Assembly: GCA_020723405.1 (NCBI GenBank)
Contig: DYIY01000026.1
Span: 1 to 41,793 of the forward strand
Direction: 5' to 3'
DNA from: Thiobacillus denitrificans
GTDB lineage: Bacteria; Pseudomonadota; Gammaproteobacteria; Burkholderiales; Thiobacillaceae
DNA: 41,793 bases
Shown here: piece by piece, positions 1 through 41,793 of the stretch
Position numbering within the stretch: the stretch's first letter is position 1
Layout: each line of letters starts with the position of its first letter
Translations under genes and position numbers: made by a program
Notes under the pieces: model-generated
What the model was told of the DNA's origin: nothing
Seen by the model: only the letters and a program-made list of their open reading frames with translations
Database searches by the model: none

Positions 1-78
1 TAACCAGCGCTTCGAGTGGGACGCTCCAACAGCCGGCTTCGCCGCCTGTTTCCACGCCCCTCAAGCTAAACGTTCGGC
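1..78 (+). repeat. attC site (cassette recombination site), left end cut by window
   Basis: The window opens inside the 5' core (TAAC) of an attC-like site that ends in GTTCGGC at 72-78, just before the first cassette gene. A central imperfect palindrome with a TTCG turn and a 3' TCAAGCTAAACGTT are typical of integron attC sites. It is closely similar to the site at 3751-3831, so the two cassettes share an attC lineage. The next gene starts four bases after the core, as is common in cassettes. Confidence 0.8.
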
Positions 79-81
79 GTC

Positions 82-777
82 ATGAAACTCGCAGCCTACC
101 TCATACTACTTGTCGGCATAGCCATCCTCGCTTACGCCTACTCAATCGCACCATACAAAGACGAAGCGCTCTTCATGGAGCGGTACATGGCCTTGTCTGC
201 CGGTCAGAGTAACGAGTATTGGCAACTTCGAGACGAAATGCTTACCCCGAAGTTTCAGCTACAGAACTATGGCGGAACTTTAGTCACATTAGCAGTCGCT
301 GTATTCTTCGTTTCACGTAGGGGGTGGCAACAGCTCAAATCTCCCAAGTCACGCGTTGCACTACTTGGGCTTGCGTTTGCAACCCCGTTCCTGACCGTGG
401 GTGCTTATGTTTTCGATCTGTTGCAGGCTTTCGACAGAGGCGAGTTTCCGCACTGGGCAGATTCAATGGGCATTCCGCTTATGGGAGTTCCCGTAAATCT
501 CGTTGTGTTGCTACTCTGGTCAGGTGCTCACTTGGCATTTCTTCGTGGCCCTTACCAGCCTGTGTTTTTGTCTCAAGCAATGTCGCGCCAAGCAAATTGG
601 TGGCTGTTAGTTATCGCGGCGCTTACTGCTTTACTTTCAGTGTTGTTCGCGTTCGAAGGTGCGTACTGGTATGCCATTCCAGGAGTTGCCTGGCTTTACT
701 TCTACGTTTCACTAGCCGCCGTACGTCGTTCAACCTATGCCGCCGAACCCGGCGGTCAATCGGACGCCACGCGATGA
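82..777 (+). CDS. Cassette-encoded multi-pass membrane protein of unknown function
   Basis: This 231-residue protein is not recognised. It has about six hydrophobic segments, near residues 1-22, 63-79, 92-116, 130-155, 171-192 and 195-214, so it is an inner-membrane protein. The ATG lies directly after the attC core, leaving no room for a normal leader, so translation probably depends on upstream cassette transcripts. The last dozen codons run into the gene's own attC site (742 onward), so the C-terminal tail is encoded by recombination-site sequence. The hydrophobic pattern and cassette context support a real gene. Nothing indicates its substrate or role. Confidence 0.75.
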   Translation: MKLAAYLILLVGIAILAYAYSIAPYKDEALFMERYMALSAGQSNEYWQLRDEMLTPKFQLQNYGGTLVTLAVAVFFVSRRGWQQLKSPKSRVALLGLAFATPFLTVGAYVFDLLQAFDRGEFPHWADSMGIPLMGVPVNLVVLLLWSGAHLAFLRGPYQPVFLSQAMSRQANWWLLVIAALTALLSVLFAFEGAYWYAIPGVAWLYFYVSLAAVRRSTYAAEPGGQSDATR

Positions 778-811
778 AGCCGCGTAGCGCCTGTTACCTT
801 GCACGTTACCG
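742..811 (+). repeat. attC site of the first cassette
   Basis: It begins with GCCGAAC (742-748), the exact complement of the GTTCGGC that opens this cassette at 72-78, and ends at GTTACCG (805-811). The interior is palindromic around CGCGATGAAGCCGCG. The pairing of the two cores marks 72-804 as one complete cassette. Confidence 0.75.
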
Positions 812-1017
812 TGAAAGACGCTGACATGAAAATACAAGCCCCCCTCATGTGCGAAGCACATGATTAGAAAGCAAAGAACTATGGCCGCTTCTGCCGTGTC
901 ATGCTCGACCTCACCCCCTGAGGTGTCCTCGCACTCACTGTCACAGACACGAGCCGCTCTCAATATAGGAAAACTTTCATCTTCGGGGGCGAGCCTCGGG
1001 ATCATGATTGGTTAGCC
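805..1017 (+). repeat. ~213 bp repeated cassette-array unit, copy 1
   Basis: This near-identical copy of 2451-2662 differs by five substitutions and one inserted base, all in its first ~95 bases; the last ~115 bases are identical. Identity begins exactly at the attC crossover (GTTACC) and ends at GTTAGCC, so the unit behaves like a very short cassette. A small + strand reading frame opening at GTG 811 is broken here by the extra base near 870. No convincing attC hairpin is visible in its 3' part. Function unknown; a promoter-bearing or non-coding cassette is possible. Confidence 0.7.
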
Positions 1018-1042
1018 GTCACAAATCACCACCACTCCCGCC

Positions 1043-1900
1043 ATGCACAAGTACATCGCCGTCATCGCTTTCTGTATCCCAACAACCTGGTCGCTTGCCC
1101 AAGAAATTCCGATAGACGAGGAAGGCTTTACTAAGATCGCGGCGGAGCGGGTGCAACGCGAGCTTCCCTCGTACGACATCAAGCCAACGATCCGGCTGAC
1201 GCTTGAAGGCAAGCGCGCTGATGGTGAATCAACAGGCCAAATGAGCCTTGATCGCGTCTACGCCTTCTGTTCGAGAAACGCTCGGAATTGCAGCACCGCA
1301 CTGGATCAATACGCAAAGGGAGTCGGCGAGGCGATCAACGAGCGCGATCGCCCGATCGACAAGTCGATGGTGAGAATTGCCGTTCGCCCAGTAGAGTATG
1401 TTGATCGGGTGAAGAAGCAGATGGGCTCAGGCGCAGCGCCCATCTACGGCCGCCCCATCGGTGCCGGACTCGCGCTCGTTCCCGTTCTGGACTACACACG
1501 CTCAATTCGCTTCGTTGGGGAGAAGGATCTTCCGAAGCTTCAAGTCACTGAAGATGAAGCGTTCAAGGTCGGCGAGCAGAATGTTCGTGCGAGTGTCAAA
1601 CCTCTCTCGGAAGTTACCCCGACTCCTGGGCCGAACTCCTTTGGCAGCATCACAGGTGAAGACTATGCATCCAGCCGCATCGCCTTTCATGACGATTGGA
1701 AGGTGCTCTCTGAAAGGTTGAACGGGAATCTGATTGTTATGCTGCCAGCACCCGACGTTCTCCTGTACGGCGACGGATCAACTCCCGCAGGCGTTGAGGC
1801 ATTGCGAACCTTCGGTCGCGACATGGCAAAGAAGTCATCCCGCCCCCTCTCCCAAGTCGTCTTGCGCTGGACACCGAGTGGTTGGGACGAGCTGAAATGA
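1043..1900 (+). CDS. Secreted cassette protein, DUF1444-like
   Basis: The 285-residue product has a signal peptide of about 19 residues (hydrophobic stretch, then SLAQ), so it is probably periplasmic. The centre, with an invariant-looking GLALVPVLDY followed by a predicted mixed alpha/beta stretch, resembles DUF1444 (YtpQ-like) proteins; I give this similarity low weight. The gene starts 26 bases after the GTTAGCC core of its cassette and ends about 90 bases before its attC. Base composition is lower in GC than in the nitrate genes, consistent with acquisition by cassette capture. No catalytic residues are recognised. Confidence 0.7.
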   Translation: MHKYIAVIAFCIPTTWSLAQEIPIDEEGFTKIAAERVQRELPSYDIKPTIRLTLEGKRADGESTGQMSLDRVYAFCSRNARNCSTALDQYAKGVGEAINERDRPIDKSMVRIAVRPVEYVDRVKKQMGSGAAPIYGRPIGAGLALVPVLDYTRSIRFVGEKDLPKLQVTEDEAFKVGEQNVRASVKPLSEVTPTPGPNSFGSITGEDYASSRIAFHDDWKVLSERLNGNLIVMLPAPDVLLYGDGSTPAGVEALRTFGRDMAKKSSRPLSQVVLRWTPSGWDELK

Positions 1901-1991
1901 CGGCTCTCAAGTCGCTCGCCCTAAGTGATTGATTGAAAATGAACTGTTTTGAGCGACTTTCGGGCGATTTGCGGCCCTTGTCCGATTACCC

Positions 1992-2051
1992 CGCTAACCC
2001 TTCCTTCAAGCGGACAAGCCTTCGGCACGCCGTTTAAGTCAAACGTGTGGG
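1992..2051 (+). repeat. attC site after the DUF1444-like cassette
   Basis: It begins CGCTAAC, matching the complement of the cassette's opening GTTAGC (1011-1016), and continues through CTTCAAGCGGAC, a short CTTCGG turn and GTCAAACGTG. The 3' core is GTGTGGG rather than the usual GTTRRRY. This is a short site of about 60 bases, close to the common compact attC class. Confidence 0.75.
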
Positions 2052-2057
2052 GTTTCT

Positions 2058-2345
2058 ATGCCTTGGTATAAATGCTCCGTAGTTGGCGAAGATTTCCCAG
2101 GCGTTATTGTGGGTAAATCAGTTCCCATTGGGTTCTATACAACACGCTATGTTGAGGCCAACTCTATCGAAGATGCAGAAATCCTCGCCCTTAACATCCT
2201 GAAGGCCGAGCCACAATTACAACTCCCTGAAGGCACTCAAAAACCAACATCAGCGCGGGTCACGTTTGAAAATATCGTTGAAATAGAAACACCTTTAACA
2301 CCAATCGTGCAACATGGTTTCGCGTTTTTCGAGATGGGCAGCTAG
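2058..2345 (+). CDS. Small cassette protein of unknown function
   Basis: A 95-residue soluble protein starting MPWYKC. The gene starts seven bases after the attC core and is followed by another attC-like site, so it occupies its own cassette. The N-terminal pattern (WYKC, then ENFPG-like EDFPG and a GFYTTRYVEA stretch followed by EDAE) looks like a conserved hypothetical family that I associate with proteobacterial cassettes, without a known role. No signal peptide or membrane segment is present. The frame is unambiguous because it fills the space between the two recombination sites. Confidence 0.65.
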   Translation: MPWYKCSVVGEDFPGVIVGKSVPIGFYTTRYVEANSIEDAEILALNILKAEPQLQLPEGTQKPTSARVTFENIVEIETPLTPIVQHGFAFFEMGS

Positions 2346-2357
2346 TTGCAATGCATC

Positions 2358-2457
2358 CCACTAACTCAACCCCTAATATTGCGCTCAAGTTCGTTCCAGC
2401 CTTCGGCCTCCACGGGACGCGCCGCGAGCGGCGCGCCCCTTACCTAAAACGTTACCG
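2358..2457 (+). repeat. Long attC-like site
   Basis: A roughly 100-base site runs from CCACTAACTCAACCCC to AAACGTTACCG. The centre is a strong palindrome (ACGCGCCGCGAGCGGCGCG) and the 3' part CCTTACCTAAAACGTT is typical of attC. The 5' boundary is uncertain by a few bases. Copy 2 of the repeated unit starts at its crossover point (2451). Confidence 0.65.
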
Positions 2458-2662
2458 TGAAAGCCGCTGACATGAAGATACAATCCCCCCTCATGTGCGA
2501 AGCCATGATTAGAAAGCAAAGAAATATGGCCGATTCTGCCGTGTCATGCTCGACCTCACCCCCTGAGGTGTCCTCGCACTCACTGTCACAGACACGAGCC
2601 GCTCTCAATATAGGAAAACTTTCATCTTCGGGGGCGAGCCTCGGGATCATGATTGGTTAGCC
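2451..2662 (+). repeat. ~212 bp repeated cassette-array unit, copy 2
   Basis: Second copy of the unit at 805-1017, again bounded by GTTACC on the left and GTTAGCC on the right. In this copy a + strand frame from GTG 2457 stays open for 67 codons to just before the next cassette. The reverse strand also has an open frame (2650 down to 2444) whose first part is identical in both copies. Neither product is recognised. The perfect identity of the last ~115 bases against variation in the first ~95 suggests selection or recent exchange in the 3' part. Confidence 0.7.
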
Positions 2663-2682
2663 TCCATATACATCCGACGCTC

Positions 2683-3315
2683 ATGTCCGCATCGATCATC
2701 ATTCTTCTCGCCGTCGCCGTGACAGTTCTAATCGCTGTTGCATGGCGTTTTGCTTCACGTCGCCAGAGTCTCCCGTGTCCGGTCTGGCTGCGTTGGCTCG
2801 TAGAACTAGACAACCCATTCACGAAAACCAACCGGGCTGCATTCATTGTTGAAACGCTCGCGCTCTCGCATGGCAAGACGGTTCTAGACGCAGGGTGTGG
2901 CCCAGGGCGCCTGACAGTTCCTTTAGCCCGGAGCGTTGGCGCGGCCGGCAGCGTTGTTGCGTTGGACATCCAGCCCGGGATGCTTGCCCGAGCAAAAGCC
3001 AAGACGGAGGCTGCTGGTCAAGCAAACGTGCAATTTGTCGCTGCGGGACTAGGTGACGGCATGCTGCCCGCAAGTCACTTTGACCGAGCGGTCTTGGTCA
3101 CCGTCCTTGGCGAAATTCCTTATCCCGCAGTTGCTCTTGCCGAGTTGTTTGGTGCTCTTAAGTCAGGGGGCCTTCTCGCCATTGTTGAGGTCATCTTCGA
3201 TCCGCACTTCCAATCCCGAAGCACCGTCACTCGCCTTGCAGCTTCAGTTGGCTTTCGTGAGCGAGCATTTTTTGGTCACAGCTTGGCGTATGTCATTCAC
3301 TTTGAGAAGCCATGA
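2683..3315 (+). CDS. Class I SAM-dependent methyltransferase, membrane-anchored
   Basis: This 210-residue protein begins with a hydrophobic helix (residues 2-18), which would anchor it in the inner membrane, followed by a Rossmann-type methyltransferase. Motif I is LDAGCGPGRLT near residue 68, with an acidic residue after strand 2 (ALDIQPG) and a later FDRAVLVTVLGEIP motif. The substrate cannot be told; ubiE/menG-like small-molecule methyltransferases share this pattern. I chose ATG 2683 because it follows the GTTAGCC cassette core by about 20 bases; an upstream TTG at 2653 would lie in the repeated unit. The gene ends four bases before its attC-like site. Confidence 0.75.
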   Translation: MSASIIILLAVAVTVLIAVAWRFASRRQSLPCPVWLRWLVELDNPFTKTNRAAFIVETLALSHGKTVLDAGCGPGRLTVPLARSVGAAGSVVALDIQPGMLARAKAKTEAAGQANVQFVAAGLGDGMLPASHFDRAVLVTVLGEIPYPAVALAELFGALKSGGLLAIVEVIFDPHFQSRSTVTRLAASVGFRERAFFGHSLAYVIHFEKP

Positions 3316-3318
3316 GGC

Positions 3319-3389
3319 GGCCAGCCCATCATTCCGACGGAACTTGAGCATAGAGCCGCGCAAGGCCGGTGAATTCAAACGTGTTGGGC
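3319..3389 (+). repeat. Degenerate attC site
   Basis: It runs from GGCCAGC to GTTGGGC. The arms CATCATTCCGACGG and CCGGTGAATTCAAACG are attC-like, but the 5' core has GGCCAGC where GGCTAAC would pair with the cassette start at 2656. It lies directly after the methyltransferase stop codon, as expected for a cassette end. Confidence 0.6.
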
Positions 3390-3392
3390 ACC

Positions 3393-3731
3393 ATGATTAA
3401 CATGACTATTTCGATGTTGAGCGTATTTCGCCGCAACATTGTCAGCGCTTTTCTTGGTGCGTTGTTACTTGCGCTCATTTATCACATTGGATTTCTATTA
3501 ATCACGTCGGATATGCAGCCTGAGTCATTGTGGTCCGTGTGGGCACATATTGCGTTTTTGTGGGTTCCTGTTCTTATGTCAGGTGCATTCTTTCATTGGG
3601 TCTGCAATATGCTTGGCTATTCACGTATTCGCAGTGTGCTTCAGGATATTGTCGCTGCCGTTCTTGCTCCTGTTATTTCCATGGTCTTGGCCAGCCTCAT
3701 AGTGTTTGGCAATCTCCCAACCATAAAGTGA
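3393..3731 (+). CDS. Cassette-encoded small membrane protein
   Basis: A 112-residue protein with three to four hydrophobic helices (residues about 15-33, 50-68 and 85-108), unrecognised. The start at ATG 3393 follows the GTTGGGC core (3383-3389) by three bases; a second in-frame ATG lies at residue 4. The gene ends 19 bases before the GCCCAAC core of the next attC, so it forms a complete cassette. It is low in GC relative to the rest of the window. Confidence 0.65.
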   Translation: MINMTISMLSVFRRNIVSAFLGALLLALIYHIGFLLITSDMQPESLWSVWAHIAFLWVPVLMSGAFFHWVCNMLGYSRIRSVLQDIVAAVLAPVISMVLASLIVFGNLPTIK

Positions 3732-3750
3732 GCCAGGTGAACGAAATCTC

Positions 3751-3831
3751 GCCCAACAGGTGCATCGAGTGGGGCGCTCCAACAGTCGGCTTCGCCGCTT
3801 GTTTCCGCCCCCCTCAAGCTGCACGTTGGGC
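3751..3831 (+). repeat. attC site with perfect paired cores; last of the array
   Basis: This is the cleanest attC in the window: it begins GCCCAAC (3751-3757) and ends GTTGGGC (3825-3831), perfect complements, with an imperfect stem around GGCTTCGCC between them. It belongs to the cassette opening at 3383. No further attC is seen downstream, so the array probably ends here. Confidence 0.85.
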
Positions 3832-3970
3832 TTTTCCATCCTAGGGCGTTTCCAGGATCCCCAATCCTTCGGTCAACCTGTCCGCCTGATTGCAACTCGC
3901 CTGCCCAACTTGGCGACTGCTCGGGCGTATCGTTTGCGGACTCGACATTTGGTTTTCCTCGTGGCTCTGG

Positions 3971-4368
3971 ATGAACAGTAAACCCCTTCGATACTATTCA
4001 GCCAAACCATCTTACGAACTTGACGTCAGGGAGTACCAGGTCGCCATCGCAGCAGGGAAGAAGTTCATCGTCCCTGATACCCGCACCGCAGACTCCACTT
4101 CGAAGGAGCATATCCTGAGCGCCCTATCCATCCCCCTCCCCACGATGACGGATGCATCAACGTTTTCCAGCGACGGGAACGCCATTGTGGTTACCTGCTT
4201 GGAGCGCATTGGCTGCCAAGTTCAACCAAGGATGCCCTGAACATGACTAAACCGGGATTTCACATCAAAGGTCTCGTGGGCGGCCTTGACTGTTGGAAGC
4301 GGGAGGGTCGCCCAGCCAATACAGATGCCGTCGGCGCTGCGGTCAACGCCCGCTGCGGTGGCGATTGA
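3971..4368 (+). pseudogene. Rhodanese-domain protein, frameshifted
   Basis: Two consecutive frames together give one rhodanese fold. The first (3971-4240) contains FIVPDTRTADS and HILSALSIPLP, the usual N-terminal rhodanese motifs, then IVVTCLERIGC at the active-site position. The second (about 4216-4368, +2 frame) continues with GFHIKGLVGGLDCWKREGRP, the classic C-terminal rhodanese ending. The switch falls near 4211-4218. Read in either single frame the domain is incomplete, so the gene is probably inactive unless this is a sequencing error or programmed shift. It lies just outside the cassette array. Rhodaneses transfer sulfane sulfur; the specific role is unknown. Confidence 0.65.
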
Positions 4369-4379
4369 GCCGACTCCCC

Positions 4380-4808
4380 ATGGACATCCTCTACCGCGAC
4401 GATGCCGACATTTCCGTTGAGACGGCCATCGACCTCTATCGGCGTTCCACCCTCGGTGAGCGGCGGCCGGTTGATCGGCCGGACATATTTGCGGGCATGT
4501 TGAAGAACGCCAACCTCCTGATTTCCGCGTGGCATGGCCAGCATCTGGTGGGGATCGCGCGCTCGCTTACGGACTTCAGCTATGTGGCATACCTCGCAGA
4601 CCTTGCCGTTGATGCGGCATATCAGCGACAGGGTATCGGCAGAAGGCTCATCCAGGAAACAAGACAAAGGCTCGGGCGCGAGTGCATGGTGGTGTTGCTG
4701 GCGGCACCCAAGGCCAATGCTTACTACCCGAAACTTGGTTTTGAACACAATCCGCGGGCCTGGATGCTGCGGAGTGGTGAGCGTGGATCGAGACCGGTCA
4801 GCCAATAA
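4380..4808 (+). CDS. GNAT-family N-acetyltransferase
   Basis: This 142-residue protein has the acetyl-CoA binding signature of the GNAT fold: strand 4 LADLAVDAAYQRQGIGRRL (Q/R-x-x-G-x-G/A as QRQGIGR, residues about 83-89), followed by the C-terminal YYPKLGFEH motif typical of the family. It probably acetylates a small amine or peptide; the substrate is not evident. The start at ATG 4380 is 11 bases after the rhodanese remnant stop; earlier codons in this frame encode sequence unlike the family. The next gene (DUF1330) follows within 25 bases, so these may be co-transcribed. Confidence 0.8.
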   Translation: MDILYRDDADISVETAIDLYRRSTLGERRPVDRPDIFAGMLKNANLLISAWHGQHLVGIARSLTDFSYVAYLADLAVDAAYQRQGIGRRLIQETRQRLGRECMVVLLAAPKANAYYPKLGFEHNPRAWMLRSGERGSRPVSQ

Positions 4809-4832
4809 CCGAACTGTTGTGCACCTTCTACC

Positions 4833-5156
4833 ATGACCATGGATATCGAATCAGCCAAGCAGCCCCCGGCCCCGGGCGCCTATGTGATCGGGCAGATCAC
4901 GGTGCGGGATGAGGCTCTGTGGGCCGAGTACCGCAGCAGGGTGCCGGAAACCCTGGTCCCCTGGCGGGGGGAACTGGTCTTTCGCGGCAAGCAGGCACTG
5001 GCTCTGGCCGGCCAATGTCTCCACCCGGACGTGGTGGTGATCCGCTTTCCTTCCCTGGGTTCGGTGAACGACTGGTACCGATCGCCGGCCTACCAGGCCC
5101 TCATTCCCTTGCGTGAGCAGGCGGCGGACATGGTGCTGCTGGTGTATGAGACCTAG
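4833..5156 (+). CDS. DUF1330 family protein
   Basis: This 107-residue protein matches the DUF1330 pattern: YVIGQITVRDEALWAEYR near the N-terminus and a C-terminal half with VVIRFPSLGSVNDWYRSPAYQALI. The family adopts a dimeric ferredoxin-like (alpha-beta barrel) fold and has no settled function. The start is ATG 4833; MDIES two residues later is an alternative. It lies between the GNAT and LysE-type genes on the same strand with short gaps. Confidence 0.8.
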   Translation: MTMDIESAKQPPAPGAYVIGQITVRDEALWAEYRSRVPETLVPWRGELVFRGKQALALAGQCLHPDVVVIRFPSLGSVNDWYRSPAYQALIPLREQAADMVLLVYET

Positions 5157-5210
5157 AAGCCTGCCGGTTTTTTGCATCGCCGGCTTCGAATCGGCTGCCA
5201 TCGGTTTCCC

Positions 5211-5873
5211 ATGACGGTTGCATTCCCGCCCTGGCCCCTGCTTTCTGCTTTCCTGCTGGCCAGCCTGGTGCTGGCCGCCTCTCCGGGGCCGGGGGTGATG
5301 TACATCGTTGCCCGAAGTCTGGCGCAGGGGCGACGGGTGGGTCTGGTTTCGGTGGCGGGCGTGGCCCTGGGCAACCTGGGCAATGCGCTGGCGGCGGCGT
5401 TGGGGTTGGCGGCGATCTTCGCCGTATCGCCCCTGGCCTTTCTGATGCTGAAGTATGCGGGGGCCGTGTATCTCATCCATCTTGGAGTGAAGTTGCTTCG
5501 CAGGCCCAGACAGGGTGCGTTGCAGCCGGTTGCCGAGCCGGCTGCACGGGTGTTCCGCGCAGGCTTGTTCGTTGCCCTGCTGAACCCCAAGACCACGCTG
5601 TTCTTCACCGCCTTCCTGCCCCAGTTCCTGGAGCCGGGTGCAGATCCCTGGGGGCAGAGCCTGGCCCTGGGGGGGCTGTTCGTCGCCCTGGCGGCGCTGA
5701 CGGACGGCGCCTATGCCCTGGCGGCCGGATGGGTGGCGCCGCGCTTGCGGCATGGACCGGTCGTGGGCTGGGGACGCGGGTTGGGGGGTGGGGTATGCAT
5801 CGGGCTGGGCGCCTTCGCCGCCTTGTCCGGGTCTCTGGAGTCTTTCCAGGCGCCGGTGGGTCCACTTCCCTGA
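5211..5873 (+). CDS. LysE/RhtB-family amino acid exporter
   Basis: This 220-residue membrane protein has the LysE family N-terminal signature: a first helix followed by ASPGPGVMYIVARSLAQGRRVGL (residues about 24-46), then about five further helices. The family exports amino acids such as lysine, threonine or homoserine lactones at the inner membrane; the substrate here cannot be assigned. I use ATG 5211, which places the first helix at the N-terminus; 5172 would add residues unlike the family. The last third is glycine-rich. It is 50 bases after the DUF1330 stop. Confidence 0.8.
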   Translation: MTVAFPPWPLLSAFLLASLVLAASPGPGVMYIVARSLAQGRRVGLVSVAGVALGNLGNALAAALGLAAIFAVSPLAFLMLKYAGAVYLIHLGVKLLRRPRQGALQPVAEPAARVFRAGLFVALLNPKTTLFFTAFLPQFLEPGADPWGQSLALGGLFVALAALTDGAYALAAGWVAPRLRHGPVVGWGRGLGGGVCIGLGAFAALSGSLESFQAPVGPLP

Positions 5874-5923
5874 CGGGCCATGGCGTCGCTCTCGCATTCT
5901 TTTCTCCGGGAGGGGCAAGCCCG

Positions 5924-5953
5924 TTGACAGCCCTTTGCGGCCGCCGCCAGAAT
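5924..5953 (+). promoter_or_regulatory. Candidate sigma-70 promoter before the leader of the EamA/chorismate mutase operon
   Basis: A perfect -35 TTGACA (5924-5929) is followed after 18 bases by CAGAAT (5948-5953), a fair -10. Transcription would start near 5960 and run through a short Trp-containing reading frame and a terminator before the exporter gene. Confidence 0.5.
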
Positions 5954-6004
5954 CGAGCCATGTCCCCTCTTCACCTGTCCTCCGTCGCCCCCTGCCAGCG
6001 CGTA

Positions 6005-6058
6005 ATGCGTGCCTGGCGATTTGTCATGGGCGGCCCGGGGCCGGCGCGACGATGGTGA
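6005..6058 (+). CDS. Possible leader peptide with Trp codons
   Basis: A 17-codon frame, MRAWRFVMGGPGPARRW, ends 26 bases before a strong terminator and just after a candidate promoter. It contains two Trp codons, one as the final codon before TGA, and one Phe. A longer in-frame version starts at ATG 5960. The order promoter, aromatic-rich leader, terminator, aromatic-pathway gene is that of a classical attenuator. However, the Trp codons are not in tandem and no good ribosome binding site is visible, so this is only a candidate. Confidence 0.35.
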   Translation: MRAWRFVMGGPGPARRW

Positions 6059-6084
6059 TCTGAACAACTGAATCCCTCTTCGCC

Positions 6085-6125
6085 AAGGCCGCGGTCCCGC
6101 AAGGAACCGCGGCCTTTTCGTTTTT
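6085..6125 (+). terminator. Strong rho-independent terminator / attenuator hairpin
   Basis: A 14-base stem (AAGGCCGCGGTCCC against GGAACCGCGGCCTT, one mismatch) closes a GCAA tetraloop and is followed by TTCGTTTTT. It sits 23 bases before the exporter start, in the leader of the EamA/chorismate mutase pair. It is either the distal terminator of the LysE gene or, more likely given the promoter at 5924, an attenuator. Confidence 0.8.
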
Positions 6126-6147
6126 GCCGTCCGTGAATGGAAATGCC

Positions 6148-7050
6148 ATGTCCGTCCCCATCGCCTATCTCTCGGTGGTCCTCATCTGGTCCACCACGCC
6201 CCTGGCCATCCAATGGAGCGCCCTGGGCACCGATTTCGCCTTTGCCGTGCTGGCCAGGATGGTCATCGGCGTGGTCCTGGCCGCGCTCATCGTGACGGTC
6301 TGGCGCGTCGGCATGCCCATGCACCGGGAAGCCCGCCAGACCTATCTGGCCGGGGGCCTGGGCCTGTTCGGCGCCATGATCTGCACCTACTGGGGGGCCC
6401 AGTTCATCAGTTCCGGCCTGGTGTCGGTGCTGTTCGGCCTGGCGCCCCTGGTGACCAGCCTGCTGGCGGCCCTGTGGCTCAAGGAAGGCGCACTGGCCCC
6501 GGCCCGGCTGGCCGGCATGGCTCTGGGCCTGGCGGGTCTGGCCGTGGTGTTCCAGGCGGAACGGGGCAGCAACGGGCCCCATGCCGGGGCCGGGGTGCTG
6601 GCCCTGCTGCTGGCGGTGGTCATCTATTCCGCCAGCCTGGTGTGGGTGAAGCGCATCGGCGACCGCAGCCCGCCCCTGGCCATCACCACCGGTACCCTGA
6701 CGGTGTCGTTGCCCCTGTTCGCCCTGGTCTGGTGGGTGGCGGGGGGCAGCCTGCCCGAGCAGGTGCCGGCCCGGGCAGGGGCGGCCATCGTCTATCTGGG
6801 GGTGTTCGGTTCGGTGCTGGGCTTTGCCCTCTACTACTACATCATCCGCCACCTGGAGGCGGGCCGGGTGGCTCTCATCACCCTGCTCACGCCGGTGCTG
6901 GCCCTGCTGCTGGGCATCACCCTCAACGGCGAGACGGTGCCGGGCCGGGTGTGGCTGGGCAGCGCCGCCATCCTGCTGGGCCTGGCCATCTTCCAGTGGG
7001 GCGGTGGGGCCTTGCCGGCCAGGAACCCCAATAAGGAGCAAACGACATGA
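6148..7050 (+). CDS. EamA/DMT-family transporter
   Basis: This 300-residue protein has ten hydrophobic segments and the two EamA repeats of the drug/metabolite superfamily, with the second repeat ending in a typical LLGITLNGE and a short C-terminal tail. Members often export amino acids or metabolites. Its stop overlaps the start of a chorismate mutase (ATGA), so the two are translationally coupled, and an aromatic compound is a plausible substrate, as for YddG; this is inference. I chose ATG 6148 because the upstream TTG and GTG alternatives begin within the leader immediately after the terminator. Confidence 0.8.
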   Translation: MSVPIAYLSVVLIWSTTPLAIQWSALGTDFAFAVLARMVIGVVLAALIVTVWRVGMPMHREARQTYLAGGLGLFGAMICTYWGAQFISSGLVSVLFGLAPLVTSLLAALWLKEGALAPARLAGMALGLAGLAVVFQAERGSNGPHAGAGVLALLLAVVIYSASLVWVKRIGDRSPPLAITTGTLTVSLPLFALVWWVAGGSLPEQVPARAGAAIVYLGVFGSVLGFALYYYIIRHLEAGRVALITLLTPVLALLLGITLNGETVPGRVWLGSAAILLGLAIFQWGGGALPARNPNKEQTT

Positions 7051-7331
7051 AGACCTGCCGGAACCTGGAGGACGTCCGGGCCGAGATCGATCGCCTGGAT
7101 CGGGCCATCGTGGCTCTGCTGGCGGAACGGGGCCACTACGTGGGCCAGGCCGCCCGCTTCAAGAAGACCGAGGATCAGGTGCGGGCCCCCGCCCGGGTGG
7201 AACAGGTCATCGCCAAGGTGCGGGCCCTGGCCGAGGGCCAGGGCGCCTGCCCGGAGGTGGTGGAGGCCGTGTACCGGGCCATGATCGACGCCTTCATCCG
7301 CCTGGAGATGGGGGCGTTCAAGGCCGGCTAG
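7047..7331 (+). CDS. AroQ-class chorismate mutase (or PchB-type lyase)
   Basis: A 94-residue all-helical protein. Motifs are those of the AroQ monofunctional chorismate mutases: EIDRLDRAIVALLAERGHYV (residues 11-30), with the first-helix Arg, the central KK (residues 39-40) and RVEQVIAKVRALA, and a last helix with VVEAVYRAMIDAFIRLEM. The reaction would be chorismate to prephenate, for Phe and Tyr synthesis. Isochorismate-pyruvate lyases (PchB) have the same fold and cannot be excluded. No signal peptide, so cytoplasmic. It overlaps the exporter gene by four bases. Confidence 0.8.
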   Translation: MKTCRNLEDVRAEIDRLDRAIVALLAERGHYVGQAARFKKTEDQVRAPARVEQVIAKVRALAEGQGACPEVVEAVYRAMIDAFIRLEMGAFKAG

Positions 7332-7343
7332 CCCGGGATAGGC

Positions 7344-8135
7344 TCAGGCCGCCTTCTTCATGTGCTTCTGGTAGAGGAACTCCAGCACCTGGCCGCGCAG
7401 GTGGTGGTACTGGGGGTTCTCCGCCAGCTTGAGCCGGTCCCGGGGCCGGGGCAGGTCCACCTCCAGGATCTCGCCGATGGTGGCGGCGGGGCCGTTGGTC
7501 ATCATGACGATGCGGTCGGAGAGCAGCACGGCTTCATCCACGTCGTGGGTGACCATGAGGGTGGTGGCGTGGGTTTCCTGGACGATGCGCATGAGCTCGT
7601 CCTGGAGGCCGGCCCGGGTGAGGGCGTCCAGAGCGCCGAAGGGTTCGTCCAGGAGCAGCACCTTGGGCTCCATGGCCAGGGCCCGGGCGATACCCACCCG
7701 CTGCTTCATGCCGCCGGAGATCTCGTTGGGGTGCTTGTGCATGGCGTGGGCCAGGCCCACCAGTTCCAGGGCCGCCTGGGTGCGTTCCTTGAGTTTGGCC
7801 TTGCCTTCCTTGGCGCCGAACACCCGTTCCACGGCCAGGTACACGTTGCCGAAGCAGGTGAGCCAGGGCAGCAGGCTGTGGTTCTGGAACACCACTGCCC
7901 GCTCCGGGCCGGGGCCGCTGATCTCCCGCTCCGACAGCAGCAAGATGCCGTCGGTGGGGGTGGTGAGCCCCGCCACCAGGTTGAGCAGGGTGGACTTGCC
8001 GCAGCCCGAGTGGCCGATGAGGGCGATGAACTCGCCCTGCTTCACCGTCAGGTTGATGTCGGTGAGGGCGGTGAACTTGCCCTTCTTGGTGTCGAACACC
8101 ATCTTGGCGTTTTCGATGTGCAAGTAGTTGTGCAT
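7344..8135 (-). CDS. nrtC: Nitrate ABC transporter ATPase (NrtC/NrtD, NasD type)
   Basis: This 263-residue ATP-binding subunit energises nitrate (or nitrite/cyanate) uptake. Walker A is GHSGCGKST (residues about 42-50), the signature is SGGMKQR, and Walker B is VLLLDEPFGALD, with the H-loop in MVTHDVDEA. It is a single-domain ATPase, unlike cyanobacterial NrtC, which carries a fused binding domain; by length it matches NrtD/NasD. It is the last gene of nrtABC, separated from the permease by a 104-base gap filled by a large palindrome. The next gene downstream is convergent (chorismate mutase), 12 bases away. Confidence 0.9.
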   Translation of the reverse strand: MHNYLHIENAKMVFDTKKGKFTALTDINLTVKQGEFIALIGHSGCGKSTLLNLVAGLTTPTDGILLLSEREISGPGPERAVVFQNHSLLPWLTCFGNVYLAVERVFGAKEGKAKLKERTQAALELVGLAHAMHKHPNEISGGMKQRVGIARALAMEPKVLLLDEPFGALDALTRAGLQDELMRIVQETHATTLMVTHDVDEAVLLSDRIVMMTNGPAATIGEILEVDLPRPRDRLKLAENPQYHHLRGQVLEFLYQKHMKKAA

Positions 8136-8149
8136 GCTTTTCTCCTAGT

Positions 8150-8238
8150 CTGTAGCGGTAGTCGGTAGTCGGTAGCTGTATGTTTCCGCGCCTTTGGCGC
8201 GCATGTTCAAGCTACAAACTACTGCTACCGACTACCGT
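8150..8238. repeat. Large imperfect palindrome between nrtB and nrtC
   Basis: The left arm holds repeated GGTAGTCGGTAG and the right arm carries its complement (CTACCGACTACCG). The centre is a separate CGCGCC-TTT-GGCGCG hairpin. The transcript of nrtABC would fold here into a long stem, which may protect or attenuate the message. This looks like an extragenic repeat type rather than a gene. Confidence 0.65.
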
Positions 8239-8239
8239 C

Positions 8240-9151
8240 TCACTCGTAGTTGAACCGTTTGGCGACCAGCACCAGGGCCTGTTCCAGGATCAGGCCGACG
8301 ATGCCGACGATGAAGATGGCGATGAGGATGTGTTCCACGTTCAGGTTGTTCCACTCGTCCCACACCCAGAAGCCCAGGCCGGTGCCGCCGGTGAGCATTT
8401 CGGCGGCCACGATCACCAGCCAGGCCACGCCCATGGACAGGCGGATGCCGGTCATCAGGTGGGGCAGCACCGAGGGGAAGAGGATGCGGGTGAAGATCTT
8501 CCATTCGGACAGGTTCAGCACCCGGGCCACGTTCAGGTAGTCCTGGGGCACCCGGGACACGCCGGCGGCGGTGTTGAGGATGATGGGCCAGATGCTGGAG
8601 ATGAAGATCACCCACAGCGAGGCGGGCTCGGTCTCCTTGAACACGTAGAGGCCGATGGGCAGCCAGGCCAGGGGGGAGACCGGGCGCAGCAGGCTGATGA
8701 TGGGGGCGGTCATGCCGGCCAGGAAGCGGAAGCGGCCGATCATGAAGCCGAGGGGGATGCCGATGAGGGCCGCCAAACCGAAACCCGCGCCGACACGGTA
8801 AAGGGAATGGAGGATGTTCCAGCCGATGCCCTTGTCATTGGGGCCGTTGTCGTAGAAGGGGTCGGCGAAGAGTTCCTTGGCCGACTCCCAGGTCTTGGCC
8901 GGGCCGGGCAGGCCCTGGTCGCCGCCGCTGCTGGAAACGATCTGCCAGAGCAGCACGAAGAGAACCAGGCCGATGACCGGCGGCAGGGTGGCGCGGAAAA
9001 AATTTCCGGCGGATTCAAGCCAGGCCTGGCCCCGCTCGGTCTGGAAGAAGGGGGTGGGCCTGGGCTTGGCGGGAGCCGAAGCGGCGGGCACGGTGTCGGG
9101 ATGATTCATGATGTCTTTCAGACTGCCTTCGTTGAATGTCACAGCGCTCAT
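8240..9151 (-). CDS. nrtB: Nitrate ABC transporter permease
   Basis: This 303-residue inner-membrane permease has a cytoplasmic N-terminal tail of about 55 residues, then six hydrophobic segments. The EAA-type loop is around ISSIWPIILNTAAGVSRVPQDYLNVARVLN (residues about 190-220), the contact site for the ATPase. It pairs with the binding protein upstream and the ATPase downstream. The start at 9151 has AGGAG 7 bases upstream on the - strand. It is separated from nrtA by 87 bases containing a hairpin. Confidence 0.9.
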   Translation of the reverse strand: MSAVTFNEGSLKDIMNHPDTVPAASAPAKPRPTPFFQTERGQAWLESAGNFFRATLPPVIGLVLFVLLWQIVSSSGGDQGLPGPAKTWESAKELFADPFYDNGPNDKGIGWNILHSLYRVGAGFGLAALIGIPLGFMIGRFRFLAGMTAPIISLLRPVSPLAWLPIGLYVFKETEPASLWVIFISSIWPIILNTAAGVSRVPQDYLNVARVLNLSEWKIFTRILFPSVLPHLMTGIRLSMGVAWLVIVAAEMLTGGTGLGFWVWDEWNNLNVEHILIAIFIVGIVGLILEQALVLVAKRFNYE

Positions 9152-9184
9152 GGCGGACTCCTGGTTTTTCCTGGCGCGGCACCT

Positions 9185-9219
9185 CGGGCACCCCCCTTCC
9201 GTAAAGGGGGAAGTGCCCG
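9185..9219. repeat. Inverted repeat between nrtA and nrtB
   Basis: CGGGCAC pairs with GTGCCCG and the inside CCCCCTT pairs with AAGGGGG around CCGT. Such a stem after the binding-protein gene is commonly associated with higher expression of the first gene over the permease; that role is inferred here. Confidence 0.6.
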
Positions 9220-9238
9220 ATGTGATGCGCCTCGGTAT

Positions 9239-10516
9239 TTACGCTTTCACCTTGAACCCGTCGGCGTAGGCCTTGGGGTTCTTGCCGTCCCAGACCACGC
9301 CGTCCACCAGCTTGTGGCTGCGCATGTCCGACTTGGGCACGGCCACCTTGGCCATGGCAGCGGCGTCCTTGTAGAGCTTCACCTGGTTCACGGCCCGGGC
9401 CACGGCCAGGTAATCCGGATGCTCCTTCAACAGGCCCCAGCGCTTGTGCTGGGTGAGGAACCACATGCCGTCGGACAGGTAGGGGAAGTTCACCGCGCCG
9501 TCGTTGAAGAACTTCATGTAGTTGGCGTCCTGCCATTTCCGGCCGATGCCGTTGTCGTACTGGCCCAGCATGCGGTCTTCGATGACCTCGAATTCGGTGT
9601 TCACGTAGGACTTGCCGGAGATGATTTTCGCCACCTCGGAGCGGTTGCTCATGGTGTCGATGTACTTGGAGGCGTCCAACAGGGCGGCCACCATGGCCCG
9701 GGCCGTGTTGGGATACTTCTGCACGAACTCCAGGGTGGTGCCCAGCACCTTCTCCGGGTGGTCCTGCCAGATATCCTGACTGGTCACGGCGGTGAAGCCG
9801 ATCTTGTCCCAGATGGCCCGGGCGTTCCAGGGCTCGCCCACGCAGTAGCCGTCCATCTTGTCCACCCGCATGTTGGCCACCATCTGGGGCGGCGGCACGG
9901 TGATCACCTTGACATCCCGGAAGGGGTCGATGCCGTAGGCGCCCATCCAGTAGTAAAGCCACATGGCGTGGGTGCCGGTGGGGAAGGTCTGGGCGAAGGT
10001 CCACTCCTTGGGTTCCGCCTTCACCAGCTTGGCCAGACCGGCGCCGTCGGTGACCCCCTTGGCCTTGATCTGGTTGTTGAGAGTGATGGCCTGTCCGTTG
10101 TTGTTGATGCTCATGAGCACGGCCATGTCCTTCCTCGGACCGCCCACCCCCAGTTGCAGGCCGTACATCATGCCGTAGAGCACGTGGGAGGCATCCAGCT
10201 CGCCGTTCACCAGTTTGTCCCGCACCCCCGCCCAGGAGGCTTCCTTGCTGGGAGTGATCTTGATGCCGTACTTCTTGTCGAAGCCCTTCTCGGCAGCGAT
10301 GGCCACGCTGGCGCAGTCGGTCAGGGGGATGAAGCCGATCTTCACTTCCGGCTTTTCCGGGGCGTCGGAACCGGCGGCCCAGGCGGCGCTGCGCACACCC
10401 GGGGGGATGAGGGTCATGATGGCTGCGGCGGCGGACATGCTGGCGGCTTTCTTCAGAAAATCACGTTTTCCATCGTTGACGGGGGCGGCCTCGCCGCCGG
10501 TGGGTAGCTTATCCAT
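9239..10516 (-). CDS. nrtA: Nitrate ABC transporter substrate-binding protein
   Basis: This 425-residue periplasmic protein is of the NrtA/NasF/CynA family. The N-terminus is Tat-like, KRDFLKKAA (residues about 17-25), then a hydrophobic stretch ending in AWA; the usual twin Arg is Lys-Arg here, so Sec or Tat routing is uncertain. Family motifs include KIGFIPLTDCASVAIAAEKG and MDGYCVGEPWNARA. It has an export signal, so it is the transport protein rather than the cytoplasmic sensor NasS. It is the first gene of the operon. Its ribosome site (GGAG) immediately follows the T-run of the leader terminator, and it lies downstream of the NasT-type leader and sigma-54 promoter at 10560-10650. Confidence 0.9.
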   Translation of the reverse strand: MDKLPTGGEAAPVNDGKRDFLKKAASMSAAAAIMTLIPPGVRSAAWAAGSDAPEKPEVKIGFIPLTDCASVAIAAEKGFDKKYGIKITPSKEASWAGVRDKLVNGELDASHVLYGMMYGLQLGVGGPRKDMAVLMSINNNGQAITLNNQIKAKGVTDGAGLAKLVKAEPKEWTFAQTFPTGTHAMWLYYWMGAYGIDPFRDVKVITVPPPQMVANMRVDKMDGYCVGEPWNARAIWDKIGFTAVTSQDIWQDHPEKVLGTTLEFVQKYPNTARAMVAALLDASKYIDTMSNRSEVAKIISGKSYVNTEFEVIEDRMLGQYDNGIGRKWQDANYMKFFNDGAVNFPYLSDGMWFLTQHKRWGLLKEHPDYLAVARAVNQVKLYKDAAAMAKVAVPKSDMRSHKLVDGVVWDGKNPKAYADGFKVKA

Positions 10517-10527
10517 TCCGGAACTCC

Positions 10528-10567
10528 AAAAAAAAAGCGGCGTCCGACCCCGAGGGGTGGGACGCCG
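10528..10567 (-). terminator. Leader terminator of nrtABC, overlaps antiterminator hairpin
   Basis: On the - strand, CGGCGTCC pairs with GGACGCCG around a further hairpin of CACCCCTCGGGGTC, followed by nine T residues and then the ribosome site of nrtA. The 5' arm is shared with the hexaloop hairpin at 10560-10573, so the two structures exclude each other. Confidence 0.85.
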
Positions 10568-10621
10568 TTGTCCAAGTTACATCTGCGAAGGAGCGACATG
10601 GCCGACGCGCCGTTGCGTCGG
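10560..10621 (-). promoter_or_regulatory. NasT (ANTAR) target: two hexaloop hairpins
   Basis: On the - strand the first hairpin is CCGACGC / AACGGC / GCGTCGG (10621 to 10602). The second is GGAC / AACGGC / GTCC (10573 to 10560). Both have six-base loops with A at position 1 and G at position 4, the consensus for ANTAR-domain proteins. The second hairpin uses bases of the terminator's 5' arm, as required for antitermination. A NasT gene lies about 2 kb away. Confidence 0.85.
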
Positions 10622-10634
10622 TCAGTTACTGTTT

Positions 10635-10650
10635 AGCAATGCCCGTGCCA
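10635..10650 (-). promoter_or_regulatory. Sigma-54 promoter of nrtABC
   Basis: On the - strand it reads TGGCACGGGCATTGCT, a near-perfect -24/-12 match (TGGCAC, N5, TTGCT). Transcription would start about 12 bases further down and give a leader with both hexaloop hairpins. NtrC control under nitrogen limitation is inferred; no NtrC site was identified. Confidence 0.9.
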
Positions 10651-10784
10651 GGCCTGAAAATGATGCGTAATCTATTGATATACAACGGTATTTATATCGA
10701 TCCGGCGAGCATGGCCGGGTAAGGCTTGCGACAAATGCACTGTTGCTGTGCCGAATCGGACCCGCGTTCTCCCTTTCGGGGCAC

Positions 10785-11219
10785 CTACTGCCGTTCGTAG
10801 TCGTCCAGCACCAGGCGAAGCTCGGCCTGCCAGGCGAGCAGGAAAGCCCGGGCTTCGCCGTCGAACTCCCCCAGCCAGTGGGCGAAGTCATCGCTCAGCA
10901 CCGTCACCCGGCCCTCCCGCTCCATAAGGGTCAGGCGCAGGGGCAGCAGGTTGAGCAGCCGGGCGTCGGCAGCTTCCGCCCAGCGCACGGCAGTCTCGTT
11001 GCCGATGAACAGGATGCGCACGTGGGGGTCTTCGAAGCCCCGCTTCACCAGGGCGCTGTCGATGGGCTGCACCTTCACCAGCACCAGGTCGCGGTTGGCG
11101 GCCGCCAGGGTCAGGTCGTCCACCGCCTGGCGCAAGGTGGCGGGCTTGCTGGCGGACAGGGGCTCGGCCCAGGCAGGGGAGCCCAGGAGGATGGCCAAGA
11201 GCAGGATCCAGTGCTTCAC
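10785..11219 (-). CDS. DUF302 family secreted protein, second of a pair
   Basis: A 144-residue protein with an 18-residue signal peptide (MKHWILLLAILLGSPAWA), so exported. The remainder resembles DUF302 proteins, with RLTLMEREGRVTVLSDDF in place of the usual nucleotide-like beta hairpin. Start is GTG 11219, overlapping the stop of the preceding DUF302 gene by GTGA, so the two are coupled. The function is unknown. The pair sits between the nrtA leader and the RAYT/NasT block on the same strand, but nrtA has its own sigma-54 promoter. Confidence 0.7.
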   Translation of the reverse strand: MKHWILLLAILLGSPAWAEPLSASKPATLRQAVDDLTLAAANRDLVLVKVQPIDSALVKRGFEDPHVRILFIGNETAVRWAEAADARLLNLLPLRLTLMEREGRVTVLSDDFAHWLGEFDGEARAFLLAWQAELRLVLDDYERQ

Positions 11220-11680
11220 AGGCTGGCCTCCTCCAGGATGGCCAGGTAGTCCTGTTTGAGGCTCAGGCATTCCTCGTGGAGAGCCGGGTTGTGCATGGTG
11301 AGGGAGACCCAGGCCGGGTTCACGGCCATCAGGTCCACCCCGGAGGGCGTCTCCACCAGGGTGATGCGGCAGGGCATCATCTGGGCCGCCCGGGCGTCCA
11401 GGCGCAGGGCCTTGTCCATGCGGGCGAAGTTGCAGAAATAGAAGAGACGCACCGAGCGCACTTCCTGGGCATAGGGCACCAGACGGCTGTCGATGGCCTG
11501 CTGGCGCACGAAGGTGTAATTGTGGCTGGTCACCGCCTGGTTCAGGGCGGCCATGGCCTGATCCATGGATTTGCCCGGCAACGTGGCGGTCAGGATCATG
11601 GGCTCCGGATCGGCAGCCCGGACCAGGCCGGCCCAGAGGATAAGGGTCAGCCAGATGAAGCGGAGAAGGACGATACGCAT
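11216..11680 (-). CDS. DUF302 family secreted protein, first of a pair
   Basis: A 154-residue protein with an N-terminal signal peptide of about 22 residues (ending VRA) and the DUF302 core, including CRITLVETPSGVDLMAVNPAW near residues 107-127. The start at 11680 has a perfect AGGAGG four bases upstream on the - strand; a start at 11710 is less likely. DUF302 proteins bind small ligands or are of unknown role, and this one may act in the periplasm. Two Cys residues (near FCNF and EEC) could form a disulfide. Confidence 0.75.
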   Translation of the reverse strand: MRIVLLRFIWLTLILWAGLVRAADPEPMILTATLPGKSMDQAMAALNQAVTSHNYTFVRQQAIDSRLVPYAQEVRSVRLFYFCNFARMDKALRLDARAAQMMPCRITLVETPSGVDLMAVNPAWVSLTMHNPALHEECLSLKQDYLAILEEASL

Positions 11681-11822
11681 GGGGCCTCCTGGGCAGTGTG
11701 CCTGAAGCAAAGGGAGTCAGCCTCCCATGCAAGGTTTACAGCAAATCCCGGGCCAATGCGATGGTGAAAAATCGTCGTCGGCCTGATGCGAAGACGCGTC
11801 GTGGCGCCTCTCGCGACCTCGC

Positions 11823-11904
11823 GTAGGGTGTGGTGAGCAAAGCGAACCGCACCGAACCCACGGGGCAAAGGCCGATGCGGTTCGCTGCGCTCACCACATC
11901 CTAC
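11823..11904. repeat. REP pair (BIME-like) upstream of RAYT
   Basis: GTAGGGTGTGGTGAGCAAAG..CCGCACC at the left and its inverted relative GATGCGG..CTCACCACATCCTAC at the right face each other across about 20 bases. The same element recurs at 12544-12574 and, in variant form, at 17410-17478. The rest of the 303-base gap 11681-11983 shows no gene. Confidence 0.75.
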
Positions 11905-11983
11905 CCACTACCCACCGCCCCCCTTGCACATCCCCCCGCCATGAATTCGAATCCCCATACAAACAAAAGCGAGGGAGGCCCCC

Positions 11984-12523
11984 ATGGCCAACTATCGTCG
12001 CCCCCACGCGGCGGGCGCCACCTGGTTCTTCACCGTCGCCCTGGCGGAGCGCCGGGGAACCCAGCTGTTAGTGGAGCATGTGGCCGAACTGCGCACCGCC
12101 ATTCGCACGGTCATGGCCCGGCACCCCTTCCAGGTGGACGCCATGGTGGTCCTGCCGGAACACCTGCATTGCCTCTGGACCCTGCCCCCGGAGGACGGCC
12201 ATTTCGCCACCCGCTGGAGTCTTATCAAAGCCAACTTCTCCCGTGCCTTGCCGGTGGATGAAACCCGCTCCGCCAGTCGGTTGCAGCGGGGCGAACGGGG
12301 CATCTGGCAGCACCCCTTCTGGGAGCACCTGATCCGGGATGAAACGGATTTCGCCCGCCACGTCGATTACATCCATTGGAACCCGGTCAAACATGGCCAC
12401 GTGTCACGGGCGGGCGATTGGCCCTATTCGTCCTTCCACCGATATGTTCGGGAAGGAAAGTTGCCGGCGGATTGGGGCGGGGTGGGCGAAACGGGTGGGG
12501 ATTTTGGGGAACCCCGGGGGTGA
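11984..12523 (+). CDS. REP-associated tyrosine transposase (RAYT)
   Basis: A 179-residue HUH single-strand transposase of the IS200/IS605-like Y1 superfamily. It has the family N-terminal YRRPHAAGATWFFTV and the HUH metal motif in VLPEHLHCLW (residues about 54-63). The downstream helix holds the catalytic Tyr region with FARHVDYIHWNPVKHG and YSSFHRYV, which is characteristic of RAYTs. It is flanked by REP sequences at 11823-11904 and 12544-12574, which such enzymes recognise and are thought to spread. It lies inside the nitrate assimilation region, separating the DUF302 pair from nasT, and is on the opposite strand to both. Confidence 0.9.
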   Translation: MANYRRPHAAGATWFFTVALAERRGTQLLVEHVAELRTAIRTVMARHPFQVDAMVVLPEHLHCLWTLPPEDGHFATRWSLIKANFSRALPVDETRSASRLQRGERGIWQHPFWEHLIRDETDFARHVDYIHWNPVKHGHVSRAGDWPYSSFHRYVREGKLPADWGGVGETGGDFGEPRG

Positions 12524-12543
12524 ATGGAGGGCGTGGGCGTTGG

Positions 12544-12574
12544 GTAGGATGTGGTGAGCGTAGCGAACCGCATC
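12544..12574. repeat. REP element downstream of RAYT
   Basis: GTAGGATGTGGTGAGC then GTAGCGAACCGCATC, matching the left REP (11823) in the same orientation. It lies between the RAYT stop and the nasT stop. Confidence 0.75.
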
Positions 12575-12589
12575 AGGGTGCCACGTCGC

Positions 12590-13201
12590 TTACCCGGGCA
12601 TGATGTCCAGCAGCAGCTTCGCCACTTCGGCCAGGCGTTTGCGGTGGGCCATGGCCTCCCGGCGCAGGGCCTGGTAGGCGGCTTCTTCGGAGAGGGACTG
12701 CACCTTCATGAGGCGGCGCTTGGCCTGCTCGATGAGTTTGTGTTCGCGCAGTTCCTCCCGGGCCCGCAGCATGTCGTCGCGCATGGCCTGCCAGGCTTCG
12801 AACTGGACCCGGGCCAGTTCCAGGATGGGTTGCAGGCGCTCGCTCTTGACGCCGTCCACCACGTAGGCGGCCACGCCGGCGGTCACCGCCGAGCGCATGG
12901 CCTCCCGGGAATCGTCCTGGCTGAACATGACGATGGGTCGGGGTGAACGCTCACTCATCACCACGATCTGCTCCAGCGTGTCGCGGCTGGGGGAATCCGT
13001 GTCCATGATGATGGCGTCGGGTTCGATCTCCTCCACCCAGCGGGGCAGATCGATGGCCCGATCCAGGCGGCCCACCAGATGGTGGCCGGGGTTGGTGCTG
13101 GCCAGGGCGGCCATGAGGTCGTCCAGGCGGCGGCGGGATTGGCCGATCACCAGGATCTTCAGGGCATCCGCAACGGGGGCTTCCGGGGAGGGGGGGGTCA
13201 T
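12590..13201 (-). CDS. nasT: NasT-type antiterminator (receiver-like plus ANTAR domain)
   Basis: This 203-residue cytoplasmic RNA-binding regulator has residues about 14-125 as a receiver-like domain (LKILVIGQSRRRLDDLM and DAIIMDTDS, with Asp at 67 and 69). Residues about 140-196 form the ANTAR domain (QAKRRLMKVQSLSEEAAYQ, then REAMAHRKRLAEVA). NasT binds hexaloop hairpins in nas leader RNA and allows readthrough when nitrate is present and its partner NasS releases it. Matching hairpins occur in the nrtA and nirB leaders. No NasS gene is in the window. It is the last gene of the nirB-nirD-nasA block. I use ATG 13201; earlier codons do not resemble the family. Confidence 0.9.
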   Translation of the reverse strand: MTPPSPEAPVADALKILVIGQSRRRLDDLMAALASTNPGHHLVGRLDRAIDLPRWVEEIEPDAIIMDTDSPSRDTLEQIVVMSERSPRPIVMFSQDDSREAMRSAVTAGVAAYVVDGVKSERLQPILELARVQFEAWQAMRDDMLRAREELREHKLIEQAKRRLMKVQSLSEEAAYQALRREAMAHRKRLAEVAKLLLDIMPG

Positions 13202-13301
13202 GGGTGGTCTGAGGGGCGTGCCGGTCGGGCAGGGACTACGATAGCCCCCGGACCTTCGGAAGGCCAGGCCACGCCCGGTGATCGTAGCGCGCCACCCGGC
13301 A

Positions 13302-15074
13302 TCAGTGGCTATCCGGCACCACACCCAGTTGGGGCATCTCGGCCAGGCCCGTTTCCCGGGCGTGTTCGACGAAGCCCTTGTTGCGCCAGAAGAAGGCGCC
13401 GGGCATGGTGGTGGGAATGACCAGCACGTAGAACAAAGCCCGGCCCAGGATGGCGGCGGCGAGGGCCAGGGGGGCCAGCAGCAGGAAGGCGGCGGGACTC
13501 GCCGCTGCCAGCAGGGCAATGTTCAGGGCCAGGACGAAGCTCAGGGCCAGCAGGGTGTTGCGCAGGCCGTAGGCGTGACCGTAGCGGGTGGTCTGCTCGT
13601 AGTGGGAGGCGGCGCCTTCGTTGCCCCGGGCCTGCATGTCCCGGGCGTGGAAGAAGAGGCCCAGCCCTTCCAGGGCGAAGCCCAGGGCCATGAGGGCTCC
13701 CAGCAGGTTGGCCGGTCCGGCGGCCAGGGTGCCTTGTGCCAGGCCCAGCAGGCCCAGCAGCAGGCCGCCCAGGGCCAGGCCGGTGCCGGCGAAGCTGGTG
13801 CCGGTCTGCCAGTGGTCCCAGAAGGGCCGGGCCTTGATGCGGTAGAGCTTGACCATGTAGTAGCCGCCGAAGCCCATGCCCACCAGCCCGGCCAGCATGG
13901 CCGTCGGCTTCAGCAGGTCGGCGAAGGGGAAGCCCGGAAACAGGGTGAAGAAGGTGGTGCCCGCCAGGCCGGCGAAGAACAGGGACACCCCGGCGATCTC
14001 CCGGCTCACCGGCGACAGGCGCCAGTTGTTGAAGCCGCGATAGAAGCGCAGGGGTTTTCCAAGGTGCATGTTGAGCTTGAACAGGCCGAAGCTCATCAGA
14101 GCCAGCAGCACCAGCAGGGTGGCCGGGGTGTGGAGGGGGGCGAAGGCGCCGGACAGGAGCATCAGGAAGGCGCCCATCACGGACTGGGCGCTCAGGGTGA
14201 AGGCAACGTGGGCGTTCTCGTGGGAGCCCAGCAGTTTCTTCAGGTTCCATTGCCGCTGAAAGCCGTGTTTGGGGTCGAGCTGGGGCCGGAATTCGCCTGT
14301 TCCGTCGTCCTTGTGGTACTTCAAAGGCATGCTGTCCACCCGCAGCATGTCCCGCTGGGTGGCCCGGGTCTGCTGGAAACGCACGTTGGGATGGGTGATG
14401 TCGCTGCGGGGAAAGCCGGGAATCTCCGTCCGGGCCTGGCTGCGGCCTTCCGGGACGTTCTCGATGACGCCGAAATCCAGGGCCTTGCCCAGGCAGGCGG
14501 AGACGCAGGCGGGCTTCAAGCCGACTTCCAGGCGGTCCACGCACATGTTGCACTTGGACACCTGGCCCTTGATGGGGTCCAGTTGCGGCGCGTTGTAGGG
14601 ACAGACCCAGGTGCAGTAGCCGCAGCCGAAGCAGATGTCCGGGTCCTGCAACACCGCGCCGTATTCGGCGAACTTGGTGTAGGCCCGGGTGGGGCAACCC
14701 TTCAGACAGACCGGGTTGTCGCAGTGGTTGCAGGCCATGGAGATGTTGAGGCGCTGGGTGTTGGGGTAGGTGCCGCCCTCGACGAAGCCCACCGACCGGA
14801 AGGCGATGTGGGCCGGGTTGTCGTTCTTTTCCGAGCAGGCCGCCTCGCAGGCATGGCAGGCGATGCAGTTGTCGGCGTTGAAAAAGAAGCCGTGCTGCTT
14901 ATAGCGGTTGGGGTTGGGGCCGATGGCCTCGTCGCCGTTGATGCGCAGGCTCTGGCCGCGCAGTTCGTGGTCTGCCGGGACGGTCTCGATGGACTTGCCG
15001 TAGCGGTTGTGTTCCAGGCTGACCGGGTCCTTCAGCTTGGCGTATTCGGGTTCGTTGGGGCGGATTGGGAACAT
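13302..15074 (-). CDS. DmsB/DmsC-like fusion: four-cluster ferredoxin joined to a membrane anchor
   Basis: This 590-residue protein has two parts. Residues about 60-215 hold four cysteine motifs of a DmsB/NrfC-type ferredoxin: CIACHACEAAC, CNHCDNPVCLKGC, CFGCGYCTWVC and CNMC...CVSAC, enough for four 4Fe-4S clusters. Residues about 290-570 carry eight or so hydrophobic helices resembling the DmsC quinol-oxidising anchor. It would oxidise quinol in the membrane and pass electrons to the adjacent NasA, which lacks a reductase domain. That coupling is inferred from position. It is not a known Nas subunit; NrfD-type anchors are an alternative. Confidence 0.8.
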   Translation of the reverse strand: MFPIRPNEPEYAKLKDPVSLEHNRYGKSIETVPADHELRGQSLRINGDEAIGPNPNRYKQHGFFFNADNCIACHACEAACSEKNDNPAHIAFRSVGFVEGGTYPNTQRLNISMACNHCDNPVCLKGCPTRAYTKFAEYGAVLQDPDICFGCGYCTWVCPYNAPQLDPIKGQVSKCNMCVDRLEVGLKPACVSACLGKALDFGVIENVPEGRSQARTEIPGFPRSDITHPNVRFQQTRATQRDMLRVDSMPLKYHKDDGTGEFRPQLDPKHGFQRQWNLKKLLGSHENAHVAFTLSAQSVMGAFLMLLSGAFAPLHTPATLLVLLALMSFGLFKLNMHLGKPLRFYRGFNNWRLSPVSREIAGVSLFFAGLAGTTFFTLFPGFPFADLLKPTAMLAGLVGMGFGGYYMVKLYRIKARPFWDHWQTGTSFAGTGLALGGLLLGLLGLAQGTLAAGPANLLGALMALGFALEGLGLFFHARDMQARGNEGAASHYEQTTRYGHAYGLRNTLLALSFVLALNIALLAAASPAAFLLLAPLALAAAILGRALFYVLVIPTTMPGAFFWRNKGFVEHARETGLAEMPQLGVVPDSH

Positions 15075-15113
15075 GGCAGCCTCTGGTTCAGGTCACACCC
15101 CGGCGGAGGGGTG

Positions 15114-15147
15114 CTCCCCCCTTTGCAAAAGGGGGGCTGGGGGGGAT
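15114..15147. repeat. C-rich inverted repeat between nasA and the Fe-S/anchor gene
   Basis: CTCCCCCCTTT pairs with AAAGGGGGG around TGCAA, followed by CTGGGGGGGATTT. The pattern resembles extragenic C-rich repeats common in betaproteobacterial genomes. It occupies the 104-base gap between two nitrate assimilation genes. Confidence 0.6.
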
Positions 15148-15178
15148 TTGAGGGCGGTGGGGTGCGGGGGCCGGCGCA

Positions 15179-17383
15179 TCAGAATTTCCGCATTTCCATG
15201 GAGAGCCGGGCCGCCGCTGCCTGGTCGGCGATCCGTTCGATGCGGATGGCGGACTGCTTGTAGGCGGGCTGGCGCGAGTGGGGGTCCAGCAGGCCCAGGG
15301 TCAGGCGGTTGGCACAGTCGTGGAAGTGGAAAGGCAGGAAGACCATGTTCTTGGGCACCCGTTGGGTCGGCTGGGCCATGGCCACCGCATCCCCCCGGCG
15401 GGACACCATGCGCACGTATTCGCCGCGCCGGATGCCCAGTTCCACGGCGAGATCGGGGTTGATCTCGATGAAGGGGATGGGGCTGAACTTGTTGTTGTTG
15501 CCGATCTTTCCGGTCTTGGTCCTGCCGTGCCAGTGCTCGATGAGGCGGCCGGTGTTGAGCCAGATGGGGAACAGCTCGTCCGGCACCTCGTTGTTGTCGA
15601 TGAAGGGCAGGGGGATCAGCTTGGCCCGGCCGTCCGGGTAGCTGAAGGTGCCGTCCACGGTGTAGATGCGCTTGCCACCCCGGGGCGGGGCCTCGCCTCG
15701 CTCCCGCTGTTCGAGGGTGTATGGCCACTGGATGCCCCGGTTCTCCTCCAGCAGCTCATGGGTCATGCCGGAGATGTCGGCCAGGCGGCCTCTGGAGAGG
15801 CGGCCCATTTCCAGGAAGATGTCGCCGGCCTTTTCCGGGAAGGAGAGCTTGCCTTCCTTGTTGAAGCGTTCGGCCACCCGGTTGAATATCCACAGGTCCG
15901 GCCTGGCCTCGCCCGGGGGTTGGATCACCGGCTTCACCCGGTTGATGCGCCGCTCGGTGTTGGTCATGACCCCGTCCTTTTCCGCCCAGGTGCCGGCGGG
16001 CAGGTAGACGTGGGCGTACTGGGCACTTTCCGTATCCTGGTAGCAATCCTGCACGCAGCAGAATTCCAGTTGCTCCATGGCCCGGCGGATGCGGGCGGTG
16101 TTGGGCAGGGAGGACATGGGGTTGGTGGCAATGAGCCACATGCCCTTGATCTGACCCGCCTCCATGGCCTGGTAGATGTCAGTCTGGTACATGCCCCGCT
16201 TCTTGGGGAAGAACTCCGGGTCCACGTTCCAGAAGCGGGCGATCTCCTCCCGATGCTCGGGCACTTCCAGGTAACGGAAGTTGGGCAGGCCGGAGCAGGA
16301 GGACCATTCCCGGGTGCCCATGGCATTGCACTGGCCGGTGATGGACAGGCTGGTGCCGCCGGGCTTGCCGATGTTGCCGGTGATGAGGGCCAGGTTGTTG
16401 ATGCCCACCACGCCGTCGGAGCCGTGGGTGCTCTGGTTGATGCCCATGGTCCAGATCTGCATGGCCGCCTTGGCCTTGGCAAAGGTGCGGGCCACCACCC
16501 GGATGGTGTCCTCGTCGATGCCGCAAACCTTGGAGGCGGTCACCGGATCCCATTTCTCCACTTCCGCGCGCAGGGCCTCGACGCCCTGGGTGTTGGCGTC
16601 GATGTAGCGCTGGTCGTGAAGGTTCTCCTTGAAGATCACGTGCATGAGGGCGTTTTGCAGCACCACGTCGGTGCCCGGCGTGATGGCCAGGTGGATGTGG
16701 GCGTTCTGGGCCAGCATGGTGACGCGCGGATCGACGACGATGAGGGGGAAGCCGCGCTTCTCCTGGGCTTCCTTCATGCGCCAGTAGATGATGGGGTGCT
16801 GCTCGGGCAGGTTGGAACCCCAGGCGATGAGGCAGTCGGTGTGCTCGAAATCCTCGTAGCAGCCCGGGGGGCCGTCGGAGCCGAAGGAGCGCTTGTAGCC
16901 GGATACGGCGGAGGACATGCACAGGGTGGTGTTGCCGTCGTAATTGTTGGTGCCGATGAGGCCCCGGGTGAGCTTGCCCAGGGTGTAGAACTCCTCGGTG
17001 AGCATCTGGCCGGTGGAAATGATGGCGAAGGAATCCGGGCCGGATTTAGCCTGGATGCGGCGGATCTCATCGTGCAGCCTGTCCAGGGCCGTATCCCAGT
17101 CGCTGCGCTGCCAGCCGTCGTGCCAGCGTTCCCGCATCTTGGGATAGAGGCCCCGCCCGGCCGAGGTGAACAGTTCATGCTCGAAGATGCCCTTGAGGCA
17201 CAGCTTGCCCCGGTTCACGTCGGCATCGGCCACCCCCCGGGAGGCCACGGCCTGCCCCCCCTGGTTGAAGCCCACTTCGATGGAACAACCCGTGGAGCAG
17301 TAGCCGCAGGTGGCGTACCGCCATTCCACCACGCCCTTGTCGGCGATCTTGATGGGGTTTTTCTTGCTACGTCCGAACAGCAT
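15179..17383 (-). CDS. nasA: Assimilatory nitrate reductase catalytic subunit
   Basis: This 734-residue cytoplasmic molybdoenzyme reduces nitrate to nitrite for assimilation. The N-terminal 4Fe-4S motif is CGYCSTGC with a fourth Cys in GKLCLKG (residues about 27-63). The Mo-ligand region is TTLCMSSAVSGYKRSFG (about 149-165), typical of Nas/Nap enzymes, and there is no signal peptide. At 734 residues it lacks the C-terminal BFD-like 2Fe-2S domain present in some NasA proteins, so it needs a separate electron donor; the neighbouring DmsB/DmsC-like fusion is the candidate. The gap to nirD (110 bases) holds a REP element. Confidence 0.9.
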   Translation of the reverse strand: MLFGRSKKNPIKIADKGVVEWRYATCGYCSTGCSIEVGFNQGGQAVASRGVADADVNRGKLCLKGIFEHELFTSAGRGLYPKMRERWHDGWQRSDWDTALDRLHDEIRRIQAKSGPDSFAIISTGQMLTEEFYTLGKLTRGLIGTNNYDGNTTLCMSSAVSGYKRSFGSDGPPGCYEDFEHTDCLIAWGSNLPEQHPIIYWRMKEAQEKRGFPLIVVDPRVTMLAQNAHIHLAITPGTDVVLQNALMHVIFKENLHDQRYIDANTQGVEALRAEVEKWDPVTASKVCGIDEDTIRVVARTFAKAKAAMQIWTMGINQSTHGSDGVVGINNLALITGNIGKPGGTSLSITGQCNAMGTREWSSCSGLPNFRYLEVPEHREEIARFWNVDPEFFPKKRGMYQTDIYQAMEAGQIKGMWLIATNPMSSLPNTARIRRAMEQLEFCCVQDCYQDTESAQYAHVYLPAGTWAEKDGVMTNTERRINRVKPVIQPPGEARPDLWIFNRVAERFNKEGKLSFPEKAGDIFLEMGRLSRGRLADISGMTHELLEENRGIQWPYTLEQRERGEAPPRGGKRIYTVDGTFSYPDGRAKLIPLPFIDNNEVPDELFPIWLNTGRLIEHWHGRTKTGKIGNNNKFSPIPFIEINPDLAVELGIRRGEYVRMVSRRGDAVAMAQPTQRVPKNMVFLPFHFHDCANRLTLGLLDPHSRQPAYKQSAIRIERIADQAAAARLSMEMRKF

Positions 17384-17409
17384 GATTCATGTCCTTGCAG
17401 AGAGCGGGC

Positions 17410-17478
17410 GGTGCGCTTCGCTGCGCTCAGCACACCCTACGGAGGGCTGTGGGATGGGATGAGCAACGCGAAGCGCAT
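17410..17478. repeat. REP-like inverted pair between nasA and nirD
   Basis: GGTGCGCTTCGCTGCGCTCA with ACACCCTAC, then an inverted partner GGATGAGCAACGCGAAGCGC. The core TTCGCTGCGCTCA matches the REPs beside the RAYT gene (11885-11893). Confidence 0.65.
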
Positions 17479-17493
17479 GGGGGGGTGTCCGGT

Positions 17494-17823
17494 TCATGCC
17501 TGGGCCACCCGCAGATACACCCGGCCGCCTTCCACCTTGGTGGCGTAGGTGCGGGCGCAGCCCTTGTCCGGCAGCACCGCTTCGCCGCTGGCGAGATCGA
17601 TCTTCCAACTGTGCAGGGGACAGGTGACCTGGCCGCCGTGGACGATGCCCTGGGACAGGGGGCCGCCCCGGTGGGGGCATTTGTCGCGCACGGCGTGGAT
17701 GTGGTCGGTGACGGTGCGGAAGACGGCGATGCGGTTGAGCATGTCGTCGTGCTCCAGCTCCACGATCCGGCAGCCCTGGCGGGGGATGTCTTCGAGGCTG
17801 GCGATGGGGATCCAGTCGTTCAT
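17494..17823 (-). CDS. nirD: Nitrite reductase small subunit (Rieske-type)
   Basis: A 109-residue protein carrying one Rieske-like 2Fe-2S fold: CPHRGGPLSQG (Cys/His pair, residues 49-59) and VTCPLHSWKIDLASG (second Cys/His). NirD partners NirB to reduce nitrite to ammonium. Start ATG 17823, 12 bases after the nirB stop, so the two are co-transcribed. The family often lacks a functional cluster, but here both CxH motifs are intact. Confidence 0.9.
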   Translation of the reverse strand: MNDWIPIASLEDIPRQGCRIVELEHDDMLNRIAVFRTVTDHIHAVRDKCPHRGGPLSQGIVHGGQVTCPLHSWKIDLASGEAVLPDKGCARTYATKVEGGRVYLRVAQA

Positions 17824-17834
17824 GGTCGTGTCCT

Positions 17835-20342
17835 TCAGGCGGGAACGGGGTTGGCAACGATGCGGATGGGCTGGAACTCGTGGGCGGCGGTGCCCTCGGC
17901 CCGTTCCTTCCAGGGGTCGATCTGGGCGAACTGCTGGCCGAACTTGAAGCGCTCGTAGAGGGCGGCCCGGCCGGCCGCGTCATCGACGATCTTCGCCTTG
18001 ATGTGGTTCAAGCCCACCCGTTCCACCCAGGGGGCGGTGCGTTCCAGGTAGTGGGCTTCTTCCCGGTAGAGCTGGGTGTAGGCGCCGCAGTACTCCATGA
18101 CCTGGGCTTCGGTCTCCACCCGGCAGAGCAGGTCGGTGACCCGTACCTTGATGCCGCCGTTGCCGCCCACGTGCAGTTCGTAGCCGGATTCCACGCACAC
18201 CACGCCGAAGTCCTTGATGGTGGCTTCGGCGCAGTTGCGCGGGCAGCCGGACACCGCCAGCTTGAACTTGTGGGGCATCCAGGAACCCCAGGTGAGCTGC
18301 TCCAGCTTGACCCCCAGTCCGGTGGAGTCCTGGGTGCCGAAGCGGCACCACTGGCTGCCCACGCAGGTCTTCACGGTACGCAGGGCCTTGCCGTAGGCGT
18401 GGCCGGAGACGAAGCCGGCATCCGACAGGTCCTTCCACATGGCCGGCAGGTCTTCCTTCTTCACCCCGAACAGGTCGATGCGCTGGCCGCCGGTGACCTT
18501 CACCTCGGGCACCTTGAACTTCTCCGCCACGTCGGCGATGGCGCGCAGCTCCCTGGGATTGGTGAGGCCGCCCCACATGCGCGGCACCACGGAGAAGCTG
18601 CCGTCCTTCTGGATGTTGCCGTGGGCCCGTTCGTTGATGAAGCGGGACTGGGCGTCGTCCTGGTATTCGGCGGGCCAGCGGGCCAGCAGGTAGTAGTTCA
18701 CCGCCGGGCGGCAGGTGGCGCAGCCGTCCGGGGTGCTCCATTCCAGGGCCTGGAACACCGCGTCCATGGATTTCAGTTCCTGGTCGCGGATGGCGGCGAT
18801 GACGTCGTCGTGGCTGTGCTCGGTGCACTTGCACAGGGGCTTCTTGCTGGGGGCGGCGGAGTAGTTGCCGCCCACGGTATGGGCCAGCACCGCTTCCACC
18901 AGGCCGGTGCAGGAACCGCAGGAGGCGGAGGCCTTGGTGTGGGCCTTCACCTCGTCCAGGGTGAACAGCTTCAGGTCGCGGATGGCGGCCACGATGGTGC
19001 CCTTGCACACCCCGTTGCAGCCGCAGATCTCCGCCGTGTCGGGCAGGGCGGCCACCCGCTCGGCGGGGCCGTGGCCCGAGTCGCCCAGGTGATGCTGGCC
19101 GAACAGGATGGTCTTGCGGAACTGGGAGATGTCGGTGCCTTCCCGCAGCAGGTCGAAGTACCAGGTGCCGTCGATGGTGTCGCCGTAGATGCAGGCGCCC
19201 ACCAGCTTGTTGTCCTTGATCACCAGCTTCTTGTAGGTGCCGGCGGCGGCGTCGGAGAACACCAGGGATTCGGTGTCCTGGCCGCCCATGAAATCCCCGG
19301 CGGAGAACAGGTCGATGCCGGTGACCTTCAGCTTGGTGGAGGTCAGGGAGCCCTGGTAGCGGGCCACGCCGTGTTCCGCCAGGTGGTTGGCGCAGACCTT
19401 GGCCTGCTCGAACAGGGGGGCCACCAGGCCGTAGGCCACGCCCCGGTGGCTGACGCATTCGCCCACGGCGTAGATGCGCGGGTCGGTGGCGCTTTGCAGG
19501 GTGTCGGTGACCACCAGGCCCCGGTTGCACAGCAGGCCGGCGGATTCCGCCAGGGCCGTGTTGGGGCGGATGCCCACGGCCATCACCACCAGATCGGCGG
19601 GGACTTCCGTGCCGTCCTTGAAACGCAGGGCGCCGACCCGCTGCTCTCCGCCCCCCTCGGGGGAGGGGCTGGGGGAGAGGGAAGCAGGCAGAATTTCCGC
19701 CGTCTGTTTCTCCAGCAGGAACTTCAGGCCCTTGGCCTCCAGGCTTTGTTGCAACAGCCGGGCCGCCGGTTCGTCCAGTTGCCGCTCCAGCAGCCAGGGG
19801 GCGATGTGCACCACGGACACTTCCATGCCCCGGGCCTTCAGGCCGTTGGCCGCCTCCAGGCCCAGCAGGCCGCCGCCGATGACCACCGCATGCCGGTGAC
19901 TGGTGGAGGCTTCGATCATCCGCTCCACGTCGGCGATGTCGCGGAAACCCACCACCCCCTCCAGATCGGCACCGGGCACGGGCAGGATGAAGGGCTTGGA
20001 GCCGGTGGCCAGCAGCAGCCGGTCATAGCCGGCGATGATCTTCCCGCCGTCACCGTCGTCGGCTTCCACCACCCGGCGGGTGCGGTCGATCTTCACCACC
20101 CGTTTGCCCGTGTGCAGGGTGATGCCATGGGCCGCGTACCAGTCCCGGCCGTTCAGGATGATCTGCTCCACCGTCTGTTCCCCGGCCAGCACCGGCGACA
20201 GCATGATGCGGTTGTAATTGGGGTGCGGTTCGTCGCCGAACACGGTGATGTCGTATTGCTCCGGAGCCGCCTTCAGCAGCTCCTCCAGGGTGCGGATGCC
20301 GGCCATGCCGTTGCCCACCAGAACCAGTTTCATGCGTGACAT
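17835..20342 (-). CDS. nirB: NADH-dependent nitrite reductase large subunit
   Basis: This 835-residue cytoplasmic enzyme reduces nitrite to ammonium. Domains in order: FAD/NAD(P) oxidoreductase (VLVGNGMAGIRTLEEL at the N-terminus, GGGLLGLEAANGLK near 145); two BFD-like 2Fe-2S motifs (CGCNGVC...CGSC and CKC...CATC); then the sulfite/nitrite reductase repeats with siroheme/4Fe-4S cysteines TCVGSQWC and CPRNCAEA. I chose ATG 20342, which has GAGG 8 bases upstream; MKLVLVGNG at 20333 is an alternative. A short in-frame repeat lies at 19644-19682. It heads an operon driven by the sigma-54 promoter at 20450. Confidence 0.9.
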   Translation of the reverse strand: MSRMKLVLVGNGMAGIRTLEELLKAAPEQYDITVFGDEPHPNYNRIMLSPVLAGEQTVEQIILNGRDWYAAHGITLHTGKRVVKIDRTRRVVEADDGDGGKIIAGYDRLLLATGSKPFILPVPGADLEGVVGFRDIADVERMIEASTSHRHAVVIGGGLLGLEAANGLKARGMEVSVVHIAPWLLERQLDEPAARLLQQSLEAKGLKFLLEKQTAEILPASLSPSPSPEGGGEQRVGALRFKDGTEVPADLVVMAVGIRPNTALAESAGLLCNRGLVVTDTLQSATDPRIYAVGECVSHRGVAYGLVAPLFEQAKVCANHLAEHGVARYQGSLTSTKLKVTGIDLFSAGDFMGGQDTESLVFSDAAAGTYKKLVIKDNKLVGACIYGDTIDGTWYFDLLREGTDISQFRKTILFGQHHLGDSGHGPAERVAALPDTAEICGCNGVCKGTIVAAIRDLKLFTLDEVKAHTKASASCGSCTGLVEAVLAHTVGGNYSAAPSKKPLCKCTEHSHDDVIAAIRDQELKSMDAVFQALEWSTPDGCATCRPAVNYYLLARWPAEYQDDAQSRFINERAHGNIQKDGSFSVVPRMWGGLTNPRELRAIADVAEKFKVPEVKVTGGQRIDLFGVKKEDLPAMWKDLSDAGFVSGHAYGKALRTVKTCVGSQWCRFGTQDSTGLGVKLEQLTWGSWMPHKFKLAVSGCPRNCAEATIKDFGVVCVESGYELHVGGNGGIKVRVTDLLCRVETEAQVMEYCGAYTQLYREEAHYLERTAPWVERVGLNHIKAKIVDDAAGRAALYERFKFGQQFAQIDPWKERAEGTAAHEFQPIRIVANPVPA
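19644..19682. repeat. C/G-rich palindromic repeat inserted in frame within nirB
   Basis: The core CCCCCTCGGGGGAGGGG is flanked by CTCTCCGC and GGGGAGAGG, and it encodes SLSPSPSPEGGGEQ on the nirB strand. This Ser/Pro/Gly stretch is unlike the surrounding enzyme sequence and falls in a surface turn of the NAD/FAD domain. It appears to be an extragenic-type repeat that landed without breaking the frame. Confidence 0.65.
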
Positions 20343-20367
20343 ATCGAACACCTCAATTGCACGGGGC

Positions 20368-20408
20368 AAAAAAAAACGGCGTCCGCCCCGGAAGGGGAGC
20401 GGACGCCG
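20368..20408 (-). terminator. Leader terminator of nirB operon
   Basis: On the - strand CGGCGTCCGCTCCCC pairs with GGGGCGGACGCCG around TTCC, followed by nine T residues. It is the same design as the nrtA leader terminator and shares its 5' arm with the AACGGC hairpin at 20401-20414. Confidence 0.85.
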
Positions 20409-20439
20409 TTGTCCAAAGATCGCTTGGCTAGTTAGCCTG
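20401..20439 (-). promoter_or_regulatory. NasT (ANTAR) target in the nirB leader
   Basis: GGAC / AACGGC / GTCC (20414 to 20401) repeats the second hairpin of the nrtA leader exactly and overlaps the terminator. The first hairpin is weaker: GGCT/AGCC around AACT (about 20437 to 20426), or GGC/GCC with hexaloop TAACTA, which does not fit the A1/G4 rule. Regulation by NasT is inferred from the shared second hairpin. Confidence 0.75.
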
Positions 20440-20449
20440 GTCGAGCTTT

Positions 20450-20465
20450 AGCAATGGCCGTGCCA
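20450..20465 (-). promoter_or_regulatory. Sigma-54 promoter of the nirB operon
   Basis: On the - strand TGGCACGGCCATTGCT, a near-perfect -24/-12 element, 1-base different from that of nrtA. The stretch 20466-20591 up to narL holds no gene. Confidence 0.9.
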
Positions 20466-20591
20466 GTCGGCAAAAAACGGGTAAATGACGGTGGAATGGC
20501 GTGATTGGCGCCAGACCCGGGTAGGGTCCGCCCGCCCGGCGCACCGCTTGGGTGCGTCAACGCACCGGGAATGCCCCTACCCCGAGCAGGC

Positions 20592-21239
20592 TCACTTCTT
20601 CTTGTCCACCGCCCACACGGCGGCTTCCACCCGGGATCGGAGGTTGAGCTTGCGCAGCAGGTGTTTGACGTGGACCTTCACGGTGCCCTCGGCGATACCC
20701 AGTTCCCGGGCGATGAGCTTGTTGCTCTTGCATTGGGCGATGTGTTCCAGGATGCGGCTTTCCTGTTCGGTGAGGCCCGCCTGGTCCGGGTCCCGGGGGC
20801 GGTTCTCCTCCCGCAGGGAGTGGGCCAGCAGGCGGGTCAGGCGTTCGCTCAGGGTGACCTGGCCGGCGGCGGCCTCCTTCAGTTTGGCCAGCAGGTCTTC
20901 GGGCTCCATCTCCTTGAGCAGGTAGCCGTCGGCCCCGGCACGCAGGGCGGCCACCAGGTCGGAGGCTTCGTCGGACACCGTGAGCATGACCACCCGGCTG
21001 TCCATGCCCCAGGACTTGATGACCTTGAGCACTTCGATGCCGTTCATGGGCTTCATGTTCATGTCCAGCAGGATCATGTCCGGCTGGAGCTTCTGGGCCA
21101 GCTCCATGCCATCCGGGCCGTTGGAGGCCTCCCCCACCACGGTGAAGTCGCCGGCCATGTCCACCAGTTGCAGCACCGCCTTGCGGAACAGGGGATGGTC
21201 GTCGATGACCAGCAGGGTCTGGGGATGATCGGGCTTCAT
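20592..21239 (-). CDS. narL: Nitrate/nitrite response regulator NarL
   Basis: A 215-residue two-component regulator. The receiver (residues about 8-125) has the acidic pair in VIDDHPLFRKA and the phosphoacceptor Asp in ILLDMNMKP. A LuxR-type helix-turn-helix follows (LTEQESRILEHIAQCKSNKLIARELGI then TVKVHVKHLLRKL, residues 150-200). It is activated by the adjacent NarX, whose stop overlaps its start, and would control the nar and narK genes. It is not in the nas operon, whose sigma-54 promoter is divergent in function though on the same strand. Confidence 0.9.
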   Translation of the reverse strand: MKPDHPQTLLVIDDHPLFRKAVLQLVDMAGDFTVVGEASNGPDGMELAQKLQPDMILLDMNMKPMNGIEVLKVIKSWGMDSRVVMLTVSDEASDLVAALRAGADGYLLKEMEPEDLLAKLKEAAAGQVTLSERLTRLLAHSLREENRPRDPDQAGLTEQESRILEHIAQCKSNKLIARELGIAEGTVKVHVKHLLRKLNLRSRVEAAVWAVDKKK

Positions 21240-23239
21240 TGCGTCCTCCTGGGTATGTTGGTCTCCCCCTGCCGGGACTGGGGCCGGAACACCAGGACGA
21301 CCCGGGTGCCTCCCCCTTCCCGGGGGCCCACCTCGATGCGGCCGTCCAGGGTGCGGGCCCGTTCCTCCATGATGGTCATGCCGTAGTGGTGCAGGTTGGC
21401 CATGCGCGCGATGCCTGTGCCATTGTCCTCCACCGCCACCGACAGTTCCCCATTGTCCGCACAGGCCAGGCTGACGGCGGCCTGGCTGGCCCGGGCGTGG
21501 TTGAGCACGTTGGACAGGGCTTCCCGTACCACGTGCAGGATGTGGATTTCCTCGTTGGGGGTCAGGGGACAACCGGCCAGGCCGCCGTTCCGGCCCCCGT
21601 TCTGGCCCATCTCCAGGTGGATGTCCAGGCCGCCCCGCTCGGCGAACTCGGCCACGGTCTGGCGCAGGGCGCTGATCAGGTCCTGGCCTTCCATCTTCAG
21701 GCGGAAGGTGGTCAACAGTTCGCGCAACTGCCGGTAGGCACCACTCAGGCCTTCGCGCAGTTCCAGGAGGATCTGCCCGGCTTCACCCTGCTTGTCCGGG
21801 TCCTTGAGGGCCCGTTGCAGGCGGCTCACCTGGATCTTCATGTAGGCCAGGGACTGGGCCAGGGAATCGTGCAGTTCCCGGGCGATGACCGCCCGTTCCT
21901 CCAGCAGGGCCAGCCGCCGGTTCTGCTCCATGCGCCGTTCGGCACCGATGGCGACGCCGATGTGCCGGGACAGGGCTTCCAGCAACTGCACCTGCCAGGC
22001 TTCCAGTTGCAGCCCCGCCGGGACTTCCAGGATCAGCACGCCGTACTGGCTTTCCGCGTCGGCCAGGGGCAGGGTGAGGCGGCGGTGGAAGTCGCTGGCG
22101 ATGCTGATGCGGGTTTGGTCCGTGCCGTGGCACCACAGGCATTCGGCCTTGTCGCAGGGGTTGGCGTCGCCCGGTGCCATGGTGGTGGCCACCGCCACGC
22201 CGCTGGCGCCGCCCCGTTCCCCCAGACAGATGATGCCGTGGCCCAGGCCCAGCAACTGTTCGATGTCGCGCAGCACGGCCAGATAGGTGTCCCGGCCGGG
22301 GGGCTCGCCGTGCAGGCGGGCGATGGAGTGGTAGAGCAGTTCCAGGGACTGGTTGCTGCGGGTCAGTTCGGCGGTCTTCTGCCGCACCCGGGATTCCAGG
22401 TCCGCGTAGAGCTTGGCCAAATCCTCGGTCATCAGGTTGAAGGCCCGCCCGAGCTGGCCCAGTTCATCCTCGCCGGTGTGGGGGGTGCGCCGGGCCAGGT
22501 CGCCCCGGCCCACGTCGGCGGCCAGGGTGAGCAGGCCGCGCAGGGGTTGCACCAGGTGGTTGTGGATGAGATGGCCGGTGAGCAGGACAACCAGTACGGT
22601 GAGCAGCAGGGCCACGCCCAGCACCAGGCGCATGACCAGGATCTTGGCCTCGGTGGTGTCCTCCATCTGTTTCACCAGGTCGTTGATGAGGTCCACGAAG
22701 CGGCCCATGTCGGCCAGCACGGCGGCCCGGGCCCCGGGGTCGGTGTCGCCGCTCCCGGTTTCGGCCAGGGCGGCGAAGCGGGGGCGGATGCGTTGCCGCC
22801 ATTCCTGCTCCACCAGCCGGTAGGTGGTTTCCAGGCGGGTGTTTCCGGCCCTGGGCAGCATGGCCTGGATGGCTTCGCTGGCCAGGGTGGACTCGAACCT
22901 GCCGATGGCCTGGGCCATGGGCTGCCGGCCATCGGTGACTTCGGGCAGGGGGGCGGCCAGGTACAGGGCGGCCATGTGCCAGCCCTGCATGCGCAGGCTG
23001 CCGGCCCGGTTGATGGCCTCTCCGCTGCCCTGGGTGGACTCGGCCACCAGCCCCGATACCGACATGCCCAGCACTGCCAGCAGGGCGATGGCCGCGATGG
23101 CACCACCCATGCGCAGCAGCAGGGAGTTCTGCAGGGCCTTCCAGGACAGGAGGGGGCTGAGGTGGGGGCGGGGCATGGCGGGAGCGGGTGCTGGCACCTT
23201 CGGCAGCGGGCGGCGGAGGTACTCCTTGTATCCCCTCAT
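21236..23239 (-). CDS. narX: Nitrate/nitrite sensor histidine kinase NarX
   Basis: A 667-residue inner-membrane kinase. Two membrane helices flank a periplasmic sensor (residues about 50-225), with the P-box NRAGSLRMQGWHMAALYL near residue 78. This is followed by a HAMP linker (LLTLAADVGRGDL region) and a cysteine-bearing central module with DKAECLWCHG. The HisKA_3 dimerisation domain has the phosphorylated His in ARELHDSLAQSLAYMK, then an ATPase domain (NVLNHARASQA, DNGTGI). It overlaps narL by four bases. Start at ATG 23239 is chosen with moderate confidence; MPRPHLS 22 residues later is an alternative. Much of its opposite strand is open too, as usual in GC-rich DNA. Confidence 0.85.
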   Translation of the reverse strand: MRGYKEYLRRPLPKVPAPAPAMPRPHLSPLLSWKALQNSLLLRMGGAIAAIALLAVLGMSVSGLVAESTQGSGEAINRAGSLRMQGWHMAALYLAAPLPEVTDGRQPMAQAIGRFESTLASEAIQAMLPRAGNTRLETTYRLVEQEWRQRIRPRFAALAETGSGDTDPGARAAVLADMGRFVDLINDLVKQMEDTTEAKILVMRLVLGVALLLTVLVVLLTGHLIHNHLVQPLRGLLTLAADVGRGDLARRTPHTGEDELGQLGRAFNLMTEDLAKLYADLESRVRQKTAELTRSNQSLELLYHSIARLHGEPPGRDTYLAVLRDIEQLLGLGHGIICLGERGGASGVAVATTMAPGDANPCDKAECLWCHGTDQTRISIASDFHRRLTLPLADAESQYGVLILEVPAGLQLEAWQVQLLEALSRHIGVAIGAERRMEQNRRLALLEERAVIARELHDSLAQSLAYMKIQVSRLQRALKDPDKQGEAGQILLELREGLSGAYRQLRELLTTFRLKMEGQDLISALRQTVAEFAERGGLDIHLEMGQNGGRNGGLAGCPLTPNEEIHILHVVREALSNVLNHARASQAAVSLACADNGELSVAVEDNGTGIARMANLHHYGMTIMEERARTLDGRIEVGPREGGGTRVVLVFRPQSRQGETNIPRRTQ

Positions 23240-23249
23240 GCGGCGGCGA

Positions 23250-23360
23250 GGAAATACCCACAAAGTATCCGTGGGCTGTTCCGGCCCCGGAGATGGCCAG
23301 ACGGGGCCTTGTTTTTCAATGACTTGGGACGCTACTCCGCTACCACTTTGTGGGTAATCC
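23250..23360. promoter_or_regulatory. narX-narK1 intergenic region with an inverted pair of TACCCACAAAGT boxes
   Basis: The same 12-base motif occurs at 23255-23266 on the + strand and at 23345-23356 on the - strand, flanked by GGA/TCC in both. TACCCAC resembles the NarL heptamer TACYYMT but differs at its last base. The region controls divergent narX and narK1. Further along, a CCCC/GGGG hairpin with TTTTT (about 23380-23402) could act as a leader element. No clear FNR box was found. Confidence 0.5.
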
Positions 23361-23464
23361 AGGCACTGGACAGCCCCACCCCCCCCTCTGGCGGGGTTTT
23401 TCCGGCTCCCTAAACTGGGCTTCACCGACTTTCGGATAGCGAAGTTTTTTGTGTGGGGCACGCC

Positions 23465-24724
23465 ATGACACCACGTTCTCAACAGCAGCTTTCGGTCCTC
23501 GCCATGAGCACCCTGGCGTTCACCGTGTGTTTTGCCGTGTGGATGATGTTTGCGGTCATCGGCATTCCCATCAAGGCCCAGCTCGGCCTCAACGAAACCC
23601 AGTTCGGCATGCTGGTGGCCACGCCGGTGCTGACCGGCTCCCTCATCCGCCTGCCCCTGGGCATGCTCACCGACAAGTTCGGTGGCCGCATCGTGTTCTT
23701 TCTGCTCATGCTGTCCACGGTGGGCCCCATCTGGCTCATCGAGCACGCCACCGAGTTCTGGCAGTTCCTGACCATCGGCCTGTTCGTAGGCCTGGCGGGG
23801 GGGTCCTTCTCCGTGGGCATCGCCTACTGCGCCCGCTGGTACGAGAAATCCCGCCAGGGCATGGCCATGGGCGTGTTCGGCGCCGGCAACTCCGGCGCGG
23901 CGGTGACCAAGCTGGTGGCCCCGGCCATCGTCGTGGCCTACGGCTGGACCATGGTGCCCCAGGTGTACGCCGGGGCCATGCTGGTCACCGCCATCCTGTT
24001 CTGGTTCTTCACTTACGACGATCCGGCCCACCGGGTGCCTTCCCACGTGACCGTGCGCGAGCAGCTCCAGGCATTGAAGGACCCCACGGTGTGGAAGTAC
24101 TGCCAGTACTACTCCATCGTCTTTGGCGGTTACGTGGCCCTGTCCCTGTGGATGACCAAGTACTACGTCAGCGAGTACGGCTTCGATCTGAAGACCGCCG
24201 CCTTCCTGGCCGCCTGTTTCTCCCTTCCCGGCGGCGTGCTGCGCGCCATCGGCGGCTGGCTGGCGGACAAGTACGGTGCCCACCGGGTCACCTGGTGGGT
24301 GCTGTGGGTGTCCTGGATCTGCCTGTTCATCCTCTCCTACCCCCAGACGGAGTTCACCGTGAAGACGGTGACCGGTCCCCATACCTATCACATCCACCTG
24401 AGCCCCGAGGTGTTCACCGCCCTCATGTTCACCGTGGGCGTGGCCTGGGCCTTCGGCAAGGCCTCGGTATTCAAGTACATCTCCGACGACTACCCCCACA
24501 ACATCGGCGTCATCAGCGGCATCGTCGGCCTGGTAGGCGGCATGGGCGGCTTCCTGCTGCCCATCATGTTCGGCGCCCTGGTGGACCTGACGGGCATCCG
24601 CTCCAGTTGTTTCATGCTCATGTACGGCGTGGTCTGGGTGTCCCTCATCTGGATGTACACCACCGAGGTTCGCAAGATGGACCTGATCAGGAAACCCGTC
24701 CTGGCGACGGACGACCTGGAATGA
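23465..24724 (+). CDS. narK1: Nitrate/proton symporter NarK1-type
   Basis: This 419-residue MFS transporter has twelve predicted helices and the nitrate-signature regions: GLAGGSFSVGIAYCARWY (residues about 107-124) in the N-half and GVISGIVGLVGGMGGFLLP in the C-half. NarK1-type proteins import nitrate with protons to start respiration. Start ATG 23465; an upstream GTG would add four residues. The downstream narK2 follows within 70 bases, as separate genes rather than the NarK1-NarK2 fusion of some denitrifiers. Confidence 0.85.
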   Translation: MTPRSQQQLSVLAMSTLAFTVCFAVWMMFAVIGIPIKAQLGLNETQFGMLVATPVLTGSLIRLPLGMLTDKFGGRIVFFLLMLSTVGPIWLIEHATEFWQFLTIGLFVGLAGGSFSVGIAYCARWYEKSRQGMAMGVFGAGNSGAAVTKLVAPAIVVAYGWTMVPQVYAGAMLVTAILFWFFTYDDPAHRVPSHVTVREQLQALKDPTVWKYCQYYSIVFGGYVALSLWMTKYYVSEYGFDLKTAAFLAACFSLPGGVLRAIGGWLADKYGAHRVTWWVLWVSWICLFILSYPQTEFTVKTVTGPHTYHIHLSPEVFTALMFTVGVAWAFGKASVFKYISDDYPHNIGVISGIVGLVGGMGGFLLPIMFGALVDLTGIRSSCFMLMYGVVWVSLIWMYTTEVRKMDLIRKPVLATDDLE

Positions 24725-24793
24725 GCGCCATGCCCCGCCCCGGCTTCTCCCTCCCCCCCCCTCGCAACCCCCCACGTCTAAGGAGTCCGGGAA

Positions 24794-26512
24794 ATGGCAC
24801 GTCTGCCCCGTTGGGAACCCGAAAACCCGCAGTTCTGGAATGAAACCGGGCGGGCCATCGCCTGGCGCACCTGCGGCGTCACCACCTTCTCCCTGCTCTT
24901 TTCCTTCGCCACCTGGTTCGTGATGAGTGCGGTGGTGGTGAAGATGCCCCAGATCGGCTTCAAGTTCACCACCATGGAACTGTTCTGGCTGGCGGCGATC
25001 CCCGGCTTCGCTTCGGGCATCCTGCGCCTGATCCATTCCAACTTCATCCCGGTGCTGGGCACCCGGCCGGTGGTGAGCATCGCCACCATCATCAAGATCC
25101 TGCCCATGATCTGGCTGGGCTACGCCATCCAGGATCCCACCACGCCCTGGGAGACCTTCATGGTCATCGGTTTCCTGTGCGGCATGGGCGGCGGCGATTT
25201 CTCCTCCTTCATGCCCTCCACCAGCATCTTCTTCCCCAAGCGCCTGCAGGGCCTGGCCCTGGGCATCCAGGCGGGCATCGGCAATTTCGGCGTGTCGGTG
25301 GTGCAGTTCGTCACGCCCCTCATCATCGGCGCCAGCGTGGTGGGCCTGGCCGGCGGCCCCCAGGTGTTCACCAAGGGCGATCCGGTCAAGGGGGCCCTGA
25401 CCGTCACCAAGAGCGCCCAGACCAAACTGGTCACCGACGTGGAGGTGACCAAGCCCGAACTGCTGACCGCCATCGAGATCGTCCGCGACGGGAACGGCAA
25501 ATTGCAGGACGTGGTCCTGCACGAGACCGGGGCGGTGGTGAAGATCAAGGAAGAAGTGCTGAAGGACGGCCAGGGCCGGATCGTGGAGGTCGTCCCCAGC
25601 AAGGGGATGAAGCTGGAGGTGAAGCGCAACGGGCAGGGCGAGATCACCGACGTGGCCCTGCTGAACGTGGTGAAGAAGCCCATGTGGTTGCAGAACGCCG
25701 CCTTCATCTACGTGCCCTTCCTCATCCTGGCCTTCGTCCTGAGCGTGCTGCTGCTGAAGAGCGTGAGCCTGCCCTCCCGGGGCTTCAAGGGGCAGTTCGA
25801 GATTCTTTCCAGCCGCAACCGGGCCCGCACCCACACCTGGAACTGCACCATCACCTACATCTGCTCCTTCGGCTCCTTCTCCGGCTACGCAGCGGCCTTT
25901 CCCATCATGATCAAGACCCTCTACGGCGGCTTCGACGGTGCACCGGACCCCCTGGCCTACGCCTTCATGGGCCCCCTGATCGGCGGCCTGATGCGCTCCT
26001 TCACCGGTGGCGTGTTCGACCGGATCGGCGGCAGCAAGGGCATGCACTGGACCACCCTGGGCCAGATCGCCGGGGCCGTCTTCCTGGTGGCGAGCGGCGC
26101 CCTCACGCCCTCCGGCATGGAGCAGTTCCCCCTGTTCCTGTACGGCATGCTCTGGCTGTTCTTCATGACCGGCATCAACAACGCCGCCACCTTCCGCCAG
26201 TACCCCATCGTCTTCGCCTACTCCCCCGCCAAGGGGGCCCAGATGCTGGGCTGGACCGGCGCCTGGGCGGCCTTCGGTCCCTTCATCTTCACTTCCCTGA
26301 TCGGCGCCTCCATCACCAGCTTCGGCAGCGCCAAGGCCTTCTTCATCGGCGCAGCGGTGTTCTACGCCTACTCCTGGTGGGTCAACTGGCACTACTACAC
26401 CCGCAAGGGGGCCGAGCGCTTCGACTACGGCAACGGCGGCGGCACCTGGTGGGACAGGCTGTCCGAAGCCGAGAAGAACCGCATGCGCCAGATCGACCTG
26501 GGCCAGGCCTGA
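24794..26512 (+). CDS. narK2: Nitrate/nitrite antiporter NarK2-type with a soluble insertion
   Basis: This 572-residue MFS protein has nitrate signatures FLCGMGGGDFSSFMPS (residues about 125-140) and PAKGAQMLGWTGAWAAFGP. Usual NarK2 proteins are near 450-480 residues. The excess is a hydrophilic, strand-rich segment at about residues 192-296, between GLAGGPQVFTKGD and MWLQNAAFIYVPF, with DGNGKLQDVVL and DGQGRIVEVV repeats. This loop sits in the middle of the transporter, probably between helices 6 and 7. It exchanges nitrate for nitrite. It is followed by a small membrane protein and narG, so likely one nar operon. Confidence 0.85.
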   Translation: MARLPRWEPENPQFWNETGRAIAWRTCGVTTFSLLFSFATWFVMSAVVVKMPQIGFKFTTMELFWLAAIPGFASGILRLIHSNFIPVLGTRPVVSIATIIKILPMIWLGYAIQDPTTPWETFMVIGFLCGMGGGDFSSFMPSTSIFFPKRLQGLALGIQAGIGNFGVSVVQFVTPLIIGASVVGLAGGPQVFTKGDPVKGALTVTKSAQTKLVTDVEVTKPELLTAIEIVRDGNGKLQDVVLHETGAVVKIKEEVLKDGQGRIVEVVPSKGMKLEVKRNGQGEITDVALLNVVKKPMWLQNAAFIYVPFLILAFVLSVLLLKSVSLPSRGFKGQFEILSSRNRARTHTWNCTITYICSFGSFSGYAAAFPIMIKTLYGGFDGAPDPLAYAFMGPLIGGLMRSFTGGVFDRIGGSKGMHWTTLGQIAGAVFLVASGALTPSGMEQFPLFLYGMLWLFFMTGINNAATFRQYPIVFAYSPAKGAQMLGWTGAWAAFGPFIFTSLIGASITSFGSAKAFFIGAAVFYAYSWWVNWHYYTRKGAERFDYGNGGGTWWDRLSEAEKNRMRQIDLGQA

Positions 26513-26558
26513 GCCGGCAAGCGATGACGTCCCCACAGACCCGCAACGGAGGCCGGCC

Positions 26559-26774
26559 ATGAACCACCCGGACACCCTGATCCATCTGCTCGGTGCCCTG
26601 TACGGCGCACTCCTGGTGGCGGCGGCCTTCATGCGCGCGCCCCTGCTGGAGGCCCTGCGCATGGACGCCCTGTTCATCCCGGGTTTTTCGGAAAAGACCC
26701 GGCCGCTGAATCTGCTGGCCGGCCTGTTGATCGCGGGTTACGCCCTCTACTCACTCCTCACCCCTCACCCCTAA
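26559..26774 (+). CDS. Small membrane protein between narK2 and narG
   Basis: A 71-residue protein with two hydrophobic segments (residues about 8-25 and 50-66). It is unrecognised. The sequence is well placed: 46 bases after narK2 and 27 before narG, with a GGAGG upstream. An assembly or structural role in the nar operon is possible, but nothing in the sequence says so. Its last codons lie in a tandem CTCACCCCT repeat. Confidence 0.6.
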   Translation: MNHPDTLIHLLGALYGALLVAAAFMRAPLLEALRMDALFIPGFSEKTRPLNLLAGLLIAGYALYSLLTPHP

Positions 26775-26801
26775 CTCCTCACCCCTGGCAAGGAGCACGA
26801 C

Positions 26802-29800
26802 ATGAGCCATTTTCTCGACCGACTGACCTATTTCACCCACCCGCGCGAAGCCTTCTCCGGCGAGCACGGCGTGCTGACCATCGAGGACCGCAAGTGGGAG
26901 GACGCCTACCGCAACCGCTGGCGCCACGACAAGGTGGTGCGCTCCACCCACGGGGTGAACTGCACCGGCGGCTGCTCCTGGAAGATCTTCGTGAAGAACG
27001 GCCTGGTGTCCTTCGAGATGCAGCAGACCGACTATCCGCGCACCCGGGAGGACATGCCCAACCACGAGCCCCGGGGCTGCCAGCGCGGCGCTTCCTTCTC
27101 CTGGTATCTGTATTCCCCCCACCGCATCAAGCACCCCATGATCCGCGGCCGGCTGCTGGACCTGTATCGGGCCGAGCGGAAGAGCGGCAAGGACCCGGTG
27201 GAAGCCTGGGCGGCCATCCAGGCCGACGCCTCCAAGCGGGACCGCTACGTGAAGGTGCGCGGCCTGGGGGGCTTCGTGCGCACCTCCTGGGACGAGGTGC
27301 TGGAGATCGTGGCTGCCGCCAACGTGCACACCATCCAGAAATGGGGCCCGGACCGCATCTACGGCTTCTCCCCCATTCCGGCCATGTCCATGATTTCCTA
27401 CGCCGCCGGCTCCCGCTATCTCAGCCTGATCGGCGGCGCCTGCGGCTCCTTCTATGACTGGTACTGCGACCTGCCCATCGGCAGCCCCCAGACCTGGGGG
27501 GAGCAGACCGACGTGCCCGAGGCGGCCGACTGGTACAACTCCACCTACATCATCATCGCCGGGGCCAACCTGCCCATGACCCGGACCCCGGACGCCCACT
27601 TCGCCATCGAGACCCGCTACAAGGGCACCAAGGTGGTTTCCATGTCGCCGGACTATGCCGAGTTCTGCAAGTTCGCCGATCTGTGGATGCCGGTGCGCCA
27701 GGGCACCGACTCGGCGGCCTTCATGGCCATGGGCCACGTGGCCCTGAAGGAGTTCTACATCCAGAAGCAGGACCCCTACTTCCAGGAATACGCGCGCAAG
27801 TACACCGACCTGCCCATGCAGGTGCTGCTGCGTCCCCATGACGGCGGCTACGTCACCGACCGCAACCTGCGTGCCGCCGATTTCACCGGCAACATGGGCG
27901 AGGCCAACAACCCGGACTGGAAGACCGTGGCCTGGGACGAAGCGTCCGGCGGCTTCGTGGCGCCCAACGGCTCCATCGGCTTCCGCTGGGGCGAGGAGGG
28001 CCGCTGGAACCTGCTGGAACGTTCCGCCGACAAGGACACCCGCCTGGAACTCACCTGCCAGGGCCAGCCCGGCAGCGAAGTGGTGTCGGTGGGCTTCCCC
28101 CACTTCACCCCCGGCGAGCCGGGCCTGCTGTTCCGCAACGTGCCGGCCCGCCGGGTGCGCCTGGCCGACGGCAGCGAGGCCCTGGCCGCTTCGGTGTTCG
28201 ATCTGCTGGTGGCCCAGTACGGCGTGGACCGGGGCCTGGGCGGCGGCAACGTGGCCGGTTCCTATGACGATGCCAACGTGGCCTACACCCCGGCCTGGGC
28301 GGAAAAGGTCACCGGCGTGAAGAAGGCCGACCTGGAGCGCACCGGCCGGGAGTTCGCCGACAACGCCGCCAAGACCCGCGGCAAGTCCATGGTCATCATG
28401 GGGGCGGCCATCAACCACTGGTATCACCACGACCAGTCCTACCGCAGCATCATGAATCTCCTGCACCTGTGCGGCTGCGTGGGCCAGTCGGGCGGCGGCT
28501 GGGCCCATTACGTGGGCCAGGAGAAGCTGCGGCCCCAGGCCGGCTGGGCGCCCATCGCCTTCGCCCTGGACTGGCACCGTCCCCCCCGCCAGCAGAACTC
28601 CACCTCCTACTGGTACTTCCACACCGACCAGTGGCGCTACGAGACGGTGAAGGCCGACGAACTGCTCTCTCCCGCCGGCCGGAACCGCAACAAGGGCTAT
28701 TCCCTGGCCGACTACAACGTGGTCTCCACCCGTCTGGGCTGGCTGCCCTCCGCCCCCCACTTCAACCGCAACCCCCTGGAGATCGCCGTGGAAGCGGGCA
28801 AGGCGGGGGCCCAGGACGAGGCCGGGGTGGCCCGCTACGTGGCCGAGCAGTTGAAGTCCGGCGCCCTGGACATGGCCTACGCCGACCCGGACAACCCGGT
28901 GAACTGGCCGCGCAACCTGATCGTCTGGCGGGGCAACCTGATCGGCACTTCGGCCAAGGGCCACGAATACTTCCTCAAGCACCTGCTGGGGGCCCAGAAC
29001 GGCGTGCTCCAGGAGGGCGGCGCCGGCAACCACTGCAAGGAAGTGAAGTGGCACGAGGAGGCCCCGGTGGGCAAGCTGGATCTGATGGTGGACATCAACT
29101 TCCGCCTCAACTCCACCGGCGCCTATGCCGACATCATCCTGCCCACGGCCACCTGGTACGAGAAGCACGACCTCAACACCACGGACATGCATCCCTTCAT
29201 CCACCCCCTCTCGGAGGCGGTGAATCCGGGCTGGGAGTCCAAGTCCGACTGGCAGATCTTCAAGGCCCTGGCGAAGAAGTTCTCCGCTCTGTCGGGCAAG
29301 CACCTGGGGGTGAGGAAGGACGTGGTCTCCCTGCCCATGCAGCACGACTCGCCCTTCGAGCTGGCCCAGCCCCTGGGCCAGGTGAAAGACTGGAAGCGGG
29401 GCGACTGCGACCCCGTGCCGGGCAAGACCATGCCCCTCATCAAGGTGGTGGAGCGGGACTACGCCAGCACCTACAACAAGTTCATCGCCCTGGGGCCCCT
29501 CATGACCCGGATCGGCAACAACGTGAAGGGCATCGACTGGAACACGGAGCAGGAATACGAGGAACTGAAGAAGTGCAACTACACGGTGAAGGAGCAGGGC
29601 GTGTCCTTCGGCATGCCCAGCCTGGAGGAGGACATCGGCGTCTGTGACGCGGTGATGCGCATGGCGCCGGAGACCAACGGCGAGGTGGCCCACAAGTCCT
29701 GGACCGCCCTGTCGAAGAAGACCGGCATCGACCACCACCACCTCTATGCCGGCCGCCACGAGGACAAGATCACCTTCCGCGACATCCAGGCCCAGCCGCG

Positions 29801-30554
29801 CAAGATCATCACCGCACCCACCTGGTCGGGCATCGAATCGGAAACCGTGTCCTACACCGCCGGCTACACCAACATCCACGAACACATCCCCTTCCGCACC
29901 CTCACCGGCCGGGCCCACTTCTACCAGGACCACGAGTGGATGCTGGACTTCGGCGAAGGCTTCTGCGGCTTCCGTCCGCCGGTGGACATGCAGGAACACC
30001 GCAAGGTGCCCGCCAGCGTGACCCGGGGACCCCACCTGGTGCTGTCCTGGATCACCCCCCACTCCAAGTGGGGCATCCACTCCAGCTACCAGGACAACCT
30101 GCGCATGCTCAACCTGTTCCGGGGCGGACCCTACTTCTGGATCGCGGAAGAGGATGCCCGCTCGGTAGGCATCCAGGACAACGACTGGGTGGAAGCGGTC
30201 AACGCCAACGGCGCCACGGTGGCCCGGGCGGTGGTATCCCAGCGGGTGCCCCGGGGCATGGCCCTCATGTACCACGCCCAGGAGAAGAACGTGAACGTGC
30301 CCGGCAGCCCCACCACCGGCAAGCGCGGCGGCATCCTCAACTCGGTCACCCGGGTGATCGTCAAGCCCACCCACATGATCGGCGGCTACGCGCAACTCTC
30401 CTACAGCTTCAACTACTACGGCCCGGTGGGCAGCAACCGGGACGAGGTGGTGGTGGTGCGCAAGATCGAGGACCGGGACGTGGACTGGCTGGAACGTCCC
30501 CTGACGCCGGAACGGGAGAAGCAGCGCAATCCCGTGGGCGTGGGCCCGAAGTAA
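26802..30554 (+). CDS. narG: Respiratory nitrate reductase alpha subunit
   Basis: This 1250-residue cytoplasmic catalytic subunit of the membrane-bound nitrate reductase has the N-terminal cluster signature STHGVNCTGGCSW and the later Cys in PRGCQRGA, giving the His/Cys-ligated 4Fe-4S cluster. The molybdenum Asp region is YCDLPIGSPQTWGEQTD. It has no Tat RR motif, so it faces the cytoplasm. It reduces nitrate with electrons from NarI through NarH. Full length for the family. Confidence 0.95.
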   Translation: MSHFLDRLTYFTHPREAFSGEHGVLTIEDRKWEDAYRNRWRHDKVVRSTHGVNCTGGCSWKIFVKNGLVSFEMQQTDYPRTREDMPNHEPRGCQRGASFSWYLYSPHRIKHPMIRGRLLDLYRAERKSGKDPVEAWAAIQADASKRDRYVKVRGLGGFVRTSWDEVLEIVAAANVHTIQKWGPDRIYGFSPIPAMSMISYAAGSRYLSLIGGACGSFYDWYCDLPIGSPQTWGEQTDVPEAADWYNSTYIIIAGANLPMTRTPDAHFAIETRYKGTKVVSMSPDYAEFCKFADLWMPVRQGTDSAAFMAMGHVALKEFYIQKQDPYFQEYARKYTDLPMQVLLRPHDGGYVTDRNLRAADFTGNMGEANNPDWKTVAWDEASGGFVAPNGSIGFRWGEEGRWNLLERSADKDTRLELTCQGQPGSEVVSVGFPHFTPGEPGLLFRNVPARRVRLADGSEALAASVFDLLVAQYGVDRGLGGGNVAGSYDDANVAYTPAWAEKVTGVKKADLERTGREFADNAAKTRGKSMVIMGAAINHWYHHDQSYRSIMNLLHLCGCVGQSGGGWAHYVGQEKLRPQAGWAPIAFALDWHRPPRQQNSTSYWYFHTDQWRYETVKADELLSPAGRNRNKGYSLADYNVVSTRLGWLPSAPHFNRNPLEIAVEAGKAGAQDEAGVARYVAEQLKSGALDMAYADPDNPVNWPRNLIVWRGNLIGTSAKGHEYFLKHLLGAQNGVLQEGGAGNHCKEVKWHEEAPVGKLDLMVDINFRLNSTGAYADIILPTATWYEKHDLNTTDMHPFIHPLSEAVNPGWESKSDWQIFKALAKKFSALSGKHLGVRKDVVSLPMQHDSPFELAQPLGQVKDWKRGDCDPVPGKTMPLIKVVERDYASTYNKFIALGPLMTRIGNNVKGIDWNTEQEYEELKKCNYTVKEQGVSFGMPSLEEDIGVCDAVMRMAPETNGEVAHKSWTALSKKTGIDHHHLYAGRHEDKITFRDIQAQPRKIITAPTWSGIESETVSYTAGYTNIHEHIPFRTLTGRAHFYQDHEWMLDFGEGFCGFRPPVDMQEHRKVPASVTRGPHLVLSWITPHSKWGIHSSYQDNLRMLNLFRGGPYFWIAEEDARSVGIQDNDWVEAVNANGATVARAVVSQRVPRGMALMYHAQEKNVNVPGSPTTGKRGGILNSVTRVIVKPTHMIGGYAQLSYSFNYYGPVGSNRDEVVVVRKIEDRDVDWLERPLTPEREKQRNPVGVGPK

Positions 30555-30564
30555 AGGATTTCTT

Positions 30565-30667
30565 CCTCTCCCATCAGGAGAGGGGGGTACAGGGTTTAAC
30601 CGCCGGGGTGCAAAGGAAACGGGTCTCCGTGGCTGGGTGCTGCTTCCGGAGTGCCCCGGTGGTTAAC
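30565..30667 (+). repeat. Two hairpins in the narG-narH gap
   Basis: CCTCTCC / GGAGAGG around CATCA (30565-30583), then a large inverted repeat: GTTTAACCGCCGGGG (30594-30608) against CCCCGGTGGTTAAC (30654-30667). A 168-base gap here is unusual; narG and narH are nearly adjacent in many genomes. RNA processing or stabilisation is possible. Confidence 0.6.
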
Positions 30668-30722
30668 AACTTCGCAAGTGTCGGGCCGCGCAAGGGCGGG
30701 CCCGGCCCGCAAGGAGAGTGAA

Positions 30723-32270
30723 ATGAAAGTCAGAGCGCAGTTCGCCTTCGTCTTCAACCTGGACAAGTGCATCGGTTGCCACACCTGTTCCGTCACCTGC
30801 AAGAACGTGTGGACCAACCGCAAGGGCGTGGAATACGTCTGGTTCAACAACGTGGAATCCAAGCCGGGCATCGGCTATCCCAAGCAGTGGGAAAACCAGG
30901 AGATCTGGCGGGGCGGCTGGGAACTGAAGGACGGCCGGCTGCAACTCAAATCCGGCTCCAAGCTGGACCGGCTGCTGAACATCTTCGCCAATCCGGACAT
31001 GCCGGAGATCGACGACTACTACGAGCCCTTCACCTTCGATTACGCCCGCCTGCAGAACGCCCCCCTGTCGGAAGCGGCCCCCACCGCCCGGCCCGTCTCC
31101 CAGATCACCGGCGAGAAGATGGACAAGGTCACCTGGGGCCCCAATTGGGAAGACGACCTGGCCGGCGAGTTCGAGAAGCGGGCCCGGGACAGCAACATGA
31201 AGTCCCTGGAGAAGGAGATCTACAAGCAATTCGCCAACACCTTCCACATGTACCTGCCACGCATCTGCAACCACTGCATCAACCCGGCCTGCGTGGCGGC
31301 CTGCCCTTCCGGCTCCCTCTACAAGCGGGAGGAGGACGGCATCGTACTGGTGGACCAGGACAAGTGCCGGGGCTGGCGCATGTGCATCAGTTCCTGCCCC
31401 TACAAGAAGGTGTTCTACAACTGGGAATCGGGCAAGGCCGAGAAGTGCATCGGCTGCTATCCCCGGGTGGAGTCGGGCATGCCCACGGTGTGTTCAGAAT
31501 CCTGCGTGGGCCGCATCCGCTACAACGGCATCATGCTTTACGACGCCGATCGCATCGAAGAGCTCGCCTCGACGAAGAACGAGCAGGACCTCTACCAGGC
31601 CCAACTGGACATCTTCCTCGACCCCAACGATCCCAAAGTCCAGGAACAGGCCCGCCGGGACGGCGTGCCGGAGGACTGGATCGAGGCGGCAAAGAAATCG
31701 CCCATCTGGAAGATGGCCGTGGACTGGAAGATCGCCTTCCCCATGCATCCGGAGTTCCGCACCCTGCCCATGGTCTGGTACGTGCCGCCCCTTTCCCCGG
31801 TGCAGTCGGCCATCGACCAGGGCCGGCTGCCCACCGAGGCGGACGGTTGCATCCCCAAGGCCGAGGCCCTGCGCCTGCCGGTGAAATATCTGGCCAACCT
31901 GCTCACCGCCGGCCAGGAAGCGCCCATCGTGGCAGCCCTCAACCGGATGATCGCCATGCGTTCCTACATGCGCTCGGTGCACGTGGAGGGCACGCCCGAC
32001 CTGGCCGTGCTCCAGGCCGCCGGCATCAGCGAAGAGATCGCCAAGGAGATGTACCGCTACATGGCCATCGCCAACTACGAGGACCGCTTCGTGGTGCCCA
32101 CCGGCCACCAGGAGGTCACCCTGGAAGACTTCTACGGCCACCAGGGCCAGAACGGCTTCACCTTCGGCAACGACTCCTCACCGGGCATCTCCCCCAACTC
32201 CCTGTTCCCGGAACGGCGCAAGGAAACGGTGGAACCCCGGGACCCCGCTCCGGCGGCGGACGGACACTGA
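30723..32270 (+). CDS. narH: Respiratory nitrate reductase beta subunit
   Basis: A 515-residue iron-sulfur subunit. Four cluster motifs: CIGCHTCSVTC (residues 16-26), CNHCINPACVAACP, CRGWRMCISSC (Trp replaces a Cys, as in the 3Fe-4S cluster of NarH) and CIGCYPRVESGMPTVC. The product lacks a signal peptide. It passes electrons from NarI haems to NarG. Start at ATG 30723 with AAGGAG upstream; earlier in-frame codons do not fit the family. Confidence 0.95.
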   Translation: MKVRAQFAFVFNLDKCIGCHTCSVTCKNVWTNRKGVEYVWFNNVESKPGIGYPKQWENQEIWRGGWELKDGRLQLKSGSKLDRLLNIFANPDMPEIDDYYEPFTFDYARLQNAPLSEAAPTARPVSQITGEKMDKVTWGPNWEDDLAGEFEKRARDSNMKSLEKEIYKQFANTFHMYLPRICNHCINPACVAACPSGSLYKREEDGIVLVDQDKCRGWRMCISSCPYKKVFYNWESGKAEKCIGCYPRVESGMPTVCSESCVGRIRYNGIMLYDADRIEELASTKNEQDLYQAQLDIFLDPNDPKVQEQARRDGVPEDWIEAAKKSPIWKMAVDWKIAFPMHPEFRTLPMVWYVPPLSPVQSAIDQGRLPTEADGCIPKAEALRLPVKYLANLLTAGQEAPIVAALNRMIAMRSYMRSVHVEGTPDLAVLQAAGISEEIAKEMYRYMAIANYEDRFVVPTGHQEVTLEDFYGHQGQNGFTFGNDSSPGISPNSLFPERRKETVEPRDPAPAADGH

Positions 32271-32283
32271 GGAGGGTGGCGCC

Positions 32284-32835
32284 ATGTTCTATCGCATCCT
32301 CTCCAAGCTCCTCGACTATCCCCACGAAGGCCTGTTGGACGCCCTCTGGGAAATCCGCCACCGGGCCGCCCTGGGACCCGAGTTCGAGACCCACGAACGG
32401 AGCGTGGTGGCGGCCTTCGCCGATTATCTGGAATCGCGCGGCCTCACCGAAATCCAGGGCGACTACGTGCAGACCTTCGACCTCACGCCGGAGCACGCCC
32501 TGCATCTCACCCACCACCTGTTCGGCGACGACAAGAACCGGGGCCCCGCCCTCATCGACCTGAGCGAGTTCTTCAAGGAATACGGCCTGGAAATGTCCTT
32601 CACCCCCGGCGAGACGGAGGAACAGCGCGAACAGAGCAACGAATTGCCCGACTACCTGCCCCTCATGCTCGAATTCGCCGCCCACCTGGAACCCCACGAA
32701 GCCCGGGTCTTCCTGTCCCAGTGGAGCAAGGTGCTGGGCCAGTTGGCCACCAATCTGGAGGAAGCCGGAAGCCCCCACGCGCCCCTCATCCGCCTGGTCG
32801 AACAACGCAGCCAACTGGTCAAGGCGGCAGCCTGA
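32284..32835 (+). CDS. narJ: Nitrate reductase assembly chaperone NarJ
   Basis: A 183-residue TorD/NarJ-type chaperone. It begins MFYRILSKLLDYPHE and contains DYVQTFDLTPEHALHLTHHLFGDDKNRG (residues about 60-88), the conserved NarJ patch. It inserts the molybdenum cofactor into NarG before membrane docking and is not part of the final enzyme. 13 bases after narH. Confidence 0.95.
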   Translation: MFYRILSKLLDYPHEGLLDALWEIRHRAALGPEFETHERSVVAAFADYLESRGLTEIQGDYVQTFDLTPEHALHLTHHLFGDDKNRGPALIDLSEFFKEYGLEMSFTPGETEEQREQSNELPDYLPLMLEFAAHLEPHEARVFLSQWSKVLGQLATNLEEAGSPHAPLIRLVEQRSQLVKAAA

Positions 32836-32909
32836 CGGCGGCGGTGGCGCATGGGTGACGGCCGCCGCCGCCCCCCTCCCCCCCTTCCCCCATTCCCAAG
32901 GAGAACACC

Positions 32910-33599
32910 ATGGACCTGCACCAAATCGTCTTCGGGGTCTACCCCTACCTCTGCCTGGGCACCTTCGTGCTGGGCAGTTGGATTCGCTTCGACCACGAGC
33001 AATACACCTGGAAAAGCGATTCCAGCCAGCTCCTGTCGAAGACCGGCATGCGTGCCCTGAGCAACCTGTTCCACATCGGCGTCATCGCCATCTTCTTCGG
33101 CCATTTCGTCGGCCTGCTCACCCCCCACTCGGTATTCCTGGCCCTGGGCGTGTCGGACATGGCCCACCAGGGCATCGCCATCCTGGCCGGCGGCATCTTC
33201 GGCAGCATGGCCCTGGTGGGCGGCGTGGGCCTGTGGCTGCGCCGCCTGTTCAACAAGCGGGTGCGGGCCGCCAGCCGCTGGATGGACATCAACATCCTGG
33301 GCTGGATCGTCCTCACCCTCATCATGGGCCTGTCCACCCTGCCGGTGTCCATCGGCCACGCCGAGCACGGCGACCCCACGGTGATGCTGCGCCTGGCCGA
33401 ATGGGTGCAAAGCGTGGTGAGCCTGCAACCCAACCCGGAACTGCTGCGCGGCGTGGATACCGTGTTCAAGCTGCACATCTTCCTGGGCATGTCGGTGTTC
33501 CTGTTCTTCCCCTTCACTCGCCTGGTCCACATCTGGAGCGCCCCCCTGGGCTATCTGTTCCGCGCCTACCAGATCGTCCGGGCCCGACGCACCGCCTGA
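32910..33599 (+). CDS. narI: Respiratory nitrate reductase gamma subunit (cytochrome b)
   Basis: A 229-residue membrane protein with five helices. Haem-ligand histidines lie in FHIGVIAIFFGHF (residues about 51-64) and in HIFLG and LVHIW near the C-terminus. It oxidises quinol at the membrane and sends electrons to NarH. It is the last gene of the nar operon; a strong terminator follows. Confidence 0.95.
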   Translation: MDLHQIVFGVYPYLCLGTFVLGSWIRFDHEQYTWKSDSSQLLSKTGMRALSNLFHIGVIAIFFGHFVGLLTPHSVFLALGVSDMAHQGIAILAGGIFGSMALVGGVGLWLRRLFNKRVRAASRWMDINILGWIVLTLIMGLSTLPVSIGHAEHGDPTVMLRLAEWVQSVVSLQPNPELLRGVDTVFKLHIFLGMSVFLFFPFTRLVHIWSAPLGYLFRAYQIVRARRTA

Positions 33600-33635
33600 A
33601 CCCCGACCGAGGTCGCCCACCCCCGACCTTGCTTC

Positions 33636-33717
33636 ACGCCGCCGTGCCGCCTGGCTCCCCGCCCGCCCATCTCTCATGCCGTCTTGGGGCGGAGAGTGGC
33701 CGGCGGCGTCTTTTTTT
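33636..33717 (+). terminator. Terminator of the nar operon
   Basis: The outer stem ACGCCGCCG (33636-33644) pairs with CGGCGGCGT (33701-33709), with further GC-rich pairing inside, and is followed by seven T residues. The remaining 33600-33828 holds no gene. Confidence 0.75.
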
Positions 33718-33728
33718 CACCAGGCCGT

Positions 33729-33742
33729 TTGACATCCCTCAA
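33729..33742 (+). promoter_or_regulatory. FNR/Anr-type box
   Basis: TTGACATCCCTCAA matches the symmetric TTGA-N6-TCAA pattern. It lies 87 bases before the DUF2249 gene, suggesting anaerobic activation of the following set. Confidence 0.65.
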
Positions 33743-33828
33743 GGCAGGGCCGCAAGCCCAGCCCCAGACTGGGCGCCGTTTCGGCTCCCCGTGATGCCGT
33801 CCGGCCCATTCACCCGAGGACTCCCCCC

Positions 33829-34107
33829 ATGAACATCAGCATTCCCGTGCAACCCGTCGTCCACAACCACAACCGCCCCGACGGCATCTACGCCTTCGAC
33901 GCCCGGGGCATCGCCAAGCGCTTCCGCCACGCAGCCATCTTCGGTGCCCTGGACAGCCTCCAGCCCGGCGAGCGCATGCGCTTCGTCAACGACCACAACC
34001 CCATCCCCCTGCTCCAGCAGATGCAGGCTCGCTATGGCGACAAAGTGCAGGTGAACTACCTGGACCAGGGCTCGCCGGTGGTCATCGACTTCATCGTCCA
34101 GCCATGA
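33829..34107 (+). CDS. DUF2249 protein
   Basis: A 92-residue protein: IPVQPVVHNHNRPDGIYAFDARGI, then a C-terminal half with HNPIPLLQQMQARYG and NYLDQGSPVVIDF. DUF2249 proteins are often found in denitrification and NO-related gene groups. It resembles the fold of SirA-like proteins. Overlaps the next gene by four bases, so coupled. Behind an FNR-type box. Confidence 0.8.
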   Translation: MNISIPVQPVVHNHNRPDGIYAFDARGIAKRFRHAAIFGALDSLQPGERMRFVNDHNPIPLLQQMQARYGDKVQVNYLDQGSPVVIDFIVQP

Positions 34108-34709
34108 GCCTCCCGGGATTTTTCCAGGACGTGCCGCCCCTCGTCCTGGAAGACCCCCTGGCCGCCATCCTGGGCGCCGCAACGGGCGGGCTGCTGGAAT
34201 ACCGTTACGCGGATGCCGTAGGCCTGGCCGGCCACTCCTGTCCCACCGTGGCCGGCGCCTGGCTCATGGCCCGGCACGGCCTGGCCGCCCTCTACCCCCA
34301 GGGCACCCCCCGGCGCGGCGGCCTACGCGTCGAACTGCGCGCCGCCCAGGAGGAAGGCACCGCCGGTGTGGTGGCCGCCGTCCTGGGCCTCATCACCGGT
34401 GCCGCCGGCCCCGGTGGTTTCAAGGGCCTGGGGGGCGCCCAGTCGCGCCGCAACCTGCTCCTCCACGGCGCCGACATCCCCGCCGAAGTGCGCATGACCC
34501 GCCTGGACACCGGCGACACGGTCCTGCTGGACTACCACCCGGAACAGGTCCCCCCCGACCCCGCCCTGGCCCCCCTCATGGCCCGGGTGGTGGGCGGCAC
34601 CGCCGATGACGGGGAACGGGCTGAATTCGCAAGGTTGTGGCAGGACCGGGTGCGCCGCTTGCTCCTGGAGCGCAGTGACGACCCGGAGTTGGTCGTGGTC
34701 CGCCGTTGA
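34104..34709 (+). CDS. FmdE-like protein
   Basis: This 201-residue protein has the FmdE N-terminal motif in GHSCPTVAGAWLMARHGLAALYP (residues about 43-65), with the conserved His-Ser-Cys-Pro, followed by GGLRVELRAAQEEGTAG and ITGAAGPGGFKGL. FmdE was first named for formylmethanofuran dehydrogenase, but most bacterial members have no assigned function. There is no methanofuran pathway here. The context (FNR box, nar operon) points to anaerobic metabolism. Confidence 0.75.
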   Translation: MSLPGFFQDVPPLVLEDPLAAILGAATGGLLEYRYADAVGLAGHSCPTVAGAWLMARHGLAALYPQGTPRRGGLRVELRAAQEEGTAGVVAAVLGLITGAAGPGGFKGLGGAQSRRNLLLHGADIPAEVRMTRLDTGDTVLLDYHPEQVPPDPALAPLMARVVGGTADDGERAEFARLWQDRVRRLLLERSDDPELVVVRR

Positions 34710-34724
34710 AGTGCTGCCTGTGAA

Positions 34725-35888
34725 GTGCTGCCTGAACTGAGGGGTTTCGCCCGCCGCTACCTGCTGGCGGACACCATTGCCCTGTCCCCGGCCGAGCGCT
34801 GGCGCTCGGCCCTGGGCGCCCTGCTGGCCGTGGCCGTCTGCGGCGCCCTGCTCCATACCATGCCGGTGGCCTCCCACTGGCTCATCGCCCCCATCGGCGC
34901 CAGCGCGGTGATCCTCTTCGGGCTCTCCCACAGCCCCGTGGCCCAGCCCTGGCCCCTGCTGGGCGGCTACCTGATGGCCACCCTGGCCGCCCTCGCCAGC
35001 GTCCAGTTCCTCCCCTGGCTGCCCGTGGCGGCCGCCGTGGCCGTGGCCGTCACCACCTGGCTCATGGCCCGTCTCAACTGCTTCCACCCCCCCGGCGGCG
35101 CCCTGGCCCTGTTCCTGGTGCTGGACGGCCCCTATCCCCCGGAGCACCTGCTCCCCGTCTTCGGCCTGGTCTTCGCCAATGCCGCTGCCATGCTGATCAT
35201 GGCCCTCCTGCTCAACAACCTGGTGCTGGGCCGGCGCTACCCCATCGGCCTGGACGGCACCGCCGCCAACCCCCACCGCACCGGCGACGCCCCGCCCCTG
35301 GCCCGCCTTGGCCTGAGCCACGACGATCTGGAACAGGCGGTGCGGCAACTGGACACCTTCGTGGACATCCAGGAAAGCGAACTGGTGCGCCTCTACAACC
35401 TGGCCGTGGACCACGCCTTCAACCGGCACATGGGCCTCACCTGCGCCGACATCATGTCCCGGGACATGGTCACCGTGGAATTCGGCACCGAACTGGAGGA
35501 GGGCTGGACCCTGTTGCGCGCCCACAAGATCAAGGCCCTGCCCGTGGTGGACAGCTTCGGCCGCCTCATCGGCATCCTCACCGTGGCCGACTACCTGCGC
35601 CAGATGGACGACACCACCGCCGCCGGCCTGGCCGTCCGCCTCCAGGGCCTGCTCCGCCGCACCCCGGGGGAAACCTCGGAAAAAGCCGAAGTGGTGGGCC
35701 AGATCATGACCGCCCGGGTCCACGCCGTGGGCCTGGACACCCCCCTCTCCAAACTCGCCGCCAGCCTCTCCGACCAGGGCATGCACCACATCCCCGTCCT
35801 GGACGACACCCGCAAGGTGGTGGGCATGGTCACCCAGTCGGACATGATCGCGGCGTTGTACAAGCAGGTGGCGCTGGCCAGGGCGTGA
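34725..35888 (+). CDS. HPP-family membrane protein with two CBS domains
   Basis: A 387-residue protein. Residues about 25-180 are an HPP module: SHWLIAPIGASAVILFG, FHPPGGALALF (the HPP motif near residue 125) and four to five helices. Residues about 235-380 are a CBS pair (MSRDMVTVEFGTELEEGW and KLAASLSDQGMHHIPVLDD). A plant HPP protein transports nitrite, so transport of nitrite or a related ion is possible, with the CBS pair sensing nucleotides; this is inference. The start GTG 34725 lies in the second copy of a 14-base tandem duplication (34707-34734). Confidence 0.8.
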   Translation: MLPELRGFARRYLLADTIALSPAERWRSALGALLAVAVCGALLHTMPVASHWLIAPIGASAVILFGLSHSPVAQPWPLLGGYLMATLAALASVQFLPWLPVAAAVAVAVTTWLMARLNCFHPPGGALALFLVLDGPYPPEHLLPVFGLVFANAAAMLIMALLLNNLVLGRRYPIGLDGTAANPHRTGDAPPLARLGLSHDDLEQAVRQLDTFVDIQESELVRLYNLAVDHAFNRHMGLTCADIMSRDMVTVEFGTELEEGWTLLRAHKIKALPVVDSFGRLIGILTVADYLRQMDDTTAAGLAVRLQGLLRRTPGETSEKAEVVGQIMTARVHAVGLDTPLSKLAASLSDQGMHHIPVLDDTRKVVGMVTQSDMIAALYKQVALARA

Positions 35889-35904
35889 AGGGGGCGCCTC
35901 TGCT

Positions 35905-36141
35905 TCACGTGCCGGCTTTGCGAAGTTTCTGCTCCATGCGCGCAAGCACTTCTTCACCAGGGATCAACTCGACCGTGCCGGTATCGATTTCTGCGATGCG
36001 CCGGTCAATCTCCACATCCCAAGCTGCTTGCACGTCTTCGCGCAGGGTTGCACTCACCCAAAGCAAATCGGCCAGGTCGGCGCGTTGCTCGGGGGTGAGT
36101 TGCATGGCCAGCACTTGGGCTTTTTCGAAGGCGGTCGCCAT
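35905..36141 (-). CDS. Addiction-module antitoxin-like protein, partner absent
   Basis: This 78-residue protein resembles the short antitoxin-like family of addiction modules (TIGR02574 type): LTPEQRADLADLLWVSA near residue 17 and a C-terminal PGEEVLARMEQKLRK. Normally a RelE-like toxin follows; here the next gene downstream is on the opposite strand and no toxin is visible. The start at 36141 is supported by the family start; the longer frame to 36225 would add unrelated residues. Confidence 0.65.
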   Translation of the reverse strand: MATAFEKAQVLAMQLTPEQRADLADLLWVSATLREDVQAAWDVEIDRRIAEIDTGTVELIPGEEVLARMEQKLRKAGT

Positions 36142-36297
36142 GATCGGCTCCTGCGTAAACAAGCGCTGCATCTTAGAGCAGCGCTTGTCCGGGTGCCCGG
36201 CCCGTTTGCAAAGCAGAACCGTCACGCGCGCCGGTTAGGCAGATCCCAGGGGCGCTGGCGTTAAACTTTTGTGCATCGTCTGAAAGGAGGCGCGCTC

Positions 36298-36570
36298 ATG
36301 TGCGTCTGGCGCGACCGCATCGTTTGCGACCCTGACATTCTGGTTGGCAAGCCCACCGTAAAAGGCACCCGAATCTCTGTGGAACAGATTCTTGGATGGC
36401 TGGCGAACGGCTGGACCAATCAGCAGATTCTCGAAGCCTATCCGCACATCTGCCCTGAGGACATCCAGGCAACGCTGGCCTTTGCGGCACAGCGCTTGCG
36501 GGAAGACGACTACGTTCCCCTCCCGACGCTGGTTGCATGCCCGCGCAATGGGCGCGGAAAAGGACACTGA
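36298..36570 (+). CDS. DUF433 protein (antitoxin-like)
   Basis: A 90-residue protein with the DUF433 core: RIVCDPDILVGKPTVKGTRISVEQILGWLANGWTNQQILEAYP (residues about 5-50), then a C-terminal DDIQA-type helix. DUF433 proteins often pair with DUF5615 (PIN-like) toxins; none is seen downstream. AAAGGAGG lies 8 bases before the ATG. Confidence 0.8.
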   Translation: MCVWRDRIVCDPDILVGKPTVKGTRISVEQILGWLANGWTNQQILEAYPHICPEDIQATLAFAAQRLREDDYVPLPTLVACPRNGRGKGH

Positions 36571-36839
36571 GATGGATGGCATCCAGGCACAGCATGCTCG
36601 GGGGAGAGACGCGGTGCATTGCGACTTCGGAGAGGGCAAATGGCCTACCAGCAGACCGGTCTTCGATCTGATCCTGATCAAGCCATCTCAAGCCCCACGG
36701 GAGCTTGAGATGGAGGGCAGGTTCATGATTCAACGACTCAACCCGTAGACGAAAAAAATCTATGTAGATAATCTTTCCTGGCTCATCCTATGAGTCACCT
36801 GCGTTGGAGAATCCAGAAAAACAAGCAGAGGGGTATCCC
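36571..36839. other. Gap before the cas genes with one hairpin
   Basis: This 269-base stretch has a perfect inverted repeat (CCATCTCAAG at 36683-36692, CTTGAGATGG at 36704-36713) and an AT-rich part (36750-36775) that may contain the cas promoter. A 58-codon frame (36572-36748) is open but not recognised and lacks family features; I do not call it a gene. Confidence 0.5.
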
Positions 36840-37136
36840 ATGACCTACTTCGCTCACAGCGAAAACCCAGCAAAACAGTGGCATCCGTTGCAAATCCATC
36901 TGGCGGAGGTGGCACGCTTATCCCGTTCACGGGCGGCCAACGCACCTTGGGCCGGCGAAGCTGAACTTGCGGGATTGCTGCATGATCTGGGCAAATATGC
37001 CGACCGTTTCCAACGTCGTCTGACGGGCCAGGATGCGGGACTGGACCATTGGTCTCAAGGGGGCATGGCAAGCAACTTGGAGAGGGCGTTTGTCTTCGGG
37101 AGCAGAAAGGTGACCTATGAACTCAAAGCACTATGA
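36840..37136 (+). pseudogene. Truncated type I-C cas3 start (HD domain remnant)
   Basis: A 98-codon frame that begins like type I-C Cas3 (AHS, QWHPLQIHL, AGLLHDLGKYADRFQRRL, LDHWSQGG). It then ends after residue 98, overlapping cas5. It has the first HD-domain motifs, but the later His motifs and the whole helicase are missing. The likely cause is an internal deletion of cas3 that left the N-terminus and the intact ribosome site of cas5. Confidence 0.7.
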
Positions 37137-37773
37137 AATCAGTATTGAAATCGCCGGCCCCACGGCGATTTGGACCCGACCGGACACTGGTGACTCGCCC
37201 GGCACCTATCCTGTCCCCACACGGTCGGCTGCCAAAGGCATCTTCGAGGCAATCCTCTGGAATCCGGCTGTCGAAATTGCCCCGACCCGCGTCGAGATTT
37301 GTTCGCCACTGGTCTACCACCACTACGCAACAAACTACGGCGGCCCTTTACGTAAGAGCGACCAAATTCGCGGCGACAACAACTATCAGCTCTTCGCCAC
37401 GGTGCTTGTCAACGTTCGGTATCGTCTCTACGCCAGATTGAATCCGGTTTCGCGTAACGATTTCTCACCCAAAGTCAGGCAATGGCTTGAGCGTACGCGG
37501 TCTCCTTGCCATGCGTTCAAGGAGATATTTGAGCGCCGCTTGACGCGCGGGCAGTGCCACTACGTACCAAGTCTGGGTTGGCGGGAATTCGTGCCCAGCT
37601 ATGTAGGCCAGCCGCAAGCTCATTTCCCGACGCAACAAGACATCAACTTGAGTTTGCCGTCGATGCCTGATCAGGTTTTTCACAAGCCAGCTTTTGGTAA
37701 GCATGCATTGGCTTACACGCAGGGGCTGGCTATCAGGTCAGGAGTGTTGGAGTACGGGAGTGCGCCATGTTGA
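37117..37773 (+). CDS. cas5c: Cas5c (type I-C, crRNA processing)
   Basis: A 218-residue RAMP protein. The N-terminus SIEIAGPTAIWTRPDTGDSPGTYPVPTRSAAKGIFEAI is the Cas5 signature, and YHHYATNYGGPLRK follows. In I-C systems this protein cuts the CRISPR transcript, replacing Cas6. It overlaps the cas3 remnant by 20 bases and cas8c by seven, so the genes are tightly coupled. Confidence 0.85.
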   Translation: MNSKHYEISIEIAGPTAIWTRPDTGDSPGTYPVPTRSAAKGIFEAILWNPAVEIAPTRVEICSPLVYHHYATNYGGPLRKSDQIRGDNNYQLFATVLVNVRYRLYARLNPVSRNDFSPKVRQWLERTRSPCHAFKEIFERRLTRGQCHYVPSLGWREFVPSYVGQPQAHFPTQQDINLSLPSMPDQVFHKPAFGKHALAYTQGLAIRSGVLEYGSAPC

Positions 37774-39878
37774 ATGAACTGCTCCAGGCGGCGAACGCGA
37801 TCCAGCGCCTGCCCGATACCGTGCACAACTCGCTCAAGGTCCTACCGAAATATCCTGGGTTCAAAGTGTTGCTTGGTGCGGATGGTGCAATCGTTGGAGT
37901 ACTTCCGTGGCAAGGTGATTTGTCAGGTTTGCGCAAATGGCAGCCGGGCGGCAATGGCTTCAGCACCCCGGTTTTCAGCATTCCACCGCTTTATCCGCTC
38001 TATGACCTGAACCTCGATAGGAATGCGGCCAAGGACGCTGCTAAGCGCGCAAAAGAAGAATGTGATGCAGCAAGCAGATCAGACGCTACGACATGGGCAA
38101 CTTATTTCGACTCGATCCGGCACCGTTGCGACTCAGTGCTCGGAAGCTGGATCGATGCCGCCTCATGCAACGCGCTTAACGAGAAATGCCGCAAGTCGCT
38201 CGCCGACGTCCCAGCGTATTTGCATACATTGCTCCCCGACGGCGACGCAGACTACAACGTGCTTCGTGCGCTACTGCAACGCCTACAAAGCTTGACACCT
38301 GAACGCTTCTTCCCAGAACTCGCGCGACAGGTCGAAACGCAACTGACAAACTCCTACGACGAAGCGCTCTTCAAGTTTTATTGCGCAGTAAGCGAGGCCG
38401 AGGCAACAAAAAGTTACAACCTACTGTTGGATTTACCGGATTGGGACGAGATTGGCGATTTCCCCGTGACTTCGCCGCAGACCACAGCGTTACTGAACGT
38501 ACTGCTCGTTCGCGCCACTGCGCCGGATGTAGTCAACACAGATACTGGAAACATCTCGACTGACGCATATGGCTATGGGTCTACGGGTACTAACGAAAAG
38601 TTTGCCGATGTGGTGGTTCCCGGGTTGGGCAAGGTTATCCTGCGTGCGATGACCAAGGACGCCCCGTGCCAGTATCGTTATGGCAAGGCCGATGCCGATT
38701 CCTTCCTGGTTGGCTCAGAATCTCGAACGCGAGCGAAAAGTGCGCTGGAATATCTGACCCAAACCGGGCGCAAAGGCAGGACATGGCAATACCGTGGCGG
38801 CAGCCTTTTCCTGTTTTACCCTGAGCGTGAGCTGAGCGTACTGAACGAGTTGGCGACCGCTGACCTATGCAGTCTGCCGGACGACGGGGATGATGAACTC
38901 GCCGACGAAGCCAATCAGGCGGCCACATTCGAGGCGACTGCGGAACGCATTGCTGCCGCGCTAGACGGCATACCACGTGAATCCGAAACATCGGTTCACC
39001 TCATCGTTCTGCGCAAACCGGATGGGCATCGAACCAAGCTCGTCGCGCATCGAACCTTCACTATGAGGCACTTTGCCGATGCCGCGAGAGCCTGGGTTTC
39101 AGGCGTCAAAGTGTGCCCATCCATCGTCTTTTCGCGCTGGGGAAAGGCAAAAGGCCAGCGCAATGACATCATTCCCGAGACACCTTTCCCCTATCAGGTG
39201 GCGAGTTGGCTCAACACCTTCTGGGTACGCGGTGACGAAAACCAGGGAAGGCTCAAGATGTTTTCTCCCGAAGACGCGCTGACGCTTCTGCTGGCTGCGG
39301 ACGGCACCGAAGTCCAGATGGCGCATCGTGCTTTGCGGCATGCACTCGTGGGCTGGACGGGGTTTCTGATCACCGCAGGCGCGCGCGAACACGCCTCGAC
39401 CATATTGAAGGCCGGCGACAAGCGCGCTACAGCTCTGCGCGCACTCCCCGCAATTCTGGCTTTGCTTCTATCCAAATCCGAACGTCACATCACACGGGAG
39501 CAGATCATGGCGTCACACGCTTACCTCATCGGCAGGCTCTTGGCACTGGCCGACAGCCTTCATCTCCAATACTGCGAAGGCGTGCGCAATGGCGGCGTAC
39601 CGGGCCAATTGCTCGGCAATTCCCTCATGCAGATCGCGCTTGAATCGCCTCGATCCGCGTTGGCGCTATACGCCCAGCGCATCTTGCCTTACCAGGCCTG
39701 GGCGAGAACCAGCAAAGCAGATGGCAATGGGCCGGAGGCACTCTCCAAGTACTTTCTGGGCCAGCTCGGCGATATCTGCGAAGAAATTAGTTCGCATGAC
39801 ATTCCCGAGCGCACCAGCGACGCAGACAAGGCCCAACTCATCCTCGGCTATCTCGCAAAAACCCCCACGCAAAACTGA
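37767..39878 (+). CDS. cas8c: Cas8c (Csd1), large subunit of type I-C Cascade
   Basis: This 703-residue protein is longer than the family's usual ~600. It has the Csd1 N-terminal pattern (MLNELLQAANAIQRLPDTV, GFKVLLGADGAIVGVLPW) and the C-terminal MQIALESPRSALALYAQRILPYQ region. It recognises the PAM and starts R-loop formation. A probable internal start at 39507 would produce the small subunit Cas11c from its 3' end. The DNA is lower in GC than the nar genes. Confidence 0.85.
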   Translation: MLNELLQAANAIQRLPDTVHNSLKVLPKYPGFKVLLGADGAIVGVLPWQGDLSGLRKWQPGGNGFSTPVFSIPPLYPLYDLNLDRNAAKDAAKRAKEECDAASRSDATTWATYFDSIRHRCDSVLGSWIDAASCNALNEKCRKSLADVPAYLHTLLPDGDADYNVLRALLQRLQSLTPERFFPELARQVETQLTNSYDEALFKFYCAVSEAEATKSYNLLLDLPDWDEIGDFPVTSPQTTALLNVLLVRATAPDVVNTDTGNISTDAYGYGSTGTNEKFADVVVPGLGKVILRAMTKDAPCQYRYGKADADSFLVGSESRTRAKSALEYLTQTGRKGRTWQYRGGSLFLFYPERELSVLNELATADLCSLPDDGDDELADEANQAATFEATAERIAAALDGIPRESETSVHLIVLRKPDGHRTKLVAHRTFTMRHFADAARAWVSGVKVCPSIVFSRWGKAKGQRNDIIPETPFPYQVASWLNTFWVRGDENQGRLKMFSPEDALTLLLAADGTEVQMAHRALRHALVGWTGFLITAGAREHASTILKAGDKRATALRALPAILALLLSKSERHITREQIMASHAYLIGRLLALADSLHLQYCEGVRNGGVPGQLLGNSLMQIALESPRSALALYAQRILPYQAWARTSKADGNGPEALSKYFLGQLGDICEEISSHDIPERTSDADKAQLILGYLAKTPTQN
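39507..39878 (+). CDS. cas11c: Predicted Cas11c from an internal start within cas8c
   Basis: In-frame ATG at residue 581 of Cas8c has GGGAG seven bases upstream. The resulting 123-residue helical protein has the size of Cas11c, known in type I-C systems to be translated from within cas8c. It is not a separate gene. Confidence 0.55.
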   Translation: MASHAYLIGRLLALADSLHLQYCEGVRNGGVPGQLLGNSLMQIALESPRSALALYAQRILPYQAWARTSKADGNGPEALSKYFLGQLGDICEEISSHDIPERTSDADKAQLILGYLAKTPTQN

Positions 39879-39900
39879 TTCACCTTTACAGGAGGAAACC

Positions 39901-40848
39901 ATGCAACCCAAGCTCAGTTACACAAAGGAAGAAGTCGGCGGTTTCAAGCGCGGCACAGGGCTGCTTGTCATAGAAGTCCGCAACTCCAACCCCAACGGTG
40001 ACCCCGATCGTGACAGCGACCCACGCCAGCGACCAGACCGTCACGGCGAGATTTCTCCCGTATCGTTCAAGCGAAAGCTGCGGGATTTGGTTGATTGGAA
40101 AGGCGAAGTTTGGGGTGCGTTGGCCGACTCTTTGACGCTTGATGAAGCGCGCTTCGGTATCCTCGAATCCCGTGGGCGGGACCGTGCGACCATCGCCAAA
40201 CAGCTTACTGGAAATGGCCAGGCATTTAAGGATGCCTACTGGGACGGACGGGTCTTTGGCAACACCTTTCTGGAAAGCATGAAAGACGACGAAGCCAAGA
40301 AACATGGCTTCAAGGATCAGGAAATCAAGGAGTTCAAAGCCAATGCAATACGTACTGGGACCGTTCATTTCGGACTAGGTCTCTCGGTCGCGCCAATCGA
40401 CATTGAACGCCACACCAACACCAATAAGGCTGGCGTACAAGACGACAAGGATCGCGGTATGGCGCCGATGGGCTACCGCTTCGTTCCGCACGGTTTATAT
40501 CTCATGCCCTTCTTCGTCAATCCCAGCGCCGCCAATGCCACGGGATGCAAGGGGGAGGACATTGCCCTGCTGCTCGATCTAATCCGCTATGCATACCCGC
40601 ATACTCGTTCACACGCACGCCCGGCAGTCGATCTGGTCAAGGCCTGGTATGTCGAGCACGCTGACAAGTTGGGTTCTTGTTCGGATTTTGCGATCCTTGA
40701 TGCCCTTAGCCCGGTCAAACTCGGCGACCCGGATATTCCATCAAAGAGCATTGCCGATTACCAGGTGCCCAACGCGCTACCCAAGGAACTGGAAATGAAG
40801 AAAGACCGGAACGGCAATCCGGCCCTCACACTAATTGATTTGCTCTGA
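39901..40848 (+). CDS. cas7c: Cas7c (Csd2), backbone subunit of type I-C Cascade
   Basis: A 315-residue RAMP protein: RGTGLLVIEVRNSNPNGDPDRDSDPRQRPD (residues about 17-46), KRKLRD, and DGRVFGNTF and GTVHFGLGLSVAPI motifs of Csd2. It forms the crRNA-covering backbone. AGGAGG lies 6 bases before ATG 39901. cas3 follows after eight bases. Confidence 0.9.
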   Translation: MQPKLSYTKEEVGGFKRGTGLLVIEVRNSNPNGDPDRDSDPRQRPDRHGEISPVSFKRKLRDLVDWKGEVWGALADSLTLDEARFGILESRGRDRATIAKQLTGNGQAFKDAYWDGRVFGNTFLESMKDDEAKKHGFKDQEIKEFKANAIRTGTVHFGLGLSVAPIDIERHTNTNKAGVQDDKDRGMAPMGYRFVPHGLYLMPFFVNPSAANATGCKGEDIALLLDLIRYAYPHTRSHARPAVDLVKAWYVEHADKLGSCSDFAILDALSPVKLGDPDIPSKSIADYQVPNALPKELEMKKDRNGNPALTLIDLL

Positions 40849-40856
40849 ATGCGGCG

Positions 40857-41739
40857 ATGGGCTGGCTGGCACATAGCGCGAAAGGCAATTGCCCGGCGCA
40901 AACCTACGCCGAACACATTGCCCGTACCGTCGAAACGGCACGCAGCATCGCCGCCGAAGCCAGCCATGCTTTGCCTCAATCCGTGCCGTTTGTCGAAACG
41001 GTCAGTCTGGCAGCCGAGTTTCACGATATGGGGAAGCTTGATGACGACAATCAAGCGGTACTGGCCTCGCCAACTGGCAAGCCACTTCCACGTGACCATG
41101 TCGATGCTGGAGTCAGACATCTGTTCCGGCTCGGAACCCCAACGTCCAGTTATGCAGGGATGCTGGTATACGCGCACCATCGTGGTTTGCCCGACCTTCC
41201 CAGTCAAAAGGCTCGTGGAACCCTTGCCTGGCGCGGGAATGAGGAAGAAGTCCGCTTCATACCGGAGGAAGTCGTAGCGCGGACCGCTGCATGCTTAGAC
41301 GAATATCTGCGTCGCCACCACAAGTTCATCGAACGGGTCGCAACAGCGCCGGTTGGGCACCCCTTCAAACCGGCCACGATTGATCTGCGGCTAGCGCTTG
41401 CATGCCTCGTCGAGGCCGATCACGGCGACACCGCCCAGCACTATGGCACTCCGCCCCTTGACGCTCCGCCGCTGTTTGCCGAGGCGCGGCTAGCAAGACT
41501 CGATGCTTACGTTATGGGCCTTACCTGCGGGGCATCCGAACGAGAAGCGGAACGTGCTGCAAACCGCCGTGCTCACTATGTCGCCTGTCGCGCGGCGGAA
41601 ACCACGTCGGCGCTCGTCGAATGCGATAGTCCGGTGGGCAGCGGGAAGACCACGGCGGTGATGGCACATCTCTTAAAGGCCGCACAGGCGAAAGGACTAC
41701 GCCGCGTGTTTGTTGTTCAGCCGTTCACCAACATCATCG
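40857..41739 (+). pseudogene. cas3: Second cas3 (HD + helicase N-part), apparently interrupted
   Basis: An open frame from ATG 40857 to the window end, not the same lineage as the remnant at 36840. HD residues: AEH near 20, FHDMGK (about 62-67), RDHVDAG and YAHHRGLP. Walker A CDSPVGSGKTTAVMAHLL (about 260-277) starts the helicase, then PFTNII. From 41740 the sequence no longer resembles Cas3 and starts with GTAAGCG, so an insertion element likely cuts it. I mark it as broken on that basis; the rest is outside the window. Confidence 0.65.
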
Positions 41740-41793
41740 GTAAGCGTCCAGCCCACCCACCTCCCCCCAACGCCCAGGATCAGGTATTTACGC
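41740..41793. mobile_element. Possible left end of an IS66-like element
   Basis: GTAAGCGTCC at 41740 resembles IS66-family terminal repeats, which begin GTAAGC. The interruption is directly after Cas3's PFTNII motif. Only 54 bases are visible, so the family is a guess. Confidence 0.45.

Follow-up and report, generated by a model that had tools for sequence, protein, structure and literature searches.

A putative NasT antitermination regulon of Thiobacillus denitrificans with a dual-hexaloop leader at nrtA and a single-hexaloop leader at nirB

The window, that is the whole 41,793-nucleotide stretch of Thiobacillus denitrificans DNA that was analysed, is contig C30 of a 4.15-Mb genome (42 contigs, 99.3% complete). 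It carries two candidate operons, both on the minus strand (Table 1). One consists of nrtA, an nrtB-like permease gene and nrtD, the other of nirB, nirD, a molybdoenzyme gene, a gene for an Fe-S/DmsC-type fusion and, in last position, nasT, which the original prediction had already placed at an operon end. The order of the genes, their shared strand and the 11 to about 110 bases between them suggest that the genes of each operon are co-transcribed. The molybdoenzyme scored 520 bits with the Fdh-alpha model and 463 bits with the NasC model, both under the cut-off. A receiver-LuxR regulator and a histidine kinase are encoded directly upstream of nirB (20592-26677).

Table 1. Genes and regulatory features of the two nitrate assimilation operons, with window coordinates.
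Feature	Position	Strand	Basis
nrtD, nitrate ABC transporter ATPase	7344-8135	-	TIGR01184 352.9 bits, over cut-off
nrtB-like permease	8240-9151	-	ORF; name from position and sequence
nrtA, nitrate-binding protein, Tat-like N-terminus GKRDFLKKAAS	9239-10516	-	PF13379 355.8 bits; N-terminus
Intrinsic terminator, nrtA leader, T9, 5' arm shared with P2	10528-10567	-	sequence and fold
P2 hexaloop hairpin, nrtA leader, GGAC-AACGGC-GTCC	10560-10573	-	4-bp stem; exact match
P1 hexaloop hairpin, nrtA leader, CCGACGC-AACGGC-GCGTCGG	10602-10621	-	7-bp stem; covariation
Sigma-54 (-24/-12) promoter of nrtA, TGGCACGGGCATTGCT	10635-10650	-	exact match
NtrC-like site GCACTGTTGCTGTGC, start 101 nt upstream of nrtA promoter	10737-10751	.	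pattern match
nasT, pseudo-receiver and ANTAR protein	12590-13201	-	PF03861 52.1 bits (cut-off 27.3)
Fe-S and DmsC-type membrane-anchor fusion, probable electron-transfer subunit	13302-15074	-	PF13247, PF04976
Molybdopterin oxidoreductase, probable assimilatory nitrate reductase (nasA)	15179-17383	-	Pfam
nirD-like Rieske small subunit	17494-17823	-	ORF MNDWIPIASLEDIP...CPHRGG...CPLHSW; name from sequence and position
nirB, nitrite reductase large subunit	17835-20342	-	TIGR02374 942.2 bits, over cut-off
Intrinsic terminator, nirB leader, T9, 5' arm shared with P2	20368-20410	-	sequence and fold
P2 hexaloop hairpin, nirB leader, GGAC-AACGGC-GTCC, sole A1/G4 hexaloop there	20401-20414	-	exact match
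5'-end hairpin, nirB leader (GGCT-AACT-AGCC), in P1's place, not an A1/G4 hexaloop	20426-20437	-	fold
Sigma-54 (-24/-12) promoter of nirB, TGGCACGGCCATTGCT	20450-20465	-	exact match
NtrC-like site GCACCGCTTGGGTGC, start 90 nt upstream of nirB promoter	20541-20555	.	pattern match

Both operon heads carry the predicted sigma-54 promoter. The pattern TGGCACGNNNWTTGCT was matched exactly at the two promoters of Table 1 and, with at most one mismatch, three times in the window against 0.11 expected, a number reached in 0 of 100 shuffles. The motif GCAC-N7-GTGC, which we take as the NtrC consensus, was found three times in the window against 1.62 expected and is not beyond chance there. Across the relatives described below, however, perfect NtrC-like sites were present upstream of 16 of the 22 nirB leaders (mostly 67-68 bases upstream) and 11 of the 24 nrtA leaders (90-122 bases upstream); such sites occurred in 0.7% of composition-shuffled regions, and the counts in relatives are thus beyond chance. 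The genome encodes sigma-54 (rpoN) and NtrC (696 bits, over the equivalog cut-off), and -24/-12 promoters, NtrC-like sites and both regulatory genes are all present. Expression had been expected to require low ammonium as well as nitrate; the ammonium half of this expectation is supported by the NtrC-like sites across relatives and by the sigma-54 and NtrC genes.

Downstream of each promoter, the P2 hairpin GGACAACGGCGTCC was found exactly as predicted, overlapping the 5' arm of a terminator with nine T residues (10528-10536 and 20368-20376). With at most two mismatches it had three matches in the window against 0.60 expected, and three were reached in 2 of 100 shuffles. The predicted fold of the whole leader was the terminator in both cases (-43.9 kcal/mol for nrtA and -36.0 kcal/mol for nirB), P2 alone reaching -4.8 and -5.6 kcal/mol, respectively. 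The terminator fold takes the 3' half of P2, and P2 and the intrinsic terminator are mutually exclusive in the predicted folds of both leaders. If the transcript starts 26 bases after the first base of the promoter, as we assume here, only about 25 bases lie between the start and P2 in the nirB leader. Hairpins with an AACGGC loop are by themselves not rare: nirB itself contains one at 20153, with a 5-bp stem, and a gene of locus L037 contains another.

The two leaders are not equivalent. The published definition of an ANTAR target comprises two hairpins of at least 3 bp, each with a hexaloop carrying A at position 1 and G at position 4 (PMC3369931). The nrtA leader has this architecture, with a linker of 28 nt between P1 and P2, but the nirB leader has no A1/G4 hexaloop with a stem of at least 3 bp upstream of P2. 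The original description of the leaders as alike thus holds for P2 and the terminator, which they share, but not for P1, which is found at nrtA only. P2 and the terminator were combined in a covariance model, for which 32 of the 46 leaders of this genome and its relatives were used. It gave two strong matches in the genome, precisely these leaders (68.1 and 67.3 bits, both in the building set of the model); apart from reverse-strand images, the next match scored 19.5 bits (E 2.8). At that sensitivity, the regulon has two leaders, as first described. The same model had matches in 52 of 121 genomes. The C8 locus, where the sigma-54 pattern is matched exactly and another NrtA-like protein is encoded, was rejected as a third leader, since the model recovered no such leader there and its sole AACGGC hairpin lies inside a gene.

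The difference between the leaders was followed across 61 genomes, which supplied 30 NirB and 30 NrtA loci. Leaders defined by a sigma-54 pattern, P2 and T5 were found in 22 of 30 NirB and 24 of 30 NrtA loci, the rule leaving out eight and six. Inspected by eye, the eight dropped NirB loci included one with P2 but no P1 (L106) and one with hexaloops but no P2 (L102); the rest, among them L101 near a contig end, had no such leader. A canonical P1 (A1/G4 hexaloop, stem of at least 4 bp, G-U allowed) was present in only one of the 22 nirB leaders versus 23 of the 24 nrtA leaders, and in two versus 23 when 3-bp stems were allowed. A stricter scan, requiring a perfect terminator arm and later replaced by this looser one, had given 14 nirB and 20 nrtA leaders with P1 in 1 and 19; in shuffled regions about 1.1 leaders with a P1-like hairpin would be seen among the 20 nrtA leaders, compared with these 19. 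The model search of the 121 genomes added further leaders, with P1 in 0 of 7 at nirB and 6 of 6 at nrtA. Seven entries of this further set were counted as neither: L195 (no gene in view), the first leader of L187, L189, L194, L197 (weak P1 candidate), L202 (cut by a contig end) and L203 (no leader). Pooled, a canonical P1 was found in 1 of 29 nirB versus 29 of 30 nrtA leaders (Fisher p 1.5e-14, kinship ignored; the genomes are related and the leader counts not independent). Six genera, all of one family, are represented among the 29 nirB leaders. By our tally, 17 of the 19 genomes with both leaders have P1 at nrtA but not at nirB. The two exceptions were G012, whose nirB leader (L096) carries a candidate A1/G4 hexaloop (GCTTA-ATCGCC-TGAGT, three Watson-Crick and two G-U pairs) exclusive with its own 5' hairpin, and G017, whose nrtA leader (L123) has the loop AAAAGC, without G4. 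P1 was also absent from the leaders that precede a narK-like gene (L194) and a globin-like gene (L187), both named presumptively from their first residues.

At nrtA, P1 bears the marks of a selected structure. Its loop varies among relatives (AACGGC, AAAGGC, AATGGC, AAGGGC and others) with A1 and G4 kept in 23 of 24 leaders. In an alignment of 13 of the 24 leaders, selected because they align well and have P1 close to the 5' end, five of the seven stem pairs were changed on both sides, a number reached by 6 of 500 shuffles; for P1 and P2 together, 97.2% of cells were paired, and the covariation score was reached by 0 of 500 shuffles. A reading of the hairpin at the 5' end of the nirB leader as P1 in disguise was rejected, since neither the length nor the sequence of its loop is constant (by eye: TAACTA, TTCCTC, CTCTC, GCAC and others) and its stem is without covariation, although its pairs hardly vary, so that the missing covariation is weak evidence. 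More than one hexaloop does occur at some nirB loci. In L102, from the family of these nirB leaders, hexaloops are present (nearest the promoter, GCGCC-AACGGC-GGTGC), but neither a GGAC P2 nor a U-run could be recognised. Among 22 NirB loci of another family, the looser scan recovered two dual-hexaloop nirB leaders from one genus (L215 and L216), and L210 has P2 without a T-run and without P1; the strict scan of these 22 loci returned none, missing even a leader already known there.

P2 itself is kept at nirB. In the nirB alignment (20 of the 22 leaders; L080 and L086, with insertions, left out), the 5' arm GGAC lies outside the terminator and is yet identical in 20 of 20 leaders, as is the AA that starts the loop, whereas most of the preceding 25 bases vary. 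This conservation is partly circular, as the pattern used to pick leaders required part of GGAC-A..G, but positions at which it allowed A/G, C/T or any base were fixed as well. Loss of the AACGGC loop from homologous leaders had been named beforehand as grounds for abandoning the prediction; the loop was conserved among the leaders of relatives. The genome encodes a single ANTAR protein, NasT, the sole candidate reader of both leaders, in line with the A1/G4 loop and the reader first proposed.

EutV reportedly needs both hexaloops in vivo, with P1 obligatory, even though its dimer touches only one of them at any moment. In the work on the EutV-RNA structure, the minimal site was redefined as one hexaloop and the question was raised how common single sites are (PMC8934654). 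A one-hexaloop leader might thus respond weakly or not at all, and the nirB P2 could be a relic within a plain terminator, nirB being set by its sigma-54 promoter with basal readthrough or by the adjacent NarL-type regulator. The absence of the P1 that EutV reportedly requires (PMC8934654) from 28 of 29 nirB leaders and the receiver-LuxR regulator and kinase next to nirB speak for such a loss of function. We nonetheless consider it improbable, because none of the 20 aligned nirB leaders departs from GGACAA, which lies outside the terminator or at its edge, while the preceding 25 nt mostly vary, because L106 has kept P2 without P1 despite a broken U-run, and because one ANTAR protein is available to both leaders; nirB would thus still be a NasT target and looks like a natural single-hexaloop leader. 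That the hairpins are altogether a product of chance or plain terminator palindromes is scarcely credible. The genome is GC-rich, the P2 loop overlaps a terminator arm and AACGGC hairpins also lie inside nirB and the L037 gene, but the covariation of P1, the specificity of the model, the P2 and promoter counts against shuffles and the shortage of P1-like hairpins in shuffled regions all argue against it.

The input to NasT is where this genome departs from expectation. NasT aligned with the chains of Rv1626 (1s8n), EutV, NasR and AmiR and combines a pseudo-receiver with an ANTAR domain. At the positions of the acidic residues of Rv1626 its receiver carries GQ, and D replaces the usual lysine, so that ordinary phosphorylation is unlikely. 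The nearest named NasT sequences (73-77% identity) belong to metagenome genomes labelled Hydrogenophilales or Betaproteobacteria. In all 11 genomes of the genus, this one included, that have a NasT of at least 69% identity and NirB on one contig, nirB is followed downstream by nasT in the same orientation; in G005, G017, G019 and G022 the two genes are on different contigs.

Elsewhere, NasT is held by NasS and freed by nitrate, and in Paracoccus the loss of NasS makes expression constitutive and independent of nitrate (PMC3795266). We did not find NasS in this 99.3% complete genome, and the two-protein NasS-NasT sensor thus has no recognisable cytoplasmic partner here. All five NMT1_2 proteins have export-like N-termini by eye (Tat in NrtA and the C8 protein; Sec in those of C41, C29 and C5), and a NasS query returned only NrtA and the C8 protein, a second exported protein. 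Two signal-less NasS-type proteins used as controls matched PF13379 at 223 and 318 bits, so that a NasS, if present, should have been seen, unless it is too diverged for PF13379 or lies within the missing 0.7%. The NasS query was also run at E 1e-8 on ten further genomes of the genus that are at least 95% complete and have a close NasT (G003, G007, G008, G010, G012, G015, G017, G019, G020 and G022). It gave two matches in each of G010 and G020 and one in each of the rest, and by eye every one of these 12 proteins has a Tat-like stretch at its N-terminus. Since NasS was not found and its loss in Paracoccus gives nitrate-independent expression (PMC3795266), the other half of the original prediction, expression only when nitrate is present, is not supported.

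Two readings of the NasT input can be weighed. NasT may be always active, the regulon answering to ammonium and NtrC alone and the leader serving as a feedback device set by the NasT level. This is a possibility to be taken seriously, though we doubt it somewhat: the missing NasS, the constitutive nasS mutant of Paracoccus (PMC3795266), a receiver pocket that looks unusable and the conserved position of nasT behind nirB agree with it, but a conserved terminator would then be pure cost, and other inputs are conceivable, such as the inhibition of P. putida NasT by c-di-GMP (as cited in PMC12830290). Alternatively, NasT could be under nitrate control through a sensor other than NasS, for instance exported NrtA held back in the cytoplasm, or through a diverged NasS. 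NasS is closely related to NrtA, from which the export signal sets it apart (PMC3795266), and signal-less genes of this kind do exist among relatives (an NrtA/NasS-like gene after nrtD in G011 and G030, a nasS-like gene after nasT in G039). The Tat- or Sec-like starts of all five NMT1_2 proteins and the strong PF13379 matches of the controls weigh against such nitrate control, which we regard as rather unlikely.

Taken together, these data probably describe a NasT/ANTAR antitermination regulon with two leaders under sigma-54 and NtrC control, in which NasT would act at nirB through P2 alone. At low ammonium, phosphorylated NtrC bound at the upstream sites would activate the nrtA and nirB promoters, for which the elements are present. 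Each short leader is predicted to fold by default into a strong terminator, unless NasT binds and holds P2, which would take the 5' arm of the terminator and let the polymerase read into nrtABD or nirBD-nasA-nasT. With its gene at the end of the operon that the nirB leader heads, NasT would raise its own expression. It would meet P1 followed by P2 at nrtA and a single hexaloop at nirB, where the 5'-end hairpin, without a conserved loop, probably only protects or insulates the RNA. Constitutive NasT and a non-NasS partner would both fit this scheme. The position of nasT also suggests that a less demanding nirB leader could let NasT start building up; this cannot fully account for the design, because G011 and G016, whose NasT is about 40% identical and whose nasT and nirB lie on different contigs, also have one-hexaloop nirB leaders. 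More tentatively, with the odds slightly against it, we propose that ANTAR antitermination at nirB naturally uses a single hexaloop throughout this family, that one and the same NasT reads this leader and the dual-hexaloop leader of the cell, and that NasT works there without NasS.

Two Rfam families resemble these leaders, the narK RNA (RF03032) and P11 (RF00625), the latter being, we presume, the NalA RNA. Both look like ANTAR leaders, because their consensus combines a sigma-54-like TGGCAC/GGCAC...TGC with two A1/G4 hexaloops. In P11 these are AACGAU and AAAGGC, whereas the nirB leader described here has one. The one-hexaloop state may be a derived condition, since two-hexaloop nirB leaders exist elsewhere (L215, L216 and the P11 consensus). 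The nrtA and nirB leaders scored 30.4 and 21.6 bits with the narK RNA (gathering score 43.2) and 30.1 and 28.3 bits with P11 (gathering score 70), all below gathering, and at gathering scores Rfam matched neither the window nor any of 17 loci from relatives. With the threshold at E 0.01, P11 was recovered in only L125, L132 and L196 of 16 loci of relatives, and the narK RNA in L132. We do not consider the Rfam matches at nirB specific, as the unrelated ctRNA_p42d (28.9 bits), ar7 and others scored in the same range. The term 'narK RNA' returned 0 papers in a full-text literature search, which says little given a partial collection.

The logic of the regulon (NtrC, sigma-54, leader terminator, NasT and nirB) is already published for Pseudomonas as NalA, the leader of nirBD in Pseudomonas aeruginosa and P. 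putida (Romeo 2012; Nie 2024, as cited in PMC12830290). NalA shares with the present system a sigma-54/NtrC promoter, a nirB leader with a terminator and NasT antitermination (PMC12830290). The system of Paracoccus has the same pseudo-receiver/ANTAR NasT and nitrate assimilation genes, and NasS-NasT is reported for Pseudomonas as well (PMC3795266), in contrast to the genome studied here, where NasS was not found. The targets of EutV, NasR and AmiR resemble the nrtA leader in their two hairpins, A1, G4 and a P2 overlapping the terminator (PMC3369931, PMC8934654). They differ from the nrtA leader in its 28-nt linker and from the nirB leader, which has no P1. What is new is the conserved one-hexaloop variant at one of the two leaders, together with a sensor that was not found; the regulon is otherwise of an ordinary, well-described kind. 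No report of single-hexaloop nirB leaders was found in the literature searched, which was covered mainly by listings.

The EutV-RNA structure left open why two hexaloops are needed when the protein contacts one at a time (PMC8934654). The genome described here confronts a single NasT with both designs, and this question becomes testable with native sequences; if our reading is true, the nirB/nrtA pair is a ready-made natural test of the purpose of P1. With NasS not found, the nitrate-sensing step of the standard model can also be tested directly, and the NasT regulon of these bacteria would, if the reading holds, respond to nitrogen limitation and to feedback from NasT, not to nitrate. In the nirB leaders of this family, nature may have tried how little this RNA switch needs.

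The leader of nrtA carries two hexaloop hairpins, P1 and, overlapping the terminator, P2, and in the nrtA leaders of relatives (L108-L135) the linker between them fell into two length groups, of 16-56 and of 2-4 bases. In the former group P1 lay closer to the 5' end, whereas in the latter (L111, L117, L122 and L124) it adjoined P2; L129, L130 and L135 each offered two P1 candidates. The motif CTCCTT was recovered in the linker of 10 of the 24 nrtA leaders selected by sigma-54 pattern, P2 and T5; these 10 are among the 17 having P1 near the 5' end. Four to five of its bases could pair with GGAG(T), the ribosome site of nrtA, and regulation might thus have a second layer, at translation.

Variant leaders were also found in relatives. 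The nirB leaders L080 and L086 contained insertions of about 170 and 80 bases, respectively, between promoter and P2, that of L080 including repeats; P2 and the terminator were intact in both. Two further leaders, L187 and L194, had P2 without P1; we take the genes behind them to be globin-like and narK-like, respectively.

The nirB operon of the window encodes a probable nitrate reductase that is formate-dehydrogenase-like, with an Fe-S/DmsC membrane-anchor fusion as partner; the same operon slot is occupied in relatives (L040/L143, L207) by a different NasA (33-35% identity in the best alignment). Between nasT and nrtA, a transposase gene is flanked by inverted repeat copies, and the region looks like a whole REP/transposase unit.

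Features of the window
Feature	Position	Strand	Remark
nrtA ribosome site	10524-10527		
P1-P2 linker, nrtA leader	10574-10601		
Small DUF302 gene	11216-11680		downstream of sigma-54-like site
Sigma-54-like site	11740-11755	minus	one mismatch; upstream of DUF302 gene
Apparent REP/transposase unit	11823-12574		
Palindrome-like repeat, inverted copies	11874-11925 and 12523-12574		85% complementary
REP-associated tyrosine transposase gene	11984-12523		NF047646, 193.7 bits
Probable nitrate reductase and Fe-S/DmsC fusion	13302-17383		nirB operon

Because the consensus of each of two Rfam families, RF03032 (narK RNA) and RF00625 ("sRNA" P11), combines a sigma-54-like promoter with A1/G4 hexaloops, both look like ANTAR leaders.
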